From Halopseudomonas xiamenensis (lineage in GTDB: Bacteria; Pseudomonadota; Gammaproteobacteria; Pseudomonadales; Pseudomonadaceae), in contig NZ_JACLGO010000007.1 in assembly GCF_014219065.1 (NCBI RefSeq), positions 62,001 through 126,000 on the forward strand: a DNA stretch of 64,000 bases, given 5' to 3'. How positions within the stretch are numbered: position 1 is the stretch's first letter; the number at the start of each line of letters is the position of its first letter. The notes below the pieces were generated by a model. That model worked only from the letters and a program-made list of their open reading frames with translations, did not search any database and was not told the origin of the DNA. This document shows positions 1-64,000 of this stretch, piece by piece. A program made the position numbers and the translations under genes.

Positions 1-24
1 CTGCTCGACGACAGCACTGCTGAA

Positions 25-1566
<1,542 letters not shown>

Positions 1567-1630
1567 TTAGTGTCAAACGACTGTATGAATAAATCCAGCC
1601 GGAATCATCCTGCTGCCTCTGGAGACCCCA

Positions 1631-3421
1631 ATGCCCGACTACAAAGCCCCGCTGCGCGATATGCGTTTCGTCATGGATGAAGTGTTCGATTTTGCCGCCG
1701 GTTACCAGACCCACGGTCTGACCGATGCGAGCCCTGACCTGGTGGATGCGATCCTGGAGGAAAGCGCCAAGTTCGCAGGGGAAGTACTCGCACCGCTGAA
1801 CCGTACCGGTGACGAGGAAGGTTGCCACTTCGACGATGGCGTGGTGACCACGCCCAAGGGCTTCAAGGAAGCCTATCAGCAGTACGTGGACAACGGCTGG
1901 GCGGCGATGAGCGGTTCGGTCGAGTTCGGCGGCCAGGGCCTGCCGGCTTCGCTGGGGCTGGTGGTCAACGAAATGATCGCCTCGGCCAACTATGCCTGGA
2001 GCATGTACCCGGGGCTGACCCATGGTTGCGCTGCGGCGATCCGCGCCCACGGCAGCCAGGAGCAGAAGGAGCTGTACCTGAACAAGCTGGTGCCCGGCCA
2101 CTGGACCGGCACCATGTGCCTGACCGAGCCGCATTGCGGTACCGACCTGGGGCTGATCAAGACCCGCGCGGTGCCCCAGGCCGATGGTACCTATTCGGTC
2201 ACCGGCACCAAGATCTTCATTTCCTCCGGTGAGCACGACATGGCCGAGAACATCGTGCACCTGGTGCTGGCCAAGCTGCCTGACGCGCCGGCCGGCACCA
2301 AGGGTATCTCGCTGTTTATCGTGCCCAAGTTCCTGCCTGACGCCAATGGCGAGAAGGGCGAGCGCAACGCGGTCAAGTGTGGTTCGATCGAGCACAAGAT
2401 GGGCATCAAGGCCTCGGCTACCTGCGTGATGAACTTCGATGGCGCCACTGGCTTCCTGATCGGCGAGGTCAACAAGGGTCTGGCCTGCATGTTCACCATG
2501 ATGAACAGCGCCCGCCTGGGCACCGGTATGCAGGGGCTGTGTCATGGCGAGGCGTCCTACCAGAACGCGCTGGCCTATGCCAAGGATCGCCTGCAGATGC
2601 GTTCGCTGTCTGGCGCCGCGGAGCCGGACAAGGCGGCGGACCCGATCATAGTGCACCCGGATGTGCGCCGCATGCTGCTGACCATGAAGGCCTTCAACGA
2701 GGGCAACCGGGCACTGGCCTATTACACCGCGCAGTTGCTGGATAACGCGCACTATTCCAAGGATGAGGCGGTTCGCGCCAATGCCGAGGATCAACTGGCA
2801 TTCCTGACGCCGATCTGCAAGGCATTCATGACCGAGACCGGTCTGGAGGCAACCCTGCTGGGCATGCAGGTGTTCGGCGGCCATGGTTACATCCGCGAAT
2901 GGGGTCAGGAGCAGCAGGTGCGTGACTGCCGGATCGCGCCTATTTATGAAGGTACCAACGGCATCCAGGCGCTGGACCTGCTCGGCCGCAAGGTGCTGAT
3001 GAGCCAGGGCAAACTGCTCGGGGCCTTCTCCCGTGAGGTACAGCAATTCTGTGAGGCCAATACGGGCAACGGTCAGTTGGCCGACTACTTCGGCAAGTTG
3101 GCAGCACTGAACACCCAGTGGGGCGAGTTGACCAAGCAGGTCATGGTCAAGTCTATGCAGAACCGCGAGGAAGTCGGGGCAGCATCGATGGACTTCCTGA
3201 TGTTCTCCGGTTACGTCATCCATGCCTTCTTCTGGCTGAAGATGGCGGTGGTGGCGCAGCAGAAACTGGAGGCTGGCGCAGTTGATGCCGGCTTCTACCA
3301 GGCCAAGCTGGCGACCCAGGAGTTCTTCTTCAAGCGCCTGCTGCCGCGTGCCCAGGCACATGTGGAAGCGCTTGAGGCGGGGGCTGATACGCTGATGCAG
3401 CTGGGTGCCGATCAGTTCTGA
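1631..3421 (+). CDS. Acyl-CoA dehydrogenase with N- and C-terminal extension domains (DmdC/FadE-like)
   Basis: This FAD enzyme oxidises an acyl-CoA to the 2-enoyl-CoA and passes electrons to ETF. The 596-aa length and the start MPDYKAPLRDMRFVMDEVF mark the long subfamily (AcylCoA_DH_N plus extra C-terminal domain) that includes 3-methylmercaptopropionyl-CoA dehydrogenase and Pseudomonas PA0506/PA0508-like enzymes. Visible motifs are the substrate/FAD loop MCLTEPHCGTDLG, the GHGYIREWG segment and IYEGTNGIQALDL, which carries the usual catalytic Glu. It is closely similar along its length to the product at 18401-20188; in relatives such paralogues are often neighbours. The exact substrate cannot be read from sequence; medium- or long-chain acyl-CoA is the default guess. 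Confidence 0.92.
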   Translation: MPDYKAPLRDMRFVMDEVFDFAAGYQTHGLTDASPDLVDAILEESAKFAGEVLAPLNRTGDEEGCHFDDGVVTTPKGFKEAYQQYVDNGWAAMSGSVEFGGQGLPASLGLVVNEMIASANYAWSMYPGLTHGCAAAIRAHGSQEQKELYLNKLVPGHWTGTMCLTEPHCGTDLGLIKTRAVPQADGTYSVTGTKIFISSGEHDMAENIVHLVLAKLPDAPAGTKGISLFIVPKFLPDANGEKGERNAVKCGSIEHKMGIKASATCVMNFDGATGFLIGEVNKGLACMFTMMNSARLGTGMQGLCHGEASYQNALAYAKDRLQMRSLSGAAEPDKAADPIIVHPDVRRMLLTMKAFNEGNRALAYYTAQLLDNAHYSKDEAVRANAEDQLAFLTPICKAFMTETGLEATLLGMQVFGGHGYIREWGQEQQVRDCRIAPIYEGTNGIQALDLLGRKVLMSQGKLLGAFSREVQQFCEANTGNGQLADYFGKLAALNTQWGELTKQVMVKSMQNREEVGAASMDFLMFSGYVIHAFFWLKMAVVAQQKLEAGAVDAGFYQAKLATQEFFFKRLLPRAQAHVEALEAGADTLMQLGADQF

Positions 3422-3438
3422 GTGTTCTGCGGAAAATG

Positions 3439-3465
3439 CAGCAGCCCCGGATAATGGGGCTGCTG
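3439..3465. terminator. Hairpin terminator between convergent dehydrogenase and porin genes
   Basis: Perfect 10-bp stem CAGCAGCCCC / GGGGCTGCTG with a 7-nt loop, 18 bases after the dehydrogenase stop. No strong T-run follows. It can serve the rightward gene and, by symmetry, the leftward operon ending at 3536. Confidence 0.7.
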
Positions 3466-3535
3466 GCAGGTTGTGCCTCGGGCCGGTGCAGGCACCCTAC
3501 GGCCAGAAGAGCGCGGCTCGCAGGGGCCGTGGTGT

Positions 3536-4855
3536 TCAGAAGCTTTTGCGCACAGACAGCTGCAGGCGGGTGTTATCGCCGTCACGTCCATCGACGAAGT
3601 CCCGGGTCGCATGCATGAGCTCTCCTCCGATCATGATGCTGTGCAGCGGATACCACCGGTAGTTCATGCGATAGGTGTTGACCTTCTCTGTGCCGAAGGC
3701 CGCGAAGTCGTCTTCATTATTGAAGTGGCCGATTGAGAAGGTAGACGCGGTTGTTGGTGTCCAACGCTGTTCGAGTGCGACCGAGGCGCCCCAACTGGTA
3801 ATGGTCTCCACGCTGCCATCGGCATTCAGGCGCATGTCGTTCGCCCAGCCGTTGTTGATGTAGCGGCCAATACCGTCGCCGTAAACTGCGTTGGCCTTGA
3901 GGCTAGTGTTGGGGTTCAGTGCCCACATGCCGGCTACGTTGAAACCCCAGCCTGTTTTGCTGTCATCATAGTCCACCCCATTGACGGTACCGTCCACGCT
4001 CAGCTCGCGCAACACAGCGGCGACATGGTAGCTGCCCGCTGCGCCGCCCGGACCACCACGCCAGGCTGCGGTAAGGTCCGGCAATCGATCGCGACCGATA
4101 CCACCCAGGCTCTCTCCGTGGTTCGTGGCGCCCAGAACAGGCTGGGTTTCCGGATTCTCCAGTGCGAGTGCGAACTGCCCGAGGTTCATCCTGACCTGTG
4201 CCTGGCGAACGAAGACGCGCCCTGCAGGACTGGAAACATCCAGTAGCGTCGGCAGGCCTACGTAGTCCTGAAAGTTACTCCAGTCCTGACCCGCCATGAA
4301 GCGGCCGTAGCGCACATAACCGTTGCGCAGGCGCAGGTTGTGGGAGTTGCCCATGACTTCGTTGCCTTGGCTACCCATGAAGTCGACTTCCAGATAGGTC
4401 TGCAGCGGAGTATCGGTGCCTACATCGGTGCTGGTGGCCATGCTCATCCGGCTCTGACGCGCCTGCAGGAAGGTATGGGATTGGTCATCCACTGCACTGT
4501 CCGGTGTGTTGCTGGCGTTGAAGTGCTCGCCGTTCTTGAAGCGCAGGTCGTACATCAGGTCGGCCTGGAGATAGCCGCCAAACTTGACTGTGGTGCTTGG
4601 GGCGACCTGAATGACGCCATTTTCTGCGGAGAGAATATGCCGGGCAGGACGGCTTGGCGGTTGAGCCTCGGCAGTTACGGTGGCTGTAGCCGGGGTGTGT
4701 TGCTGAGCCTTGAGCTGATTTTCAAGTGCTTCGATACGCTGCAGCAATTCCGCGAGGCGCTCGGAGGAAATGGCGGCATCAGAGGCGAACGTGGTGGTCG
4801 AGAACAGGCTGGCGGCCAGAACGGCACTGGCAAGCGAAGTTACTCTGATTTTCAT
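3536..4855 (-). CDS. DcaP-type outer-membrane porin
   Basis: A 439-aa precursor with a signal peptide (MKIRVTSLASAVLAASLFSTTTFAS), a short coiled-coil N-terminus (AELLQRIEALENQLKAQ) and then an outer-membrane barrel ending in the typical C-terminal Phe (RLQLSVRKSF). KFGGYLQADLMYD and the RYGRFMAGQDWSNFQDY stretch are typical of DcaP-like porins, trimeric channels known to pass dicarboxylates and negatively charged aromatic acids. It is the last gene of the leftward Rieske operon, 57 bases after the TIM-barrel gene, so it probably admits the pathway substrate. The nic cluster of P. putida has its own porin gene (nicP); this protein may take that role. Confidence 0.82.
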   Translation of the reverse strand: MKIRVTSLASAVLAASLFSTTTFASDAAISSERLAELLQRIEALENQLKAQQHTPATATVTAEAQPPSRPARHILSAENGVIQVAPSTTVKFGGYLQADLMYDLRFKNGEHFNASNTPDSAVDDQSHTFLQARQSRMSMATSTDVGTDTPLQTYLEVDFMGSQGNEVMGNSHNLRLRNGYVRYGRFMAGQDWSNFQDYVGLPTLLDVSSPAGRVFVRQAQVRMNLGQFALALENPETQPVLGATNHGESLGGIGRDRLPDLTAAWRGGPGGAAGSYHVAAVLRELSVDGTVNGVDYDDSKTGWGFNVAGMWALNPNTSLKANAVYGDGIGRYINNGWANDMRLNADGSVETITSWGASVALEQRWTPTTASTFSIGHFNNEDDFAAFGTEKVNTYRMNYRWYPLHSIMIGGELMHATRDFVDGRDGDNTRLQLSVRKSF

Positions 4856-4912
4856 GGGTTTGTCCTTGGGTTATGGGCAGAAGGGCCAATCGGTTGAAAG
4901 AGTGTCGATCGG

Positions 4913-5977
4913 TCAGGGTTGACGGTTCAGTTCCTCCCAGGTGTCGCGAATGAACCGGGCAATCGCTTCGTTCTGGCCAAGCAGCGAGAAGCGGGCATTG
5001 AGGGCATAGTCAGGCAGGGTGATCATTTCGGTGGTGATGTACTGCAGCCGGGAGTCCGCGTTGTCCCGGTGGAATCGCAACATCTTGCGTACCACTTCAC
5101 GGGTCGGTTCCAGCAGGTAGGCGTGCCATGGTGAGTGCCATTCTCCTTCGGCGGGCCGGGTGAAGGGGTAGAGAATCCCGCGTCCCGGATCCCCCTCCGC
5201 CATGGGCATGCTGTTGTACAGGGATAACGCGGCGGCGGCCTGGCCAGGCTCATGTCGTGCCCAGATGTTGCGCGGGCCGTTGGGGGCGACGCTACGTACC
5301 TGGAACCAGCGCACCAGGTTCTGCTCCAGCCATTCGTCAACCAGGTTGCCGGATTCGAATGGATCGATGGTCAGTCGGTTTGCCTCGACATCCTGCTGGA
5401 TGCCAGAGATGCTCAATTCCTCGGGGTTACCGATCTTGAAGATGACATGGCTGTAATCCAGCGTCAGATTGAACGGCACCCCCCGACGCCTGACAGCCTC
5501 GGCGACCGGCGTTATCCGGCGGGGATCCTCTGACCACATGTTCACGTGCAGTTCGAAGCAGGGTTCAACCCCGTAGGTCATCCCTTGGTCGTAAGCCCAC
5601 AGGTAGGCGTCCACTACCTCCTGATCGCTCAGCATGTGACCGTCGGCATGCTGGGCATAAACCATCATGTTGTGCAGGCTGGCGCCAATCTCAGAGCTTA
5701 TTCTCAGATTGCTTGCCAATTGATGGTCGCTATTCCCCAACTGGTATAGCCAACTGGTGGTGTGCACCGGGAGGTTGTATTTGTCCATGCATGCCAGGAA
5801 CTGTTGCTGCTGGCCTTCCAGCGGAAGGCGGTCGAAGAAGTCGAATTCGCCGCTACTTCCTACCAGACGAAATTGCTCCTCGATGGGTGGTTCTTCTAGG
5901 GATACCGGTTTGTCGATTCCGGAATCCTGAACGCCGCGGCCATTACAGCCAATCAGCAGGGGTGAATGGTGTTTCAT
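4913..5977 (-). CDS. Xylose-isomerase-like TIM-barrel protein of the Rieske operon
   Basis: A 354-aa cytosolic protein with no signal peptide. It resembles the sugar phosphate isomerase/epimerase (AP-endonuclease-2) superfamily: a central Glu in VEPCFELHVNMW and an Asp/His pair in LTLDYSHVIF sit where these metal-dependent enzymes bind their divalent cation. The family includes isomerases, dehydratases and other lyases, so the fold does not fix the reaction. The start follows AAGGTGATC and lies 13 bases after the oxygenase stop, so it is co-translated with the Rieske oxygenase. By position it should act on the oxygenase product, for example in a decarboxylation, dehydration or isomerisation that feeds the nic pathway. 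That role is inference only. Confidence 0.6.
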   Translation of the reverse strand: MKHHSPLLIGCNGRGVQDSGIDKPVSLEEPPIEEQFRLVGSSGEFDFFDRLPLEGQQQQFLACMDKYNLPVHTTSWLYQLGNSDHQLASNLRISSEIGASLHNMMVYAQHADGHMLSDQEVVDAYLWAYDQGMTYGVEPCFELHVNMWSEDPRRITPVAEAVRRRGVPFNLTLDYSHVIFKIGNPEELSISGIQQDVEANRLTIDPFESGNLVDEWLEQNLVRWFQVRSVAPNGPRNIWARHEPGQAAAALSLYNSMPMAEGDPGRGILYPFTRPAEGEWHSPWHAYLLEPTREVVRKMLRFHRDNADSRLQYITTEMITLPDYALNARFSLLGQNEAIARFIRDTWEELNRQP

Positions 5978-5990
5978 CTGATCACCTTTT

Positions 5991-7103
5991 TCAGCACGCA
6001 GGGGAGCTCAGCCAAGTGTTTTTCAGGCACCTGGTGTGCTCGGGTTCAGTGGGGGCGGCCTTGCGGCCGCGGTATCGGGCGGCGCTTTCCGTTGCGGTCA
6101 TCTGCTCAACGATGCGGCGCATCTTCAGTGTTGATGCGTCGATGGCCAGCCGGACCTTGCGGAAATCGGGGTGTCGGTCTTCGTTCGCCTGGATGGCTTC
6201 CAACACCTGCTTGTCTTCATTGAAGGCAATCCTGAGTCCGGCCAGGAGACGAGCATCCGTGTCCGCATCCGCAGGGATGTTCTTGACCAGCAACCAGTGC
6301 TGTATACAGGTCTGCTCGTCCACGGGGGTAATGAAGTGGCAGGCCCACATCTGGATGCAGTCGGAGCGGTCGCCTAGCTCCGCACCAGTGCCGGCCGGCG
6401 CTGAACCGAAGTCGATCACCGCGATACAGGGGGCGTAATAATGGTAGTAATGCCAGCGGTCTACATTGCCCTCGTAGTCCTTCAGTCCTGCGAATATGGG
6501 GATCAGTGGCGAATTCATGATCCAGCGCCAGGTTGTTACCCGATTGCCGCTGACTTCATGGTGGACCGGCACATCGCCGTGCCCGGGCGCTGACAGGGTT
6601 GTGGTGTGGACGAAGGCCACGTGGGAGGGATCGCACAGATTGTCTGCCAGGTTGAGGTAGTTGGCTCGCAGGGGCAGACCGTCTCCTTCCAGTACGCTGT
6701 AGTTCGGATCATGGTATTGGGACAGATCGTAGACGCTGGAGGGGTCCGCCTTGTCTTCCTCGCCCATCCAGATCCAGACCATCCCCATGTTCTCGACGAT
6801 GGGGTAAGCCTTGACTCGAATGCTCGCTGGAATACGGTCCTGTCCCGGAATATGTACGCACTTGCCGGTGCAGTCGAACTGCAGGCCGTGGTAGCCACAC
6901 TGGATGGCATCACCTTGCAAGGTGCCAATGGAAAGAGGTGCCATGCGGTGCGGACACATATCTTCAAGGGCCACGACCTGCCCCTTGCTGTCGCGGTAGG
7001 CAACAATGTCTTCTTCAATGACTCGGTGCTTGCTGATCTGGTTATCCAGATCGCGCGACCATGTCAGGGGGTACCAGGTGTTGCGAACGTAATCAGCCAT
7101 CAT
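5991..7103 (-). CDS. Rieske non-heme iron oxygenase, VanA-like
   Basis: The terminal oxygenase of a three-component system. The Rieske centre is clear (CPH ... CGYH near residues 50-75), and the mononuclear iron site is DNLCDPSHVAFVH (D-x2-H-x4-H). Size and the start MADYVRNTWYPLTWSRDL are those of the vanillate O-demethylase/dicamba-type subfamily, which hydroxylates or demethylates aromatic acids. I start at the ATG after AAGGAGAAC; an ATG four codons earlier would place that ribosome site inside the gene. Ferredoxin and reductase genes lie directly upstream. The substrate is unknown; the neighbouring nic genes point to a pyridine carboxylate or an N- or O-methylated relative. Confidence 0.88.
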   Translation of the reverse strand: MMADYVRNTWYPLTWSRDLDNQISKHRVIEEDIVAYRDSKGQVVALEDMCPHRMAPLSIGTLQGDAIQCGYHGLQFDCTGKCVHIPGQDRIPASIRVKAYPIVENMGMVWIWMGEEDKADPSSVYDLSQYHDPNYSVLEGDGLPLRANYLNLADNLCDPSHVAFVHTTTLSAPGHGDVPVHHEVSGNRVTTWRWIMNSPLIPIFAGLKDYEGNVDRWHYYHYYAPCIAVIDFGSAPAGTGAELGDRSDCIQMWACHFITPVDEQTCIQHWLLVKNIPADADTDARLLAGLRIAFNEDKQVLEAIQANEDRHPDFRKVRLAIDASTLKMRRIVEQMTATESAARYRGRKAAPTEPEHTRCLKNTWLSSPAC

Positions 7104-7115
7104 GTTCTCCTTCAT

Positions 7116-7436
7116 TCATTGCCAATCGGGGGCAATAACTACATTTATGCCTGCCGGCAGGTTGGTTACGGGGATCTGGCAGGCGAGCCGTGAGTTCGCA
7201 CGGACGTGATATGCCAGATCCAGTGTGCATTCCTCGTCTTCCGCCGGCGGCGGTAACAGAGGTAGTGCGCTTTCTTCGATATAAACGTGGCAAGTGGCGC
7301 AGACACAGCCGCCGGCGCATTCGGCACGAATGTTGATATTGGCGTCTGCGATGAGCTCCATCAGGTTGCTGGCGGTGCCATCCTGCGTTTCGACCTGATG
7401 CGCCTGGCCTTGCTGGTCAACAACTGTTATCAGCAT
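7116..7436 (-). CDS. [2Fe-2S] ferredoxin of the oxygenase system
   Basis: A 106-aa adrenodoxin/plant-type ferredoxin. Cluster ligands follow C-x5-C-x2-C in ECAGGCVCATC, with the fourth Cys in SRLACQIPV; an extra Cys sits inside the first loop. It should carry electrons from the flavoprotein encoded just upstream to the Rieske oxygenase. Its ATG overlaps the end of the reductase gene by 7 bases and follows a strong AAGGAGAAG site, a sign of coupled translation. VanA-type oxygenases normally use a fused VanB reductase, so a separate ferredoxin plus TrxR-like reductase is a less usual arrangement. Confidence 0.93.
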   Translation of the reverse strand: MLITVVDQQGQAHQVETQDGTASNLMELIADANINIRAECAGGCVCATCHVYIEESALPLLPPPAEDEECTLDLAYHVRANSRLACQIPVTNLPAGINVVIAPDWQ

Positions 7437-8458
7437 GTTGTCTTCTCCTTGCCAAGCCTCAGTTGCATGGCTGTGGTGCTGTGTTGAAAGGTATTGCGTG
7501 CTTGCGGATGAATCCGCTGGATGGCGTGGTGCGCCATGAGTGCTGCTTCGTGGAAGCCTGAGAGGATGAGTTTGAGCTTGCCGGGGTAGTCGGTTATGTC
7601 GCCTATGGCGTAAACGCCTGGCAGACTGGTTTCGAAGTTGGATGTATCGACTGCGACCCGACCGTTGCGCATGGTCAGGCCGAAGGAGCTGACCTCTTCC
7701 AGGCTGGCGACCAGTCCGTAGAAGGCCAGCAGCTCATCGCATGGCAACTGAATGGCTCCGGCAGGCGTGTTCAGCTCAACACTCTGCAGATGATCCTCGC
7801 CGTGAAGGGCGAGGATGGTTCCGACCTGGACGTCGATCTGTCCTGCTTCCATCAGCGACTGCAGCTTGGCTAATGTCGCGGGGGCGGCGCGAAATTCACT
7901 GCGGCGGTGAACCAGAGTGACATGCGCGGCGCGTCCAGTGAGTGCAACAGCCCAGTCCACTGCGGAGTCACCTCCTCCGGCGATCACGACCCGCTTTCCT
8001 GAAAATGCCTGGGCGTCACGGACGGCGTAGGACAATCCCTTGCCATCTACGTACCTTCCGGCTTCGGCGAGCGGCAGTTTGCGTGGATTGAACGACCCCC
8101 CTCCTGCGGCAATGACCACGGCCCGGGTGATGAATTCGTCGCCTGTACTGGTGGTCAGCTTCCAGCGCCCGTCATCCATGGCTTCAAGAGCATCTGCTCG
8201 AGTATTCAGATGAAATACAGGATTGAAGGGCGCTGTCTGCTCAAGCAGGTTGTCGGTGAGCTCCTTCCCGGTCAGCGAGGGGATTGCTGGTATGTCGTAA
8301 ATGGGTTTGTCCGGATATAACTCCGCGCACTGGCCGCCTGGCTTGTCCAGAATATCGATCAGGTGACACTGGGCATTGAGCATGCCCAGCTCGAACACGG
8401 CGAAGAGACCGCAGGGTCCCGCGCCGATAATCACCGCATCTGTTTCAGTAATCGCCAT
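7430..8458 (-). CDS. Thioredoxin-reductase-like ferredoxin-NAD(P)+ reductase
   Basis: A 342-aa flavoprotein with an N-terminal FAD motif GAGPCG, the NAD(P)-binding motif AGGGDSAVDWA in mid-protein and the C-terminal FAD motif YAIGDITDYPGKLKLILSGFHEAALMAHHA. The redox CxxC of true thioredoxin reductase is absent, as in the YumC-type ferredoxin reductases. It is the first gene of the leftward operon and the natural electron donor to the overlapping ferredoxin. Nucleotide preference (NADH or NADPH) cannot be judged with confidence. Confidence 0.85.
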   Translation of the reverse strand: MAITETDAVIIGAGPCGLFAVFELGMLNAQCHLIDILDKPGGQCAELYPDKPIYDIPAIPSLTGKELTDNLLEQTAPFNPVFHLNTRADALEAMDDGRWKLTTSTGDEFITRAVVIAAGGGSFNPRKLPLAEAGRYVDGKGLSYAVRDAQAFSGKRVVIAGGGDSAVDWAVALTGRAAHVTLVHRRSEFRAAPATLAKLQSLMEAGQIDVQVGTILALHGEDHLQSVELNTPAGAIQLPCDELLAFYGLVASLEEVSSFGLTMRNGRVAVDTSNFETSLPGVYAIGDITDYPGKLKLILSGFHEAALMAHHAIQRIHPQARNTFQHSTTAMQLRLGKEKTTC

Positions 8459-8960
8459 TGATATCTGCCTCTTGAATCTGGCTTCGAGCCGTTGTGTCTT
8501 GTCAGGACTTATTCAGAAAACATGCCAACTTTCAATATTGAAGGGGAGGCCCGGTTTAATAGGATATTTGTTGTATTTTTGAGTTTACACTCTTTAGTTT
8601 GGCTCCAGTTTGGTGCAAGTGGCTTGGTCGTGTGCTCCTCTTGGGCGCAGGATTGATGGGGTGGTTATGGATCTATATTCAGATTTTTATGCTTTTATAT
8701 GTGTTTTTTTACTGATTATCGGGTACTTACCGGTTCGTCTGCGTATGGGTGTGTAAAGAGTTGCTCCAGACGTGTAGCTGTGAATCCTTGGGCTCTTAAA
8801 GTCGATACTCTATATATTGACTGGCGGGAACTGGGGCTTGCGAGCTTGCTTTCCCTCTCTTCTGATCCTGTCTGGAAACAGGGCAGACTCAGCAACTGGC
8901 ATGCGCTTTGCTGTGGGTTGGTAGTGCAGAGCTGATTCTGCAGCTGATCAGGAGGTGGTT
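8459..8960. promoter_or_regulatory. Divergent promoter region between the Rieske operon and the tct operon
   Basis: About 500 bases with no gene. The centre (roughly 8560-8720) is visibly AT-rich, as expected for promoters. It contains the shared 33-bp element at 8602-8634. The right edge carries AGGAGG (8950-8955), the ribosome site that sets the TctC start at 8961 rather than at a GTG six bases earlier. Confidence 0.7.
8602..8634. promoter_or_regulatory. Shared regulatory element, copy A
   Basis: Blocks GCTCCAG-(T)-TTGGTGCAA-(4 nt)-CTTGGT-(C)-GTGTGC recur almost unchanged at 14576-14609, where one extra base separates the middle blocks. TTGGTGCAA is itself an interrupted inverted repeat. 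Copy A lies 144 bases ahead of the reductase start. NicR is the only regulator encoded in the cluster and so the first candidate to bind. Confidence 0.6.
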
Positions 8961-9932
8961 ATGGGATTCAAGAAACTGGTGTTGGGGTTGTCCATGCTGT
9001 TCGCATTGACTGGTGCAGCCTTGGCAGACGAAAGCTTTCCACAAAAGGCGGTCTCGATGGTGGTCGTATGGCCAGCGGGAGGCGGGCATGATATTGCGGC
9101 CCGATTGGTGGCAGAACATGCAGCGGAGTATCTCGGCCAGCCGATCATGATCAACAATGTGACCGGCGCTGCCGGTTCCAACGGCATGCGCCACGTCGCG
9201 AATGCTGATCCTGATGGATATACGGTGGGCCTGATGGGGATGCACGCGCTGGTGCAGAGCTATATGAATCCCAACGCGCCCTCGTTGGACAAGTTCGACC
9301 CACTGGCGTTCCTGGCGTTTGAGCCCGGTTCGCTGCAGGTGCGGGCAGATTCGGGTATTGATTCGATTGAGGAGTACGTAGAGCAGTTGAGTCGGGACCC
9401 CGGATCGATCGTGCATGGTAATGATGCGCTGGGCGGCAACACCTTCGTCTATACGACATTGCTGGAGAAATATTTCGACGTTGAACTCACCCGGGTCCCC
9501 TATGCCGGTCATGCGCCGAATACTGGGGCTCTGGTGTCGGGAGAAATCACCTCTGCGGCAATGCCAATCCCGCAGATCGTTCAGCATTACCAGTCCGGTA
9601 CGGTGAAGGTTCTGGGGGTCATGAGCGAGGAGCGCAATTACATGCTCCCGGATGTCCCGACTTTTCGCGAGCAGGGATATGACCTGGTCAGCGGTGACTA
9701 CTTCATCTTCTTTACGCCCAAGGGTGTGCCGGCGGAAGTCCGCGCGAAACTCGAAGATGCTTTTCTCAAGGCGATGGATGCTCCTGAGTTGCGTGAGCGC
9801 GCTGCAGTGATCGGTATTGAAGTCCAGCCAGGTGGGCAGGAGCGCGCTGCGACCGTTCTGAAGGAGCAGGATGCGTTGATCTACCCGGTCCTGTTGGCGG
9901 AAGGGATGGTTCATGAATCGTTGGTCAAGTAA
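8961..9932 (+). CDS. Tripartite tricarboxylate transporter periplasmic binding protein (TctC/Bug family)
   Basis: A 323-aa secreted solute receptor with signal peptide MGFKKLVLGLSMLFALTGAALA and mature start near DESFPQKAVSMVVVWPAGGGHDIAARL, the ligand-loop pattern of Bug/TctC proteins. Its partner genes for the small and large membrane subunits follow. TTT systems import carboxylates, including aromatic ones such as terephthalate, driven by an ion gradient. Placement beside the ring-cleavage genes suggests it binds the pathway's pyridine carboxylate. The receptor gene comes first, and a hairpin follows its stop, which fits the higher receptor level such systems need. Confidence 0.88.
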   Translation: MGFKKLVLGLSMLFALTGAALADESFPQKAVSMVVVWPAGGGHDIAARLVAEHAAEYLGQPIMINNVTGAAGSNGMRHVANADPDGYTVGLMGMHALVQSYMNPNAPSLDKFDPLAFLAFEPGSLQVRADSGIDSIEEYVEQLSRDPGSIVHGNDALGGNTFVYTTLLEKYFDVELTRVPYAGHAPNTGALVSGEITSAAMPIPQIVQHYQSGTVKVLGVMSEERNYMLPDVPTFREQGYDLVSGDYFIFFTPKGVPAEVRAKLEDAFLKAMDAPELRERAAVIGIEVQPGGQERAATVLKEQDALIYPVLLAEGMVHESLVK

Positions 9933-9944
9933 CGGACGGAGGAG

Positions 9945-9962
9945 CAGGGGGCTGTCCCCCTG
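9945..9962 (+). other. Intercistronic hairpin after tctC
   Basis: CAGGGGG-CTGT-CCCCCTG, a perfect 7-bp stem 12 bases after the TctC stop and ten bases before the next start. There is no T-tract, so partial termination or 3' mRNA protection is more likely than full termination. Confidence 0.55.
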
Positions 9963-9971
9963 TACATATCC

Positions 9972-10493
9972 ATGAGAGAACAAATGGCTGTCAATGATGA
10001 GAAGGGCGGAGGCTGCGAGGGATGGATTGACGTTGGCGCAGGGGGCTTTTTCCTTGCGTGGGCGGCTCTCGGTTGGATCGGCCTGTTAAGTAATGACCAA
10101 TTACTGCAGACACAGCGTAGCTGGTTCGTCGTTGGTCCGGGGTTATTGCCCTTCTGGGGGCTGGTGATCTTGAGTATGGGTGGCCTGGTGATGATGCTCA
10201 AGGGCGGATGGAGTGTGCTGCGTCGGGCTGCAGAGCAGGGATCAATAGACTGGAAGCAGCACGGCTATGCGGTGGCCATGCTGGCGAGTCTTGTCGCTTT
10301 GGTGGGCAGTATGCAGGTGACTGGGTTCTTCATCTCTGCTCTGGTGTTCTGCTTAGTGTGGACTCTGACTCTCAGTCGTGGCGTGGTGCGCGAAGCCTAT
10401 CGGGTCACGCTGACGGCGGTAGGCAGCTCCCTGTTGATCGCCGGCCTGCTGTATCTCGTTTTTGTTGAGTTGGTTAATGTTCCGCTGCCCTAG
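9972..10493 (+). CDS. TTT small membrane subunit (TctB family)
   Basis: A 173-aa inner-membrane protein with four hydrophobic segments (around GGFFLAWAALGWIGLL, LLPFWGLVILSMGGLVMML, AVAMLASLVALVGSM and SSLLIAGLLYLVFVELV), the usual layout of TctB. It is poorly conserved as a family and is identified mainly by topology and its place between TctC and TctA. Two starts are possible; the second ATG (9984) is preceded by GAGAGAACAA. It works with TctA in solute import. Confidence 0.8.
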   Translation: MREQMAVNDEKGGGCEGWIDVGAGGFFLAWAALGWIGLLSNDQLLQTQRSWFVVGPGLLPFWGLVILSMGGLVMMLKGGWSVLRRAAEQGSIDWKQHGYAVAMLASLVALVGSMQVTGFFISALVFCLVWTLTLSRGVVREAYRVTLTAVGSSLLIAGLLYLVFVELVNVPLP

Positions 10494-10505
10494 AGGGGTA
10501 AAATC

Positions 10506-12017
10506 ATGGTCATAAATGAATTCCTGACAGCATTACTCGCAATTCTGGGGTCGCCTCAAGCGGTAATGCTGGTACTGATTGCTGTCGCCCTGGGGATAAT
10601 CCTGGGTGCGGTGCCGGGTATCAGTACAACCATGGCAATTGCGGTGCTTCTGCCTATCACCTTCGGAATGGAGATGGAGATGGCAATACTCTTCCTTCTG
10701 GGAGTGTTTATTGCCAGTGTGTACGGAGGCTCAATCAGTGCCATTCTGATCAATATCCCGGGTACGCCAGCCGCCATGGTCACCCAGTTGGATGGGTATC
10801 CCATGGCCCAGCGCGGACAGGGCGGGCAGGCACTCAAGCTGGCTCTGTACGCGTCTACAGTGGGTGGCCTGTTTGGCATCCTGCTGCTGATAGGCGTGTC
10901 GCCGCTCATGGCTGCTGCAGCCAATATGATGCAGAGTGCCGAGTTTGCGGCTATTGCGATTCTTGGTCTGGTCATGCTTGCCTTTGCCTCAAGCACATCC
11001 CCGGTTCGTGGCGTCATGGTCGGACTTATTGGCATCCTGTGCGGCATGGTGGGGTTCGATACCATGACCGATATCCCGCGTTTCGACTACAGCGTGCCTG
11101 CCCTGCAGGGAGGAGTGGACGTTGTCGCCATGATGTTGGGTATCTTCGGTCTGGCTGAAGTCATGAAGAACCTGTCCGGTGCGTCCAATCCTGATTTTCA
11201 GCGCCCGGTAATCGGGAATGCGGTATTGAGCCTGGCTTCGATATTCAAGCGTTGGGGCAGCATGCTGAGAGGCTCTGTCATCGGTGCAATTATTGGCTGT
11301 GTGCCGGCGGTTGGCTCGGCTATCGCTGTATCGGTTGCCTATGCGCAGGAAGTGCGCCTGGCCAGGGATAAGTCTGCTTTTGGTTCAGGTGAGCCCAGAG
11401 GCGTGGTCGCGCCGGAGGCAGCCAACAGTTCCAGTATCGGTGGTTCCCTGGTGCCGATGATGACCTTGGGGATACCGGGCGATACCATCACGGCGGTGCT
11501 GATGGGGGCGCTGCTGATGCATGGTCTCCGACCTGGCCCACTGTTGTACGTCAACAATCCGGAGTTTTTTGCCAGCGTCTACGCGGCTCTGTTCATCGGT
11601 GTCATGGCCACGCTGGTGGTGGGGCTGCTGTTGGTGCGGGCTGTGGTGCGGATCATGGGGATCCCGCCGCGCATTCTGCTCGTTGCCATCGCCGTCCTCT
11701 GCGTGGTGGGTGCCTTTGCGATCCGTAACAGTATCTCGGATATTTACGTGATGATCTTCTTCGGGTGCGTGGGGTATCTGTTGCATCTGCTGCGCCTGCC
11801 AGCCGCGCCATTGGCATTCGGCCTGATTCTCGGCCCGATTCTGGAAGAAAACCTGGGTCGTGCCTTGCTGCTCAGTAGGGGGGCATGGAGCGTGTTTCTC
11901 GATCGGCCCATTTCCCTTGCAATCCTTGTGCTGACCCTTGTGGTACTCCTGTTACCAGTGCTGTCGGGACTCTGGCGTCGGCTCAAGCGACCGCAGTTGG
12001 CTGGAGCAGCTGAATGA
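10506..12017 (+). CDS. TTT large membrane subunit (TctA family)
   Basis: A 503-aa permease with about 12 membrane spans. The two conserved glycine-rich motifs of TctA are present: GAVPGISTTMAIAVLLPITFG followed by YGGSISAILINIPGTPAAM near the N-terminus, and their second-half repeats IGCVPAVGSAIAVSVAYA and GGSLVPMMTLGIPGDTITAVLMGAL. It forms the transport channel with TctB and takes substrate from TctC. The start lies 12 bases after the TctB stop, so the three genes form one operon. Confidence 0.92.
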   Translation: MVINEFLTALLAILGSPQAVMLVLIAVALGIILGAVPGISTTMAIAVLLPITFGMEMEMAILFLLGVFIASVYGGSISAILINIPGTPAAMVTQLDGYPMAQRGQGGQALKLALYASTVGGLFGILLLIGVSPLMAAAANMMQSAEFAAIAILGLVMLAFASSTSPVRGVMVGLIGILCGMVGFDTMTDIPRFDYSVPALQGGVDVVAMMLGIFGLAEVMKNLSGASNPDFQRPVIGNAVLSLASIFKRWGSMLRGSVIGAIIGCVPAVGSAIAVSVAYAQEVRLARDKSAFGSGEPRGVVAPEAANSSSIGGSLVPMMTLGIPGDTITAVLMGALLMHGLRPGPLLYVNNPEFFASVYAALFIGVMATLVVGLLLVRAVVRIMGIPPRILLVAIAVLCVVGAFAIRNSISDIYVMIFFGCVGYLLHLLRLPAAPLAFGLILGPILEENLGRALLLSRGAWSVFLDRPISLAILVLTLVVLLLPVLSGLWRRLKRPQLAGAAE

Positions 12018-12081
12018 GGCTACCCGATGATCATGTGGACCTGCCTGGGACGGGGTCGTCGGCACCGTCAGCGGGTGGAAT

Positions 12082-12969
12082 GTGAGTTTCTCGTCGAGAT
12101 ATCTGGCAATGGCAGGTTTGCTGTTCTGCGCACTGGCCTGGAGTGGCAACACCCTGGTAGCCCGAGGTGTGGTGGGCATGATGCCGCCTGTCAGTCTCGC
12201 ATTCTGGCGCTGGGTCCTGGTCCTGGTTCTGCTGCTACCGTTTGCGGCCAGTGGTCTGTGGCGCCATCGCCAGGCGCTATGGCAATGTCGCTGGCAACTG
12301 CTGGTACTGTCCGCGCTGGGCATCACCGCCTTCAATACCCTGTTGTACCTGGCTGCTAGAAATACAACTGCCATCAATATCAGTCTGATCAATACCGGGT
12401 TGCCGGTGGCTGTGTTCATTGCCATGGTGGTGTTTTTGCGCCGATGGCCTGGGCGCCGGATGATGTACGGTGCGGCGCTGTCATTTCTGGGGTTGATCGT
12501 CATCCTGACCGGTGGCTCTGTGCAGCAATTGTTGACGGTAGGGTTCAATCGGGGTGATCTGCTGGTGCTGTTGGCGGTGATGTCGTGGGGTGGATACTCG
12601 GTCCTGCTCCAGAAGTGGCCTCTACCGGGACCGGGGTATGTCCAGCTGGCTGCCCTGGTGGTGTGTGGCGTGCCGTTGCTGTTGCCTGTCTATCTGTGGG
12701 AGGTGGCGTCTTCTGGATGGGTTGAAATAGGGTGGGAGGTCGTAGGTGCGGTGAGCTATACCGCGGTGGCCTCATCGTTGATGGCGCACCTTGCATGGAC
12801 ACATGGAATCAAGGTTGTCGGCCCCGCCACCGCATCCATGTTCACCTATCTGATCCCGGTATTCACAGCCGTGTTCGGTATTCTGATGCTGGGTGAAGAG
12901 CTGTACTGGTACCACTTGCTTGGGGGTGGTCTGGCCCTTTCGGGCATCATGCTGGCTGCAGGGAAGTAG
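12082..12969 (+). CDS. EamA/DMT-family permease
   Basis: A 295-aa inner-membrane protein with ten predicted spans in two EamA repeats (FCALAWSGNTLVARG... and MSWGGYSVLLQKWPL...), ending in HLLGGGLALSGIMLAAGK. The GTG start follows GGGTGGAA; an ATG nine codons later is a possible alternative. It lies 64 bases after TctA and reads in the same direction, so it may be co-transcribed and could export a metabolite or import a second substrate. Its end is 3 bases from the convergent nicR. Substrate unknown. Confidence 0.8.
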   Translation: MSFSSRYLAMAGLLFCALAWSGNTLVARGVVGMMPPVSLAFWRWVLVLVLLLPFAASGLWRHRQALWQCRWQLLVLSALGITAFNTLLYLAARNTTAINISLINTGLPVAVFIAMVVFLRRWPGRRMMYGAALSFLGLIVILTGGSVQQLLTVGFNRGDLLVLLAVMSWGGYSVLLQKWPLPGPGYVQLAALVVCGVPLLLPVYLWEVASSGWVEIGWEVVGAVSYTAVASSLMAHLAWTHGIKVVGPATASMFTYLIPVFTAVFGILMLGEELYWYHLLGGGLALSGIMLAAGK

Positions 12970-12972
12970 CTT

Positions 12973-13458
12973 TTATTCATCACCTTTCAACATCTTCTCC
13001 AGCAGGAAGGACAAGGCCAGGCGCTCGGCCTGATTCAGGTTGCGGGAGGTCAGTTCGGTTATCCGGAGGGCGGCAGAGACCATGCGTTGATGCAGTTCGC
13101 GGCCCTGGCCGGTGATGTGGACTATCACCTTGCGCTTGTCATCTTCCGCTGCCCGCACTTCGATCAGTCCGCGCTTGCCCAGGCGTTCGATCAGGCCGCG
13201 AATGGTTCCCTGATCAATAGCGGTTGCCTTGATCAGCTCGGCCTGGGAGCTGGGGCCGTGGTCACAGAGTGCGCAAAGTGTGACGAATTGGGTACTGGTC
13301 AGTTGGGGGTCGGCCGAGTTCTGCAAAAAGATCTCGGTGTGCCGCTGATAGGCGCGGCGCAGGAGGTAGCCTACCTGCTGGGTAAAGTCGTATTCGCAAG
13401 TAGGCGAATCCTTATCCGGGGGGTGAGAGTTCACTGGTTTCTCCTGGGCTGACAACAT
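12973..13458 (-). CDS. nicR: MarR-family repressor NicR
   Basis: A 161-aa winged-helix protein; the recognition region is SSQAELIKATAIDQGTIRGLIERLGKRGLIEVRAAEDDKRK, with the D-(D)-K-R wing typical of MarR. In P. putida NicR is a MarR-type repressor of nicCDEFTP and nicXR that responds to 6-hydroxynicotinate. Gene order here matches (nicX then nicR, divergent from nicC). It probably also acts at the related element in front of the Rieske/tct operons, but that is inference. AAGGAT precedes the chosen start. Confidence 0.85.
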   Translation of the reverse strand: MLSAQEKPVNSHPPDKDSPTCEYDFTQQVGYLLRRAYQRHTEIFLQNSADPQLTSTQFVTLCALCDHGPSSQAELIKATAIDQGTIRGLIERLGKRGLIEVRAAEDDKRKVIVHITGQGRELHQRMVSAALRITELTSRNLNQAERLALSFLLEKMLKGDE

Positions 13459-13526
13459 GTTTTCTGATCCTTGATGGGCTGGACGATGGCGTTCCCCGGA
13501 GCGCCCGGGTAACGCCGGCCTGGTGC

Positions 13527-14561
13527 CTAGCTGTCCAATACCTTGCCTTTTTGTACCACGGTTTCACCATCCAGAATGACATCGCAGTGGCGCAGCGGAA
13601 TGTCCATGTGGCAGGGGGTCTTGCGGGATCCGCCTACTTCCGTATTGGGGCCGGTTGAAAACAGGAAGTTGCCTTCGAATGCTCTGGCGTCCATGCACAT
13701 GCCATCACTCTTGTCATACAGGCCCATGGCGGTCCACTGGGCGCGAGGCTGCAGGCCCCATCCGATATGGGATATACCATACACCTCGGGATCGTTGAAA
13801 TAACGCATATAATCTTTCAGGTATTCGGCCTCGAATCCACCGAAGATGCCGGTGATGAATCCTTCTTCAATCTCCAGCGTTACCCGCTCTCTGCAATAGT
13901 TCTTGAACGGCAGGAGGATGTCGCCGATGTCCAATACCAGCGTTCCCTCGGCAGAGCGCTCGTCCGGCCAACTGAAGACGAAGCCGCTGGGCCAGTGATC
14001 CCAGCGCCCGGGTTCATCCGCAAATCCGTATTCCGAAACAACCGGGTACTGGCCCAGCGCAGCCCGGAAGTTGCTGCCGGCCTGGGAGGTTACCTGAATG
14101 GAACTGGCGTGGGATAGGCGATCTGCGGCAGCCATTACCCGATTTTTATCATGCTCTGTTGGCAGGATGCGCACGAGCACCTCGGGTGGCTCTACAGCGA
14201 GAAGGATACGAGTGCCGGTCTTGAGAATCTGTTCCTGTTCCGGGGAATGCAGCAACATCATGGTATCGATGATCAGGTCGGCAGCTTCGAGGGCCCTCTG
14301 CGCAGCGTGATTCCCTGTCAACGCGGTATCCCCGCAGTAGGCGGTCATATCGTTACCCATGGCCATGGGATGGTTGAACGAGGGTAGCTCCACCATGTAC
14401 ACCCGGGCACCAAGTCGCAGCGCCGCATTGGTCGCCGCCTTCACCGTGAGCGGGTTTGAGTAATGGCTTTTCAGGATGGCTACGCTTTGCGTGGCATCCA
14501 CTCGGGACAGGCTGAGAACCTGTTCGAATTTGGCAGTGAATTCATATTCATTGATCGGCAT
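13527..14561 (-). CDS. nicX: 2,5-dihydroxypyridine 5,6-dioxygenase NicX
   Basis: Fe(II) dioxygenase that opens 2,5-dihydroxypyridine to N-formylmaleamate in the cytosol. The 344-aa product keeps the likely iron ligands: His265 in GISHIGWG, and His318 and Asp320 in TPCHMDIP. These numbers coincide with the ligand positions I recall for the P. putida enzyme. A strong AGGAGGT precedes the start. It forms an operon with nicR, 68 bases apart, and its leader overlaps copy B of the shared element. This gene fixes 2,5-dihydroxypyridine as the ring-cleavage substrate of the cluster. Confidence 0.92.
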   Translation of the reverse strand: MPINEYEFTAKFEQVLSLSRVDATQSVAILKSHYSNPLTVKAATNAALRLGARVYMVELPSFNHPMAMGNDMTAYCGDTALTGNHAAQRALEAADLIIDTMMLLHSPEQEQILKTGTRILLAVEPPEVLVRILPTEHDKNRVMAAADRLSHASSIQVTSQAGSNFRAALGQYPVVSEYGFADEPGRWDHWPSGFVFSWPDERSAEGTLVLDIGDILLPFKNYCRERVTLEIEEGFITGIFGGFEAEYLKDYMRYFNDPEVYGISHIGWGLQPRAQWTAMGLYDKSDGMCMDARAFEGNFLFSTGPNTEVGGSRKTPCHMDIPLRHCDVILDGETVVQKGKVLDS

Positions 14562-14575
14562 TACGACCTCCTAAT

Positions 14576-14609
14576 GCTCCAGCTTGGTGCAAAGGCACTT
14601 GGTTGTGTG
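14576..14609. promoter_or_regulatory. Shared regulatory element, copy B
   Basis: Blocks GCTCCAG-(C)-TTGGTGCAA-(5 nt)-CTTGGT-(T)-GTGTGC match copy A at 8602-8634. It starts 15 bases upstream of the nicX start codon, so a bound protein would cover the nicX leader or promoter. The flanking DNA does not match copy A. Confidence 0.6.
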
Positions 14610-14719
14610 CAAAATTAAAGCGTATAGACTTTAAATTTGCGGTGATTTCGATTGAGTTTTTATATAAGCAATTGCCTTGCCATTTTTCTTTTAATAGTAT
14701 TTTTTGTGTGATTTTTGCG

Positions 14720-14725
14720 TATAAT
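14720..14725 (+). promoter_or_regulatory. Possible -10 (TATAAT) of the nicCDEF operon
   Basis: A consensus TATAAT in the AT-rich nicX-nicC gap, about 100 bases before the nicC start. No good -35 lies at the usual distance, as is common for activated or strongly regulated promoters. The AAGGAG at 14809-14814 is the nicC ribosome site. Confidence 0.35.
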
Positions 14726-14737
14726 TTATGTTTTTAA

Positions 14738-15963
<1,226 letters not shown>

Positions 15964-15964
<1 letters not shown>

Positions 15965-16797
15965 TGGAGACCTTTCTCTACGGCGCGCATGCGCCCACCC
16001 CGGGCTGTCGTCAGCATTATCTGCGCTATGGCGGCAAGGGCGAGCCGCTGATCCTGCTTCCCGGGATTACCAGCCCGGCGATCACCTGGGGCTTTGTTGC
16101 GCAATACCTGGGGCAGCACTTTGATACTTATGTGGTGGATATCCGAGGTCGCGGCCTGTCTTCCTGTGAGTCCGGCATGGATTACTCTGCGGACCGTTGC
16201 GCCGAAGACGTTATCGCTCTGGCGGACGCTCTGGGACTGTCCCGGTTCCACCTCATGGGGCATTCAATGGGCGCGCGTTTTGCGTTGCGGGCCAATGAGC
16301 TCGGCCTGGCTGACAAGCTGAGCAGTCTCTGCCTGATAGATCCGCCCGTGTCGGGGCCGGGACGGAGGCGCTACCCCAGCCAGCTTCCCTGGTATGTCGA
16401 TTCGATCAGGCAGGCGCGGGAAGGCATGGATGCCGAGGCCATGCGCGCCTATTGCCCCACTTGGACCCCGGAGCAACTCGCCCTGCGCGCCGAATGGCTG
16501 CATACCTGTGATGAGCAGGCTGTGGTGCAGGCATTCAATGACTTCCATGAGATCGATATCCATCCCAGCTTCGCCTCGATCAGAACGCGCGCATTGTTGA
16601 TCGTCGCGGGGTTGGGCGGCGTTATCGAACAGGCTGACATTGATGAGATCCGTGCCCTCGCCCCGCTGATTGAGGTGATGAAGGTCGCATCCGCAGGTCA
16701 CATGATCCCCTGGGATGATCTACCGGGATTCCTGAAGGTGGTTGGCTCGTTCTACGACATTGATTTCGATTTCACTGAGGACAGTTGCAATGACTAA
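15964..16797 (+). CDS. nicD: N-formylmaleamate deformylase NicD
   Basis: A 277-aa alpha/beta hydrolase that releases formate from N-formylmaleamate to give maleamate. The nucleophile elbow GHSMGAR carries the catalytic Ser; the general base Asp and the His in SAGHMIPWDD complete the triad. DIRGRGLSS is the usual strand-4 motif. Its start overlaps the nicC stop and its end overlaps nicE by 8 bases, so translation is coupled through the operon. Confidence 0.9.
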
Positions 16798-17542
16798 GAG
16801 CTTTCGCGTTGGCCAGATTGTGCCTAGTTCAAATACCACCATGGAAACGGAGATTCCGGCCATGCTCTTGGCCAGACAGCTGATTCGGCCGGAGCGCTTC
16901 ACTTTTCATTCCAGCCGTATGCGGATGAAGCACGTGCGCAAGGAAGAGTTGGCCGCAATGGATGCAGAATCAGGGCGTTGCGCTCTGGAGTTATCGGATG
17001 CGCGTGTGGACGTGCTGGGGTACGCCTGCCTAGTGGCGATCATGGCAACCGGGCTCGGCTATCACCGCGAGTCGGAACGCAATCTGCGCCAGTTGACTGC
17101 ATCCAACCAGTCAGATGCACCAGTCATTACCAGCGCCGGCGCGCTGGTTGAAGGACTGAAGGTGTTGGGAGCCAAGCGTATTGCGGTAGTGGCACCTTAT
17201 ATGAAGCCGCTTACCGAACTGGTAGTGGACTATATCAGGCACGAAGGCTTTGAAGTCGTGACATGGAAAGCGCTTGAAATCTCGGACAATCTGGAAGTCG
17301 GTCGGCATGACCCGGCCCGCCTGCCAGGGATCGTCAGTGAAATGGATCTGACCGATGTGGACGTGATTGTGCTCTCTGCCTGCGTGCAGATGCCCTCGTT
17401 GCCTGCTGTCGCCACGGTTGAGGCAATGACCGGCAAGCCGGTTATCACGGCGGCGATCGCCACCACCTACGCCATGCTTAAGACAATGGATCTCGAGCCC
17501 ATCGTTCCGGGTGCCGGCGCGTTGCTCTCGGGGGCATACTGA
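16790..17542 (+). CDS. nicE: Maleate isomerase NicE
   Basis: A 250-aa Asp/Glu-racemase-superfamily enzyme converting maleate to fumarate. The two catalytic cysteines are at Cys80 (LGYACLVA) and Cys198 (VLSACVQMPS), close to Cys82/Cys200 of the P. putida enzyme. MTKSFRVGQIVPSSNTTMETE is the family N-terminus and decides the start inside the end of nicD. It acts after NicF and supplies fumarate to the TCA cycle. Confidence 0.93.
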   Translation: MTKSFRVGQIVPSSNTTMETEIPAMLLARQLIRPERFTFHSSRMRMKHVRKEELAAMDAESGRCALELSDARVDVLGYACLVAIMATGLGYHRESERNLRQLTASNQSDAPVITSAGALVEGLKVLGAKRIAVVAPYMKPLTELVVDYIRHEGFEVVTWKALEISDNLEVGRHDPARLPGIVSEMDLTDVDVIVLSACVQMPSLPAVATVEAMTGKPVITAAIATTYAMLKTMDLEPIVPGAGALLSGAY

Positions 17543-17561
17543 TCACCGGAGGGTACTACCC

Positions 17562-18200
17562 ATGTCCATCAGTGCTGTAGAAAACTATCAGGGAGTGTGG
17601 GGCAACCGTATCGGGTTTGGGCGACGGACTGCGGTTCTGTTTATCGATTTCATGCAGGCCTACACTCAGCCCGGTGCTCCGCTTTTTGCTGAGGGTGTAG
17701 TGAGTGCCGTGGGCAGGGCGCAGGAGCTGCTTGCCTGGTCGCGGATGAATGAGGTGCCTATTGTGCACACCAATATCCGCTACTTTGCGGATGATTGTGC
17801 CGATGGGGGAGTCTGGGTCAGGAAAGCCCCGGTGATGAAGGGCATGGTGCAAGGCAATCCGCTTGCCGAGTTCTGTGCTGCCGTTATGCCTGAGCCTGGG
17901 GAGTTGGTGATTACCAAGCAGTACGCCAGTGCGTTCTTTGGCACCAGCCTCGGCCCGCATCTGTATGCCCAAGGGATTGATACTCTGGTTCTTGCAGGTT
18001 GCTCGACCAGTGGTTGCGTTCGGGCTACGGCGGTGGATGCTGTTCAGCATGGTTTTCATGTGGTGGTCGCAAGGGAATGTGTGGGTGACCGCCATGACGG
18101 ACCGCACGAGGCGAACCTGTTCGACATCGACAGTAAGTATGGCGATGTTCTGTCGCTTGAGGACGTGTTTGCAGGTCTTGGCAAAGAGCGGGGCCTTTGA
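17562..18200 (+). CDS. nicF: Maleamate amidohydrolase NicF
   Basis: A 212-aa isochorismatase-fold (cysteine) amidase that hydrolyses maleamate to maleate and ammonia, the step before NicE. The triad is visible: Asp in VLFIDFMQAY, Lys in VITKQYASAFFGT and Cys in LVLAGCSTSGCVRATA. The ATG follows CGGAGGG. It is the last gene of nicCDEF; no convincing terminator stem was found in the 200 bases before the next gene. Confidence 0.92.
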   Translation: MSISAVENYQGVWGNRIGFGRRTAVLFIDFMQAYTQPGAPLFAEGVVSAVGRAQELLAWSRMNEVPIVHTNIRYFADDCADGGVWVRKAPVMKGMVQGNPLAEFCAAVMPEPGELVITKQYASAFFGTSLGPHLYAQGIDTLVLAGCSTSGCVRATAVDAVQHGFHVVVARECVGDRHDGPHEANLFDIDSKYGDVLSLEDVFAGLGKERGL

Positions 18201-18400
18201 AGAGGAAGTCGAGGTGACGGCACGCGCGGGGAGCTGGGCGTGTCGTCTCTGACATGGATGATGCTGTATTTGTCGCCATAATATGACCTGGCTATTATTT
18301 AAAGTCATAACAAGACGCTTTTGTTTGAAATGTTCTAGGTCTACAATCAGGCCCACTGATCCGGCAGAGCCGGTTTACTGATTGCTGCTGAGGAGTTTCC

Positions 18401-20188
18401 ATGGCCGAGTACCAAGCCCCCCTGCGTGATATCCGTTTCGTTCTGAATGAGACATTTGCGGCCGATCAGCTGTGGCAGAGCCTGCCAGGCCTGAACGGTG
18501 CGATCGACGCCGAGACAGCCGACGCTATGCTGGAAGAGGCCGGCAAGATCACCTCGCAGATCATCGCGCCGCTCAACCGTAACGGTGACGAAGAGGGTGC
18601 CCAGTGGAATGACGGCGTGGTAACCACTCCGGCCGGCTTCAAGCAAGCCTACGCTACCTATGCCGAAGGCGGCTGGGTGGGGCTGGCGGGCAACCCCGAG
18701 TACGGCGGACTGGGCATGCCCAAGGCCCTCGGCGTACAGGTCGAGGAAATGGTCTACGGTGCCAACAGCAGCTTCGCCCTGTATATCGCCCTGACCGCCG
18801 GCAGCACCTTGGCGCTGGATGCCCATGGTAGCGAAGAACTCAAGCAAACCTACCTGCCGAACATGTATGCCGGCACCTGGGCCGGGACCATGTGCCTGAC
18901 CGAGCCGCATGCCGGTACCGATCTGGGCATCATCCGCACCAGGGCGGTCCCGCAGGACGACGGCAGCTACTCGGTGACCGGCACCAAGATCTTCATCACC
19001 GGCGGCGAGCACGACCTGACCGAGAACATCATCCATCTGGTGCTGGCCAAGCTGCCCGACGCGCCGGCCGGGCCCAAGGGTATCTCGCTGTTCCTGGTGC
19101 CCAAGTTCCTGGTCAACGAGGATGGCAGCCTGGGTGAACGCAATGCGGTCAGCTGTGGCTCGATCGAGCACAAGATGGGGATCAAGGGCTCGGCCACCTG
19201 CGTGATGAACTTCGACGGTGCCAGGGGCTACCTGATCGGGGAACTGAACAAGGGCCTGAATGCCATGTTCACCATGATGAACTATGAGCGCCTGTCGATC
19301 GGCATCCAGGGTATCGGTTGTGCAGAGGCGTCCTACCAGAGCGCGGTGGCCTATGCCCGCGAGCGCATCCAGAGTCGCGCTCCGACCGGCGCGGTGCAAC
19401 CGGACAAGGCGGCCGACCCGATCATAGTGCATCCCGATGTGCGCCGCATGCTGCTGACCATGAAGGCCATGACCGAGGGTAGCCGGGCCTTCTCGACCTA
19501 CGTCGGCATGCAACTGGATACCAGCAAGTTTGCTGAGGACGAGCAGATCCGCAAGAAGGGCGAGGATCTGGTCGCGCTGCTGACGCCGGTGGCCAAGGCC
19601 TTCTTCACCGATGTCGGCTTCGACAGCTGCGTGCATGGCCAGCAGGTGTTCGGTGGTCATGGCTACATCCGTGAATGGGGCCAGGAGCAGTTGGTGCGCG
19701 ACGTGCGCATCGCGCAGATCTATGAAGGCACCAATGGCATCCAGGCGCTGGACCTGATGGGCCGCAAGACCGTGGCCAATGGCGGCGCCTTCTTCAAGGT
19801 GTTCGCGGACGAGATTCGGCAGTTTATTGCCGATAACGGTGCGCAGCCGATGGCCGAGTTCGTGCAGCCGCTGCAGGCCGCGCTGGATAACCTGGAGCAA
19901 CTGACGGCGGAAGTGATCGAGCGCAGCCGAGCCAACCCCAATGAAGTGGGTGCTGCCTCGGTGGAATACCTGCACACCTTCGGCTACACCGCCTACGCCT
20001 ACATGTGGGCGCGGATGGCCAAGGCAGCGCTGGCGGCAGTGGACAATGACAGCGATGGTTTCTACCAGGCCAAGCTGTCTACCGCGCGCTTCTACTTCAA
20101 GCGTCTGCTGCCGCGTATCCACGCGCTGAGCGCGTCGGTGCGTGCCGGCAGTGAGGTGTTGTTCGAGCTGGATGCGGCGCAGTTCTGA
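18401..20188 (+). CDS. Second acyl-CoA dehydrogenase, paralogue of the one at 1631-3421
   Basis: A 595-aa protein with the same architecture: N-terminal MAEYQAPLRDIRFVLNETF, flavin loop MCLTEPHAGTDLG, GHGYIREWG and IYEGTNGIQALDL with the catalytic Glu. Several nucleotide blocks are also shared with the first copy. Two such genes are commonly neighbours in Pseudomonas, so the intervening 15 kb may be inserted. Role: first oxidation step of acyl-CoA breakdown, with ETF as acceptor; chain-length preference is not readable. A strong terminator follows about 190 bases downstream. Confidence 0.92.
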   Translation: MAEYQAPLRDIRFVLNETFAADQLWQSLPGLNGAIDAETADAMLEEAGKITSQIIAPLNRNGDEEGAQWNDGVVTTPAGFKQAYATYAEGGWVGLAGNPEYGGLGMPKALGVQVEEMVYGANSSFALYIALTAGSTLALDAHGSEELKQTYLPNMYAGTWAGTMCLTEPHAGTDLGIIRTRAVPQDDGSYSVTGTKIFITGGEHDLTENIIHLVLAKLPDAPAGPKGISLFLVPKFLVNEDGSLGERNAVSCGSIEHKMGIKGSATCVMNFDGARGYLIGELNKGLNAMFTMMNYERLSIGIQGIGCAEASYQSAVAYARERIQSRAPTGAVQPDKAADPIIVHPDVRRMLLTMKAMTEGSRAFSTYVGMQLDTSKFAEDEQIRKKGEDLVALLTPVAKAFFTDVGFDSCVHGQQVFGGHGYIREWGQEQLVRDVRIAQIYEGTNGIQALDLMGRKTVANGGAFFKVFADEIRQFIADNGAQPMAEFVQPLQAALDNLEQLTAEVIERSRANPNEVGAASVEYLHTFGYTAYAYMWARMAKAALAAVDNDSDGFYQAKLSTARFYFKRLLPRIHALSASVRAGSEVLFELDAAQF

Positions 20189-20376
20189 GACAGATCATGC
20201 AGGCGTAGGAAAAGGCTTACAGAGTGTGGTGGTAATAGCCTATGGGGCAACCCGCTGCGCCTGCGTATTATTGGTCTTGCAGGGATGCACCGCAGGAAGC
20301 GAGGCAACACCAACAGGGAGCAGGGAACACGCTACAGGAAGTGCCAGCATTAAGGATGATCAGGACGTTATTCTGC

Positions 20377-20415
20377 AAAACCCCCGCCTTGGCGTACGCT
20401 CTGGCGGGGTTTTTT
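20377..20415 (+). terminator. Rho-independent terminator after the second dehydrogenase
   Basis: AAAACCCCCGCC pairs with GGCGGGGTTTTTT across a 14-nt loop (one bulged C), with a run of six T. The T-run is also part of the proposed left attachment site. Confidence 0.88.
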
Positions 20416-20417
20416 AT
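20410..20417. other. Candidate attL of the Tn4371-like element (TTTTTTAT)
   Basis: Matches the 8-bp TTTTTYAT direct repeat I recall for Tn4371-family elements. It lies 176 bases before the integrase start. The chromosomal terminator ends here and element-type sequence begins. The matching attR would be beyond the window. Confidence 0.55.
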
Positions 20418-20592
20418 TTCACCATGACTCCAGCACCGAACTTTGCTGGACTACGCCGTAGCTCGTTGTGGCAGGTTTATCAATAACTTACGTGAGTTCA
20501 TCCTATGCCGGTGCTTTCCGAAACTTGACCCGGCTTCCGACCGCTTGGCTCCCAAGAGGCTCCTGGAAACGGGTCTTTCCAAGGAGTCAGCT

Positions 20593-21792
20593 ATGGCCAA
20601 GATCAAACTCACCAAGTCCGCAGTCGATGCGGCACAACCTCAGGCGCAGCCCATCGAGCTGCGCGACACCCTCGTTCCCGGCTTCCTGTGCAAGATCACG
20701 CCGGCCGGCCGCAAGGTGTTCATGCTCCAGTACCGGACGAACGCCGGCGAGCGTCGCAAGCCCGCGCTGGGCCAGTACGGCGAACTGACCGTCGAACAGG
20801 CCCGTTCGCTGGCGCAGGAATGGCTGGCCCAGGTGCGCCGGGGCGGCGATCCGGCAGCGGACAAGGCCGAAGCGCGCAAGGCGCCGACGGTCAAGGAACT
20901 GTGCGTGCAGTTCATGGAGGACTACTCCAAACAGCGCAACAAGCCCAGCACACAGAAAGGCTACCAGAGCGTCATCGACCGCAACATCATCCCGATGATC
21001 GGCCGCCTGAAAGTCCGGGACGTGAAGCGCCCGGACATCGCCGGGATGATGAAGAAGATGGCGCACAAGCCAGCCGACGCGAACCGCACGTTCGGCGTCA
21101 TGCGTCGGATGTTCAACCTGGCCGAAGTGTGGGGCTACCGTTCCGACGGCACGAATCCATGCCGCCATGTCCCGATGTATCCCAACGGCAAAGCCACCCA
21201 CCTCATCAGCGACGAGGACATGGGGCGAATCTTCCGCCAACTCGACAAGCTGGAGGCGGAGGGGCTGGAGAACTACGTCATTCCCCTAGCGATCCGCTTG
21301 CAGTTCGAGTTTGCCGGCCGCCGCTCCGAAATCGTCGGCCTGCAATGGGATTGGGTCGATCTGGAGAGCCGGCGGGTGGTCTGGCCCGACAGCAAGACCG
21401 GCTGCATGTCGAAGCCCATCAGCGAGGAAGCCTACCGACTTCTCTCGACGGCCCCACGGCTGGAAGACTGCCCGCACGTCCTGCCATCGCCGAGCCGTCC
21501 AGGGCAGCACCTGACCACGGGCGAGTATTACAACGGCTGGAGCCGCGTCCTCAAGGCGGCAGGTGCGACGCATGTGGGGACGCACGGCATTCGCCATCGC
21601 TCGGCCACTGACATTGCCAACTCCGGCATTCCGGTCAAGGTCGGCATGGCGCTCACTGCGCACAAGACCGTGGCGATGTTCATGCGCTACGTCCACACCG
21701 AGGATGATCCGGTGCGCCAGGCGGCCGAACTGGTGGCGAACCGTCGAAAGACCATCACCGGGGCGCGGCGTGCCGAGGAGGCAGCGGCATGA
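20593..21792 (+). CDS. int: Tyrosine integrase of the element
   Basis: A 399-aa site-specific recombinase that excises and integrates the element. The N-terminal arm/DUF4102-like part (MAKIKLTKSAVDAAQPQ... LPGF-type ELRDTLVPGFLCKITPAGRKVF) is followed by a SAM-like core-binding domain and the catalytic domain with Arg in FAGRRSEIVGLQW, HGIRHRS, the second His in LTAHKT and the nucleophile Tyr in FMRYVHTED. The start is set by AAGGAGTCAGCT. It overlaps the next gene by 4 bases (ATGA). Its position at one end of the element, reading inward, is the Tn4371-family layout. Confidence 0.95.
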   Translation: MAKIKLTKSAVDAAQPQAQPIELRDTLVPGFLCKITPAGRKVFMLQYRTNAGERRKPALGQYGELTVEQARSLAQEWLAQVRRGGDPAADKAEARKAPTVKELCVQFMEDYSKQRNKPSTQKGYQSVIDRNIIPMIGRLKVRDVKRPDIAGMMKKMAHKPADANRTFGVMRRMFNLAEVWGYRSDGTNPCRHVPMYPNGKATHLISDEDMGRIFRQLDKLEAEGLENYVIPLAIRLQFEFAGRRSEIVGLQWDWVDLESRRVVWPDSKTGCMSKPISEEAYRLLSTAPRLEDCPHVLPSPSRPGQHLTTGEYYNGWSRVLKAAGATHVGTHGIRHRSATDIANSGIPVKVGMALTAHKTVAMFMRYVHTEDDPVRQAAELVANRRKTITGARRAEEAAA

Positions 21793-22955
21793 GCAAGAAG
21801 ACGCCTCCGGCGGCGGGGAAAAGCCCCGCCGCCTTGCCGGCCGGCTATGCCGGCATCCACGGCGGCATCGTCGAATTGCTCGATGCTGCGCGCCAGTCGG
21901 CGGTCCGCAGCGTCAATGCGCTGATGACGGCCAGCTACTGGGAAATCGGCCGCCGCATCGTGGAGGCCGAACAGCAGGGCAAGCGGCGCGCGGGCTACGG
22001 CGAACAGTTGATTGCCCGGCTGTCCGCTGACCTGACCACGCGCTTCGGGCGTGGGTTCAGTGCGGACAATCTGGAGAACATGCGTCGGTTCTTCCTCGCG
22101 TACCCCTGGTCTGCAATTTCCGAGACACTGTCTCGGAAATCTGGCAACGAGCTGGCTGCGGTGAAATCCGAGGCAGTGTCTCGGAAATTAGCTCTCTCCG
22201 AACTGGCGCAGGTGTTCCCGCTGCCGTGGTCGGCTTACGTCCGGCTGCTGTCGGTCAAGGACGACCATGCCCGTCAGTTCTATGAGGCCGAAGCCCTACG
22301 CGGGGGCTGGAGCGTGCGCCAGCTTGACCGGCAGATCGGCAGCCAGTTCTACGAGCGCACGGCGCTGTCCAAGGACAAGGCAGCGATGCTGGCGAAAGGT
22401 GCGGTGCCCAAGCCGGCGGATGCCGTCACGCCCGACGACGCGATCAAAGACCCCTATGTGCTGGAGTTTTTGGACCTCAAGGACGAGTATTCGGAGTCCG
22501 ATCTTGAGCAAGCCTTGATCCGGCGACTGGAATACTTTCTGCTGGAGCTGGGCGAAGGGTTCACCTTCGTGGGACGGCAGCGCCGGTTGCGCATCGACCA
22601 GACATGGTATCGGGTGGACCTGCTGTTCTTCCATCGCAAGCTGCGCTGCCTGGTCATCATCGACTTGAAGCTGGGCAGCCTGACCCACGCGGACGTGGGC
22701 CAGATGCACATGTACTGCAACTATGCCAAGGAGCACTGGGCGTATTCCGACGAGAATCCGCCCGTGGGCCTCATCCTCTGCGCCGACAAGGGCCACGCGT
22801 TGGCGCGGTACGCCTTGGAGGGGTTGCCTACCAAGGTCATGGCGGCCAACTATCGAACCGTGCTGCCGGATGCCGAATTGCTGCAACAAGAGCTTGAGCG
22901 CACGCGGCTCATACTGGAGTCTCGCAGCGGGATTCATCCTGAGACCGGTCAATGA
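21789..22955 (+). CDS. DUF1016 (YhcG-type) PD-(D/E)XK nuclease-family protein
   Basis: A 388-aa protein with an N-terminal helical DUF1016 region (ALMTASYWEIGRRIVEAEQQGKRRAGYGEQLI) and a C-terminal PD-(D/E)XK-like domain: Asp277 in YRVDLLFFHRKL and Asp292-x-Lys294 in VIIDLKLGSL. Members are common on mobile DNA near integrases and in restriction or defence loci; the biochemical role is uncertain. Residues around 110-140 form a linker repeating SE-x-x-SRK, encoded by a palindrome and a third repeat copy. It overlaps int, so it probably travels with the integrase rather than with the following cassette. Confidence 0.85.
   Translation: MSKKTPPAAGKSPAALPAGYAGIHGGIVELLDAARQSAVRSVNALMTASYWEIGRRIVEAEQQGKRRAGYGEQLIARLSADLTTRFGRGFSADNLENMRRFFLAYPWSAISETLSRKSGNELAAVKSEAVSRKLALSELAQVFPLPWSAYVRLLSVKDDHARQFYEAEALRGGWSVRQLDRQIGSQFYERTALSKDKAAMLAKGAVPKPADAVTPDDAIKDPYVLEFLDLKDEYSESDLEQALIRRLEYFLLELGEGFTFVGRQRRLRIDQTWYRVDLLFFHRKLRCLVIIDLKLGSLTHADVGQMHMYCNYAKEHWAYSDENPPVGLILCADKGHALARYALEGLPTKVMAANYRTVLPDAELLQQELERTRLILESRSGIHPETGQ
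22116..22140. repeat. Perfect 12-bp palindrome inside the DUF1016 gene
   Basis: ATTTCCGAGACA-C-TGTCTCGGAAAT. A third copy of one arm (GTGTCTCGGAAAT) lies at 22177-22189. All three are in frame and encode the repeated SRK-type linker. Confidence 0.8.
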
Positions 22956-22963
22956 TAGCGGGC

Positions 22964-23090
22964 GCATCCCGGCGTACCGCCGTCGGGCTCGCGGGCTGCG
23001 CCTCGCGCTTCGTGCCGAATCCGCGGCCATCCGGCTTTGATCCCGATCCCTGATGCCTCCGGCCCTTGAGGGCTTACGCGCTTTGCTTGC
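22964..23090. repeat. Direct repeat R1 (left flank of the defence cassette)
   Basis: A GC-rich non-coding block starting GCATCCCGGCGT and ending GCGCTTTGCTTGC. It is largely repeated at 28348-28467 and in weaker form at 33643-33748. The two strong copies bracket the RHH-ATPase-GHKL genes. Confidence 0.75.
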
Positions 23091-23200
23091 GTGGGAGCGG
23101 AGCCATCTATCGAGGCCACAACCGCTGCCATCCCTAGCTCATCATCTTGTCTGCAATTGTCGCCCGCACCCGTGTGCCACCAATGCGTGCGCCCTTACAC

Positions 23201-23230
23201 TTCGGTGCGTTTTGGTGCATTTCGGTGTAA
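23201..23230. promoter_or_regulatory. Three tandem 10-bp repeats, probable operator of the ribbon-helix-helix gene
   Basis: TTCGGTGCGT, TTTGGTGCAT and TTCGGTGTAA follow each other without gaps, one helical turn each, 38 bases ahead of the start codon of a ribbon-helix-helix protein. Tandem direct repeats are a usual target of such dimers. Confidence 0.6.
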
Positions 23231-23268
23231 GCTGGTGATCGAGTTCCATATTGGTTGATCCGCCGTTT

Positions 23269-23460
23269 ATGCCTCAATTGCAACCGATCAAGCGCTTCAC
23301 AGTCTCCCTTGATGTCGAGGACTACGAGGCTTTGCGCAAGCTGGCTGAGGCGCAACGTCCGCCGTTGCCGCTCCAGTACGTTGTGCGCTTGGCCATCCGG
23401 CGCTTTCTGGATCAGCCCGAGGGTACGGTTCTTCGGCGCATTGAGGACGACACACAGTGA
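23269..23460 (+). CDS. Small ribbon-helix-helix-like DNA-binding protein
   Basis: A 63-aa protein starting MPQLQPIKRFTVSLDVEDYEALRKLAEAQ, that is a beta strand (KRFTVSL) then two helices, ending near AIRRFLDQPEGTVLRRIED. This is the CopG/Arc-type shape. It precedes the large ATPase gene by 57 bases in the same direction, so it is probably the autoregulator of the cassette. Tandem repeats upstream support that. An upstream in-frame start at 23251 is possible. Confidence 0.65.
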   Translation: MPQLQPIKRFTVSLDVEDYEALRKLAEAQRPPLPLQYVVRLAIRRFLDQPEGTVLRRIEDDTQ

Positions 23461-23517
23461 AGCGAACAATGAAATTGGCTATGCCGATATAAAGGATGCG
23501 GTGCAGCGGGGGGGAGT

Positions 23518-26136
23518 ATGACGGTCCTGCAAGAAATACTTGAATGGTCTCAAGGCCGCCCAGCGTGGCAACGCGACGCGCTACGTCGGCTCGTACTCAA
23601 TGGCGAACTCTCCGACGATGACATCCGCGCACTCACCGAAGTTTGCAAAAGCGCGCATGGCCTCGCTGATCAGCAGGAAACCGCTCCCCTCGACACGGAA
23701 CATGTACCCGACACAACAGCAGGTGCTGCCCCTGTTTCTCTGGTATCAATCTTCCATCATCGCGGCGTGAATGCGCTGGCCGAGAACCAGACGCTCAACT
23801 TCGCACCTGGTCTCACCGTGGTTTATGGTGATAACGGCGCAGGCAAGACGGGCTATATCCGAATCCTCAAGGGCGCTTGCCGGGCGCGCGGGCAGGAGCA
23901 AATCCTGGGCAATGTCGTCTCCGGCACAGCACCACTCGCCCCGGTGGTTGCGATTAAGTACAAGATCGGGACCGAACCTGAACCACGGGAATGGACCGGG
24001 GCCGGCGAGGATGAGTTTGTTTCGCGCGTGAGCGTATTCGACACGCAATGCGCTGCCGTCTACCTGACCGAAAAAACCGATGTTGCCTTCCGGCCCTTCG
24101 GCTTGGACCTGTTCGACAAGCTCGTGAAGGCGTGTAAGGCCGTTCGCGCAGAACTCGAAAGCGAACAGCGCGCGCTTGCGTCAAACGCTCTCGTCGCTGT
24201 TCAGGCGCAGGTTCCCGAAGGTACAGCAGTTGCGAAGTTTCTAACGAACATCAGCTCCCTTACCAAGCCGGATGCCGTAGAGGCACTCGCGCGTCTCTCC
24301 CCGGAGGACGAGACTCGGCTTGCGCTTCTGGAGAAGTCGCTGCTCGACTTGCAGGCCAATGATCCCGAGAAGCTGATCCGGCAACTGACCCTACGCGCGG
24401 GTCGGGTTCAGACACTGGCCCGGCACCTCAAGGAGGTGGAAGCGGCGCTTTCGGTGGAGGCCGTGGCTGCCGTGTTCGATGCACGGACAGAAGGCCGCCG
24501 CAAGAGCGAGGAAGCAAAACGGCTGCGGGAGGCAACGTTTCCCGAAAGGATGCTGCCTGGAACCGGCACTGATCCCTGGATCGCGCTTTGGGAAGCGGCG
24601 CGTCAGTTCTCGCAGGAGTTGGCCTATCCAGGCAAGGCATATCCGGTCGTAGAAGACCGCGCTCATTGCGTCCTGTGCCAGCAGGACCTCGATCACGCAG
24701 CGTCCCATAGGCTCAAGCAGTTTGAAGCGTTCGTGGCTTCGACGACCGAACGTGAACTCCGGCAGATTAGGGAGAAATTCGCGCGTTTGCGAAAGGGCTT
24801 CACCGATCTCAGGACAACAACCGAAGCTGTTGACGAGGCGCTCAAGGAAATCCGCATCGAGCATGAGGCTGTTGCGGACACCATAGCCGCAGCGCTTTCA
24901 GTCAACGAGAATCGCCGCAAGACTGTCGCCGCAGCCCTCGGCGAAGACAAGGACCTCTCCCCCGAGTGTCCCGCCCTCGTGTCGGCCTCTCGTGACGCCG
25001 AGATGTTGGCTCAGGAAATCGAGGCTCGGATCAAGACGCTGCGCACCAGCCCCACCGATGAAACCCGCAAGCGCATGACAGCCGAGGTGCAGGAACTGCG
25101 CGCTCGTAAGATTCTGGCGACACATCAGCAGACTGTTCTTGATGATATCGAGCGTCGGAAGAAATACGCCGCTTACGGACTGTGCATCGACGAAACCAAG
25201 ACACAGACGATTACGCAGAAGAGCACTGCCGTCACGAAAACCGTCGTATCCCAGAAGCTCAAGCGGAGTTTCAAAGACGAACTGGTCAATCTGTCTTTCG
25301 GTCACGTCGAGGTCGAGTTAAAAGAACTTGGCGGTGCGGACGGCGTCTTCTATCACAAGCTTGCTCTTACGCGTGCGCCTGGCGTTGATTTGCCCAAAGT
25401 TGTAAGCGAGGGCGAGCAGCGCTGTCTCTCCATTGCTGCGTTCTTTGCGGAACTCAGCACCGCCGATGACCCCTCAGGCATCGTGTTCGATGATCCCGTT
25501 TCTTCGCTTGACTACCAGTGGCGCCAAGGTGTGGCGCGGCGCTTGGTGTTGGAGGCCAACACCCGACAGGTTATCGTCTTTACCCACGATGTCGTCTTCC
25601 TGCTTCTCCTCAAGCAATTCGCCGAGGAGTTGGGTGTCGATCAGTTTGACCAGCACGTCCGGTTCCTGTCCAAGGGTGCAGGTGTATGCACCGAGGAGCT
25701 TCCCTGGGTTGCGCTGCCGGTGAAGAAAAAAATCGGCTACCTGAAAAACGGCTGGCAAATAGCCGACAAACTTTCTCGCGAAGGTCATCAGGACGCCTAC
25801 GAGAAAGACGCCAAGTATCTTTACGGTTTGCTGCGGGAAGCGTGGGAGCGCGCCCTCGAAGAGGTACTTTTGGGCGGAGTGGTCGAGCGCTACAGACCGA
25901 GTGTTCAGACACAACAAGTTGCCCAGATCGCCGACATCACTCCCGAAGACTGCAAAACTGTTGAGACGGCCATGACAAAATGCTCGAAATGGCTGCCTGG
26001 CCATGATCAAGCTGCGGCGGCCCGTGCGCCGATACCCGGTACGGCGGAACTCAAGGCCGACATCGAAGCACTAGAAAACTGGGTGACGGCAGTACGCAAA
26101 CGCCGCAAGAAACCCGCGGAGGTGGCATCCGCATGA
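23518..26136 (+). CDS. Large SMC/RloC-like ABC ATPase with CxxC motif (putative defence protein)
   Basis: An 872-aa AAA_13-type ATPase. Residues 104-111 form the Walker A motif GDNGAGKT. Long helical stretches follow, with a central CVLC at 384-387 that recalls the zinc hook of Rad50 and RloC. The C-terminal half has the ABC signature-like SEGEQR (630-635), Walker B IVFDDP with D658/D659, the D-loop SSLD (662-665) and an H-loop in VIVFTHDVVF. The C-terminal 180 residues have no motif I recognise. RloC is an anticodon nuclease that responds to phage restriction escape, but I see no proof of that activity here. The gene overlaps the next by 4 bases, so the two products probably work together. 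Confidence 0.75.
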   Translation: MTVLQEILEWSQGRPAWQRDALRRLVLNGELSDDDIRALTEVCKSAHGLADQQETAPLDTEHVPDTTAGAAPVSLVSIFHHRGVNALAENQTLNFAPGLTVVYGDNGAGKTGYIRILKGACRARGQEQILGNVVSGTAPLAPVVAIKYKIGTEPEPREWTGAGEDEFVSRVSVFDTQCAAVYLTEKTDVAFRPFGLDLFDKLVKACKAVRAELESEQRALASNALVAVQAQVPEGTAVAKFLTNISSLTKPDAVEALARLSPEDETRLALLEKSLLDLQANDPEKLIRQLTLRAGRVQTLARHLKEVEAALSVEAVAAVFDARTEGRRKSEEAKRLREATFPERMLPGTGTDPWIALWEAARQFSQELAYPGKAYPVVEDRAHCVLCQQDLDHAASHRLKQFEAFVASTTERELRQIREKFARLRKGFTDLRTTTEAVDEALKEIRIEHEAVADTIAAALSVNENRRKTVAAALGEDKDLSPECPALVSASRDAEMLAQEIEARIKTLRTSPTDETRKRMTAEVQELRARKILATHQQTVLDDIERRKKYAAYGLCIDETKTQTITQKSTAVTKTVVSQKLKRSFKDELVNLSFGHVEVELKELGGADGVFYHKLALTRAPGVDLPKVVSEGEQRCLSIAAFFAELSTADDPSGIVFDDPVSSLDYQWRQGVARRLVLEANTRQVIVFTHDVVFLLLLKQFAEELGVDQFDQHVRFLSKGAGVCTEELPWVALPVKKKIGYLKNGWQIADKLSREGHQDAYEKDAKYLYGLLREAWERALEEVLLGGVVERYRPSVQTQQVAQIADITPEDCKTVETAMTKCSKWLPGHDQAAAARAPIPGTAELKADIEALENWVTAVRKRRKKPAEVASA

Positions 26137-28136
26137 GCAATGTCAACATCAAACGTGCCGTCGAGAATATTCGGGCGAACACGACCGTTTATACGCCCGT
26201 CGTCGAGATGATCGTTAATGCGATTCAGGCGATTGACGAAGCTGGCCGCAAAGACGGGAAAGTTCAGGTCCGCGCGCAGCGGAGTGCCCAGATCGAACAG
26301 GATGGAAGCTTGCCCGAGGTTACGGGCTTCGATATTGAGGATAACGGCATCGGCTTTACTGACGCGAACCGTAACTCCTTCGACACGCTCTACACCGACC
26401 TCAAGATCGCCGAAGGCGGCAAAGGATTCGGCCGATTCACTGGACTCAAGTATTTCGAAGACCTGCATGTCAAGAGTGACTACCACGATGGCATTGCCTT
26501 CAAAGCCCGCAGCTTTTCAATGGGCAAGGAGCACGAGATTATCGTGCACGAGAAGGTCGCACCAAGCGACAAGCAGGACACTGGCACAGTGGTCACTCTG
26601 GCGCCTCTGAAGGCGGGGCGCTCCTTCGACAAGAAGCTTTCGACCATCGCCCGCAGCCTCGCGGAGCGGCTGCTGCCGTATTTCATCACGCAAGATTACG
26701 TTTGCCCGGACATTGTTCTTTCAGAGCAGGACGGAAGCGGTGCGATCCGCTTGAATGACTTTGTGAGCAACGAATTGTCTGCCGTTATCCGGGAGATCGG
26801 CGTTGATCGCAAAACCTTCACGATCAAGGCTTCCGATACGGAGGAGGAATTTCTGGTTCGTGTGTTCAAACTCTACTCCCCTCGCAACCAGAAAAGCCGA
26901 ATCAGCCTTGTCGCGCACAAGCGGGAAGTCTCAGGGGCCGCGATCCACAAATATATCCCAGAGTTTGTGGACGAATTCTTCGAGAAAGACCGAGACGGAG
27001 AGATTGACAGCGCACGTAATTACATCATCAAAGCTTACGTTTTCGGGCCTTATCTGGACCGCAATGTTTCGCTGGAGCGTGGTGGGTTCGAGTTTCAAAT
27101 GGAGAGCGACCTGATTCTCGGGATTGGGCAAACCCAGATCGAGCAGGACGCTGCCTCTATCGCCCGTGAGGCGATGGGCGCAGATATTACGTTCCGGCAG
27201 GAAAAGAAGAAAGAGCGTGTGCAGTCCTATGTCGATGAAGAAGCTCCGTGGCACAAGGCCATTCTGGAAAGGATCGACCTGAACGGGATGCCCTATAACC
27301 CAAGCAATGAAGAGATCGAAACACGGTTGCAAAAGGAGAAATTTGCACAAGAGATTGCCATCAAGCGCGATGTGGCGAAGCTAATGGCTGAGACGAATTT
27401 CGAGGATGTGCAGGATAGCGTGATCGAGATCGTCAATAAAATCTCCGGCACCAGCAAGAATGATCTGATTCACTACATCGCATTACGCCGAAAAATCCTA
27501 GACATCTTCGGCAAGAGTCTTGAAATAGATGAATCTGGAACGTATTCCTCCGAAGGAGTTGTTCACGACATCATCTTTCCACGCAAGGGCGATACCGATA
27601 TCACGTCCTTTCACGATCACAATCTCTGGATCGTAGACGAACGCCTGAATTTCACTACCTACGTTTCCTCCGACCTTCCACTCAACGGTGGGAATACTGA
27701 TCGCCCGGACCTGTTGGTCTACAACAAGCGGGTTCTGTTCCGAGGTGATAACGAAGCGAGCAACCCGATTACGATCTTCGAGTTCAAGAAGCCGCAGCGT
27801 GACGACTTCGTGAATCCGTCTTCCCGAGAGGACCCGATCCAGCAGATAGTGCGCTACGTGAACGATATCCGGGACGGCAAGTACAAGACACCCGAAGGCC
27901 GAAAGATTCTTGTTGCCGAGAACACGCCGTTCTACGGCTACGTTGTGTGCGATCTGACGGCTAAAGTAGAAACCTGGCTTGAACGCGAAAAAAACTTTAC
28001 GCCCATGCCCGACCGGCTCGGCTGGTTCCAGTGGATGGGCAACATCAATCTCTATGTTGAGGTCATAAGCTGGGACAAAGTGCTGAAAGACGCGAAGATG
28101 CGCAGCCAGATTTTTTTCCAGAAGCTGGGAATCTAG
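26133..28136 (+). CDS. GHKL (Hsp90/MutL-type) ATPase with C-terminal PD-(D/E)XK-like motif
   Basis: A 667-aa protein. The N-terminal GHKL ATPase motifs are clear: N-box VEMIVNAIQAIDEA, DIEDNGIGF (residues 67-75) and GGKGFGRFTGLKYF. The middle is charged and unassigned. The C-terminal part has RPDLLVYN (Pro525-Asp526) and ITIFEFKKP (Glu550-x-Lys552), the spacing of a PD-(D/E)XK nuclease core, although no nuclease assignment can be proven by eye. Coupled translation with the SMC-like ATPase suggests a two-protein complex. Base composition is visibly less GC-rich than the element backbone, a sign of separate origin. Confidence 0.72.
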   Translation: MSNVNIKRAVENIRANTTVYTPVVEMIVNAIQAIDEAGRKDGKVQVRAQRSAQIEQDGSLPEVTGFDIEDNGIGFTDANRNSFDTLYTDLKIAEGGKGFGRFTGLKYFEDLHVKSDYHDGIAFKARSFSMGKEHEIIVHEKVAPSDKQDTGTVVTLAPLKAGRSFDKKLSTIARSLAERLLPYFITQDYVCPDIVLSEQDGSGAIRLNDFVSNELSAVIREIGVDRKTFTIKASDTEEEFLVRVFKLYSPRNQKSRISLVAHKREVSGAAIHKYIPEFVDEFFEKDRDGEIDSARNYIIKAYVFGPYLDRNVSLERGGFEFQMESDLILGIGQTQIEQDAASIAREAMGADITFRQEKKKERVQSYVDEEAPWHKAILERIDLNGMPYNPSNEEIETRLQKEKFAQEIAIKRDVAKLMAETNFEDVQDSVIEIVNKISGTSKNDLIHYIALRRKILDIFGKSLEIDESGTYSSEGVVHDIIFPRKGDTDITSFHDHNLWIVDERLNFTTYVSSDLPLNGGNTDRPDLLVYNKRVLFRGDNEASNPITIFEFKKPQRDDFVNPSSREDPIQQIVRYVNDIRDGKYKTPEGRKILVAENTPFYGYVVCDLTAKVETWLEREKNFTPMPDRLGWFQWMGNINLYVEVISWDKVLKDAKMRSQIFFQKLGI

Positions 28137-28347
28137 CGTGGCCGTCATGTATCTCTGAGTTGCGCTGGCTCAATAACTAGAGCGTGAGCCGGAAGAAGCG
28201 TCATCGTCGGGCATCCACGTTGCCGAGTGCCTGACCACCTTGCCGCCGCGTGTGGTGCTGGTGGAACGTTGCAGCAGGCGACCCAGCGGGCGAAGTTGCA
28301 GATTGAGCAGCGACAGCCTGACGAGAAATCCTAACCGTAGCATCCGT

Positions 28348-28467
28348 GCATCCCGGCGTTCCGCCGTCGGGCTCGCGGGCTGTGCCCCGCGCTTCGTGCC
28401 GAATCGCGGCCATCCGGCTTTGATCCCTGGCGCCTCCGGCCCTTGAGGGCCTGCGCGCTCCGCTTGC
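28348..28467. repeat. Direct repeat R2 (right flank of the defence cassette)
   Basis: Near copy of R1, sharing for instance CCGCCGTCGGGCTCGCGGGC and CGCGCTTCGTGCCGAATC, in the same orientation. Confidence 0.75.
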
Positions 28468-28500
28468 CGACAGGCGGGTGTGTGCAGTGGGCGGGGTGTG

Positions 28501-28659
28501 GGCGGTCTTGCTGTTCCCTTCACCGTATCACGGCGTTCTCGCCGTCAAGGGCTGCGCGTGCCTTGCACGCTGGCGGCCGTGGCCGTCTTCGACCCTGTGA
28601 CGGCTTGCGCTGCGCCGTGCTGGCGCCGGTTCCGGGCAATTCCGCCCGAGCAACCGGAG
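28501..28659. repeat. Leader repeat R4 upstream of the radC-like gene
   Basis: About 160 bases, matching 29283-29442 from GGCGGTCTTGCTGTTCCC to the ribosome-site region AACCGGAG. It ends 7 bases before the radC-like ATG, so both copies act as leaders of different genes. Confidence 0.75.
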
Positions 28660-28666
28660 CACGATC

Positions 28667-29176
28667 ATGACGCAACTGTCCTTTTCCTCGTTCGATTCCT
28701 CTCTGCTGGTGCGTGACGCGCAGGGGCGCTACCTGCCGGCGTCGGTGGATCAGATTCTTGATGCCGCGCGCCATGCCATCGACCAGAAAATGCAGCGGGG
28801 CATGTCCTTCACCTCACCAACCATCGTCAAGGAGTATCTGCGCACCAAGCTGGCTGGCTTCGAGCACGAAGTCTTCGCGGTGCTGTTCCTCGATTCGCAG
28901 CACTGCCTGATCGAATACATCGAGATGTTCCGGGGCACCATCGACAGTGCGTCGGTGTATCCGCGCGAGGTGGTCAAGGAAGCGCTGCGACTCAACGCGG
29001 CGGCGGTGATCTTCTCGCATAACCACCCCAGCGGGAATCCCGAGCCGAGCCAGGCTGACAGGCAGATAACCCAGCGGCTCAGAGATGCGCTTGCGCTGGT
29101 GGACGTGCGCACGTTGGATCACATCGTCGTCGGCGGTGAGTCCACAGAGTCCTTCGCCGAACGGGGGCTGCTTTAA
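28667..29176 (+). CDS. radC: RadC-like JAB-domain protein of the element
   Basis: A 169-aa JAB/MPN domain protein with the complete metal motif SHNHPSGNPEPSQAD (H-x-H-x10-D) and Glu in the N-terminal EHEVFAVLFLD strand. It lacks the helix-hairpin-helix part of chromosomal RadC. Short RadC proteins are a fixed part of Tn4371-type and many other integrative elements; the molecular function is not settled. The ATG follows the duplicated leader R4 (CCGGAGCACGATC). A terminator follows. Confidence 0.9.
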   Translation: MTQLSFSSFDSSLLVRDAQGRYLPASVDQILDAARHAIDQKMQRGMSFTSPTIVKEYLRTKLAGFEHEVFAVLFLDSQHCLIEYIEMFRGTIDSASVYPREVVKEALRLNAAAVIFSHNHPSGNPEPSQADRQITQRLRDALALVDVRTLDHIVVGGESTESFAERGLL

Positions 29177-29178
29177 CC

Positions 29179-29203
29179 AAGGGGGGGCCTCGGCCCCCTT
29201 TTT
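29179..29203 (+). terminator. Terminator after the radC-like gene
   Basis: AAGGGGGGGCC and CGGCCCCCTT form a GC-rich stem followed by TTT, right after the stop codon. Confidence 0.75.
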
Positions 29204-29282
29204 GCTGCGCCTTGTGTCGAACTCTCCGGCCCTGCGGGCCTGCGCGCTGCGCTTGCGTCCGTGCCTTCGTTGGAGGTGGGGA

Positions 29283-29442
29283 GGCGGTCTTGCTGTTCCC
29301 TTCACCGTATCACGGCGTTCTCGCCGTCAAGGGCTGCGCGCGCCTTGCGCGCTGGTGTCCTGGCGGCCGTCTGGGACCCCTGACTGCTTGCGCTGCGCCG
29401 TGCTGGCGACGGTTCCGGGCAATTCCGCCCGAGTAACCGGAG
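29283..29442. repeat. Leader repeat R5
   Basis: Second copy of R4, ending 9 bases before the ATG of the zinc-ribbon-like gene. The copies diverge in their middle but keep both ends. Confidence 0.75.
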
Positions 29443-29451
29443 ATCGTCATC

Positions 29452-29847
29452 ATGAACGACAAATCGCATGTTTCGCTGGAACGCCACGTCTGCCTGGTCT
29501 GCGGCACCGCTTACGACACCGGCAGCATCCTGCTCGACAAGCGCCTGCGCGCGAGCATGGAGCGCTACACGACGACGGGCTGGGGCCTGTGCGCCGAACA
29601 CCAGAAGCTGTCCGATGACGGCTTTGTCGCCCTGGTCGAATGCGACCCCGAGCGCAGCGGCTCGCCGGCGGGCGGCGGTCGCGTGAAGCCGGAGCAGGCT
29701 TACCGGACGGGCCGGCTGGCGCATCTGAAGCGCAAGGTGTTCGCCGAGCTGTTCAACGTGCCGATTGCGGCCGAGCAGCCGTGCGTGTTCGTCGAACCCG
29801 GCGTGATCGAACAGTTGCAGGCGATGGTGTCGCCGGCGGTGAGCTGA
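29452..29847 (+). CDS. Conserved element protein with zinc-ribbon-like cysteines
   Basis: A 131-aa hypothetical protein. CLVCGTAYDTGS near the N-terminus and the CAEHQKLSDDG segment could make a C-x2-C/C-x2-H metal site. The rest is a mixed helical region rich in acidic residues. I recall similar proteins between radC and parB in Tn4371-like elements, but no function is known. It shares a duplicated leader with the radC-like gene, so the two are probably expressed alike. Confidence 0.75.
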   Translation: MNDKSHVSLERHVCLVCGTAYDTGSILLDKRLRASMERYTTTGWGLCAEHQKLSDDGFVALVECDPERSGSPAGGGRVKPEQAYRTGRLAHLKRKVFAELFNVPIAAEQPCVFVEPGVIEQLQAMVSPAVS

Positions 29848-30406
29848 TCGCACGGCCAACATCCGGTGCGTCGCCCTGCGGGGCGGCGCACTTTTTTCTG
29901 CTGCGCCTGGTGTTGAGTCCTTCGGCCCTGCGGGCCTGCGCGCTGCGCTTGCACTCCAGGGGAACGGCTTGCAGCCGATCCCCGCCGCGCGTTGCTTGGC
30001 GCCCCTGACAGCCGCCGAACAGGTTGCACCTGATCGGCCTTCGCGCCTGCGGCGCTGCGCGCTTCGCTTGCGTGGGGGCGGCGCCATCTGCGGCCGTTGC
30101 CAACCACCGCCGTCTTCCCTCGCTCATCACCTTGTCCGCGACTGTAGCCCGCGCCCGTGTGCCGTCAAGGCGCGCCGGGCCGTGTCCTCGCTGCGCTGCG
30201 GGCCGCACCAACCCGGCGCTCGTTTCCTTGACCGCCCCCGTTCACGGACTCCCTGTCGTCGCGGGCGATGAACTCAGGAAAGACGGTGGCAACGAGGCCG
30301 GCCCAGGTCTCCGCGCCGACCCCACCGGAAAGCCGAAAGGCGGGCTCCGAATCTAGGAATCCGGTGTGCGGTTTCAACAGCAAACCCTTTTGTCAGGAGT
30401 AACACC
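29848..30406. other. Non-coding stretch before parB
   Basis: About 560 bases. It begins with a terminator and then holds GC-rich blocks such as GCGCCTGCGGCGCTGCGCGC that recur at 29224, 30043 and 33720. No supported gene. Confidence 0.65.
29866..29897 (+). terminator. Rho-independent terminator
   Basis: GTGCGTCGCCC / GGGCGGCGCAC (one mismatch) around a TGCG loop, followed by six T. Confidence 0.85.
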
Positions 30407-32431
30407 ATGAACGCGATTACCCAACCCGAAACCCTTGCCATCCACACCGCCAGCGCGCTGGAAGTGGCCGAGCCGGCCAAGAACCTGATTCTGGTCCCGC
30501 TGTCGCAGTTGCTGCCGCGCCAGTCCAAGCGCAACGCGCGCAAGGCCCCGCGCATGTCCATCCCGGAACTGGCCGCCAGCGTCGCGCGCGTCGGCCTGCT
30601 GCAAAACCTCGTCGTCATCCTCGCCGCCGATGGCGAGCATTACGAAGTCGTCGCCGGAGGTCGCAGGCTGGCCGCCTTGAAGCTGCTGGCGAAGAAGAAG
30701 CGCATCGCCAAGGATTGGAACGTGCCGTGCCTGTTGGTGGCGGACGGCAGCGCCCGCACCGCGAGCCTCACCGAGAACGTGCAGCGCGAGGCCATGCACC
30801 CCGCCGACCAGTTCGAGGCGTTCGCCGCGCTGGTCGCCGAAGGCCGCCCCATCGAGGACATTGCCGCCGATTTCAGCGTCACCCCGCTGGTGGTGCAGCG
30901 CCGCCTGAAACTCGCCAACGTCTCGCCGCGCCTGATGACCGACTACCGCGCCGGTGCCGTCACGCTGGAACAGTTGATGGCCCTTGCCATCACCGACGAC
31001 CACGCCGCGCAGGAAGCCGCGTTCTACGGCGCGCCGCAGTGGCAGCGCAGCCCGTCCGCGCTGCGCGAGCACCTGACCGAACGCGAAATCGACGCACAGC
31101 ACCCGCTGGCCTGCTTCGTCGGGCTGGACGCCTACACGGCGGCAGGCGGCAGCACCCGCCGTGACCTGTTCGCCGAGGACGACAGCGGCATTTACCTGAA
31201 CGACGCCGCGCTACTGGAACGGCTGGTGCGCGACAAGCTGGACGCGCAGGCCGGAGACGTGCGCGCCGAAGGCTGGGCATGGGTGGAGGCCGTGCCGCAC
31301 CTGAGCCACGCCGACCGGCAGGTGTTCCAGAACGCCCCGCGCCAGCGGCGCGAACCGAACGCCCGCGAGGCCAAGCGCATCGCCTCGCTGCAAGCACGCA
31401 TCGACAAGGCCGACGCCGCGCTGGAAGACGCCTACGAGGCCGAGGACGAGGACAAGGCCGAAGCCCTGCACGAACAGCGCGAACGGCTGGCGGACGAACT
31501 GGACACCGTGCAGGCCGGCTTGCTGCGCTACGCCCCGGACGTGCTCGCGGTAGCCGGTGCCATCGTCACCATCGACCGCGACGGCGAGGCCGTGATTCAT
31601 CGCGGCCTGCTGCGCGAGGCCGAGGCCAAGGCACTGCGCACGCTGGAAAAGCTGCGCCAAGGCTTCACCGGCGCGGAAGGCGCACACGACGACGAAGGCG
31701 AGGACGCCGAGCCGCCCCAAACCGCCAACCTGTCCGACCGGCTGGCGCAACGCCTGAGCGCGCACCGCACCGCCGCGCTGCAAATCGAAGTCGCCCGGCA
31801 TCCGCAGGTGGCGCTGGCCGCGCTGGTGCATGGCATGGTGCAGAGCGTCTTGCAGGACAGCCGCTACGGCCACGACCTGCCGCTGGGCGTGAGCCTGAAA
31901 GTGCAAGACCGGCTGGAAGGCATGGCCCCGGACTGGCCGGAGTCGTCCGCTGCCGTTGCCCTGCGCGAACTGCAACAGGCATGGGGCGAACGGCTGCCGC
32001 AGGACAGCGCCGAACTGTTCGCCGCGCTGCTGGCGATGGAGCAAGGCGAGCTTGTGCGGCTGCTGGCCTCGTGCGTGGCCGCCAGCGTGGACGTGGTAAC
32101 GCCCCGCGCCACGCCGCACCAGCCCGGCGCGGAACTGGCGCGAGCGGTCGGGCTGGACATGGCCGCATGGTGGCAGCCGAGCGCCGAAGGCTACTTCAAC
32201 CACATCCCCAAGGCCGCGATTCTGGACGCCGTGCAGCAGTTCGCGCCGTCGCACGTCACCCGGCTGGCCAAGCTCAAGAAGGCCGACATTGCCAGCGAGG
32301 CCGAGCGGCTGGCCGATGGCACCGGCTGGATGCCCGCCGTGTTCAAGGCCGAGAACGAGGCCGTGCAGGCGAGCGAGCAGGAAACCGACGCAGAGGCCGA
32401 AGCGGAGGAAGCGGAAACGCTGGCGGCATGA
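30407..32431 (+). CDS. parB: ParB/RepB-type partition protein of the element
   Basis: A 674-aa protein. The N-terminal ParB domain is clear: LILVPLSQLLPRQSKRNARK, then VARVGLLQNLVVI, VVAGGRRLAALKLLAKK and SLTENVQREAMHPADQFEAFAALV, followed by the helix-turn-helix IEDIAADFSVTPLVVQRRLKLANVSP. The long C-terminal extension has a coiled-coil of Ala/Glu/Asp (around 330-370) and is typical of the large ParB proteins in integrative elements. With parA it should help maintain or regulate the excised circular form. The neighbouring genes are element backbone. Confidence 0.9.
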   Translation: MNAITQPETLAIHTASALEVAEPAKNLILVPLSQLLPRQSKRNARKAPRMSIPELAASVARVGLLQNLVVILAADGEHYEVVAGGRRLAALKLLAKKKRIAKDWNVPCLLVADGSARTASLTENVQREAMHPADQFEAFAALVAEGRPIEDIAADFSVTPLVVQRRLKLANVSPRLMTDYRAGAVTLEQLMALAITDDHAAQEAAFYGAPQWQRSPSALREHLTEREIDAQHPLACFVGLDAYTAAGGSTRRDLFAEDDSGIYLNDAALLERLVRDKLDAQAGDVRAEGWAWVEAVPHLSHADRQVFQNAPRQRREPNAREAKRIASLQARIDKADAALEDAYEAEDEDKAEALHEQRERLADELDTVQAGLLRYAPDVLAVAGAIVTIDRDGEAVIHRGLLREAEAKALRTLEKLRQGFTGAEGAHDDEGEDAEPPQTANLSDRLAQRLSAHRTAALQIEVARHPQVALAALVHGMVQSVLQDSRYGHDLPLGVSLKVQDRLEGMAPDWPESSAAVALRELQQAWGERLPQDSAELFAALLAMEQGELVRLLASCVAASVDVVTPRATPHQPGAELARAVGLDMAAWWQPSAEGYFNHIPKAAILDAVQQFAPSHVTRLAKLKKADIASEAERLADGTGWMPAVFKAENEAVQASEQETDAEAEAEEAETLAA

Positions 32432-32835
32432 GGTAGCCACGCGAAGCATGGCTCCGGCGCAGACCGCGCCGGGGCCTTTTGCCGTGGTGGCAAAAACCGG
32501 GCACGGCGGTGCCCGCCGCGCCCGGTTTCAACGGCCAAAAGCAAAACCGCCACGCCGCCGCCTTCGGTCAGGCGGCGGCGTGGCGACGCACAAGTGGCCT
32601 TGTGCGGGAACGGCTCAGAACTCAGCGACTGCCCACAGGACTGTCAGCCCAAGGGCTTGCCCGATTTATCTTCTTTGTGTGACAGTAGGTATGCCTTATC
32701 ATGAGCAGACAGCCGCGTCACGCTGAACCTGCTGCCGGGTTAAACGACGTTTCCTCCTAGCTTTCTTCGTTGACCGTGCCTATTCCCGGTTGATGCGTAA
32801 TCGGCAGACATCGACCTTGCATAGAGGAATCTGGC
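32432..32835. other. Non-coding stretch after parB, rich in hairpins
   Basis: About 400 bases with several strong inverted repeats: TTTTGCC-GTGGT-GGCAAAA (32477-32495), GGGCAC/GTGCCC just after it, and the 15-bp hairpin at 32548-32585. No gene seen. Confidence 0.7.
32548..32585. other. Perfect 15-bp hairpin downstream of parB
   Basis: Arms CGCCACGCCGCCGCC and GGCGGCGGCGTGGCG with an 8-nt loop TTCGGTCA. No T-run follows, so it is not a classical terminator; it could be a protein-binding site or a structured RNA. Confidence 0.65.
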
Positions 32836-33591
32836 ATGTCTGCATCTACGTTTTTTGTTTCCAAGTCCGCTGTACGCACCCTCAAACAGAGTGCCCAACG
32901 GCATGTTCGCGGTGTTTCTTCTTCCCATCTGAGTGAAGGTGTTGCGGCAGCTTTGGGCTTCAAGACCCATGCGGCGCTGCGAGCTGCGCTTGAGGGACGT
33001 GCAACCGCCGAAGCTCAAAAGCCCAGCAATGCTAAGTTGGTGCAGCGCCTGCGCCAGCTAGGTTATGCCCCGGTGCCTGATGATCTGCGGGTGCTGCCAG
33101 AGTTTGAGCACTCCTATTCCCCTTTCAGGAACTTTCCGCTCAGGAAAGGGCGCAGTGTGCGTTGGCACGCATGGCGCAATCTGCTCGTGGCTGCGATCAA
33201 TGCAGGTCTTGAACAGCGCCTGTTTGGGCTTTCGCCAGGTGAGAACTGGTGGCCTGGCGGTGCGCCGGAAAGCCATGAGTGCGAACGCAGCTCCTACCGC
33301 TTCATGGTCGATGGTGAGATGGCTGCGATTGCCAGTGTGGACGCTATCAGTGGCGACGAGCTTTCCATCAGCGTCATTCTCAATCCCCGAAAAGTTGATG
33401 TTCAACCAGAGTGGTATTGCGGCTTGACTGATGGGGACGCGGTAGCGCACTGCTGGTTGGAGCGGCGCTTGGGTGCGTGGATTCAGGACGGTGGCGAGAA
33501 CTTCCGCTGCAAGCGTGTCATGCAGTCACGGCTGGCAGATCTGACGATTGAGCCGAATGGTTATTCGGATCAGGGCAGTTTCTTCATGTAG
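32836..33591 (+). CDS. Hypothetical protein between parB and the DUF736 gene
   Basis: A 251-aa protein I cannot assign. The N-terminal 60 residues (RTLKQSAQRHVRGVSSSHLSEGVAAALGFKTHAALRAALEG) look like the helical motif found at the start of glyoxalase-related element proteins. The rest has a mixed alpha/beta pattern with many Trp (WHAWRNLL, NWWPGGAPE, WYCGLTDG) and no signal peptide or membrane segment. It stands alone between two long non-coding stretches. Base composition is slightly less GC-rich than the backbone, so it may be cargo. Confidence 0.7.
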   Translation: MSASTFFVSKSAVRTLKQSAQRHVRGVSSSHLSEGVAAALGFKTHAALRAALEGRATAEAQKPSNAKLVQRLRQLGYAPVPDDLRVLPEFEHSYSPFRNFPLRKGRSVRWHAWRNLLVAAINAGLEQRLFGLSPGENWWPGGAPESHECERSSYRFMVDGEMAAIASVDAISGDELSISVILNPRKVDVQPEWYCGLTDGDAVAHCWLERRLGAWIQDGGENFRCKRVMQSRLADLTIEPNGYSDQGSFFM

Positions 33592-34395
33592 TGACCTGTT
33601 GCGGCAGGGGCGCATTTCCAAAACAAGGCGTGTCGGCACATAGCGCCGCCGGGCTTTCGGGCTGCGCCCCGTGCCGACTTCGCTGTCACGGCCATTCGGC
33701 TTCAATCCCTCACGCCTTCGCGCCTGCGGCGCTGCGCGCTCCGCTTGCCTCCAGGGGAAAGCCCTCGGGCTATCCACGCCGCGCGATGCTTGGTGCCCCT
33801 CGATGCAGCCGAACCGGCTACGCCGGATCGGCCCAACCGACGCCCCACCACCAGGGCGGGACGCGGAGCTACGCCCCGGTTTGCTGCGGCAGGTTGTGCA
33901 GAAGCGTGCCGTCCTCAACGCTGGCGGTTCTTGCCCATCACGTCACGAAGGACGGTTCACGGACAACTCGCCCGGCATCGCTATGGAGCTTCCACACCAC
34001 GCCTCAAGACCTGCACCGCAAGGTACGGCTGGGGCGTTCCCGCCAGTCGTCGGGTGGTTGACCTGGCCCGTGTCAGGGGGCGAGCCGGAGCAGCCTTCGT
34101 GCGGGGATGCCGAGCCGGCCATAGCGCCTTTCGGAGCGGTTCGGCCCAAGGCGTCCTTGGTTTGTTGTGAATCCTGGCGGTGGCGCGGCTGCGCCTCGGG
34201 CTTATGGCTGCAACCGTCCAGCGAAAACAATTTCCCCGCCGCTGCGCGGCTTCCTCGCGCAGCAAATTCTTTTCGCCTCCCGGTTCTCCACTGCGTTTCG
34301 ACCGCAGGCGGTGCAGCCAGCCCGTCCCCCGCCGGCCGGATCACAACAAGGACGCGATGGGCGCGAACCTTGTTCAACCGAAAGGAGCAAACATC
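33592..34395. other. Non-coding stretch with repeat R3
   Basis: About 800 bases without a supported gene. R3 (33643-33748) is a diverged copy of R1/R2, and 33759-33840 resembles 29961-30040. The end holds AAAGGAG, the ribosome site of the DUF736 gene. Confidence 0.65.
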
Positions 34396-34710
34396 ATGGC
34401 CAACATCGGCACCTTCACCGCAGAGAAAGACGGCTTCACCGGCTCGCTTCGCACCCTGACGCTCAACGTCAAGGTCAAGCTGCTTCCCAACGACAAGGGC
34501 AGCAGCGAGAACGCCCCCGACTTCCGCCTCCAGGCGGCCGGCCACGACATCGGCGCGGCGTGGAAGAAGACCAGCGAGGCCGGGCGGGACTACCTGTCCG
34601 TGACCCTCGACGATCCTTCGTTCCCGGCAACGGTCTATGCCCGGCTGATCGAGAACGAGGACGGCACGCACGACCTGATCTGGTCGCGCAGCAAGCCACA
34701 AGCGGCTTGA
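34396..34710 (+). CDS. DUF736 family protein
   Basis: A 104-aa protein starting [24 protein letters not shown] and containing the [10 protein letters not shown] / GAAWKKTSE and [19 protein letters not shown] strands of the DUF736 family, which is common on conjugative elements and plasmids of Proteobacteria. It is a small all-beta-looking cytosolic protein with no known function. AAAGGAG precedes the start, and a terminator follows immediately. Confidence 0.9.
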
Positions 34711-34721
34711 CGCCGCCCACA

Positions 34722-34747
34722 GCGCCCCGCCAGTCGCGGCGGGGCGC
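34722..34747. terminator. Terminator between the DUF736 and caspase-like genes
   Basis: Perfect 10-bp stem GCGCCCCGCC / GGCGGGGCGC with a 6-nt loop, placed between convergent genes; it can serve both strands. Confidence 0.8.
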
Positions 34748-34756
34748 TTCCCACTT

Positions 34757-36211
34757 TCAGCTTGGCCGAGATACTTCAGCTCCATATGGCAGCTTGACCT
34801 TGCCTCCAGACTTGATTGGTGTGTTGTAAACCACCTTCAGCAGTCGTTTCGGCACTAACATTTGCTGAGAAAGCTCATCCTCAAATTGCTCGCGCTCAAG
34901 AGTTTGATAGCGAACCTTCTTGTCATCACCATCATCAAATGGGTCATCTTCGTCATCAAGATAGTTTTTGCCGCTGATGCAAACGCCTTCAATTATTTTG
35001 TTATCCCCAATCTGTACGTCTGCGGTCACGGCTTGCCCTTTTCCTGGGATAGCAAACATACGGTTTGATTGGTTGGCTAGCGCTCCAGCAATAAAGTCGA
35101 AGCTATCTTTGAAATCTGGATACTGCTCCAGCTCGAAGACTTCATTAAAGAAGTTGATCTTAGGCTGTTTACGAAACTCACCTTTTGAGTCGAAGAAAAT
35201 CTCAAAAAGAATTCCATCAAGAATAGCTTTCCGCTTCTCCGGCCTCATGCCATTGGTGTGCTTGTGGAATTTCTGAATCCAGTCTATAGCGGAATTTGCG
35301 GAGCCATTCGCCGCCTGCAAAATGTTGCGTCCAAGCACGAAAAGGCTATCTGCACTGGCTCCATTAAGTTTTTCCGATGTTAGTGCATCCAACGCAGGAT
35401 TTTGGGTATACCAGTTATGACTTTTCAGGGCCTGGATTGTTCGGTGTGACAGCTTGCTCTCATCAATGACAAAGGTTTTGTCTTTGATTGCAGCCACACT
35501 GTAGTTTTCTATGCTGGCTGCTGCGCTAAGGTGAAAGTAGAATTCGCCTGCTAGTGATGTATGTTCCCAGGAAATCTGCTTTTGTTTCGTAGCGGCTCCC
35601 AGTGTATTCCGCACACGTTTAAACATTGCCTCTACTGGGAGGTCTGGCTCCTCAATGTGCTTCAGAAGTGCCTCTGTGTAAAGACCGTTACGGCGAGCGC
35701 CATCACTGGCAAACTGGCCCGGAGACGTAGCGAAAGCTATGAGTGTTCCACGAGGGGCATAGACCGGCGCCAAGCTGCGAGGTTTTCCGCGCCATTTACG
35801 CTCAAACGGATTATCCCGGCAAGCGTCAAGAATGATAATGTTGGTACGTGTGGCGCCATCTTTCGGCTCCATACGCTTTATTACTTCATCTAAGGACAGC
35901 GCCCCAGTTTCGATATCCGTTTTGTCTTCGGCTTCGGTATCCTTGGCGATCAGATAATTAACGCCATCTACCTCGACTCCGTGGCCAGCGAAGAAGAAAA
36001 CTGAAACGGCCCCACCATCATTGGCAGATTTCTCGAAGGATTTGATCGCCTTTTTCATCTCCTTGAAGGTCGCATTAATCAGCTTTAAGACATTAAAGCC
36101 GCCATCGGTAAGAACTTTGGCAATATCTTCGGCGTCGTTGGTTGGGTTCTTTAAATTGCCGCCGGAGTCGTAGAGAGCATTACCAATAACAAGGGCATTT
36201 AGGCGTGGCAT
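34757..36211 (-). CDS. Caspase-family cysteine protease with an unassigned C-terminal domain
   Basis: A 484-aa protein. Residues 1-230 are a caspase/peptidase C14-like domain: LVIGNALYDSG at the N-terminus, His77 in FFFAGHGVEVDG and Cys131 in IIILDACRDNPF form the catalytic dyad. The remaining 250 residues are soluble, end in a short acidic run (DDEDDPFDDGDDKK) and are not recognised. Bacterial proteins of this kind act in defence or programmed death, but many are unstudied. The gene is clearly less GC-rich than the backbone, so it is imported cargo. It follows the XRE gene by 122 bases on the same strand and is probably controlled by it. Confidence 0.8.
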   Translation of the reverse strand: MPRLNALVIGNALYDSGGNLKNPTNDAEDIAKVLTDGGFNVLKLINATFKEMKKAIKSFEKSANDGGAVSVFFFAGHGVEVDGVNYLIAKDTEAEDKTDIETGALSLDEVIKRMEPKDGATRTNIIILDACRDNPFERKWRGKPRSLAPVYAPRGTLIAFATSPGQFASDGARRNGLYTEALLKHIEEPDLPVEAMFKRVRNTLGAATKQKQISWEHTSLAGEFYFHLSAAASIENYSVAAIKDKTFVIDESKLSHRTIQALKSHNWYTQNPALDALTSEKLNGASADSLFVLGRNILQAANGSANSAIDWIQKFHKHTNGMRPEKRKAILDGILFEIFFDSKGEFRKQPKINFFNEVFELEQYPDFKDSFDFIAGALANQSNRMFAIPGKGQAVTADVQIGDNKIIEGVCISGKNYLDDEDDPFDDGDDKKVRYQTLEREQFEDELSQQMLVPKRLLKVVYNTPIKSGGKVKLPYGAEVSRPS

Positions 36212-36333
36212 GGCGATAAGGCTCAGTTATTTGTTCTGAAAATGACTACCTCGATTCTTCGAGATAACGGATCGCCACATCAATGCCAGGAGATCATGGA
36301 CACTGGCGTACCTTGGATATTTGGCGGGAGTAT

Positions 36334-36675
36334 CTAGGTGTTAAATTCAGCTTTTTCTTGTCCACTACCCGGAGCGAAACACTCATACGCTACCCCCCCC
36401 GTAGAAATTTCTTCCAGCTCCCGCTTTACCTGTTCCAGTAGCTGGTCAGCCTTGCGCTCGCTGTCGCCGGCATACGCCAACGTCAGCAGCGTGAGCGGAT
36501 GAACCTCCATGACCTCGCACAGCTCGGCCACCTTGTTCAAGGTCGGGCTTTTCAGGCTGCGCTCCAGCGAACTCATGTAGGTGCGGCTCGACACGTCGGA
36601 GAACGCTTCCTGGCTCAAGCCACGCGCTTTCCTGACCGTCTTCAACGCTGCCGCAAATGAGTTTTTCGCTGTCAT
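36334..36675 (-). CDS. XRE-family helix-turn-helix regulator
   Basis: A 113-aa protein with an N-terminal HTH_3 domain: FAAALKTVRKARGLSQEAFSDVSSRTYMSSLERSLKSPTLNKVAELCEVMEVHPLTLL. The C-terminal helix is acidic and may dimerise. I start at MTAKNSF; an ATG 12 codons earlier has an unlikely sequence. It lies upstream of the caspase-like gene on the same strand and may repress it. Regulators of this kind paired with an effector are typical of toxin- or defence-type loci. Confidence 0.82.
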   Translation of the reverse strand: MTAKNSFAAALKTVRKARGLSQEAFSDVSSRTYMSSLERSLKSPTLNKVAELCEVMEVHPLTLLTLAYAGDSERKADQLLEQVKRELEEISTGGVAYECFAPGSGQEKAEFNT

Positions 36676-36958
36676 CCAGTGGTTTCCCCAAAACCCAAGA
36701 TGACATCCCATTGCGCCCTATAGAGCTACAATCTATAGTGTTCATTTGGCGATGCTCTCTGGAATAGTGCCTTTACGGAAATCCGTATCTACGACGGGTA
36801 TCAAATCCACAGAACCGCATCCGTGTCTTTGCTGGCTTACGTCAATACGCCTTCGTATCTTTACGTGACTGCGGATGTATGAGTTTGCGTTTTTGAGCTT
36901 GTACTCAGACGCGCAGATGCGATTCGGTGGTTCCGTGCATCGGAGGGAAAGCGTGACC

Positions 36959-37306
36959 ATGAACCCGCTCATCACTGACGAGCAACGCGCGCGGCTACTC
37001 GCCAACGGCGAGGCGCGTGCTGCCGGCCACGCCACCGATCTGCTGCCCGTCGTGCGCCTATTCACCCCGGACGCACACGCCACCTGGCTGCTGGCCTCGC
37101 TCGATCCAGCGGACGGTGACACGGCCCACGGCCTGATCGACCTGGGGATCGGGATGCCCACCTTGGGAACGGTGAAACTCTCCGATCTGGCGTCCATCGT
37201 CGGGCCGCATCGGCAGCCCGTGATGCGTGATCGCTACTTCCAGCCGACGCGGCTACTGTCGGAGTACCTGCGGCTGGCCGAGGACAACGGTTCGATCACC
37301 GACTGA
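36959..37306 (+). CDS. DUF2958 family protein
   Basis: A 115-aa protein: MNPLITDEQRARLLANGEARAAG ... LPVVRLFTPDAHATWLLASLDPADGDTAHGLIDLGIGMPTLGTVKLSDLASI ... RDRYFQPTRLLSEYLRLAEDNG. This is the DUF2958 pattern, found widely on conjugative elements and plasmids; function unknown. The ATG follows CGGAGGG. It is divergent from the XRE gene, and backbone GC content resumes here. Confidence 0.88.
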   Translation: MNPLITDEQRARLLANGEARAAGHATDLLPVVRLFTPDAHATWLLASLDPADGDTAHGLIDLGIGMPTLGTVKLSDLASIVGPHRQPVMRDRYFQPTRLLSEYLRLAEDNGSITD

Positions 37307-37628
37307 ACAACCATAGTCATCGGCTGCGCATTGTGTCTTTTTCAGTCAGATTCAAGACGCTACGGGTCTCAATCGGCAGTCTTGCACTGAAGCAGTGCGT
37401 GCCTGATCGAAACAGTCATGATGCCCGACACAGCTTTTGACAGGCTGCCCAATGCGGCACGCCATTTTGGGGCATACCGCCGTCGCATTCGGACGAAACT
37501 CGCAACGCATCAGAGCTAATCGGTCTTGATATGACAGTCTATTGCCTCACCCATGATGTTGCGATGATGGCTTCTTAGCACGCATTTTTCGCCGTGGCGA
37601 CGTACCTCAAGCTAAAGGAGGTTGCGTC
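37307..37628. other. Gap between DUF2958 and DUF2285 genes
   Basis: About 320 bases, less GC-rich than the flanks. No gene or clear repeat seen. A strong AAAGGAGG near 37616 serves the next gene, so a promoter is likely inside. Confidence 0.55.
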
Positions 37629-38426
37629 ATGACTGATCGCAGCGCCGAGTCCTGGTACCCGACGGCTGCTTATCTCTACGTCCTACACCTGGATGGTCCG
37701 GCGCTGGCGTGGGAATACCTGCGCCGTCACCCCGATTACCGCCACGACTGGCTGCGCCGGCGTCGCCGACCAGAGGCGGCTGGGCGCTGGGGACTGCGCT
37801 TGCTGGAAGATCCAGCCTTGGATGCGCGCGAGGCGCATCCGGCCTGGTTTCCCGACCACGACGCCGTACTTCAGCTCTATCCGGACGCTGATCCACCGCC
37901 AGATGCCGACGCCTTCGAGTTCTGGCGCCTTCCTGGCCGCAAGCATCTGATCCACGATGGCAGGCGCTTGGTTCTGATTACACGGTGGCCAGGCTGCTGC
38001 TTGCGGCTGGTGATCGCTCCCGGTCTGAAGGATGGCCTGGCCTACGCCTATGCCATCCGGGCTTGCACCACGCTCTGCGAGCGTTATCAGGCGCTGACGG
38101 CCGAATTGGACAAGCTGACCGCTGCTGGCGATGAACCACCTTCGGCCACGGTACGGCCACGACCACCCCTGACGGCCTTGCTGGAACTGCACACTTTGCA
38201 GGCGCTCGACGCGACCCTGGCGGGCGCGTCCTTGCGTGAAGTGGCTGAAGGGCTGTTTGGTGTCGATGCCGTCGCCGATGACTGGCACGCCGACAGCGCC
38301 CTGCGCGCCCGCGTGCGGCGGCTGGTGCGCCGGGGTGATGCACTGATGCGTGACGGCTATCGCCGCCTGGCACAGCTTCCACCCGCTGAACAGGGACGTT
38401 CTGCTCTGGCAGCAAAACGTCCCTGA
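37629..38426 (+). CDS. DUF2285-type element protein
   Basis: A 265-aa protein. The N-terminal half (WEYLRRHPDYRHDWLRRRR ... WGLRLLEDPALDAREAHPAWF) matches the short transcription-factor-like domain seen before DUF2285. The C-terminal half (LTALLELHTLQALDATLAGASLREVAEGLFGVDAVADDWHADSALRARVRRLVRRGDALMRDGYRRL) is the DUF2285 pattern with a probable helix-turn-helix. In integrative elements this gene is regularly followed by an AlpA-like regulator and repA, as here. It is probably DNA-binding; no role is established. A 9-bp inverted repeat (CAGGGACGT/ACGTCCCTG, 38391-38425) spans its 3' end. Confidence 0.82.
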   Translation: MTDRSAESWYPTAAYLYVLHLDGPALAWEYLRRHPDYRHDWLRRRRRPEAAGRWGLRLLEDPALDAREAHPAWFPDHDAVLQLYPDADPPPDADAFEFWRLPGRKHLIHDGRRLVLITRWPGCCLRLVIAPGLKDGLAYAYAIRACTTLCERYQALTAELDKLTAAGDEPPSATVRPRPPLTALLELHTLQALDATLAGASLREVAEGLFGVDAVADDWHADSALRARVRRLVRRGDALMRDGYRRLAQLPPAEQGRSALAAKRP

Positions 38427-38459
38427 GCAAGCCCCCTGCGTTTCTTGAGACTGCCTCCA

Positions 38460-38482
38460 TCCGGTCGCGTTGTGTGACCGGA
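38460..38482. other. Inverted repeat TCCGGTC / GACCGGA before the AlpA-like gene
   Basis: 7-bp arms with a 9-nt loop, followed by CGTTTTC. Could be a weak terminator of the DUF2285 gene or an operator of the next one. Confidence 0.4.
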
Positions 38483-38509
38483 CGTTTTCAACCGATGGAG
38501 GCTCATCCT

Positions 38510-38794
38510 ATGCGACCCGCTCCCTTGCGGCCTGCCGCCGCTGCTGCTGCCACGCCCGCGCAGCCCCAACGCTACCTGACCAACGACGAGGCCGCCGAGT
38601 ACCTGCGCCTGTCGCCGCGCACGCTGGAGAAACAGCGCGTGATCGGCGGTGGCCCGAAGTTCCGCAAGTTCGGCCGCCGCGTGATGTACGCGGTGGCCGA
38701 CCTCGATGCCTGGGCCGATGCGCGCAGTTACGAGGCCACGTCCGATCCCGAGTACGCCGAACGCCACGCGGGCGACTACCGTGATGGCCGCTGA
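38510..38794 (+). CDS. AlpA/MerR-like helix-turn-helix protein
   Basis: A 94-aa protein with an Ala/Pro-rich start and then RYLTNDEAAEYLRLSPRTLEKQRVIGGGPKFRKFGRRVMYAVADLDAWADARSYEATSD, an excisionase/AlpA-type HTH_17 domain. The ATG at 38510 is chosen because GGAGG at 38497-38501 is well placed; an earlier ATG at 38495 would contain that site. It sits directly before repA and may regulate it or help excision. Confidence 0.85.
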   Translation: MRPAPLRPAAAAAATPAQPQRYLTNDEAAEYLRLSPRTLEKQRVIGGGPKFRKFGRRVMYAVADLDAWADARSYEATSDPEYAERHAGDYRDGR

Positions 38795-38820
38795 TCGTCG
38801 GCGCGCCGGTGGCCATCGTC

Positions 38821-39678
38821 ATGTCCAGCCCATCGCTGCCGCTCCGGCAGCGGACAGCGCAGCAGCGGGAGCAGCTCGATCTGTTCCGCGCACTGCCGGG
38901 CGAGGACATGGCGCCGCGCGACGCCCAGGACCTGATGGCCTATCCATTCTTCTCGCTGGCGAAATCGCGGCGCACGGCGCCGATCGACTTCCGCAGCGGC
39001 AACATCAGCATTCGCGTGGAGGGTACCCAGGAACACGGCATCGCCACCATTTGGGACGCCGATATCCTGATCTGGGCCGCCAGCCAGATCGTGGAAGCCC
39101 GCGACGCGGGCATCCAGCCTTCGCGCAGGATGCAGGCTACGCCTTACGAGATCCTGCGCTTCATCGGGCGCGGTACGTCGCTGCGCGACTACCAACGCCT
39201 CAAAGCCGCGTTCGACCGGCTGCAATCGACCACCGTGGCCACCTCCATCCGCGAGACCACCGGGCGGCGGTTGCATCGCTTTTCCTGGATCAACGAGTGG
39301 AAGGAACTGGCCGATGCCAGCGGCAAACCGCTGGGCATCGAACTGATCCTGCCGGACTGGTTCTATGCGGGTGTGCTCGATGCGGCGCTGGTACTGACCA
39401 TCGACCCGGCGTATTTCCGCCTGACCGGTGGCATCGAACGCTGGCTGTACCGGCTGGTGCGCAAGCACGGCGGGAAGCAGGAAGGCGGCTGGCAGTTCGA
39501 CGTTCCCTACCTGTATCGCAAGTCCGGCAGCCTGGCGCAGCCGCGCGATTTTGCCCGCGACCTGCGCGTCCTGGTGGCGCGGCAGTCGCTGCCCGGTTAC
39601 GAGCTGTCCATCGAGCGATGGCCCGGCGCACCGGAAATCCTCGCGTTCCGGCCCGTGCCGCAAACGGCACGGGGATAA
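38821..39678 (+). CDS. repA: Replication initiator protein A
   Basis: A 285-aa protein of the RepA type of integrative elements (Pfam RPA): EQLDLFRALPGEDMAPRDAQDLMAYPFFSLAKSRR ... IRVEGTQEHGIATIWDADILIWAASQIVEARDAG ... YEILRFIGRGTSLRDYQRLKAAFDRLQSTTVATSI ... RLTGGIERWLYRLVRKHGG. It should bind the iterons directly downstream (39715-39777) and allow autonomous replication of the excised circle. I prefer the MSSPSLPLRQ start; a GTG four codons earlier is possible. Neither has a strong ribosome site. Confidence 0.9.
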   Translation: MSSPSLPLRQRTAQQREQLDLFRALPGEDMAPRDAQDLMAYPFFSLAKSRRTAPIDFRSGNISIRVEGTQEHGIATIWDADILIWAASQIVEARDAGIQPSRRMQATPYEILRFIGRGTSLRDYQRLKAAFDRLQSTTVATSIRETTGRRLHRFSWINEWKELADASGKPLGIELILPDWFYAGVLDAALVLTIDPAYFRLTGGIERWLYRLVRKHGGKQEGGWQFDVPYLYRKSGSLAQPRDFARDLRVLVARQSLPGYELSIERWPGAPEILAFRPVPQTARG

Positions 39679-39714
39679 GCCTGGGGATGGAAACGGGACA
39701 AGCTGTGAATGGGC

Positions 39715-39777
39715 TCGTGCTATCGGGCGCGCGAAGACTCGTGCTATCAGGCGCACCCGTATCGTGCTATCAGGCGC
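39715..39777 (+). repeat. Three iterons downstream of repA
   Basis: TCGTGCTATC(A/G)GGCGC occurs at 39715-39730, 39739-39754 and 39762-39777, that is at 24- and 23-base intervals, roughly two helical turns. This is the usual form of a RepA-bound origin. Confidence 0.8.
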
Positions 39778-39896
39778 GCAAATCGCCCCTAACTTCAATG
39801 GCCACAAGCTTTTTTTCGGCCCTTAACTTTATATCTAACTTAAATACCTTACTAACGAAAGATAAAACCTTGTTATTGGGCCGGTGGATAACCACC
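39715..39896. other. Candidate vegetative origin (oriV) of the element
   Basis: The iterons are followed by an AT-rich stretch (about 39808-39878) that could unwind, then GGTGGATAA (39883-39891), one base from a DnaA box, which is also the stem-loop GGTGG-ATAA-CCACC. It lies between repA and parA. Confidence 0.65.
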
Positions 39897-39964
39897 GACC
39901 ACCGACAGCACAAGCGTTTTTCAAGCCGTTCATCGCGTTGCTTTCCACCACGGAGGGCTGCGTC

Positions 39965-40603
39965 ATGATCGTCGCCTTGCTCAACCAGAAAGGCGGCGTG
40001 GGCAAGACCACGCTCGCCACCCACATCGCCGGCGAACTGGCGATGCGCGGTCAGCACATCATCCTGCTGGATGCCGACCCGCAGGGTTCATCGCTGGACT
40101 GGACGCAGCGCAGAAGCCAGCAAGGCTTGCCCCGGCTGTTCAGCGCCGTGGGGCTCGCCCGCGAAACGCTGCACCAGGAAGCGCCGGAACTCGCCAGACG
40201 GGCCGATCACGTCATCATCGACGGCCCGCCGCGCATCGCCGCCCTGGCGCGCTCCGCGCTGCTGGCGGCCGAGCGCGTGCTGATTCCGATACAACCCAGC
40301 CCCTACGACCTGTGGGCCAGCGCCGAAATGGTCGCGCTGATCCGCGAAGCGCACGTCTTCCGGCCTGCGCTGCGCGCGGCCTTCGTCATCAATCGGCGCG
40401 TCAGCACCACGATCATAGGGCGTGAAGCCCGGCAGGCACTTGCTGAACAGCCGTTGCCGGCACTGCGCGCCGAGGTGCGCCAACGCATCGTGTTCGCCGA
40501 CAGCGTGGCCGCTGGCCGACTCGCACGCGAGACGGCGCCGGACAGCGCCGCCGCGCGCGAGATCGCCGCACTGGTCGATGAACTGCTGCGGTGGCCGACA
40601 TGA
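39965..40603 (+). CDS. parA: ParA-family partition ATPase
   Basis: A 212-aa P-loop ATPase with the deviant Walker A motif KGGVGKTT (residues 9-16), the A' motif LLDADPQGSSLDW and Walker B VIIDGPP. It should act with the ParB-like protein in segregation or stabilisation of the element. The start is set by the conserved MIVALLNQKGG and a GGAGGG site. Its stop overlaps the start of the next gene (ATGA). Confidence 0.94.
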   Translation: MIVALLNQKGGVGKTTLATHIAGELAMRGQHIILLDADPQGSSLDWTQRRSQQGLPRLFSAVGLARETLHQEAPELARRADHVIIDGPPRIAALARSALLAAERVLIPIQPSPYDLWASAEMVALIREAHVFRPALRAAFVINRRVSTTIIGREARQALAEQPLPALRAEVRQRIVFADSVAAGRLARETAPDSAAAREIAALVDELLRWPT

Positions 40604-40851
40604 GCAAGGTTCGCAGCAAGCGTGTCGGCATTGGGGTGCGTCCGCCTGCGAATCCGCACGCCGAGGCGTGGATTCGCCAGGGCGATGCCGACGCGCTCAA
40701 CAAGGGCGACCTCTACACCGCGCGCCTGACCCTCGACATCACGCCCGCGATGCGGGCGCGCATCAAGGTGTCGGCCTTCACGCAAGGCGTGACGGTGGCC
40801 GAACTGCTGCGCGGCCTGCTGGAACGGGAGTTCCCGGAGAACCTGCCATGA
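40600..40851 (+). CDS. Small conserved protein after parA
   Basis: An 83-aa protein: MSKVRSKRVGIGVRPPANPHAEAWIRQGD ... LYTARLTLDITPAMRARIKVSAFTQGVTVAELLRGLLEREFP. The second half resembles a ribbon-helix-helix or ParB-partner fold (strand LYTARLTLDIT then two helices). It is translationally coupled to both neighbours by 4-base overlaps, so it probably belongs to the partition unit. Exact function unknown. Confidence 0.8.
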   Translation: MSKVRSKRVGIGVRPPANPHAEAWIRQGDADALNKGDLYTARLTLDITPAMRARIKVSAFTQGVTVAELLRGLLEREFPENLP

Positions 40852-41411
40852 ACGCATCTGCTTCGCCCGCCGAGAACGCGGCTGCGGCTGCGGCTGCGCC
40901 GCCGCCTTCGCCGCCGCCTTCGCTTTCGGTGCTGGCTGGCCAGGTCGGCAACGTGCCGCTGACCCACGTTTCACTGGCCTACATCGAACATCGCTTCAAG
41001 CTCTACCTGCGCTTCGGCGAACCGGCGCGTACGCTCCGGCTCGACCGCTGGCGGCGCTGCGCGGTGTTCCTGCCGGCGTCCCTGTTCTGCCGCATCCGCT
41101 GGCAGGCCAACGACTACGGCACGATCCGCTGGCAGCTCATGGTAATGCAAGCCTGCACGCCACTGGACGCCATGCAGCGCATTCCCGGCGTGCAGCCGGG
41201 CGCGCGCCTGCTGCTGCACGCTGAAGGCGAAAACCAAGTGCGCGCCGTACTGGAACGCATCGACGCCATCGAGGCGCTGGGCATCGCCGCCATCGACGTG
41301 TCGCCCGCGTACTGGCGCACGCTGGGCAACCGTCTGGCGGCACGTTTGCCGCTGCCTGAATACACCGCCGAGCGGCACGCCGCCTGGCTGGCCGGGAGGG
41401 CGCTGCCATGA
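40848..41411 (+). CDS. DUF2840 family protein
   Basis: A 187-aa protein with an Ala/Pro-rich start and the DUF2840 core THVSLAYIEHRFKLYLRFGEPARTLRLDRWRRCAVFLP ... IRWQANDYGTIRWQLMVMQACTPLDAMQRIPGVQPGARLLLHAEGENQVRAVLERIDAIEALGI. It is a fixed neighbour of traF in Tn4371-like elements. Soluble, no catalytic motif known. Overlaps traF by 4 bases. Confidence 0.85.
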   Translation: MNASASPAENAAAAAAAPPPSPPPSLSVLAGQVGNVPLTHVSLAYIEHRFKLYLRFGEPARTLRLDRWRRCAVFLPASLFCRIRWQANDYGTIRWQLMVMQACTPLDAMQRIPGVQPGARLLLHAEGENQVRAVLERIDAIEALGIAAIDVSPAYWRTLGNRLAARLPLPEYTAERHAAWLAGRALP

Positions 41412-42007
41412 CGCACCCATCCGCCATGAGCGGCGCGGCCGGTATCCCGTCGCGTCCTCGCTCGCGCCGCCGCGCTCACCTCGTGCTGGCGGGGCTGACC
41501 GCCTGCGGCCTCGCTGCGCTGGCCTGGACATTCCTCGCGCAGCCGCAGCCGCGCCTGATCTACAACCCGTCCGACAGCGTGGCAGTTGGGTGGTATCGCG
41601 TGGAACCCCTTGACCACCGCGCTGACCTGCTGCCACGTCCGTTGTCCGTGGGCAGCATCGTGCTGACCACGCTGCCGCCAGATGTTGCCGCGCTGGCTGC
41701 ACAGCGCGGCTACCTGCCGGTGCGCGTGCCACTGCTCAAGCGCGTGGGCGCCGTTGCGCCGCAGAAGGTGTGCATCGCTGGCGGCATCGTCCGCATCGAC
41801 GGCGTGCCTTCAGCCGCCGTGCTGCCCGCTGACCGCTGGGGCCGGCCGCTGTCATCCTGGCAGCAATGCCGACAACTTCGTTCTGGCGAACTGTTCCTGC
41901 TCAGTGCGACCAATCCCGCGTCCTTCGACAGCCGTTATTTCGGCCCAATCAGCGCGTCTGCCGTGATCGGCGTCGCACATCCTGTCCGGCTGGAGACACG
42001 CCCATGA
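41408..42007 (+). CDS. traF: TraF-type S26 signal peptidase
   Basis: A 199-aa inner-membrane protease with one N-terminal membrane segment (AHLVLAGLTACGLAALAWTFL). The catalytic Ser is probably Ser57 in YNPSDSVAVGWYR and the Lys Lys111 in PLLKRVGA, the S26 pattern. In IncP plasmids TraF cyclises the TrbC pilin, and trbC is present in this element, so the same role in pilus making is likely. It ends the parA-traF run; a non-coding gap follows. Confidence 0.9.
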   Translation: MTHPSAMSGAAGIPSRPRSRRRAHLVLAGLTACGLAALAWTFLAQPQPRLIYNPSDSVAVGWYRVEPLDHRADLLPRPLSVGSIVLTTLPPDVAALAAQRGYLPVRVPLLKRVGAVAPQKVCIAGGIVRIDGVPSAAVLPADRWGRPLSSWQQCRQLRSGELFLLSATNPASFDSRYFGPISASAVIGVAHPVRLETRP

Positions 42008-42443
42008 TGGCCGCCGATTCGCTGCGCTTCAGCGTGCCATCCGGCGTGTCGTCCTGCTGGCCGTCACCGCGTCGTTGCGCGTGCAGTGCGGGCGCCGATC
42101 CTGCGTATCGAGCGCCGCACTTCGCGCTGTCTCCCCATGTGCAGGTGTCTTGCCTCGAACGTGCCCGGCCTGCGGCCGTTGCCGCGTTCGCCGGCGCGCT
42201 GGCTGCTTGTGCAGCAGCGCCGCCGGGCCGCCGCTGCCCGGAGCGACAGCGAGGGGCAAAGGCGGAAGGCAAGATAAAAGGTCGCGGCACTGCGTTGCGC
42301 GAAAAGCCAGTCTGCACAGGGGGGGGGCGCGGCACGCGCCGGGGAGCGGCACCGTGCCGCGAACAGCGCCAAGGCCGTATAGGCACTGGCGAAACCGGGT
42401 GCATCGCGCCCTCTGGCGCGCTGGACTGCGCCGGGGCCACCCC
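42008..42443. other. Gap between traF and the relaxase gene
   Basis: About 440 bases with no convincing gene. Two reading frames stay open but give unlikely, Arg/Cys-rich proteins. It contains the hairpin at 42086-42120, a run of nine G (42319-42327) and GCGGCAC-C-GTGCCGC (42346-42360). It may be the remnant of a further transfer gene plus oriT. Confidence 0.55.
42086..42120. other. Candidate oriT hairpin with IncP-like ATCCTGC
   Basis: GTGCGGGCGC-CGAT-CCTGCGT-ATCG-A-GCGCCGCAC folds into a long stem with one bulge on each side. The loop-side sequence GATCCTGC (42097-42104) is one base off the IncP nick consensus YATCCTGY. It sits 324 bases upstream of the relaxase gene. Confidence 0.4.
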
Positions 42444-44402
42444 ATGAGCCGGCGCAGCGGCGACGACGCCGACCGCTTCCGCATCCGCCCCGGCGCGTCC
42501 AAGGATCGCACGCAGTCGTTCGTCAACCGCGTGCTCAAGCAGGCCAGCAAGGCCGGCGCCAAGGTCGGCAAGGCAGGCCACCGTCCCGGTGCCCGGCTGG
42601 GGCGCGGGCACGTTGCCGCGCGCTTCGCCGGGCAGTCGCTGGGCGCCAATGCGCGGCGCGTCACCATCAAGACCCGGCTGGTGAATCTCGCCAAGGCCGG
42701 GCCGCGCTCGACCACCACCCATCTGCGCTACATCGAACGCGAAGGCGTAGACCGCCAGGGTGGGCGGGGCCGCGCCTACGGGCCGATGACCGACGACGCC
42801 GACCTGGCGACTTTCGAGGAGCGCGGCCGCGAAGATCGGCACCAGTTCCGCATCATTGTCTCGCCGGAAGACGCCGAACAGCTCGACGACCTGCGCACCT
42901 ACAGCCGCCACCTGATGCAGCGCATGGAAGCCGACCTGGGCACGCAACTCGATTGGGTCGCCGTCGATCACTGGAACACCGACAACCCGCACACCCACAT
43001 CGTGCTGCGCGGCAAGGACGATACCGGCAAAGACCTCATCATCGCCCGCGACTACATCGCCGAAGGAATGCGCCACCGCGCCGCCGAGCTGGCCACTGAA
43101 TGGCTCGGCCCGCGCACCGAACTGGAGATCCAGCAGAGCATGGCCCGCGAGGTGGAGCAGGAACGCTGGACCGGGCTGGATCGCACCCTACAGCGCGAAG
43201 CGGTGAATGGCCGGATACGCATCGAGCGACTGGAAGCGCTGCCCCGTCTGCGCCGCCAGCGCCTGCTGCTGATCGGCCGCCTGCAACACTTGCAGCGCAT
43301 GGGGCTGGTGCGCGAACCCGAGCCCGGCGTATGGGCCATTCACCCCAACGCCGAAGACACCCTGCGGGCGATGGGCGAGCGCGGCGACATCATTCGCACC
43401 ATGCAGCGCGCAATGGGCGGCGGGCAGCGCGAGCTGGCGGTGTTCGAGCCGGACGAAGGCGCGCGCCCGGTTATCGGCCGCGTCGCCGCCAAGGGCCTGG
43501 CCGACGAGCTGTACGACAAGGGCTACCTGATCGTCGATGGCACCGACGGCAAGGCGCACTACGTCGCGCTGCCGCCCCGCACGGAGCTGGAGCAGTACCC
43601 CAGGGGCGCGGTGGTGGAAGTCAAAGGCGCGGCCGGCGTGCGAGCGGCGGACAAGACCATCGCCGCGCTGGCCGTCGATGGCCTGTACCACACCGACCAG
43701 CACCTGGCCCACGCCAAGGCGCAGGCCGTGCCCGGCCGCGACCCCGCCGAGGTGGTGGCCGCCCACGTCCGCCGGCTGGAAGCCCTGCGCCGCGCCGGCA
43801 TCGTGGAACGCCTGGGCGAAGGTGTCTGGCAAATCCCGACCGACCTGCCCGAGCAGGGCCGACGGCACGACACCCAACGCCTGGGCGGCGGAGTGGCCGT
43901 GGAGATGAAATCGCACCTGTCCATCGAGCGCCAGGCCCGCGTGATCGGCGCCACCTGGCTGGACCAGCAGTTGATTGGCGGCGGCGAGGGCCTGGGCGAG
44001 TTGGGCTTTGGCAGCGACGTGCGGCAGGCGCTCCAGCAACGCGCTGACTTCCTCGCCGAACAGGGACTGGCCGAGCGCCGGGGGCAGCGCGTGATTCTGG
44101 CGCGCAATCTGCTGAGGACACTGCGCAACCGGGAACTGACGCAGGCTGCCAAGGACATCGCCACCGAAACCGGCCTGAAACACCGGCCCGTGGCCGACGG
44201 TCAGCGCGTGACTGGCATCTATCGGCGCTCCGTCATGCTCGCCAGCGGGCGCTACGCGATGCTTGATGATGGCATGGGCTTCTCGTTGGTGCCGTGGCGG
44301 CCAGTGATCGAGCGGCAGTTGGGGCGGCAGGTTTCCGCAGTCCTGCAAGGCGGTGCCGCGTCATGGCAAATCGGGCGTCAGCGAGGGGCTTCCATCACTT
44401 GA
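42444..44402 (+). CDS. rlxS: Relaxase RlxS (VirD2-like, DUF3363)
   Basis: A 652-aa conjugative relaxase. The N-terminal domain is very basic (DRTQSFVNRVLKQASKAGAKVGKAG), followed by TTHLRYIEREG, HQFRIIVSPEDAEQLDDLRTYSRHLMQRME and the metal-binding HTH in DNPHTHIVLRGKDDTGKDLIIARDYI. The C-terminal two thirds correspond to DUF3363. It nicks oriT and leads the strand through the trb channel with TraG. The ATG after the CACCCC stretch is chosen from the family start MSRRSGDDADRFRIRPG; the frame is open further upstream but gives unlikely protein. Confidence 0.93.
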   Translation: MSRRSGDDADRFRIRPGASKDRTQSFVNRVLKQASKAGAKVGKAGHRPGARLGRGHVAARFAGQSLGANARRVTIKTRLVNLAKAGPRSTTTHLRYIEREGVDRQGGRGRAYGPMTDDADLATFEERGREDRHQFRIIVSPEDAEQLDDLRTYSRHLMQRMEADLGTQLDWVAVDHWNTDNPHTHIVLRGKDDTGKDLIIARDYIAEGMRHRAAELATEWLGPRTELEIQQSMAREVEQERWTGLDRTLQREAVNGRIRIERLEALPRLRRQRLLLIGRLQHLQRMGLVREPEPGVWAIHPNAEDTLRAMGERGDIIRTMQRAMGGGQRELAVFEPDEGARPVIGRVAAKGLADELYDKGYLIVDGTDGKAHYVALPPRTELEQYPRGAVVEVKGAAGVRAADKTIAALAVDGLYHTDQHLAHAKAQAVPGRDPAEVVAAHVRRLEALRRAGIVERLGEGVWQIPTDLPEQGRRHDTQRLGGGVAVEMKSHLSIERQARVIGATWLDQQLIGGGEGLGELGFGSDVRQALQQRADFLAEQGLAERRGQRVILARNLLRTLRNRELTQAAKDIATETGLKHRPVADGQRVTGIYRRSVMLASGRYAMLDDGMGFSLVPWRPVIERQLGRQVSAVLQGGAASWQIGRQRGASIT

Positions 44403-44465
44403 CCGCGTACCGCAGATGCCTGGCTGAGGTGCCATCTTCGACACCACGGGGGCTAGGTTGCGAAG

Positions 44466-44486
44466 AAACCGATTGACGGTCGGTTT
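44466..44486. promoter_or_regulatory. Operator-like palindrome, copy 1
   Basis: AAACCGAT-TGACG-GTCGGTTT. The same core (ACCGAT-N5-rTCGGT) recurs at 45964-45988. It overlaps the -35 of the promoter ahead of the BlaI-type gene, as expected for self-repression. It could also end the relaxase transcript. Confidence 0.6.
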
Positions 44487-44501
44487 TTTGTGCGAGATAC
44501 T
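44473..44501 (+). promoter_or_regulatory. Promoter of the BlaI-M56 pair
   Basis: TTGACG (44473-44478) and GATACT (44496-44501) are separated by exactly 17 bases. The predicted start of transcription would leave a leader of roughly 25 bases before the TTG start codon. Confidence 0.55.
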
Positions 44502-44534
44502 TCATGCTCCAGTTAAGAGTTTGGGTTCAACAAG

Positions 44535-44933
44535 TTGACTAATCCCGATGTGCCGCCACTGGGCGACTTGGAAATTGCTGTGCTTGAAGACATCTGGCGC
44601 TTCGGTGCATCCGACGCCAAGACGGTCTATGAGCGCGTGGGGCGATCGCGCTCGATTGCGTTGAACACCGTGCAGTCCGCGTTGGAGCGCCTGTTTCGCA
44701 AACACATCCTGCAACGCGAGAAGATCAGTCATGCCTACGAATACTCGGCCAAACTGTCTCGCCCGGAGTTGATCCATAAATTGGTGGAGTCCACGGTGCG
44801 TCGCGTCGCAGGCCCTCAGCCGGATGCAGTGCTGTCAGCCTTCGCCGATCTCGCCGCGCGAGCGGACGACGACCAGCTCAAGCGACTGGAGGAAATGATT
44901 GCGCGGCGTCGCGCCGAACTGGATGAGAATTGA
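44535..44933 (+). CDS. BlaI/MecI/CopY-family repressor
   Basis: A 132-aa winged-helix protein: LGDLEIAVLEDIWRFGASDAKTVYERVGRSRSIALNTVQSALERLFRKHILQREKISHAYEYSAKLSRPELIHKLVES. This is the Penicillinase_R fold; the C-terminal helices dimerise. The family either is cut by a BlaR1-type protease or senses metal (CopY). It has no CopY-type C-terminal Cys motif, so control by the M56 protease encoded next is the more likely reading. The start codon is TTG; GTG five codons later is an alternative. It is the first gene of the metal module. Confidence 0.85.
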   Translation: MTNPDVPPLGDLEIAVLEDIWRFGASDAKTVYERVGRSRSIALNTVQSALERLFRKHILQREKISHAYEYSAKLSRPELIHKLVESTVRRVAGPQPDAVLSAFADLAARADDDQLKRLEEMIARRRAELDEN

Positions 44934-44936
44934 TTG

Positions 44937-45929
44937 ATGAGCCATGGGCAGCTACTTCAATTTGCGCTGCTGGCCGGATTCGTCCTGGCGATCACGCTCA
45001 GCCTGCTGATCGCTGTTTGTGAGCGTCCATTGCGCCGGTTGCTGTCCGGCAAGACACCCGCTCAACGGGCGCGGATAGCCTGGTGGATGCTGGTGACCCC
45101 TGCGCTGGCGGGTATTGCTTATGCGGCCATGACCGTCGCCATGCCATCGGTGTTCCATGGTTCGGATCGACTGGCCGAGGCTTGTTACCAGCACTCGGGC
45201 TCGCTCTTGCATTTGTGCATATGGCACCCGAGCGACAGTGGGCAAAGCCTCTTGTTATGGGGAGCGCTGGCGTTGTTGGCGGCGTATGCAGTCTGGCTGG
45301 CGACACGGGCGGCGCTGAGTCTTTGGCGTGCTCGACGGACCTTGACCGTGATGTTGCGCTTGAGCTGGCGCCCTGGACACCCGGACAAACTGCATGTACT
45401 TGAGGCCGATCAACCCATGGCGTTGGCCTGCGGTATCGGGCGTGGTCATATTCTGGTTTCGACCTCCTTGATGCAGCGGCTTGATCCAATGCAGTTGCGC
45501 GTCGTGCTGGCGCACGAGCAGGCGCACATCGCGCATCGCGATGTCCTGTACCGCTTGATTGCCATCGTGCTGTCGAGCATCCAGTTGCCCGGCACTCGCC
45601 GCCGGTTGCTGCGTAATCTGGAGCTTGCTCTGGAGCAGCGTTGTGACTTTGCCGCTGCAAATGCAGTGGGCTGTCCGCTGGTGGTGGCGGAAACCATTGT
45701 CGCGGTGGAGAAGATATTCAGGAACCATGCCAGGGAGCACAGGCCGCTGACGATGGCATTCTTCTCCGATTTCGTTCCCGAGCGCGTCGAGGCATTGCTG
45801 GCGCCTGAGCGCAAATCGGCGTCGTACCTGGGGGCGTTCCTCGGTTTTTGTGTGCTGGCGTTTTGCAGCCTGTCGACAGGCTGGCTGCACTCCTTGACCG
45901 AATCACTCATTTCCGTGCTGACAAGGTAG
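44937..45929 (+). CDS. M56-family membrane metallopeptidase
   Basis: A 330-aa BlaR1/MecR1-like inner-membrane protease with N-terminal spans (LLQFALLAGFVLAITLSLLIAVC, IAWWMLVTPALAGIAYAAM, LLLWGALALLAAYAVWLA), the zinc motif LAHEQAHIAHRD (HExxH) on a cytosolic domain, and a last span LGAFLGFCVLAFCSLSTGW. The extracellular penicillin-binding sensor of BlaR1 is missing. It starts 3 bases after the repressor stop. It probably inactivates that repressor when a signal, perhaps metal stress, is sensed. Confidence 0.85.
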   Translation: MSHGQLLQFALLAGFVLAITLSLLIAVCERPLRRLLSGKTPAQRARIAWWMLVTPALAGIAYAAMTVAMPSVFHGSDRLAEACYQHSGSLLHLCIWHPSDSGQSLLLWGALALLAAYAVWLATRAALSLWRARRTLTVMLRLSWRPGHPDKLHVLEADQPMALACGIGRGHILVSTSLMQRLDPMQLRVVLAHEQAHIAHRDVLYRLIAIVLSSIQLPGTRRRLLRNLELALEQRCDFAAANAVGCPLVVAETIVAVEKIFRNHAREHRPLTMAFFSDFVPERVEALLAPERKSASYLGAFLGFCVLAFCSLSTGWLHSLTESLISVLTR

Positions 45930-45963
45930 GCGCACATGGTTGCTTGTGGTGTTTTTTTGCTCA

Positions 45964-45988
45964 AAAAACCGATTGGTGATCGGTTTTT
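45964..45988. promoter_or_regulatory. Operator-like palindrome, copy 2, before the efflux genes
   Basis: AAAAACCGAT-TGGTG-ATCGGTTTTT, perfect 10-bp arms, 81 bases before the outer-membrane factor gene. Its centre lies exactly 1500 bases from that of copy 1. As a stem with a T-run it might also terminate the M56 transcript. Confidence 0.65.
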
Positions 45989-46069
45989 AGGTGTTTCTGC
46001 GCAAGCAAGACGGCATCACCGTCAGGCGGATTCATTTGTTCACTTATTGCTACTGTCGCGAGGGTTTTC

Positions 46070-47313
46070 ATGAAGGTGCTTCGTTTAGTGGTGTGGGGGC
46101 TCGTCGGCATATGCGGCACATCCGTGGCCCAAGCTGCCGACCCCTTGCGACTGGAAGAGGCGGTCGCGCGCGCGCTGGCCTCCCATCCATCCATCGTCGC
46201 CGAAAGGGCTCAACTCCAGGCCGTGCAGGCTCGTGCGGATCGCGAGGGATTGCCGCCGCCCTACATCATTGGTGGCGAGGTTGAAAACGTCGCCGGTACG
46301 GGCAGTTTGCGCGGTGTCGATTCGGCCGAAACCACACTGCGCATTGGCCGGGTCATCGAACTCGGCGGCAAGCGTGAGGCCCGCCAGACGCTCGGCCGGG
46401 CCGAGGTCAGGGAGCAGGAGCACCGGGCCGATACGGTGCGAATCGACTTGGCCAGCCTGACCGCCACGCGCTTCATCGAAGTGCTCGCCAAGCAGCAGCG
46501 GTTGGAGTACGCCGAAGAACGTATCCAGCAGGCTGAGCATACCCGCCGCGAAGTCGCCGCTTGGGTCACGGCCGCTCGCAACCCCGAGTCGGATCTCCAG
46601 GCCGCCGAGATTGCCCTTGCCGAAGCGGAGCTGGATCGCGAGAGTGCGGAGCACGAACTCGCCAGTGCCAAGATGACGCTGGCAGCAAGTTGGGGCGCGC
46701 TGATGCCCGACTTTGGTGAGGTCGTCGGCGACCTCCAATTCTTGCCAACAGTGGAGCCGTTCGAGGCGTTGGCAGCCCGTCTGTCAATGACGCCCGAACT
46801 GCGGGCTGCACGCTTGCAGGCCGACACTATCGCTGCCCGAAGCCGGATTGCCGAGGCCAGTGCCAAGCCCGATATCGACGTCAGCCTGGGTGTGCGCCGC
46901 ATGGAGGCTTTCAATGATCATGGTCTGGTGATGTCGGTGTCGGTGCCGCTGGGCAGTCGCACGCGCTCCGGGTACTCGGTGGCTCAAGCCAATGCGGAAC
47001 TCGCCGCGCTGGAGGCCCGTCGCGACGCCGAGCGCTTCGAGCGTCATCAAGCGTTGTTCGAGCGTTACCAGGAACTGGTGCATGCGCGTCACGAACTGGA
47101 ATCGTTGCGCACGAACATGATCCCCAAGGCTGAAAACGCGCTGGCGACCACCCGCCGCGGTTTCGAGGCCGGCCGCTTCTCCTTTATCTCACTGGCGCAA
47201 GCGCAGAAGACCCTATTCGATCTGCGCGCACGTGCCGTCGAAGCGTCCAGTCGTTATCACCTATTGCTGGTCGAGGTCGAACGCCTCACCGCCACCGTTG
47301 AGGACATGACCCT

Positions 47314-47317
<4 letters not shown>
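46070..47317 (+). CDS. czcC: CzcC-type outer-membrane efflux factor
   Basis: A 415-aa TolC-family protein with signal peptide (MKVLRLVVWGLVGICGTSVAQAA) and two TolC repeats of long helices (LRLEEAVARALASHPSIVAERAQLQA ... LAAAR-type helices, then the second half beginning FEALAARLSMTPELRAARLQAD). It forms the outer-membrane exit of the RND pump. It follows operator copy 2 and overlaps the adaptor gene by 4 bases, so the three pump genes form one operon. Confidence 0.9.
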
Positions 47318-51697
<4,380 letters not shown>

Positions 51698-51803
51698 CCT
51701 GGACGCCGATGGCGTCCGGCTCCGGCCCGGTCAGCCCGAACGACCGCCGGAGCCCGTTCGCCATGCGAGACACACGAGAACATCTGGAAATCAACATTGA
51801 GGT

Positions 51804-52550
51804 ATGACATTCATGCACGAAAGACTTTTTGAAAGGGTGCCGGGCTGGTATCCATCCGCCTGGTACCGCGTGGCCCTGTTTCTTGCGGCCGTGGTGTTGC
51901 TTCTGTTTGCGAGCGCCAACGAGGCGTTGGCGCATGCTGTTGCCGAGGGTGACAAGGGTTATATCCAGGAGATCACAGGTGTCCACCTCATCTCCTTCGC
52001 TTACCTCGGCGCCAAGCACATGGCGACGGGTTACGACCACATCCTGTTCCTGCTGGGCGTTATCTTCTTCCTTTATCGGATGAAGCACATCGCCGTCTAC
52101 GTCACGCTGTTCGCGATCGGTCATTCGACGACGATGTTGTTGGGCGTCTACTACAACATCGGCATCAACAGCTTTCTCATTGATGCAGTCATTGGCCTGT
52201 CCGTGGTCTACAAGGCACTCGACAACATGGGGGCTTTCCAGCGCTGGTTCGGATACCAGCCAAACACCAAGGCAGCCACCTTTATCTTCGGTCTTTTCCA
52301 CGGTTTTGGCCTGTCCACCAAGATCATCGAATACGAAATTTCTCCAGACGGCCTGATACCTAACCTGTTGGCCTTCAATGTCGGTGTGGAAATCGGCCAG
52401 CTCCTTGCTCTGGGCGCGATCCTGATCGCGATGAGCTATTGGCGCCGCACGAGCAGTTTCTGGCGACATGCCTACACGGCGAATGCCGTGATGATGTCCG
52501 CAGGCTTCATTCTGGTCGGCATGCAGTTGACTGGTTACTTCGTTTCCTGA
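51804..52550 (+). CDS. HupE/UreJ-family membrane protein
   Basis: A 248-aa protein with about seven membrane spans. HAVAEGDKGYIQE after the first span and the GAKHMATGYDHILFLLGVIFFLYRM motif with its His/Asp residues are HupE/UreJ-like, as are FAIGHSTTMLLG and FGLFHGFGLSTKI. This family handles nickel or cobalt, usually as permeases. It is placed about 100 bases after the RND pump and probably belongs to the same resistance unit, moving metal across the inner membrane or sensing it. Confidence 0.85.
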   Translation: MTFMHERLFERVPGWYPSAWYRVALFLAAVVLLLFASANEALAHAVAEGDKGYIQEITGVHLISFAYLGAKHMATGYDHILFLLGVIFFLYRMKHIAVYVTLFAIGHSTTMLLGVYYNIGINSFLIDAVIGLSVVYKALDNMGAFQRWFGYQPNTKAATFIFGLFHGFGLSTKIIEYEISPDGLIPNLLAFNVGVEIGQLLALGAILIAMSYWRRTSSFWRHAYTANAVMMSAGFILVGMQLTGYFVS

Positions 52551-52574
52551 TTTTTCTTAGAGAGGTTTTTACAC

Positions 52575-53201
52575 ATGCACAACTCCATGCCTACCCGTGC
52601 CGATCTTCCGAGTTCCCGCCAATTGCTGCGCTCCACGATCATCGCACTGATCGCAGCAACTGTCCTGCTGATAACGGTCGTCCTGCCGGCCGAATATGCG
52701 ATCGACCCAACCGGTGTTGGGCGCGTACTGGGACTGACCGAGATGGGAGAGATCAAGGGACAGCTCGCCGAAGAAGCCGCTGCCGACGCCGCCAGGGATG
52801 CGGCCCTGGCCGCGGAGCAGTCGGCATTTGCCACAGCGCCGGCTACCGTCGCTGTCACATCACCCGCCCAGCCCGTGGAGGATGCCACCTGGCGCGATGA
52901 GATGCGCGTCGTACTCCAGCCCGGCCAAGGTGCCGAGGTGAAACTCAGCATGAAGACCGGCGAGCAGGCGCAGTTCAGTTGGGTTGCCGAAGGCGGCGTG
53001 GTGAATTTCGACACTCATGGCGATGGCGGCGGGCAGTCGATCAGCTACGAGAAAGGGCGTGCAGTGCCCGCCGATGACGGTGTACTCGAAGCCGCGTTTG
53101 ACGGTAACCACGGCTGGTTCTGGCGCAACCGAGACAGTGCTGACGTGACCGTGATCATTCGTACCCGAGGCCAGTACACGGAAATGAAACGTGTCCTGTG
53201 A
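52575..53201 (+). CDS. Membrane-anchored periplasmic protein next to HupE
   Basis: A 208-aa protein with one membrane span (LLRSTIIALIAATVLLITVVLPAEYAI), an Ala/Glu-rich coiled-coil linker (LAEEAAADAARDAALAAEQSAFA) and a C-terminal beta domain (DEMRVVLQPGQGAEVKLSMKTGEQAQFSWVAEGGVVNFDTHGDG ... GNHGWFWRNRDSADVTVIIRTRGQYTEMKRV). Proteins of this kind, called transmembrane anchor proteins, often follow HupE/UreJ in metal clusters; function unknown. Its beta domain faces the periplasm and could interact with metal or with the HupE protein. Confidence 0.75.
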   Translation: MHNSMPTRADLPSSRQLLRSTIIALIAATVLLITVVLPAEYAIDPTGVGRVLGLTEMGEIKGQLAEEAAADAARDAALAAEQSAFATAPATVAVTSPAQPVEDATWRDEMRVVLQPGQGAEVKLSMKTGEQAQFSWVAEGGVVNFDTHGDGGGQSISYEKGRAVPADDGVLEAAFDGNHGWFWRNRDSADVTVIIRTRGQYTEMKRVL

Positions 53202-53293
53202 TTCGGCAACTGACATGGACTCCAGTCCCATGTACTTCGGTATCCCTGCCACACGCCATGCGTCTGGCAGGAGCCGGGGTGTCTGTAAACCCG

Positions 53294-53314
53294 ATCCCGG
53301 TGTGTACACCGGAT
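53294..53314. other. Inverted repeat before the small periplasmic gene
   Basis: ATCC-C-GGTGT-GT-ACACC-GGAT, 9-bp arms with one bulged C. Possible operator or hairpin; it lies about 20 bases before the start codon at 53337. Confidence 0.4.
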
Positions 53315-53336
53315 TCAATTATCAGGAGATAGTGAA

Positions 53337-53591
53337 ATGCAGATTCGTTCGTTATTGATCGTTGCTGTTGCTACCAGCGCCTCGCTGGCTTCGACGTTCG
53401 TCATGGCTCATCCCGGAGGACATGATTCTGATGACAACAAGCTGATACCCAAGACCTGCGAGCAATTGGCAAATACGGAGCGCTACATCACCGATGTGGC
53501 CTATCCCGAAGTCAGGGAACTGAAGGCGCGATGTGACGCCGCGAAGGAGAAAGAAGCACCTCAAGCGCGCTCATCCAACAACAGTAACTGA
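53337..53591 (+). CDS. Small secreted protein of the metal module
   Basis: An 84-aa precursor with a signal peptide (MQIRSLLIVAVATSASLASTFVMA) and a short mature part starting HPGGHDSDDN, a possible metal-binding His/Asp cluster, followed by a helix with two Cys (CEQLANTERYITDVAYPEVRELKARC). The two Cys could form a disulfide. A periplasmic metal-binding or assisting role is plausible from context only. Ribosome site CAGGAG. Confidence 0.7.
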   Translation: MQIRSLLIVAVATSASLASTFVMAHPGGHDSDDNKLIPKTCEQLANTERYITDVAYPEVRELKARCDAAKEKEAPQARSSNNSN

Positions 53592-53662
53592 CAGCCTGGA
53601 CCGTAACCGCACTTCCTTGGTAGCGGTTACGTGCCTTTACCGCTATTTGCCAGGAGCCAGCC

Positions 53663-54991
53663 ATGCTCGCGATTCTTCAACATGCCACGTTCCGCCGGTT
53701 ATTTCTGGCGCAAGTCGTCGCGCTCGTCGGCACCGGGTTGGCGACCGTGGCGCTGGCGCTGCTGGCCTACGATCTGGCCGGTCCAGAGGCAGGAGCCGTT
53801 CTAGGCACGGCGCTGGCGATCAAGATGACGGTCTATATTCTGCTGGCCCCCGTGGCGGGTGCCATCGTGCCGCCGGCCAGGCGCAAGGCGGTACTGATTC
53901 TGCTCGATGTCGTCCGGGCGAGCGTCGTGCTGGCACTGCCGTTCGTCACCGAGATTTGGCAAATCTACCTGTTGATTGCGGTGTTGCAGTCAGCCTCGGC
54001 GGGCTTCACGCCGCTGTTCCAGTCCTTGATTCCCGAAGTGCTCACCGAAGAGCGCGACTACACCCGCGCCCTGTCCCTGTCGCGCATGGCCTACGATCTG
54101 GAAAGCCTGCTCAGCCCGATGCTCGCGGCGGCCCTGTTGGTCTGGGTCAGTTTTCATGTGCTGTTCGTCGGCACGGCCTTCGGCTTCGCGCTGTCAGCGG
54201 GCTTGATTCTGGCGACCGCACTGCCGGCAGTCGCCAGCGGCACGCGCAGCGATGGGTTGGGTGAGCGGATGCTGCGCGGCATGAGGATCTATCTGCGCAC
54301 GCCACGGCTGCGCGGCCTGCTGGCATTGAATCTGTGCGCGGCAGCCGGTGGTGCGATGGTGTTCGTCAACACCATCGTGATCGTGCGGGATGTCCTCGGT
54401 GGTAGTGAACAACAGCTTGCGCTGGCGTTGGCGACCTTCGGTGGTGGTTCGATGATGGCCGCGCTGCTGTTGCCCAAGGTGCTCGATCGGGTCGCGGATC
54501 GCCGGGTGATGCTGTCGGCTGCCATCATGATGGTGGCAGTGCTGCTGATGACTACCGTGTTGTGGATCGCGTCGCCGTCCTGGCGTGGCTGGGCGATGCT
54601 GCTGCCTGCCTGGGGCCTGATGGGGATCGCCTATGCCGGCTTGGTGACACCGGGCGGGCGCCTGATACGTCGATCAGCGCACGAGGAAGACCTGTCGGCC
54701 GTGTTTGCTGCGCAGTTTTCCTTCTCGCATGTCTGCTGGCTGCTGGCCTATCCCCTGGCAGGCTGGGTGGGGCTGACGTTCGGTCTAGGCGTCGCACTGG
54801 CCGCCCTGAGCAGCCTTGCTCTGGTGGGGATAGTCATCGCAAGCAGGAGTTGGCCACAGGACGATCAGCCGGTGCTTATACATGACCATGGCGACCTGGC
54901 TGACGACCACGCGCATTTCAAGCTGCATGGTGCAGCACCCCATGCACATCCGTTTGTTATCGACATGCTGCATCGGCGCTGGCCCGGATGA
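53663..54991 (+). CDS. MFS exporter with His-rich C-terminal tail (NreB-like)
   Basis: A 442-aa 12-span major-facilitator protein (start MLAILQHATFRRLFLAQVVALVGTGLATVALALLAYDL). The cytosolic tail after the last span is rich in His and Asp (VLIHDHGDLADDHAHFKLHGAAPHAHPFVIDMLHRRW), like the tail of the nickel exporter NreB. It probably moves Ni or Co from cytosol to periplasm, where the RND pump takes over. AGGAG precedes the start. It is the last gene of the metal cargo; the next gene is element backbone. Confidence 0.8.
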   Translation: MLAILQHATFRRLFLAQVVALVGTGLATVALALLAYDLAGPEAGAVLGTALAIKMTVYILLAPVAGAIVPPARRKAVLILLDVVRASVVLALPFVTEIWQIYLLIAVLQSASAGFTPLFQSLIPEVLTEERDYTRALSLSRMAYDLESLLSPMLAAALLVWVSFHVLFVGTAFGFALSAGLILATALPAVASGTRSDGLGERMLRGMRIYLRTPRLRGLLALNLCAAAGGAMVFVNTIVIVRDVLGGSEQQLALALATFGGGSMMAALLLPKVLDRVADRRVMLSAAIMMVAVLLMTTVLWIASPSWRGWAMLLPAWGLMGIAYAGLVTPGGRLIRRSAHEEDLSAVFAAQFSFSHVCWLLAYPLAGWVGLTFGLGVALAALSSLALVGIVIASRSWPQDDQPVLIHDHGDLADDHAHFKLHGAAPHAHPFVIDMLHRRWPG

Positions 54992-55060
54992 GCAACAAAT
55001 CCTGCCGCTGGCAATCACCAGGGAGCAGATTTTTCTCGGGTGTTGAGGAGTGAATATTCT

Positions 55061-56002
55061 ATGGAGTTAAGGCATCTGAGATATTTTCTCGCGGTGGCGG
55101 AGGAACTTCACTTTGCGCGAGCCGCTGAAAAGCTGCACATCGAGCAATCACCACTGTCTCGTGCCATCAAAGACCTGGAAGAAGAACTGGGTGTTGTATT
55201 GTTTGCCCGTACTACGCGCAGCACCCGATTGACCCGTGCTGGCAAGTTGTTTCTGGAGCATGTCCCGCGAGTCTTCATTGTGCTGGAACAGGCCCGGGAC
55301 AGCGTTAAGGCGGCGGCAAACGGTTTTCACGGTCAGTTGCGCATCGCGCTGTCCGATGGCATCACGCCCTCTCGCCTGCCGTCCTTGCTGGCACTTTGCC
55401 GACAAGAGGAGCCCGAGGTCGAAATCCGTTTGTTCGAGGTGCCTCTGTCGCAGCAGCTCAAGGGATTGTATGACGACCTGTACGACGTGGGTTTTGCACA
55501 GTCGGACGAAGTGGGCGACGGTATTGCGGTCAAGCCGATCTGGCGCGACCCGTTAATGGTTGCTGTTCCGGCGCGACATCCACTACTCAGGCACAAACGT
55601 ATTCCACTGGACGAAGTATTGCGTTATCCACTGGTGCTGTGTGACCCGCAGGTATGTGAGGGTCATGCGCGCCAGGTCGAGCGGGTGCTGCGACGGTCGG
55701 AGCAGGAACCCATGATCGCCGAGCGCGTAGCGTCCTGTGACTTGATGATGGCGCTGGTGTCGGCGGGTTTTGCCCTTGGTCTGGCGGGTGCGCCGCATAT
55801 CGCCTCCAGTCGCGAACCCGGTGTGGTGGCACGCCCGCTGGCGGGGCGTTCGCCGATGCTGACGACGTATCTGCTGCACCGGGAAGCGGAGACATCGGAA
55901 GTCCTGGCACGTTTCATCGAGCGGGTACAAGCCATCGAATCACTCGCAGGTGTCAGGTTAGTGCCGCCGACCGAACCGGGTCAGGAGGAGTGCGAGCTAT
56001 GA
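55061..56002 (+). CDS. traR: LysR-type regulator TraR
   Basis: A 313-aa LTTR: MELRHLRYFLAVAEELHFARAAEKLHIEQSPLSRAIKDLEEELGVVLFARTTRSTRLTRAG is the winged HTH, followed by an effector domain. In Tn4371-type elements a LysR gene stands just before traG and is named traR; this position matches. It may control transfer genes. The start is chosen from the family N-terminus; GAGG lies 12 bases upstream, somewhat far. It overlaps the eexN-like gene (ATGA). Confidence 0.85.
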   Translation: MELRHLRYFLAVAEELHFARAAEKLHIEQSPLSRAIKDLEEELGVVLFARTTRSTRLTRAGKLFLEHVPRVFIVLEQARDSVKAAANGFHGQLRIALSDGITPSRLPSLLALCRQEEPEVEIRLFEVPLSQQLKGLYDDLYDVGFAQSDEVGDGIAVKPIWRDPLMVAVPARHPLLRHKRIPLDEVLRYPLVLCDPQVCEGHARQVERVLRRSEQEPMIAERVASCDLMMALVSAGFALGLAGAPHIASSREPGVVARPLAGRSPMLTTYLLHREAETSEVLARFIERVQAIESLAGVRLVPPTEPGQEECEL

Positions 56003-56262
56003 AACGGGTCTTTCCATTACTGTTGTTCATGGTGCTCGCCGCCTGTGGTCAAGCAGAGGCGCCCACTCAGGTTGATGTGCCGACCGTGGATGAACTGGCC
56101 GCCGATCCCAAGCGGTTGAGGGAGCTTCGCCAGCAGTGCAGGACAGACCACGCCAATACGGGGCAGGTGTTGTGCAATCGCGTGGCCGAAGCGACCCGCA
56201 AACGGTTTTATGGCGATGGTGAAGTACCTTACACACCGCCGGAGAGTCCGCCCACATTCTGA
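55999..56262 (+). CDS. EexN-family entry-exclusion lipoprotein
   Basis: An 87-aa precursor with a lipoprotein signal (MKRVFPLLLFMVLAACGQAE, Cys in LAAC) and a mature part with two Cys (RELRQQCRTDHANTGQVLCNRVAEATRKRFYG), the EexN pattern. Such proteins block a second copy of the same element from entering an occupied cell. AGGAGGAG precedes the ATG, which overlaps the traR stop. Confidence 0.85.
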   Translation: MKRVFPLLLFMVLAACGQAEAPTQVDVPTVDELAADPKRLRELRQQCRTDHANTGQVLCNRVAEATRKRFYGDGEVPYTPPESPPTF

Positions 56263-56578
56263 GAGCAGGCGCTCAAGCGTTGGAAGTTCTGGCGAGTCTT
56301 CCTTGTCGAACCCGCCATAGGCCAATCGTCCATGACCTCTCCTTGTCGAGAGGAGAATTCAGCGGATTCCGCCTTTTTCTCCCGACACGACCCGGCGCGC
56401 CCGCACTTGCGACGTTTCTCTGTGCCTTGATCTTGCGCTAATTCTTTCTTTTTACTCGACCTTTCTGCTGAAAACGGTCTTTGACCGGCACCGAACCAGC
56501 ACTGATCCTCGCCTGTGCGGCACGTCCTTGTGCCGCGCTTGAGCGAGGAAAAGCGCAGGAGAAATCGGAGGCCAGTCA
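56263..56578. other. Gap before traG
   Basis: About 316 bases without a gene. It holds the short hairpin CCTCTC-CTTGTC-GAGAGG (56336-56353) and a less GC-rich stretch around 56420-56480 that may contain the transfer-operon promoter. GGAGG precedes the traG start. Confidence 0.55.
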
Positions 56579-58573
56579 ATGCAGGGTCAGGGCGTACTGT
56601 TCGGACAGATCACCGCCGTTTTCGGCATCGTGATCGCCGGCATATGGAGTGCAACGCAATGGACAGCCGCCGCCCTGGGTTACCAACTACGCCTTGGCTC
56701 GCCCTGGTTCGACGTTTTCGGCACGCCGGTCTATCACCCCTGGCGGCTGTTCGAGTGGTGGTTCTTCTTCGGTGCCTACGCGCCGGAGGTCTTCAACATC
56801 GGCGGGGCGATTGCCGGCAGCAGCGGCCTGCTGGCCGTGTGCGTCGCCATCGGCATGTCGGTATGGCGTTCGCGGCAGTCCCGCCTGGTCACGACCTACG
56901 GTTCGGCGCGCTGGGCTGAACCTGCCGACATTCGCAGTGCTGGGCTGACGCAGCCGGTCGGTGTTTTCCTCGGCCAGCATGACGGCGAGTACCTGCGCCA
57001 TGAAGGCCCGGAACACGTCCTGACCTTCGCACCCACCCGCTCTGGTAAAGGGGTCGGGCTGGTCGTGCCCACCTTGTTGAGCTGGCCCGCATCGGCCGTC
57101 ATCCACGACATCAAGGGCGAGAACTGGCAGATCACCGCTGGCTGGCGCTCGCGCTTCTCGCACTGCCTGCTGTTCAACCCGACCGATGCGCAGTCGGCCG
57201 GCTACAACCCGCTGCTGGAAGTGCGGCGCGGCGCGCATGAGGTGCGCGACGTGCAGAACATCGCCGACATTCTGGTCGATCCCGAAGGCGCGCTGGAACG
57301 GCGCAATCACTGGGAAAAGACCAGCCATGCGCTGCTGGTCGGCGCCATCCTGCATGTGCTCTATGCCGGCGAGGACAAGACGCTGCGCGGCGTCGCCAAT
57401 TGCCTGTCCGATCCGGCGTGCCCGTTCGAGCTGACCCTGCACCGTATGATGACGACGAAGCACCTGGGTGATGCGCCGCATCCCGTCGTCGCCTCCGCCG
57501 CGCGCGAAGTGCTCAACAAGGCGGACAACGAACGCTCCGGCGTGCTCTCCACCGCCATGTCCTTCCTGGGCCTGTACCGCGACCCGACGGTGGCGGAAGT
57601 CACCTCGCGCTGCGACTGGCGTATCGCCGACCTGATCGCCGCCGAGCATCCGGTGTCGCTGTATCTGGTGGTGCCGCCTTCGGACATCAGCCGCACCAAG
57701 CCGCTGATCCGGTTGATCCTCAACCAGATCGGGCGTCGGCTGACTGAATCGCTCGACGGTTCCGACGGCATCGAGCGCCGCCACAAGCTGCTGTTGATGC
57801 TCGACGAGTTCCCGGCGCTGGGCCGACTCGACTTCTTCGAGACGGCCCTGGCCTTCATGGCCGGCTACGGCATTCGCAGCTTCCTCATCGCGCAGTCGCT
57901 CAACCAGATCGACAAAGCCTACGGCCAGAACCATTCGATTCTGGACAACTGCCATGTGCGGGTGACGTTTGCCACCAACGACGAACGCACCGCCAAGCGC
58001 ATTTCCGAAACGCTGGGCACCGCCACCGAGCTGCGCGCGCAGCGCAACTATGCCGGCCACCGGCTCGCGCCGTGGCTCGGCCACCTGATGGTGTCGCGCC
58101 AGGAAACCGCGCGCCCGCTGCTGACGCCGGGCGAGGTCATGCAGCTTCCTCCCGACGAATCCGTGGTGATGGTGTCGAGCGTGGCGCCGATCAAGGCGAA
58201 GAAGCTGCGCTATTACGCCGACGCGAACTTCCAGCAGCGCGTGCTCCTGCCACCGGCGCTCGCCGCTGGGCACTACGCCGATGCGCCGCCCTCGCGGCCG
58301 GATGACTGGAGCGGCCTGGCGATTCCCGCCGTGCCGTCCACACCTGTCGCACAGGCCGAGGGCTTCGCCGCCACCGCCGATGACGGCGGGCCGCGCCGCC
58401 AGCCCGAACTGTCCGAAACCGTCGCCTACGACCCCGAGCCGGAAATCCCGGCCAGCGACCTGTCGCTGCTCGATGACGACGATTCGCCGCCTCTCCCGAG
58501 CCAGCTCGACCCGTCCATACAGCGCGTGGCGCGGCTGGCTTCCCTCGACCCCAACGACGGAATCGAACTATGA
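56579..58573 (+). CDS. traG: TraG/VirD4-type coupling protein
   Basis: A 664-aa inner-membrane ATPase that brings the relaxase-DNA complex to the mating channel. Two N-terminal spans (LFGQITAVFGIVIAGIW and the YAPEVFNIGGAIAGSSGLLAVCVAIGMSVW segment) precede the Walker A motif APTRSGKGVGL (from residue 151) and Walker B LLMLDEFPALGRLD; RSFLIAQSLNQI follows. The Asp/Glu/Pro-rich tail may contact the relaxase. It overlaps the next gene by 4 bases. Confidence 0.95.
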   Translation: MQGQGVLFGQITAVFGIVIAGIWSATQWTAAALGYQLRLGSPWFDVFGTPVYHPWRLFEWWFFFGAYAPEVFNIGGAIAGSSGLLAVCVAIGMSVWRSRQSRLVTTYGSARWAEPADIRSAGLTQPVGVFLGQHDGEYLRHEGPEHVLTFAPTRSGKGVGLVVPTLLSWPASAVIHDIKGENWQITAGWRSRFSHCLLFNPTDAQSAGYNPLLEVRRGAHEVRDVQNIADILVDPEGALERRNHWEKTSHALLVGAILHVLYAGEDKTLRGVANCLSDPACPFELTLHRMMTTKHLGDAPHPVVASAAREVLNKADNERSGVLSTAMSFLGLYRDPTVAEVTSRCDWRIADLIAAEHPVSLYLVVPPSDISRTKPLIRLILNQIGRRLTESLDGSDGIERRHKLLLMLDEFPALGRLDFFETALAFMAGYGIRSFLIAQSLNQIDKAYGQNHSILDNCHVRVTFATNDERTAKRISETLGTATELRAQRNYAGHRLAPWLGHLMVSRQETARPLLTPGEVMQLPPDESVVMVSSVAPIKAKKLRYYADANFQQRVLLPPALAAGHYADAPPSRPDDWSGLAIPAVPSTPVAQAEGFAATADDGGPRRQPELSETVAYDPEPEIPASDLSLLDDDDSPPLPSQLDPSIQRVARLASLDPNDGIEL

Positions 58574-59046
58574 GCCAATACCGCCTCAACCTGTTCATCC
58601 AGCCCGACCACGCCCGCCGTCTGGACGAGCTGGCCGCCAAGAAAGGCGTCTCCAAGTCGTCCATCGTCGCGGCGGCGCTCGCATCGTGGCTGTCGCCCGA
58701 TGCCGCCGACCAGCGCGAAGCAGCGATCGCCAAGCGGCTGGATCGCCTGTCGCGTCAGTTCGAGAAGCTGGAGCGCGACCAGAACATCCAGATCGAGGCG
58801 CTGGCGCTGTTCATCCGCTACTTCCTGACCGTGAGCACACCGCTTCCCGAAGCGCATCAGGAGGCAGCCCGTGCCCAGGGCAAGGCGCGCTTCGAGCAGT
58901 TCGTGGAGCAGCTTGGCCGCCATCTGCTGCGCGGACGCAGCCTGGTGCGCAACGTGGTGGAGGAACTGCACCCCCAGGATCATGAGTTCGGGGGGCGGAT
59001 GGAGGACGCGGCGGCGCTGGCCGAAGCGCGGGAGCGTGCCTCATGA
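58570..59046 (+). CDS. Ribbon-helix-helix (CopG-like) protein of the transfer operon
   Basis: A 158-aa protein. MSQYRLNLFIQPDHARRLDELAAKKGVSKSSIVAAALASWL is a ribbon-helix-helix domain; a long helical part follows (AIAKRLDRLSRQFEKLERDQNIQIEALALFIRYFL). It lies between traG and trbB with 4-base overlaps on both sides, as usual in this family. It probably regulates the transfer operon or assists at oriT. Confidence 0.85.
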   Translation: MSQYRLNLFIQPDHARRLDELAAKKGVSKSSIVAAALASWLSPDAADQREAAIAKRLDRLSRQFEKLERDQNIQIEALALFIRYFLTVSTPLPEAHQEAARAQGKARFEQFVEQLGRHLLRGRSLVRNVVEELHPQDHEFGGRMEDAAALAEARERAS

Positions 59047-60113
59047 GTGCCGTGCCGCAGTTCCCGGCTGAGCCGCGTTCGTCTGACGCCACTTCGCTGG
59101 ATCGCCGCATCCAGATGCTGCGCACGGCGATGGGGCCGCTGATCGCCGCAGCGCTGGAAGACCCGGACGTGGTAGAGGTCATGCTCAACCCCGACCGCAC
59201 CCTTTGGGTGGATCGGCTGTCGTCGGGACGCACGCCGCTGGGTGTGGAACTGCCCGAAGCCGACGGCGAGCGCATCATCCGGCTGGTGGCCGCCCATGTT
59301 GGCGCGGAAGTGCATCGCGGCCAGCCGTTGTTGACCGCCGAGCTGCCGGAGACGGGCGAGCGCTTCGAGGGTGTTCTGCCGCCAGCCGCTCCGGGGCCGG
59401 CCTTTGCGCTGCGCAAGCGGGCCGTGAACATCATCGACCTGGATCGCTATGTGGCCGACGGCATCCTGACGGCGTGTCAGGCGGACTTCCTGCGCCGTGC
59501 CGTGCGCGAGCGCCAGAACATCCTGATCGCGGGCGGCACCAGCACCGGCAAGACCACGCTCGCCAACGCCTTGCTCGCCGAGATTGCCGCCACTGGCGAC
59601 CGCGTGCTAGTGCTCGAAGACACCATCGAGCTGCAATGCGCCGCCCGCGACCATGTGCCGCTGCGCACGCGGGCGGGCGTAGTGTCGATGACCGAGCTGG
59701 TGCGTGCCACGATGCGGCTGCGCCCCGACCGCGTGATCGTCGGCGAGGTGCGCGGCGGCGAAGCCCTGGACTTGGTGAAGGTGTGGGGCACCGGCCATCC
59801 CGGCGGCATCGCCACCATCCATGCCGGTTCCGCCTTGGGCGCACTGCTGCGCTTGGAGCAACTGATTCTCGAAGTGGCGGTGAACCCGCCCCGCGCGCTG
59901 ATTGCCGAGGCGGTCAATGTCGTGATCCACATCGCCGGCCGTGGCCGCAAGCGCCACGTCGAAAGCATCACCCGCGTCGTCGGTCACGACGCCACGGGCT
60001 ACCAACTGGCGGACGCGCCGGTAACGCCGTTTCCCGAGCTGTCGCCGGCTTCCGGTGCCGCATCCGACGCGGCCGCCTCCCACTCCCTCGGTCCTTCAGG
60101 AGAACCGTCATGA
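59043..60113 (+). CDS. trbB: TrbB type IV secretion ATPase (VirB11-like)
   Basis: A 356-aa hexameric ATPase of the mating channel. Walker A AGGTSTGKTTLAN (Gly164 to Thr171), the Asp box VLVLEDTIELQC, Walker B RPDRVIVGEVRGGEALDLVK and the His box TGHPGGIATIHAG are all present. Overlaps trbC by 4 bases. Confidence 0.95.
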   Translation: MSAVPQFPAEPRSSDATSLDRRIQMLRTAMGPLIAAALEDPDVVEVMLNPDRTLWVDRLSSGRTPLGVELPEADGERIIRLVAAHVGAEVHRGQPLLTAELPETGERFEGVLPPAAPGPAFALRKRAVNIIDLDRYVADGILTACQADFLRRAVRERQNILIAGGTSTGKTTLANALLAEIAATGDRVLVLEDTIELQCAARDHVPLRTRAGVVSMTELVRATMRLRPDRVIVGEVRGGEALDLVKVWGTGHPGGIATIHAGSALGALLRLEQLILEVAVNPPRALIAEAVNVVIHIAGRGRKRHVESITRVVGHDATGYQLADAPVTPFPELSPASGAASDAAASHSLGPSGEPS

Positions 60114-60487
60114 CACACACCCATGCTTTCCGCTTTTCCGTAAATCCGCTTTTCAGCCTCGTGCGACTACGCTGCCTGGCCCGCCCTGCGGGGCAGGGAC
60201 TGTTGCTGGCCGTGCTGATGCTGATGCTTGCCAGCACGGCGCAGGCCGCCGGTTCCTCGATGCCCTGGGAAGGGCCGCTGCAAGCCATCCTCGATTCCAT
60301 CCAGGGGCCGGTCGCGCGCATCGTCGCCGTCATCATCATCATCGCCACCGGGCTGGCGCTGGCCTTCGGCGATACGTCGGGTGGCGCCCGCAAGATGATC
60401 CAGATCGTCTTCGGCCTGTCCATCGCCTTCGCGGCGTCGAGCTTCTTCCTGTCCTTCTTCAGCTTCTCCGGCGGGGCTGTCGTATGA
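60110..60487 (+). CDS. trbC: TrbC pilin precursor
   Basis: A 125-aa prepilin: long signal sequence (GQGLLLAVLMLMLASTAQAAG), then SMPWEGPLQAILDSIQGPVARIVAVIIIIATGLALAFGDTSGGARKMIQIVFGLSIAFAASSFFLSFFSF with two membrane spans, the VirB2/TrbC layout. It is probably processed and cyclised with help of the TraF protease. Overlaps both neighbours by 4 bases. Confidence 0.92.
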   Translation: MTHTHAFRFSVNPLFSLVRLRCLARPAGQGLLLAVLMLMLASTAQAAGSSMPWEGPLQAILDSIQGPVARIVAVIIIIATGLALAFGDTSGGARKMIQIVFGLSIAFAASSFFLSFFSFSGGAVV

Positions 60488-60756
60488 GCGCGCCCGAGGA
60501 GTTCGCCGCCGGCTTCGAGGTGCCGCTGCATCGCTCGCTGACCGAGCTGATCCTGCTGGGCGGCGCGCCGCGCACGGTCGCCATCGCCAACGGCACTTTG
60601 GCCGCCGCCGTGGGCCTGGGCCTGCAACTGTGGATTGCCGGGGTCGTGCTCTGGGTGGTCGGCCACTCGCTGGCGGTATGGGGTGCGCGCGTCGATCCGC
60701 AGTTCATGCAGGTCTTCGCCCGGCACATCAAGCACAAGCCGCTGCTGGACGTGTAG
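60484..60756 (+). CDS. trbD: TrbD (VirB3-like)
   Basis: A 90-aa inner-membrane protein with the TrbD/VirB3 pattern EVPLHRSLTELILLGGAPRTVAIANGTLAAAVGLGLQLWIAGVVLWVVGHSLAVWGARVDPQFMQVFARHI. It anchors the TrbE ATPase in the channel. It ends 12 bases before trbE. Confidence 0.92.
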   Translation: MSAPEEFAAGFEVPLHRSLTELILLGGAPRTVAIANGTLAAAVGLGLQLWIAGVVLWVVGHSLAVWGARVDPQFMQVFARHIKHKPLLDV

Positions 60757-60768
60757 GAGGTCGCCGCG

Positions 60769-63216
60769 ATGCTGAACCTTTCCGAATACCGCCAACGACC
60801 GGCCTTGCTGGCCGATTGGCTGCCGTGGGCCGGGCTGGTGGCGCCTGGCGTCGTCCTGAACAAAGACGGGGCATTCCAGCGCACGGCCCGGTTTCGCGGC
60901 CCCGACCTGGACAGCGCGACGCAAGGAGAAATGATCGCCACCACGGCGCGGCTCAACAACGCGCTGCGCCGGCTGGGTTCGGGCTGGGCCTTGTTCATCG
61001 AAGCCGAGCGCCAACCGGCGGCGGCCTATCCGCATTCCGACTTTCCCGAGCCGCTGTCCTGGCTGGTGGAGGAAGAACGCCGGGCCGCGTTCGAGGAATC
61101 GGGCCATCACTTCGAGAGCGCCTATCGCCTGACGCTGGCCTACCTGCCGCCGGAGGAATCCCGTGCCCGCGCGGCCAAGATGCTCTATGAGAACGCGCCG
61201 GGCGATGGCGTGGATTGGCGTGGTCGGCTCGATGCCTTCGTGGCGGAAACCGATCGCGTGTTCGACCTGCTCGATGGCGTCATGCCGGAAATCGCCTGGC
61301 TGAACGACAGCGAGACGTTGACCTATCTGCATTCGACCGTTTCGACGCGGTGCTATCGGATCGGCGTGCCGGAGGTGCCGTTCCACCTCGATGCGCTGCT
61401 GGCAGACTGCCCGCTGGTCGGTGGCCTAGCGCCCATGCTGGGCGATGCGCACCTGCGTGTGGTGTCGGTGCGGGGTTTTCCGACTTCGACCTGGCCGGGT
61501 CTGCTGGACGACCTCAACCGGCTGGGCTTCGCCTATCGCTGGAGCACGCGCTTTCTCTGCATGGACAAGGCCGAGGCGGAAAAGGAACTCGGCCGCCTGC
61601 GCCGCCAATGGTTCGCCAAGCGCAAGAACGTCCTGGCCTTGCTGCGCGAAACCCTCTTCCAGCAGGAAAGCCCGCTGGTGGATACCGACGCCAGCAACAA
61701 GGCCGCCGATGCCGACGCCGCCATGCAGGAGCTGGGCAGCGATCAGGTCGCCTTCGGCTATCTCACCGCGACGGTGACGGTGCTCGACGCCGACCCGGCC
61801 GTGGCGGATGAGAAGCAGCGCTTGGTGGAGCGCGTCATCCAGGGACGCGGCTTCGTCACCATCCCCGAAACGCTCAACGCGGTGGATGCCTGGCTGTCCT
61901 CGATCCCCGGCAACGCCTACGCCAACGTTCGCCAGCCCATCGTGTCCACGCTGAACCTGGCGCACATGATGCCGGTGTCGGCGGTATGGGCCGGGCCGGA
62001 GAAAAACGACCATCTGGACGGCCCGCCGCTGATCGTCACGCGCACCGATGGCGCCACGCCGTTCCGGCTGGTGACGCACATCGGCGACGTGGGGCACACG
62101 CTGGTCGCCGGCCCGACCGGCATGGGCAAGTCGGTGCTGCTGGCCACGCTGGCGATGCAGTTCCGCCGCTATCCCGGTTCGCGGATATTCGCGTTCGATA
62201 TGGGCCGGTCGATGCGGGCCACCATCCTCGGCCTGGGCGGCGAGCATTACGACCTCGGCGCCGATGGCGGCATCGCGTTCCAGCCGCTCGCACGCATCGA
62301 CCGCGAGGGCTACCGCACCTGGGCGGCCGAATGGCTGGAAGGCCGCCTGCTGCACGAGGGCGTGACGGTCGGCCCCGACGAGAAGGCGGCCATCTGGTCA
62401 GCGCTGGTCAGTCTCGCCGGGGCGCCGGTGGAGCAGCGCACGCTGACCGGGTTTTCCGTACTGCTGCAATCGAACGTGCTGCGCCAGGCGCTGGCACCTT
62501 ATGTACTCGGCGGCGCCCACGGCAAGCTGCTGGACGCCGAAAGTGACCGGCTGGGCAGCGGCGACGTGCAAGGCTTCGAGATGGAAGAACTGATGCACAG
62601 CCCCGCCGCGGTGCAGGCGGTGTTGCGCTACCTGTTCGCCCGCTTCGACGAGCGCTTCGATGGCGCGCCCACACTGCTGATCCTCGATGAAGCCTGGCTG
62701 TTCCTTGATGAGCCGGCCTTTGCCGCGCGCATCCGCCAGTGGCTCAAGACGCTGCGCAAGAAGAACGTGTCGGTGATCTTCGCCACGCAGAGTCTGGCGG
62801 ATATCAAGGATTCGAGCATCGCGCCCGCGATCATCGAAAGCTGCGCCAGCCGCATCTTCCTGCCCAACCCGCAGGCGACCGAACCGCAGATTCGCACGAT
62901 CTACCAGGGCTTCGGCCTCAACGGCCGGCAGATCGAGATCGTCGCCACCGCACAGCCCAAGCGCGACTACTACTACCAGTCGCGCCTGGGCAACCGCCTG
63001 TTCGACCTCGACCTGGGGCCGGCAACGCTGGCCTTCGCGGGTGCTTCCACACCGCAGGACCAGCGCGACATCGACCGCGTGCTGGCCGAGGCCGGATTGC
63101 CCGGCTTCGCCGGCGCATGGCTGCGCCATCGCGGCCTTGGCTGGGCCGCCGACCTGCTGCCGTCCGCACCGGCGGCCGCTTCCTTCCTTTCCCAACCACA
63201 GGAGAACCTGCCATGA
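60769..63216 (+). CDS. trbE: TrbE conjugal ATPase (VirB4-like)
   Basis: An 815-aa ATPase of the mating channel. The N-terminal VirB4/CagE region (LNLSEYRQRPALLADWLPWAGLVAPGVVLNKDGAFQRTARFRG) precedes Walker A GPTGMGKSVLL (from residue 448) and Walker B TLLILDEAWLFLD; NVSVIFATQSLADI is the conserved downstream motif. A tight Walker site and full length suggest it is functional. Overlaps trbJ by 4 bases. Confidence 0.95.
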   Translation: MLNLSEYRQRPALLADWLPWAGLVAPGVVLNKDGAFQRTARFRGPDLDSATQGEMIATTARLNNALRRLGSGWALFIEAERQPAAAYPHSDFPEPLSWLVEEERRAAFEESGHHFESAYRLTLAYLPPEESRARAAKMLYENAPGDGVDWRGRLDAFVAETDRVFDLLDGVMPEIAWLNDSETLTYLHSTVSTRCYRIGVPEVPFHLDALLADCPLVGGLAPMLGDAHLRVVSVRGFPTSTWPGLLDDLNRLGFAYRWSTRFLCMDKAEAEKELGRLRRQWFAKRKNVLALLRETLFQQESPLVDTDASNKAADADAAMQELGSDQVAFGYLTATVTVLDADPAVADEKQRLVERVIQGRGFVTIPETLNAVDAWLSSIPGNAYANVRQPIVSTLNLAHMMPVSAVWAGPEKNDHLDGPPLIVTRTDGATPFRLVTHIGDVGHTLVAGPTGMGKSVLLATLAMQFRRYPGSRIFAFDMGRSMRATILGLGGEHYDLGADGGIAFQPLARIDREGYRTWAAEWLEGRLLHEGVTVGPDEKAAIWSALVSLAGAPVEQRTLTGFSVLLQSNVLRQALAPYVLGGAHGKLLDAESDRLGSGDVQGFEMEELMHSPAAVQAVLRYLFARFDERFDGAPTLLILDEAWLFLDEPAFAARIRQWLKTLRKKNVSVIFATQSLADIKDSSIAPAIIESCASRIFLPNPQATEPQIRTIYQGFGLNGRQIEIVATAQPKRDYYYQSRLGNRLFDLDLGPATLAFAGASTPQDQRDIDRVLAEAGLPGFAGAWLRHRGLGWAADLLPSAPAAASFLSQPQENLP

Positions 63217-63950
63217 AGCCCCGTGTGCTTTCCACGACCCTCGCCGCCGTACTGTCGGTGTCGCTGCTGACCACGCCGCCGGCATCGGCGTTCACCGTGT
63301 TCGATCCCTCGAACTTCGTGCAGAACACGCTGACCGCGATCCGCACGTTGGAGCAGATCAACAACCAGATCAACCAGCTCCAGAACGAAGCCCAGATGCT
63401 GACGAACCAGGCGCGCAACCTGACCCGCCTCGACTTCAACATCGTCAATCGGCTGCGCTCCACGCTGGCCACCACCGAACGCCTCATCGCCGAGGCGCAA
63501 GGGCTGGCCTACGACGTGCAGAACCTCGACCAGGAGTTCGCACGGCTTTACCCGGAGCAGTACGCCGCCACGGTCAGCGGCGATCAGATGTACCAGGATG
63601 CCCAGGAACGCTGGAAGCACACGCTCAATGGCCTGCACACCGCGATGCGGATGCAGGCGCAGGTGTCCGAGAATCTGCGCGAAGACGAAAGTGCGCTGGC
63701 CGATTTGGTCGGCCAGAGCCAGTCGGCGACCGGCGCCTTGCAGGCCATGCAGGCGACCAACCAGCTTCTCGCCCTGCAGGCCAAGCAGACCATCCAGGCG
63801 CAGCAACTCCAGTTGACGCAGGAGCGTGCCGCGTCGCTCGAACTGGCCCGCCAGGCGGCGGAGATCGAGCGATCCCGCGAAGTGCGGCGGCGTTTCCTCG
63901 GCGAAGGCACGCCGTACACGCCGCATCCGGTTCAGTTCTACGGCAACTGA
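63213..63950 (+). CDS. trbJ: TrbJ (VirB5-like)
   Basis: A 245-aa periplasmic protein with a signal peptide (MKPRVLSTTLAAVLSVSLLTTPPASAF) and a mostly helical, Gln/Asn-rich mature part (FVQNTLTAIRTLEQINNQINQLQNEAQMLTNQARNLTRLDF), the TrbJ pattern. VirB5-like proteins are minor components of the pilus tip. CAGGAGAACCTGCC precedes the start. Confidence 0.92.
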   Translation: MKPRVLSTTLAAVLSVSLLTTPPASAFTVFDPSNFVQNTLTAIRTLEQINNQINQLQNEAQMLTNQARNLTRLDFNIVNRLRSTLATTERLIAEAQGLAYDVQNLDQEFARLYPEQYAATVSGDQMYQDAQERWKHTLNGLHTAMRMQAQVSENLREDESALADLVGQSQSATGALQAMQATNQLLALQAKQTIQAQQLQLTQERAASLELARQAAEIERSREVRRRFLGEGTPYTPHPVQFYGN

Positions 63951-63961
63951 CGGAGGCCGCC

Positions 63962-64000
63962 ATGCGATGCGTCCCCATGTTGCCGGTATTGCTGCTGGCC
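63962..64000 (+). CDS. Partial: start of a small secreted or lipoprotein gene (TrbK-like position)
   Basis: MRCVPMLPVLLLA is a signal-like start, 11 bases after the trbJ stop, with CGGAGG as ribosome site. In RP4 and Tn4371-type operons a small lipoprotein (TrbK-like) or trbL follows trbJ. The window ends after 13 codons. Confidence 0.5.
   Translation, partial: MRCVPMLPVLLLA

Follow-up and report, generated by a model that had tools for sequence, protein, structure and literature searches.

A mobile cassette couples an RloC-like ATPase to a GHKL ATPase with a nuclease-like end, a candidate two-gene anti-phage system

Introduction

Do an RloC-like ATPase and a GHKL ATPase with a nuclease-like end, encoded by two coupled genes on a mobile element, act together against phages? 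We addressed this question in a 64,000-nt stretch of the Halopseudomonas xiamenensis genome (contig NZ_JACLGO010000007.1, positions 62,001 to 126,000), hereafter the window, and name the two proteins P0001 and P0002. A first-pass annotation of the sequence had described an SMC-like ATPase and a GHKL ATPase with a PD-(D/E)xK-type end as coupled, defence-like and mobile, and in this it was right. Our reading, to which we give a probability of about 0.48, is that the genes form a mobile two-gene anti-phage cassette in which P0002 would act first, as a DNA cutter, and P0001 would provide a second line as an RloC-type tRNase.

Results

The cassette fills a spot that is vacant in related plasmids

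The arrangement proposed initially, an 872-aa ABC ATPase gene coupled to a 667-aa GHKL ATPase gene and preceded by a ribbon-helix-helix (RHH) gene, proved correct in its coordinates (Table 1) and in the coupling, as the P0001 and P0002 ORFs share ATGA in a 4-bp translational overlap. The RHH ORF, which ends at 23460, starts at 23251 or 23269. Its product is probably an autoregulator, and copies with 88-93% identity are present in loci L005, L006, L007, L010 and L015. Both genes look selected: in comparisons with three of the sister elements (L005, L006 and L007), P0001 has a dN/dS of 0.10-0.11 and P0002 one of 0.055-0.063.

Table 1 Features of the cassette and its surroundings, in window coordinates
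Feature	Position	Strand	Description and support
Tyrosine integrase, 399 aa	20593..21792	+	Host element; Pfam Phage_integrase E=3.3e-17, Arm-DNA-bind_3 E=4.1e-18
YhcG/DUF1016 PDDEXK nuclease, 388 aa	21789..22955	+	Backbone gene; Pfam YhcG_C E=9.1e-57; PADLOC PDC-S02
Left direct repeat	22964..23090	none	Repeat search
RHH protein, 63 aa from ATG	23269..23460	+	Pfam RHH_1 E=2.4e-5
P0001, 872 aa	23518..26136	+	RloC-like Rad50/SMC ATPase, zinc hook, C-terminal R773/E777/H829; PADLOC PDC-S06
P0002, 667 aa	26133..28136	+	paraMORC3-type GHKL-S5 ATPase, C-terminal PD-(D/E)xK-type (Shedu-like) end
Right direct repeat	28348..28467	none	Repeat search
radC-like gene	28667..29176	+	Closes the cargo spot; Pfam RadC E=2.4e-45

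A nearby integrase, a GC content below that of the host element and flanking direct repeats had also been claimed, and all three were confirmed. The GC content is 0.587 in the P0001 gene and 0.524 in the P0002 gene, while the neighbours reach 0.648 (integrase), 0.629 (yhcG), 0.610 (radC) and 0.699 (parB). The integrase gene is separated from the cassette by yhcG, with which it shares 4 bp; this nuclease gene had been missed in the first pass.

The repeats comprise one pair of 58 nt with 95% identity (22964-23021 and 28348-28405) and one of 46 nt with 87% identity (23045-23090 and 28422-28467). With up to three mismatches allowed, a 26-nt repeat core has two matches in the window, and 100 shuffles gave 0.00 on average. 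The integrase-yhcG-radC order recurs in two plasmid stretches (L198 and L199), where radC directly follows yhcG without the cassette and a single stretch matches both of the window's repeat copies. The cassette occupies this yhcG-radC spot, which is vacant in related plasmids. Other cargo is found next to radC in related backbones, for example a set of genes with a reverse transcriptase, or a restriction-modification (R-M) gene of the Eco57I type. Even if P0001 and P0002 do not cooperate, the locus remains a clear case of defence cargo with empty sites on a plasmid/ICE-type backbone.

P0001 fits the RloC motif definition

P0001 matches the PADLOC family PDC-S06 at E=1.7e-230, its residues 1-864 aligning to positions 1-858 of the 858-position profile. 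This family is matched by all 24 rows of alignment A3. Going by its naming, we take PDC-S06 to be a candidate single-gene defence family. The AF2 model of P0001 (mean pLDDT 84.9) resembles SMC/Rad50/RecF heads with Z scores of 19.1-23.9 among the 50 fold-search matches listed, which cover residues 72-733 only, and Pfam AAA_13 matches residues 379-700 (E=1.3e-16). Model and fold search together give an ABC ATPase of Rad50 type whose two halves are separated by a coiled coil, as in RloC. The hook-like CxxC motif noticed in the first pass is C384-x2-C387, a zinc-hook motif kept in all 23 A3 rows that cover the site, the window included.

In the tail of P0001, R773-x3-E777-x51-H829 is kept in 24 of 24 A3 rows, and the three residues are also invariant in the 14 rows of alignment A1, plasmid relatives among them. 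RloC has been defined by Arg-X3-Glu-X36-52-His in its tail and a length of 658-897 aa (Davidov and Kaufmann 2008, PMC2610378, in excerpt). Judged by its sequence, P0001 fits this definition; an R-x3-E-x36-52-H pattern arises by chance in 12% of shuffled P0001 tails. Because P0001 combines the zinc-hook CxxC with the Arg-x3-Glu-x51-His pattern, the protein may act as a tRNA-cutting effector in its own right, beyond sensing DNA. By hhalign, its tail and those of six AAA_13 (RloC-like) proteins showed no similarity between their profiles.

A GajA or LmuB type was considered for P0001 and rejected: among the PADLOC matches listed, from 25 of 33 families, LmuB (2.2e-14) and GajA (about 1e-3) matched with partial coverage and far more weakly than PDC-S06. 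Apart from these partial hits, neither P0001, among the families listed, nor P0002 matched the PADLOC signature proteins of Gabija, Wadjet, Septu, Zorya or Lamassu. Searched by sequence against solved structures, P0001 returned ATPase relatives and chance coiled-coil matches among the 60 of 70 matches listed, and no chain named RloC or Shedu appeared among those listed for either protein.

P0002 joins a GHKL-S5 ATPase to a nuclease-like domain

P0002 matches Pfam HATPase_c (E=7.8e-5), and its model matches Hsp90, MORC and SMCHD1 with Z scores of 16.6-18.6 over residues 1-390, the only part covered by the 50 fold-search matches listed. These matches and the motif residues identify GHKL and S5 domains, as in paraMORC3, and E25, N29 and DxGxG are invariant across all 29 rows of alignment A4. 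Since the fold-search rows stop short of the C-terminal domains of both proteins, the missing nuclease or HEPN match is uninformative. Among the 50 matches listed from viral protein models, those with a name are mostly RIIA, topoisomerase or Hsp90-type GHKL proteins.

The first-pass annotation had seen PD...ExK in the C-terminus. This motif is P525-D526...E550-x-K552: D526, E550 and K552, together with E474 and Q571, are kept in 29/29 A4 rows, giving the C-terminal E-D-ExK motif of paraMORC3, and P525 in 25/29. The GHKL residues and the E474-D526-ExK-Q set are also kept in the 17 rows of alignment A2. The PD-(D/E)xK fold has a typical order of helices and strands, with which the C-terminal helix-strand order of P0002 agrees. 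Pfam HSDR_N matched below its cut-off.

Compared with a profile of eight Shedu proteins, the nuclease domain scored 33.4 (P=7.9e-4), a value that 60 column shuffles, reaching 24.1 at most, did not approach, with D, ExK and Q in register and a low hhalign probability (9% for the whole protein, 25% for the nuclease domain). Motif, secondary-structure order and this weak-to-moderate profile comparison support a nuclease at the end of P0002, and the profile comparison suggests that the predicted domain is remotely related to Shedu SduA. Pfam SduA_C (DUF4263), searched with E values up to 0.1, matched none of the 17 relatives of P0002 scanned, and a plasmid Shedu protein used as positive control matched at 1.3e-25; membership of Shedu by sequence HMM was therefore rejected for P0002. 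PADLOC returned no family for P0002 at E up to 0.01, and its matches to solved structures by sequence were weak only, such as fimbrial proteins and topoisomerase VI.

Alignment A3 omits L006, L010, L015 and L017 (near-identical or cut) and L111 (internal stop codon), and A4 omits L006, L015, L077, L079, L090, L091 and L095; plasmid and G-genome relatives are in A1 and A2 only.

The pairing recurs, and the P0001 lineage changes partners

Linkage of the two genes elsewhere does exist, and it proved to be rare and not obligatory. In genome contigs, 4 of the 14 P0001 loci hold the pair; these belong to four further genomes that share a single mobile element. A separate case is a Paraburkholderia plasmid, where the genes are divided by a 135-bp gap, do not overlap and have no RHH match. 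In L014, P0001 is followed by a decayed P0002. Our trees were quick ones, with long branches in several P0001 rows; the P0001 tree requires at least two changes of paired state, and the Paraburkholderia plasmid P0002 is not the nearest to that of the window. Most simply, the pairing arose twice, although two state changes could hide one old pairing that was lost many times.

Relatives of each gene also occur apart. P0002 relatives are found alone or on viral/prophage contigs, and other P0001 relatives are found alone or beside BREX or DSR1 genes. Viral contigs scanned with a single P0001 or P0002 sequence gave no relatives; scanned with alignments, they gave relatives of both. Both genes together were found at none of 31 viral P0002 loci, none of 14 viral P0001 loci and none of 17 P0001 loci in the phylum sample (1.5-kb flanks), several of these stretches ending near the gene. 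The plasmid relatives come from 30 of 268 records for P0001 and 30 of 56 for P0002; the stretch of L108, whose P0001 is sister to the Paraburkholderia one, extends 123 bp past the gene, and those of L070 and L071 include 70 and 148 bp upstream of P0002. A Thioclava plasmid holds both families about 22 kb apart, unpaired. Most relatives lack the partner in the stretch examined, and we rejected obligatory linkage as too strict.

Such a distribution, together with the other cargo held at radC by related backbones, is what one would expect if two defence genes that each work alone were stacked in the same cargo spot and shared a transcript without functional coupling. We consider stacking rather unlikely, however, given the translational overlap of the two genes, a pairing that most simply arose twice, the relic in L014 and the translational coupling of this P0001 lineage to R-M genes as well. 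Indeed, four of the 14 P0001 loci (L008, L009, L016 and L018) follow R-M-type genes with an ATGA overlap, and P0001 relatives coupled to type I-like R-M genes are 72-85% identical. The P0001 relatives of L008, L009 and L018 (84-85% identity) have an N6-methylase/specificity gene upstream, with the same overlap; Pfam identifies it in L009 and L018, and the coupled gene of L008 was assigned by a start similar to theirs.

These close R-M-coupled relatives would also suit a guard arrangement, in which P0002 silences the P0001 tRNase and frees it once a phage inhibitor disables P0002, in the manner of PrrC, which is described as always accompanied by a type Ic R-M system that keeps it silent (PMC3874168, in excerpt). 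We regard this as improbable: the P0001 relatives of L011, L012 and L013 have no R-M gene and no P0002 coupled to them, so that P0001 does not always require such a silencer, and the R-M system of A. baylyi neither silences nor activates its RloC, according to the same excerpt. In L012, a 238-aa gene lies 28 bp behind P0001.

The model offered in the first pass, in which P0001 has no nuclease of its own and does no more than sense or extrude DNA and control cleavage by P0002, is very improbable: the SMC/Rad50-like fold, a tail without detectable similarity to six RloC-like tails and the precedent of WonAB, whose two genes encode an ABC ATPase and a PD-(D/E)xK protein (PMC12137116, in excerpt), favour it, but most P0002 relatives have no P0001 nearby and R773, E777 and H829 are invariant in A3. 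Its SMC-like part stands, and P0001 is more likely an RloC-type tRNase effector.

Discussion

In the two-line cassette that we prefer, P0002 would be an ATP-gated DNA cutter. Its GHKL/S5 clamp would dimerise on ATP and thereby license the C-terminal PD-(D/E)xK nuclease, a mechanism that has been proposed for VcSduA. For its part, P0001 would sense DNA ends through its Rad50-like ATPase with zinc hook and then free a C-terminal tRNA (anticodon) nuclease, stopping translation. It could be triggered by the DNA breaks that P0002 makes or when the attack of P0002 collapses; RloC is described as activated by linear DNA and DNA breaks (PMC3874168, in excerpt). The computations show the gene layout, the ATPase folds, the conserved catalytic-type residues, the recurrent pairing, the exchange of partner with R-M operons and the empty sites; both nuclease activities, the phage target and the triggering or restraint of one protein by the other are predicted features, as is the functional coupling of P0001 and P0002.

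More tentatively, and with considerable doubt, we propose that the RloC-like lineage is an exchangeable second-strike module. It would swap a type I-like R-M system for a GHKL/Shedu-like nuclease, keep its translational coupling and be triggered by the partner's DNA breaks or inhibition, the RHH-RloC-GHKL-nuclease cassette of the window being an R-M-free, self-contained version. The R-M-coupled and GHKL-nuclease-coupled versions of the P0001 lineage, about 85% identical, form a natural swap pair. If P0001 and P0002 cooperate, Shedu/paraMORC3-type DNA cleavage and an RloC-type tRNase would be combined in one transferable unit, and it would become testable which signal RloC responds to and whether it works with a DNA-cutting partner.

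Both families have already been described as defence-related, and the novelty seems to be their joining into one unit. The earlier view that the system is not among the named ones holds for the pair and fails for its members, P0001 matching PDC-S06 and the RloC motif and P0002 the paraMORC3/VcSduA architecture; in PADLOC, a confident candidate-family match was obtained for one half, P0001, only. The excerpts of PMC3710099, PMC7824862, PMC2610378, PMC3874168, PMC12137116 and PMC2292703 contain no RloC-GHKL-nuclease pair, and none is reported in the literature searched, which excluded subscription papers and preprints, where it may be in print.

RloC shares with P0001 the split Rad50-like ATPase, the zinc-hook CxxC, the length and the tail motif; P0001 differs in a tail that cannot be aligned to the six AAA_13 tails and in its coupling to a GHKL-nuclease gene. 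PDC-S06 is matched by P0001 over its full length, and the window's copy adds a coupled partner. paraMORC3 proteins, whose genes lie beside R-M genes or stand alone, have the GHKL, S5 and C-terminal E-D-ExK domains of P0002 (Iyer et al. 2008, PMC2292703), in an excerpt that mentions no RloC-like partner.

VcSduA, a GHKL-type Shedu protein, likewise joins a GHKL ATPase to a PD-(D/E)xK end, and its defence requires E27 and K557 (PMC12137116, in excerpt), which correspond in kind to E25 and K552 of P0002. By residue number alone, E and K stand at exactly 27/557 in one of 44 family rows (L080) and at 27/556 in four further rows; the P0002 clade is about 30% identical to the clade of L080. VcSduA protects as a single gene. 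WonAB, in the same excerpt, is also a two-gene ATPase and nuclease system on a mobile element, but its ABC ATPase, WonA, is of the OLD type, its nuclease is a protein apart, WonB, and a GHKL part is absent. Finally, PrrC with its type Ic R-M system resembles the P0001 lineage in coupling a tRNase-type ABC ATPase to a DNA-cleaving system, whereas the predicted DNA cutter of the window is a GHKL-nuclease in place of R-M.

Organization of the cassette

We confirmed what the first-pass annotation had described at this locus, namely two translationally coupled genes, a ribbon-helix-helix (RHH) gene preceding them, a nearby integrase, bracketing direct repeats and a lower GC content. A yhcG gene was absent from that description. 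The cassette is GC-poorer than its surroundings, with values of 0.587 for P0001 (the RloC-like SMC/Rad50-type ATPase) and 0.524 for P0002 (the GHKL protein) versus 0.648 for the integrase and 0.699 for parB.

Features of the cassette and its immediate surroundings
Feature	Coordinates	Strand	Remarks
Integrase	20593-21792	+	Host-element gene
YhcG/DUF1016 nuclease gene	21789-22955	+	4-bp overlap with integrase; PADLOC PDC-S02
RHH gene	ATG 23269, stop 23460	+	
P0001	23518-26136	+	872 aa
P0002	26133-28136	+	667 aa; ATGA overlap with P0001
radC-like gene	28667-29176	+	
Direct repeats	22964-23090 and 28348-28467		58 nt (95%) and 46 nt (87%)

The window's most AT-rich part (GC ~0.50) encodes a caspase-domain protein (34757-36211, minus strand; Pfam Peptidase_C14, E=2.3e-36), a possible further defence or cell-death cargo. 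Two diverged copies of another gene (2015-3357 and 18791-20124), 16.8 kb apart and 73-81% identical over their matching pieces, are presumably acyl-CoA dehydrogenase paralogues.

P0001 is a likely RloC-type tRNase

The PADLOC model PDC-S06 matches P0001 over its full length (E=1.7e-230) and is matched by all 24 rows of the alignment of P0001 relatives; Pfam reports AAA_13. The AlphaFold2 model (mean pLDDT 84.9) resembles the heads of SMC, Rad50 and RecF, with Z of 19.1-23.9 among the 50 matches listed. The Walker A residues N106, G109 and K110 and the hook cysteines C384 and C387 are kept in the 23 rows covering those columns, while the signature S630, D658/D659 and H690 and the tail residues R773, E777, R791 and H829 are kept in 24/24. 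RloC proteins, as defined in PMC2610378, are 658-897 aa long and have a split ATPase resembling that of Rad50, a zinc hook and an Arg-X3-Glu-X36-52-His motif; P0001, with R773-x3-E777-x51-H829 and 872 aa, falls inside these ranges. The RloC/PrrC nuclease domain has been placed in the HEPN superfamily (PMC3710099). Because the motif arises by chance in 12% of shuffled P0001 tails, and no alignment was found between the P0001 tail profile and the tails of six AAA_13 proteins, we grade an RloC-type tRNase activity of P0001 as likely, no firmer.

P0002 combines a GHKL ATPase with a putative Shedu-like nuclease

Pfam detects a GHKL ATPase in P0002 just short of the family cut-off (E=7.8e-5) and, weakly, HSDR_N (E=0.013). 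Residues 1-390 of its model (mean pLDDT 81.5) resemble the ATPase modules of Hsp90, SMCHD1 and MORC (Z 16.6-18.6 among the 50 matches listed). Both the GHKL residues (E25, N29, D70, G72, G74, G98 and G100) and the nuclease-type residues (E474, D526, E550, K552 and Q571) are present in 29/29 rows of the P0002 alignment. The C-terminus is predicted to form a helix (474-481), three strands (510-513, 527-530 and 546-551), a helix (568-580) and a strand (600-605), an order which we take to be that of the PD-(D/E)xK core.

P0002 has the same architecture as paraMORC3 in PMC2292703, which also records standalone copies. According to PMC12137116, VcSduA, in which a GHKL ATPase is joined to a Shedu-type nuclease, protects against phages and requires E27 and K557 to do so. 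Among 44 rows of the wider P0002 family, the equivalent E/K pair falls at exactly 27/557 in one (L080) and at 27/556 in four more, an agreement that is suggestive only.

When the P0002 nuclease-domain profile is aligned to eight Shedu proteins from plasmids, the D, ExK and Q positions coincide (P=7.9e-4) and the score is 33.4, against at most 24.1 in 60 column shuffles, 17.1 for the reversed profile and 11.9 for the N-terminal part. The hhalign probability is only 25%, and the Pfam model SduA_C matched 0/17 P0002 relatives, although it matched a control Shedu protein. We therefore class P0002 as a paraMORC3-type protein with a Shedu-like nuclease and not as Shedu.

On a Vibrio fluvialis plasmid (L115, 2556-5950), a Shedu gene lies behind R-M methylase and specificity genes and shares a 4-bp overlap with a P0002 relative, so that one operon couples two Shedu-like nucleases.

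The two genes are linked in some genomes

A P0001 scan of genome contigs detected 14 loci, with identities of 72-94%. P0002 lies directly 3' of P0001 in four (L005, L006, L007 and L015) and is decayed in L014; R-M-type genes precede P0001 in another four (L008, L009, L016 and L018); L011, L012 and L013 carry neither, and L010 and L017 end at a contig boundary. The R-M genes scanned near P0001 relatives were HsdR-type (ResIII, HSDR_N), KilA-N, N6_Mtase with Methylase_S, and a Methylase_S protein, and their junction with P0001 is an ATGA overlap identical to the P0001/P0002 junction of the window. A Paraburkholderia terrae plasmid carries a diverged pair (32% identity for P0001, 53% for P0002) 135 bp apart, where no match to the RHH gene was found. 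In the P0001 tree the paired state changes at least twice; the plasmid P0001 is sister to L108 and the plasmid P0002, in its own tree, to L073. Most simply, the pairing would have arisen twice.

Linkage was therefore seen in four further genomes and one plasmid. Several counts speak against general linkage: both genes occurred together in 0/31 viral P0002 loci, 0/14 viral P0001 loci and 0/17 P0001 loci of the phylum sample (flanks of 1.5 kb). A Thioclava plasmid holds both families ~22 kb apart. P0002 relatives at ≥50% identity mostly lack a nearby P0001; one of them, in Celeribacter, forms a coupled pair with an Eco57I-type R-M gene. With the window's own genome counted in each sample, P0002 has matches, some of them weak, in 4/96 genomes of relatives, 14/390 of the order and 10/398 of the phylum, and P0001 matches, many of them partial ATPase matches, in 34/398 of the phylum.

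The cassette occupies a cargo spot between yhcG and radC

Integrase, yhcG, RHH gene, P0001 and P0002 occur together in four further genomes at 83-96% identity, and Eoetvoesiella caeni and Thiomonas delicata have 14.5 kb in common, 99.98% identical. The order integrase-yhcG-radC, with ~330 bp from yhcG to radC, is found in P. putida pTTS12 and in a plasmid of P. aeruginosa, where one stretch matches both window repeats. In genome G237, radC lies directly 3' of yhcG. Pseudomonas pBYT1-1 matches the window on both sides (96.7% identity over 2.5 kb and 98.7% over 0.86 kb), but has an HTH gene where the cassette would be and, behind radC, a set of genes including a reverse transcriptase. From these cassette-free arrangements and the replacement in pBYT1-1, we infer that yhcG-radC is a cargo spot. 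DNA resembling the integrase-yhcG unit turned up in 181 plasmid records, and in 6 of these the similarity covers 80% or more of the query. The dN/dS values against L005, L006 and L007, 0.10-0.11 for P0001 and 0.055-0.063 for P0002, suggest purifying selection on the two cassette genes.

Two radC copies flank the cassette in L006 (6989-7492 and 13141-13644) and L015, which hints that insertion or duplication has happened here repeatedly. The pBYT1-1 reverse-transcriptase gene, with a DUF2513 gene (L200, 12070-13695; backbone nearly identical), is possibly part of a retron, and L201 has an Eco57I-type R-M gene close to the same place beside radC. In the window, genes for type IV secretion coupling and of the TrbE/VirB4 type (56579-63216) come after an RND efflux pump gene (ACR_tran, 48557-51697); the element looks conjugative.

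Proposed function and relation to known systems

By analogy with its family and VcSduA, an ATP-closed GHKL/S5 clamp of P0002 would bind DNA, which the C-terminal nuclease would cut. RloC proteins are activated by linear DNA and double-strand breaks and cut tRNA (PMC3874168; PMC2610378). The economical reading is that the cassette probably works as a two-step defence, in which DNA cleavage would come first and translation arrest would follow once breaks accumulate or cleavage fails. Consistent with this, the two kinds of partner seen with the P0001 lineage, R-M and GHKL-nuclease, are both predicted to cut DNA. Close behind in probability comes the explanation that P0001 and P0002 are only stacked cargo.

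The first-pass annotation did not recognise the pair among the named systems. This holds for the coupled pair; we found no report of a translationally coupled P0001-P0002-type pair in the literature searched. It does not hold gene by gene: each protein is from an already described family, P0001 being PDC-S06/RloC-like and P0002 paraMORC3-type.
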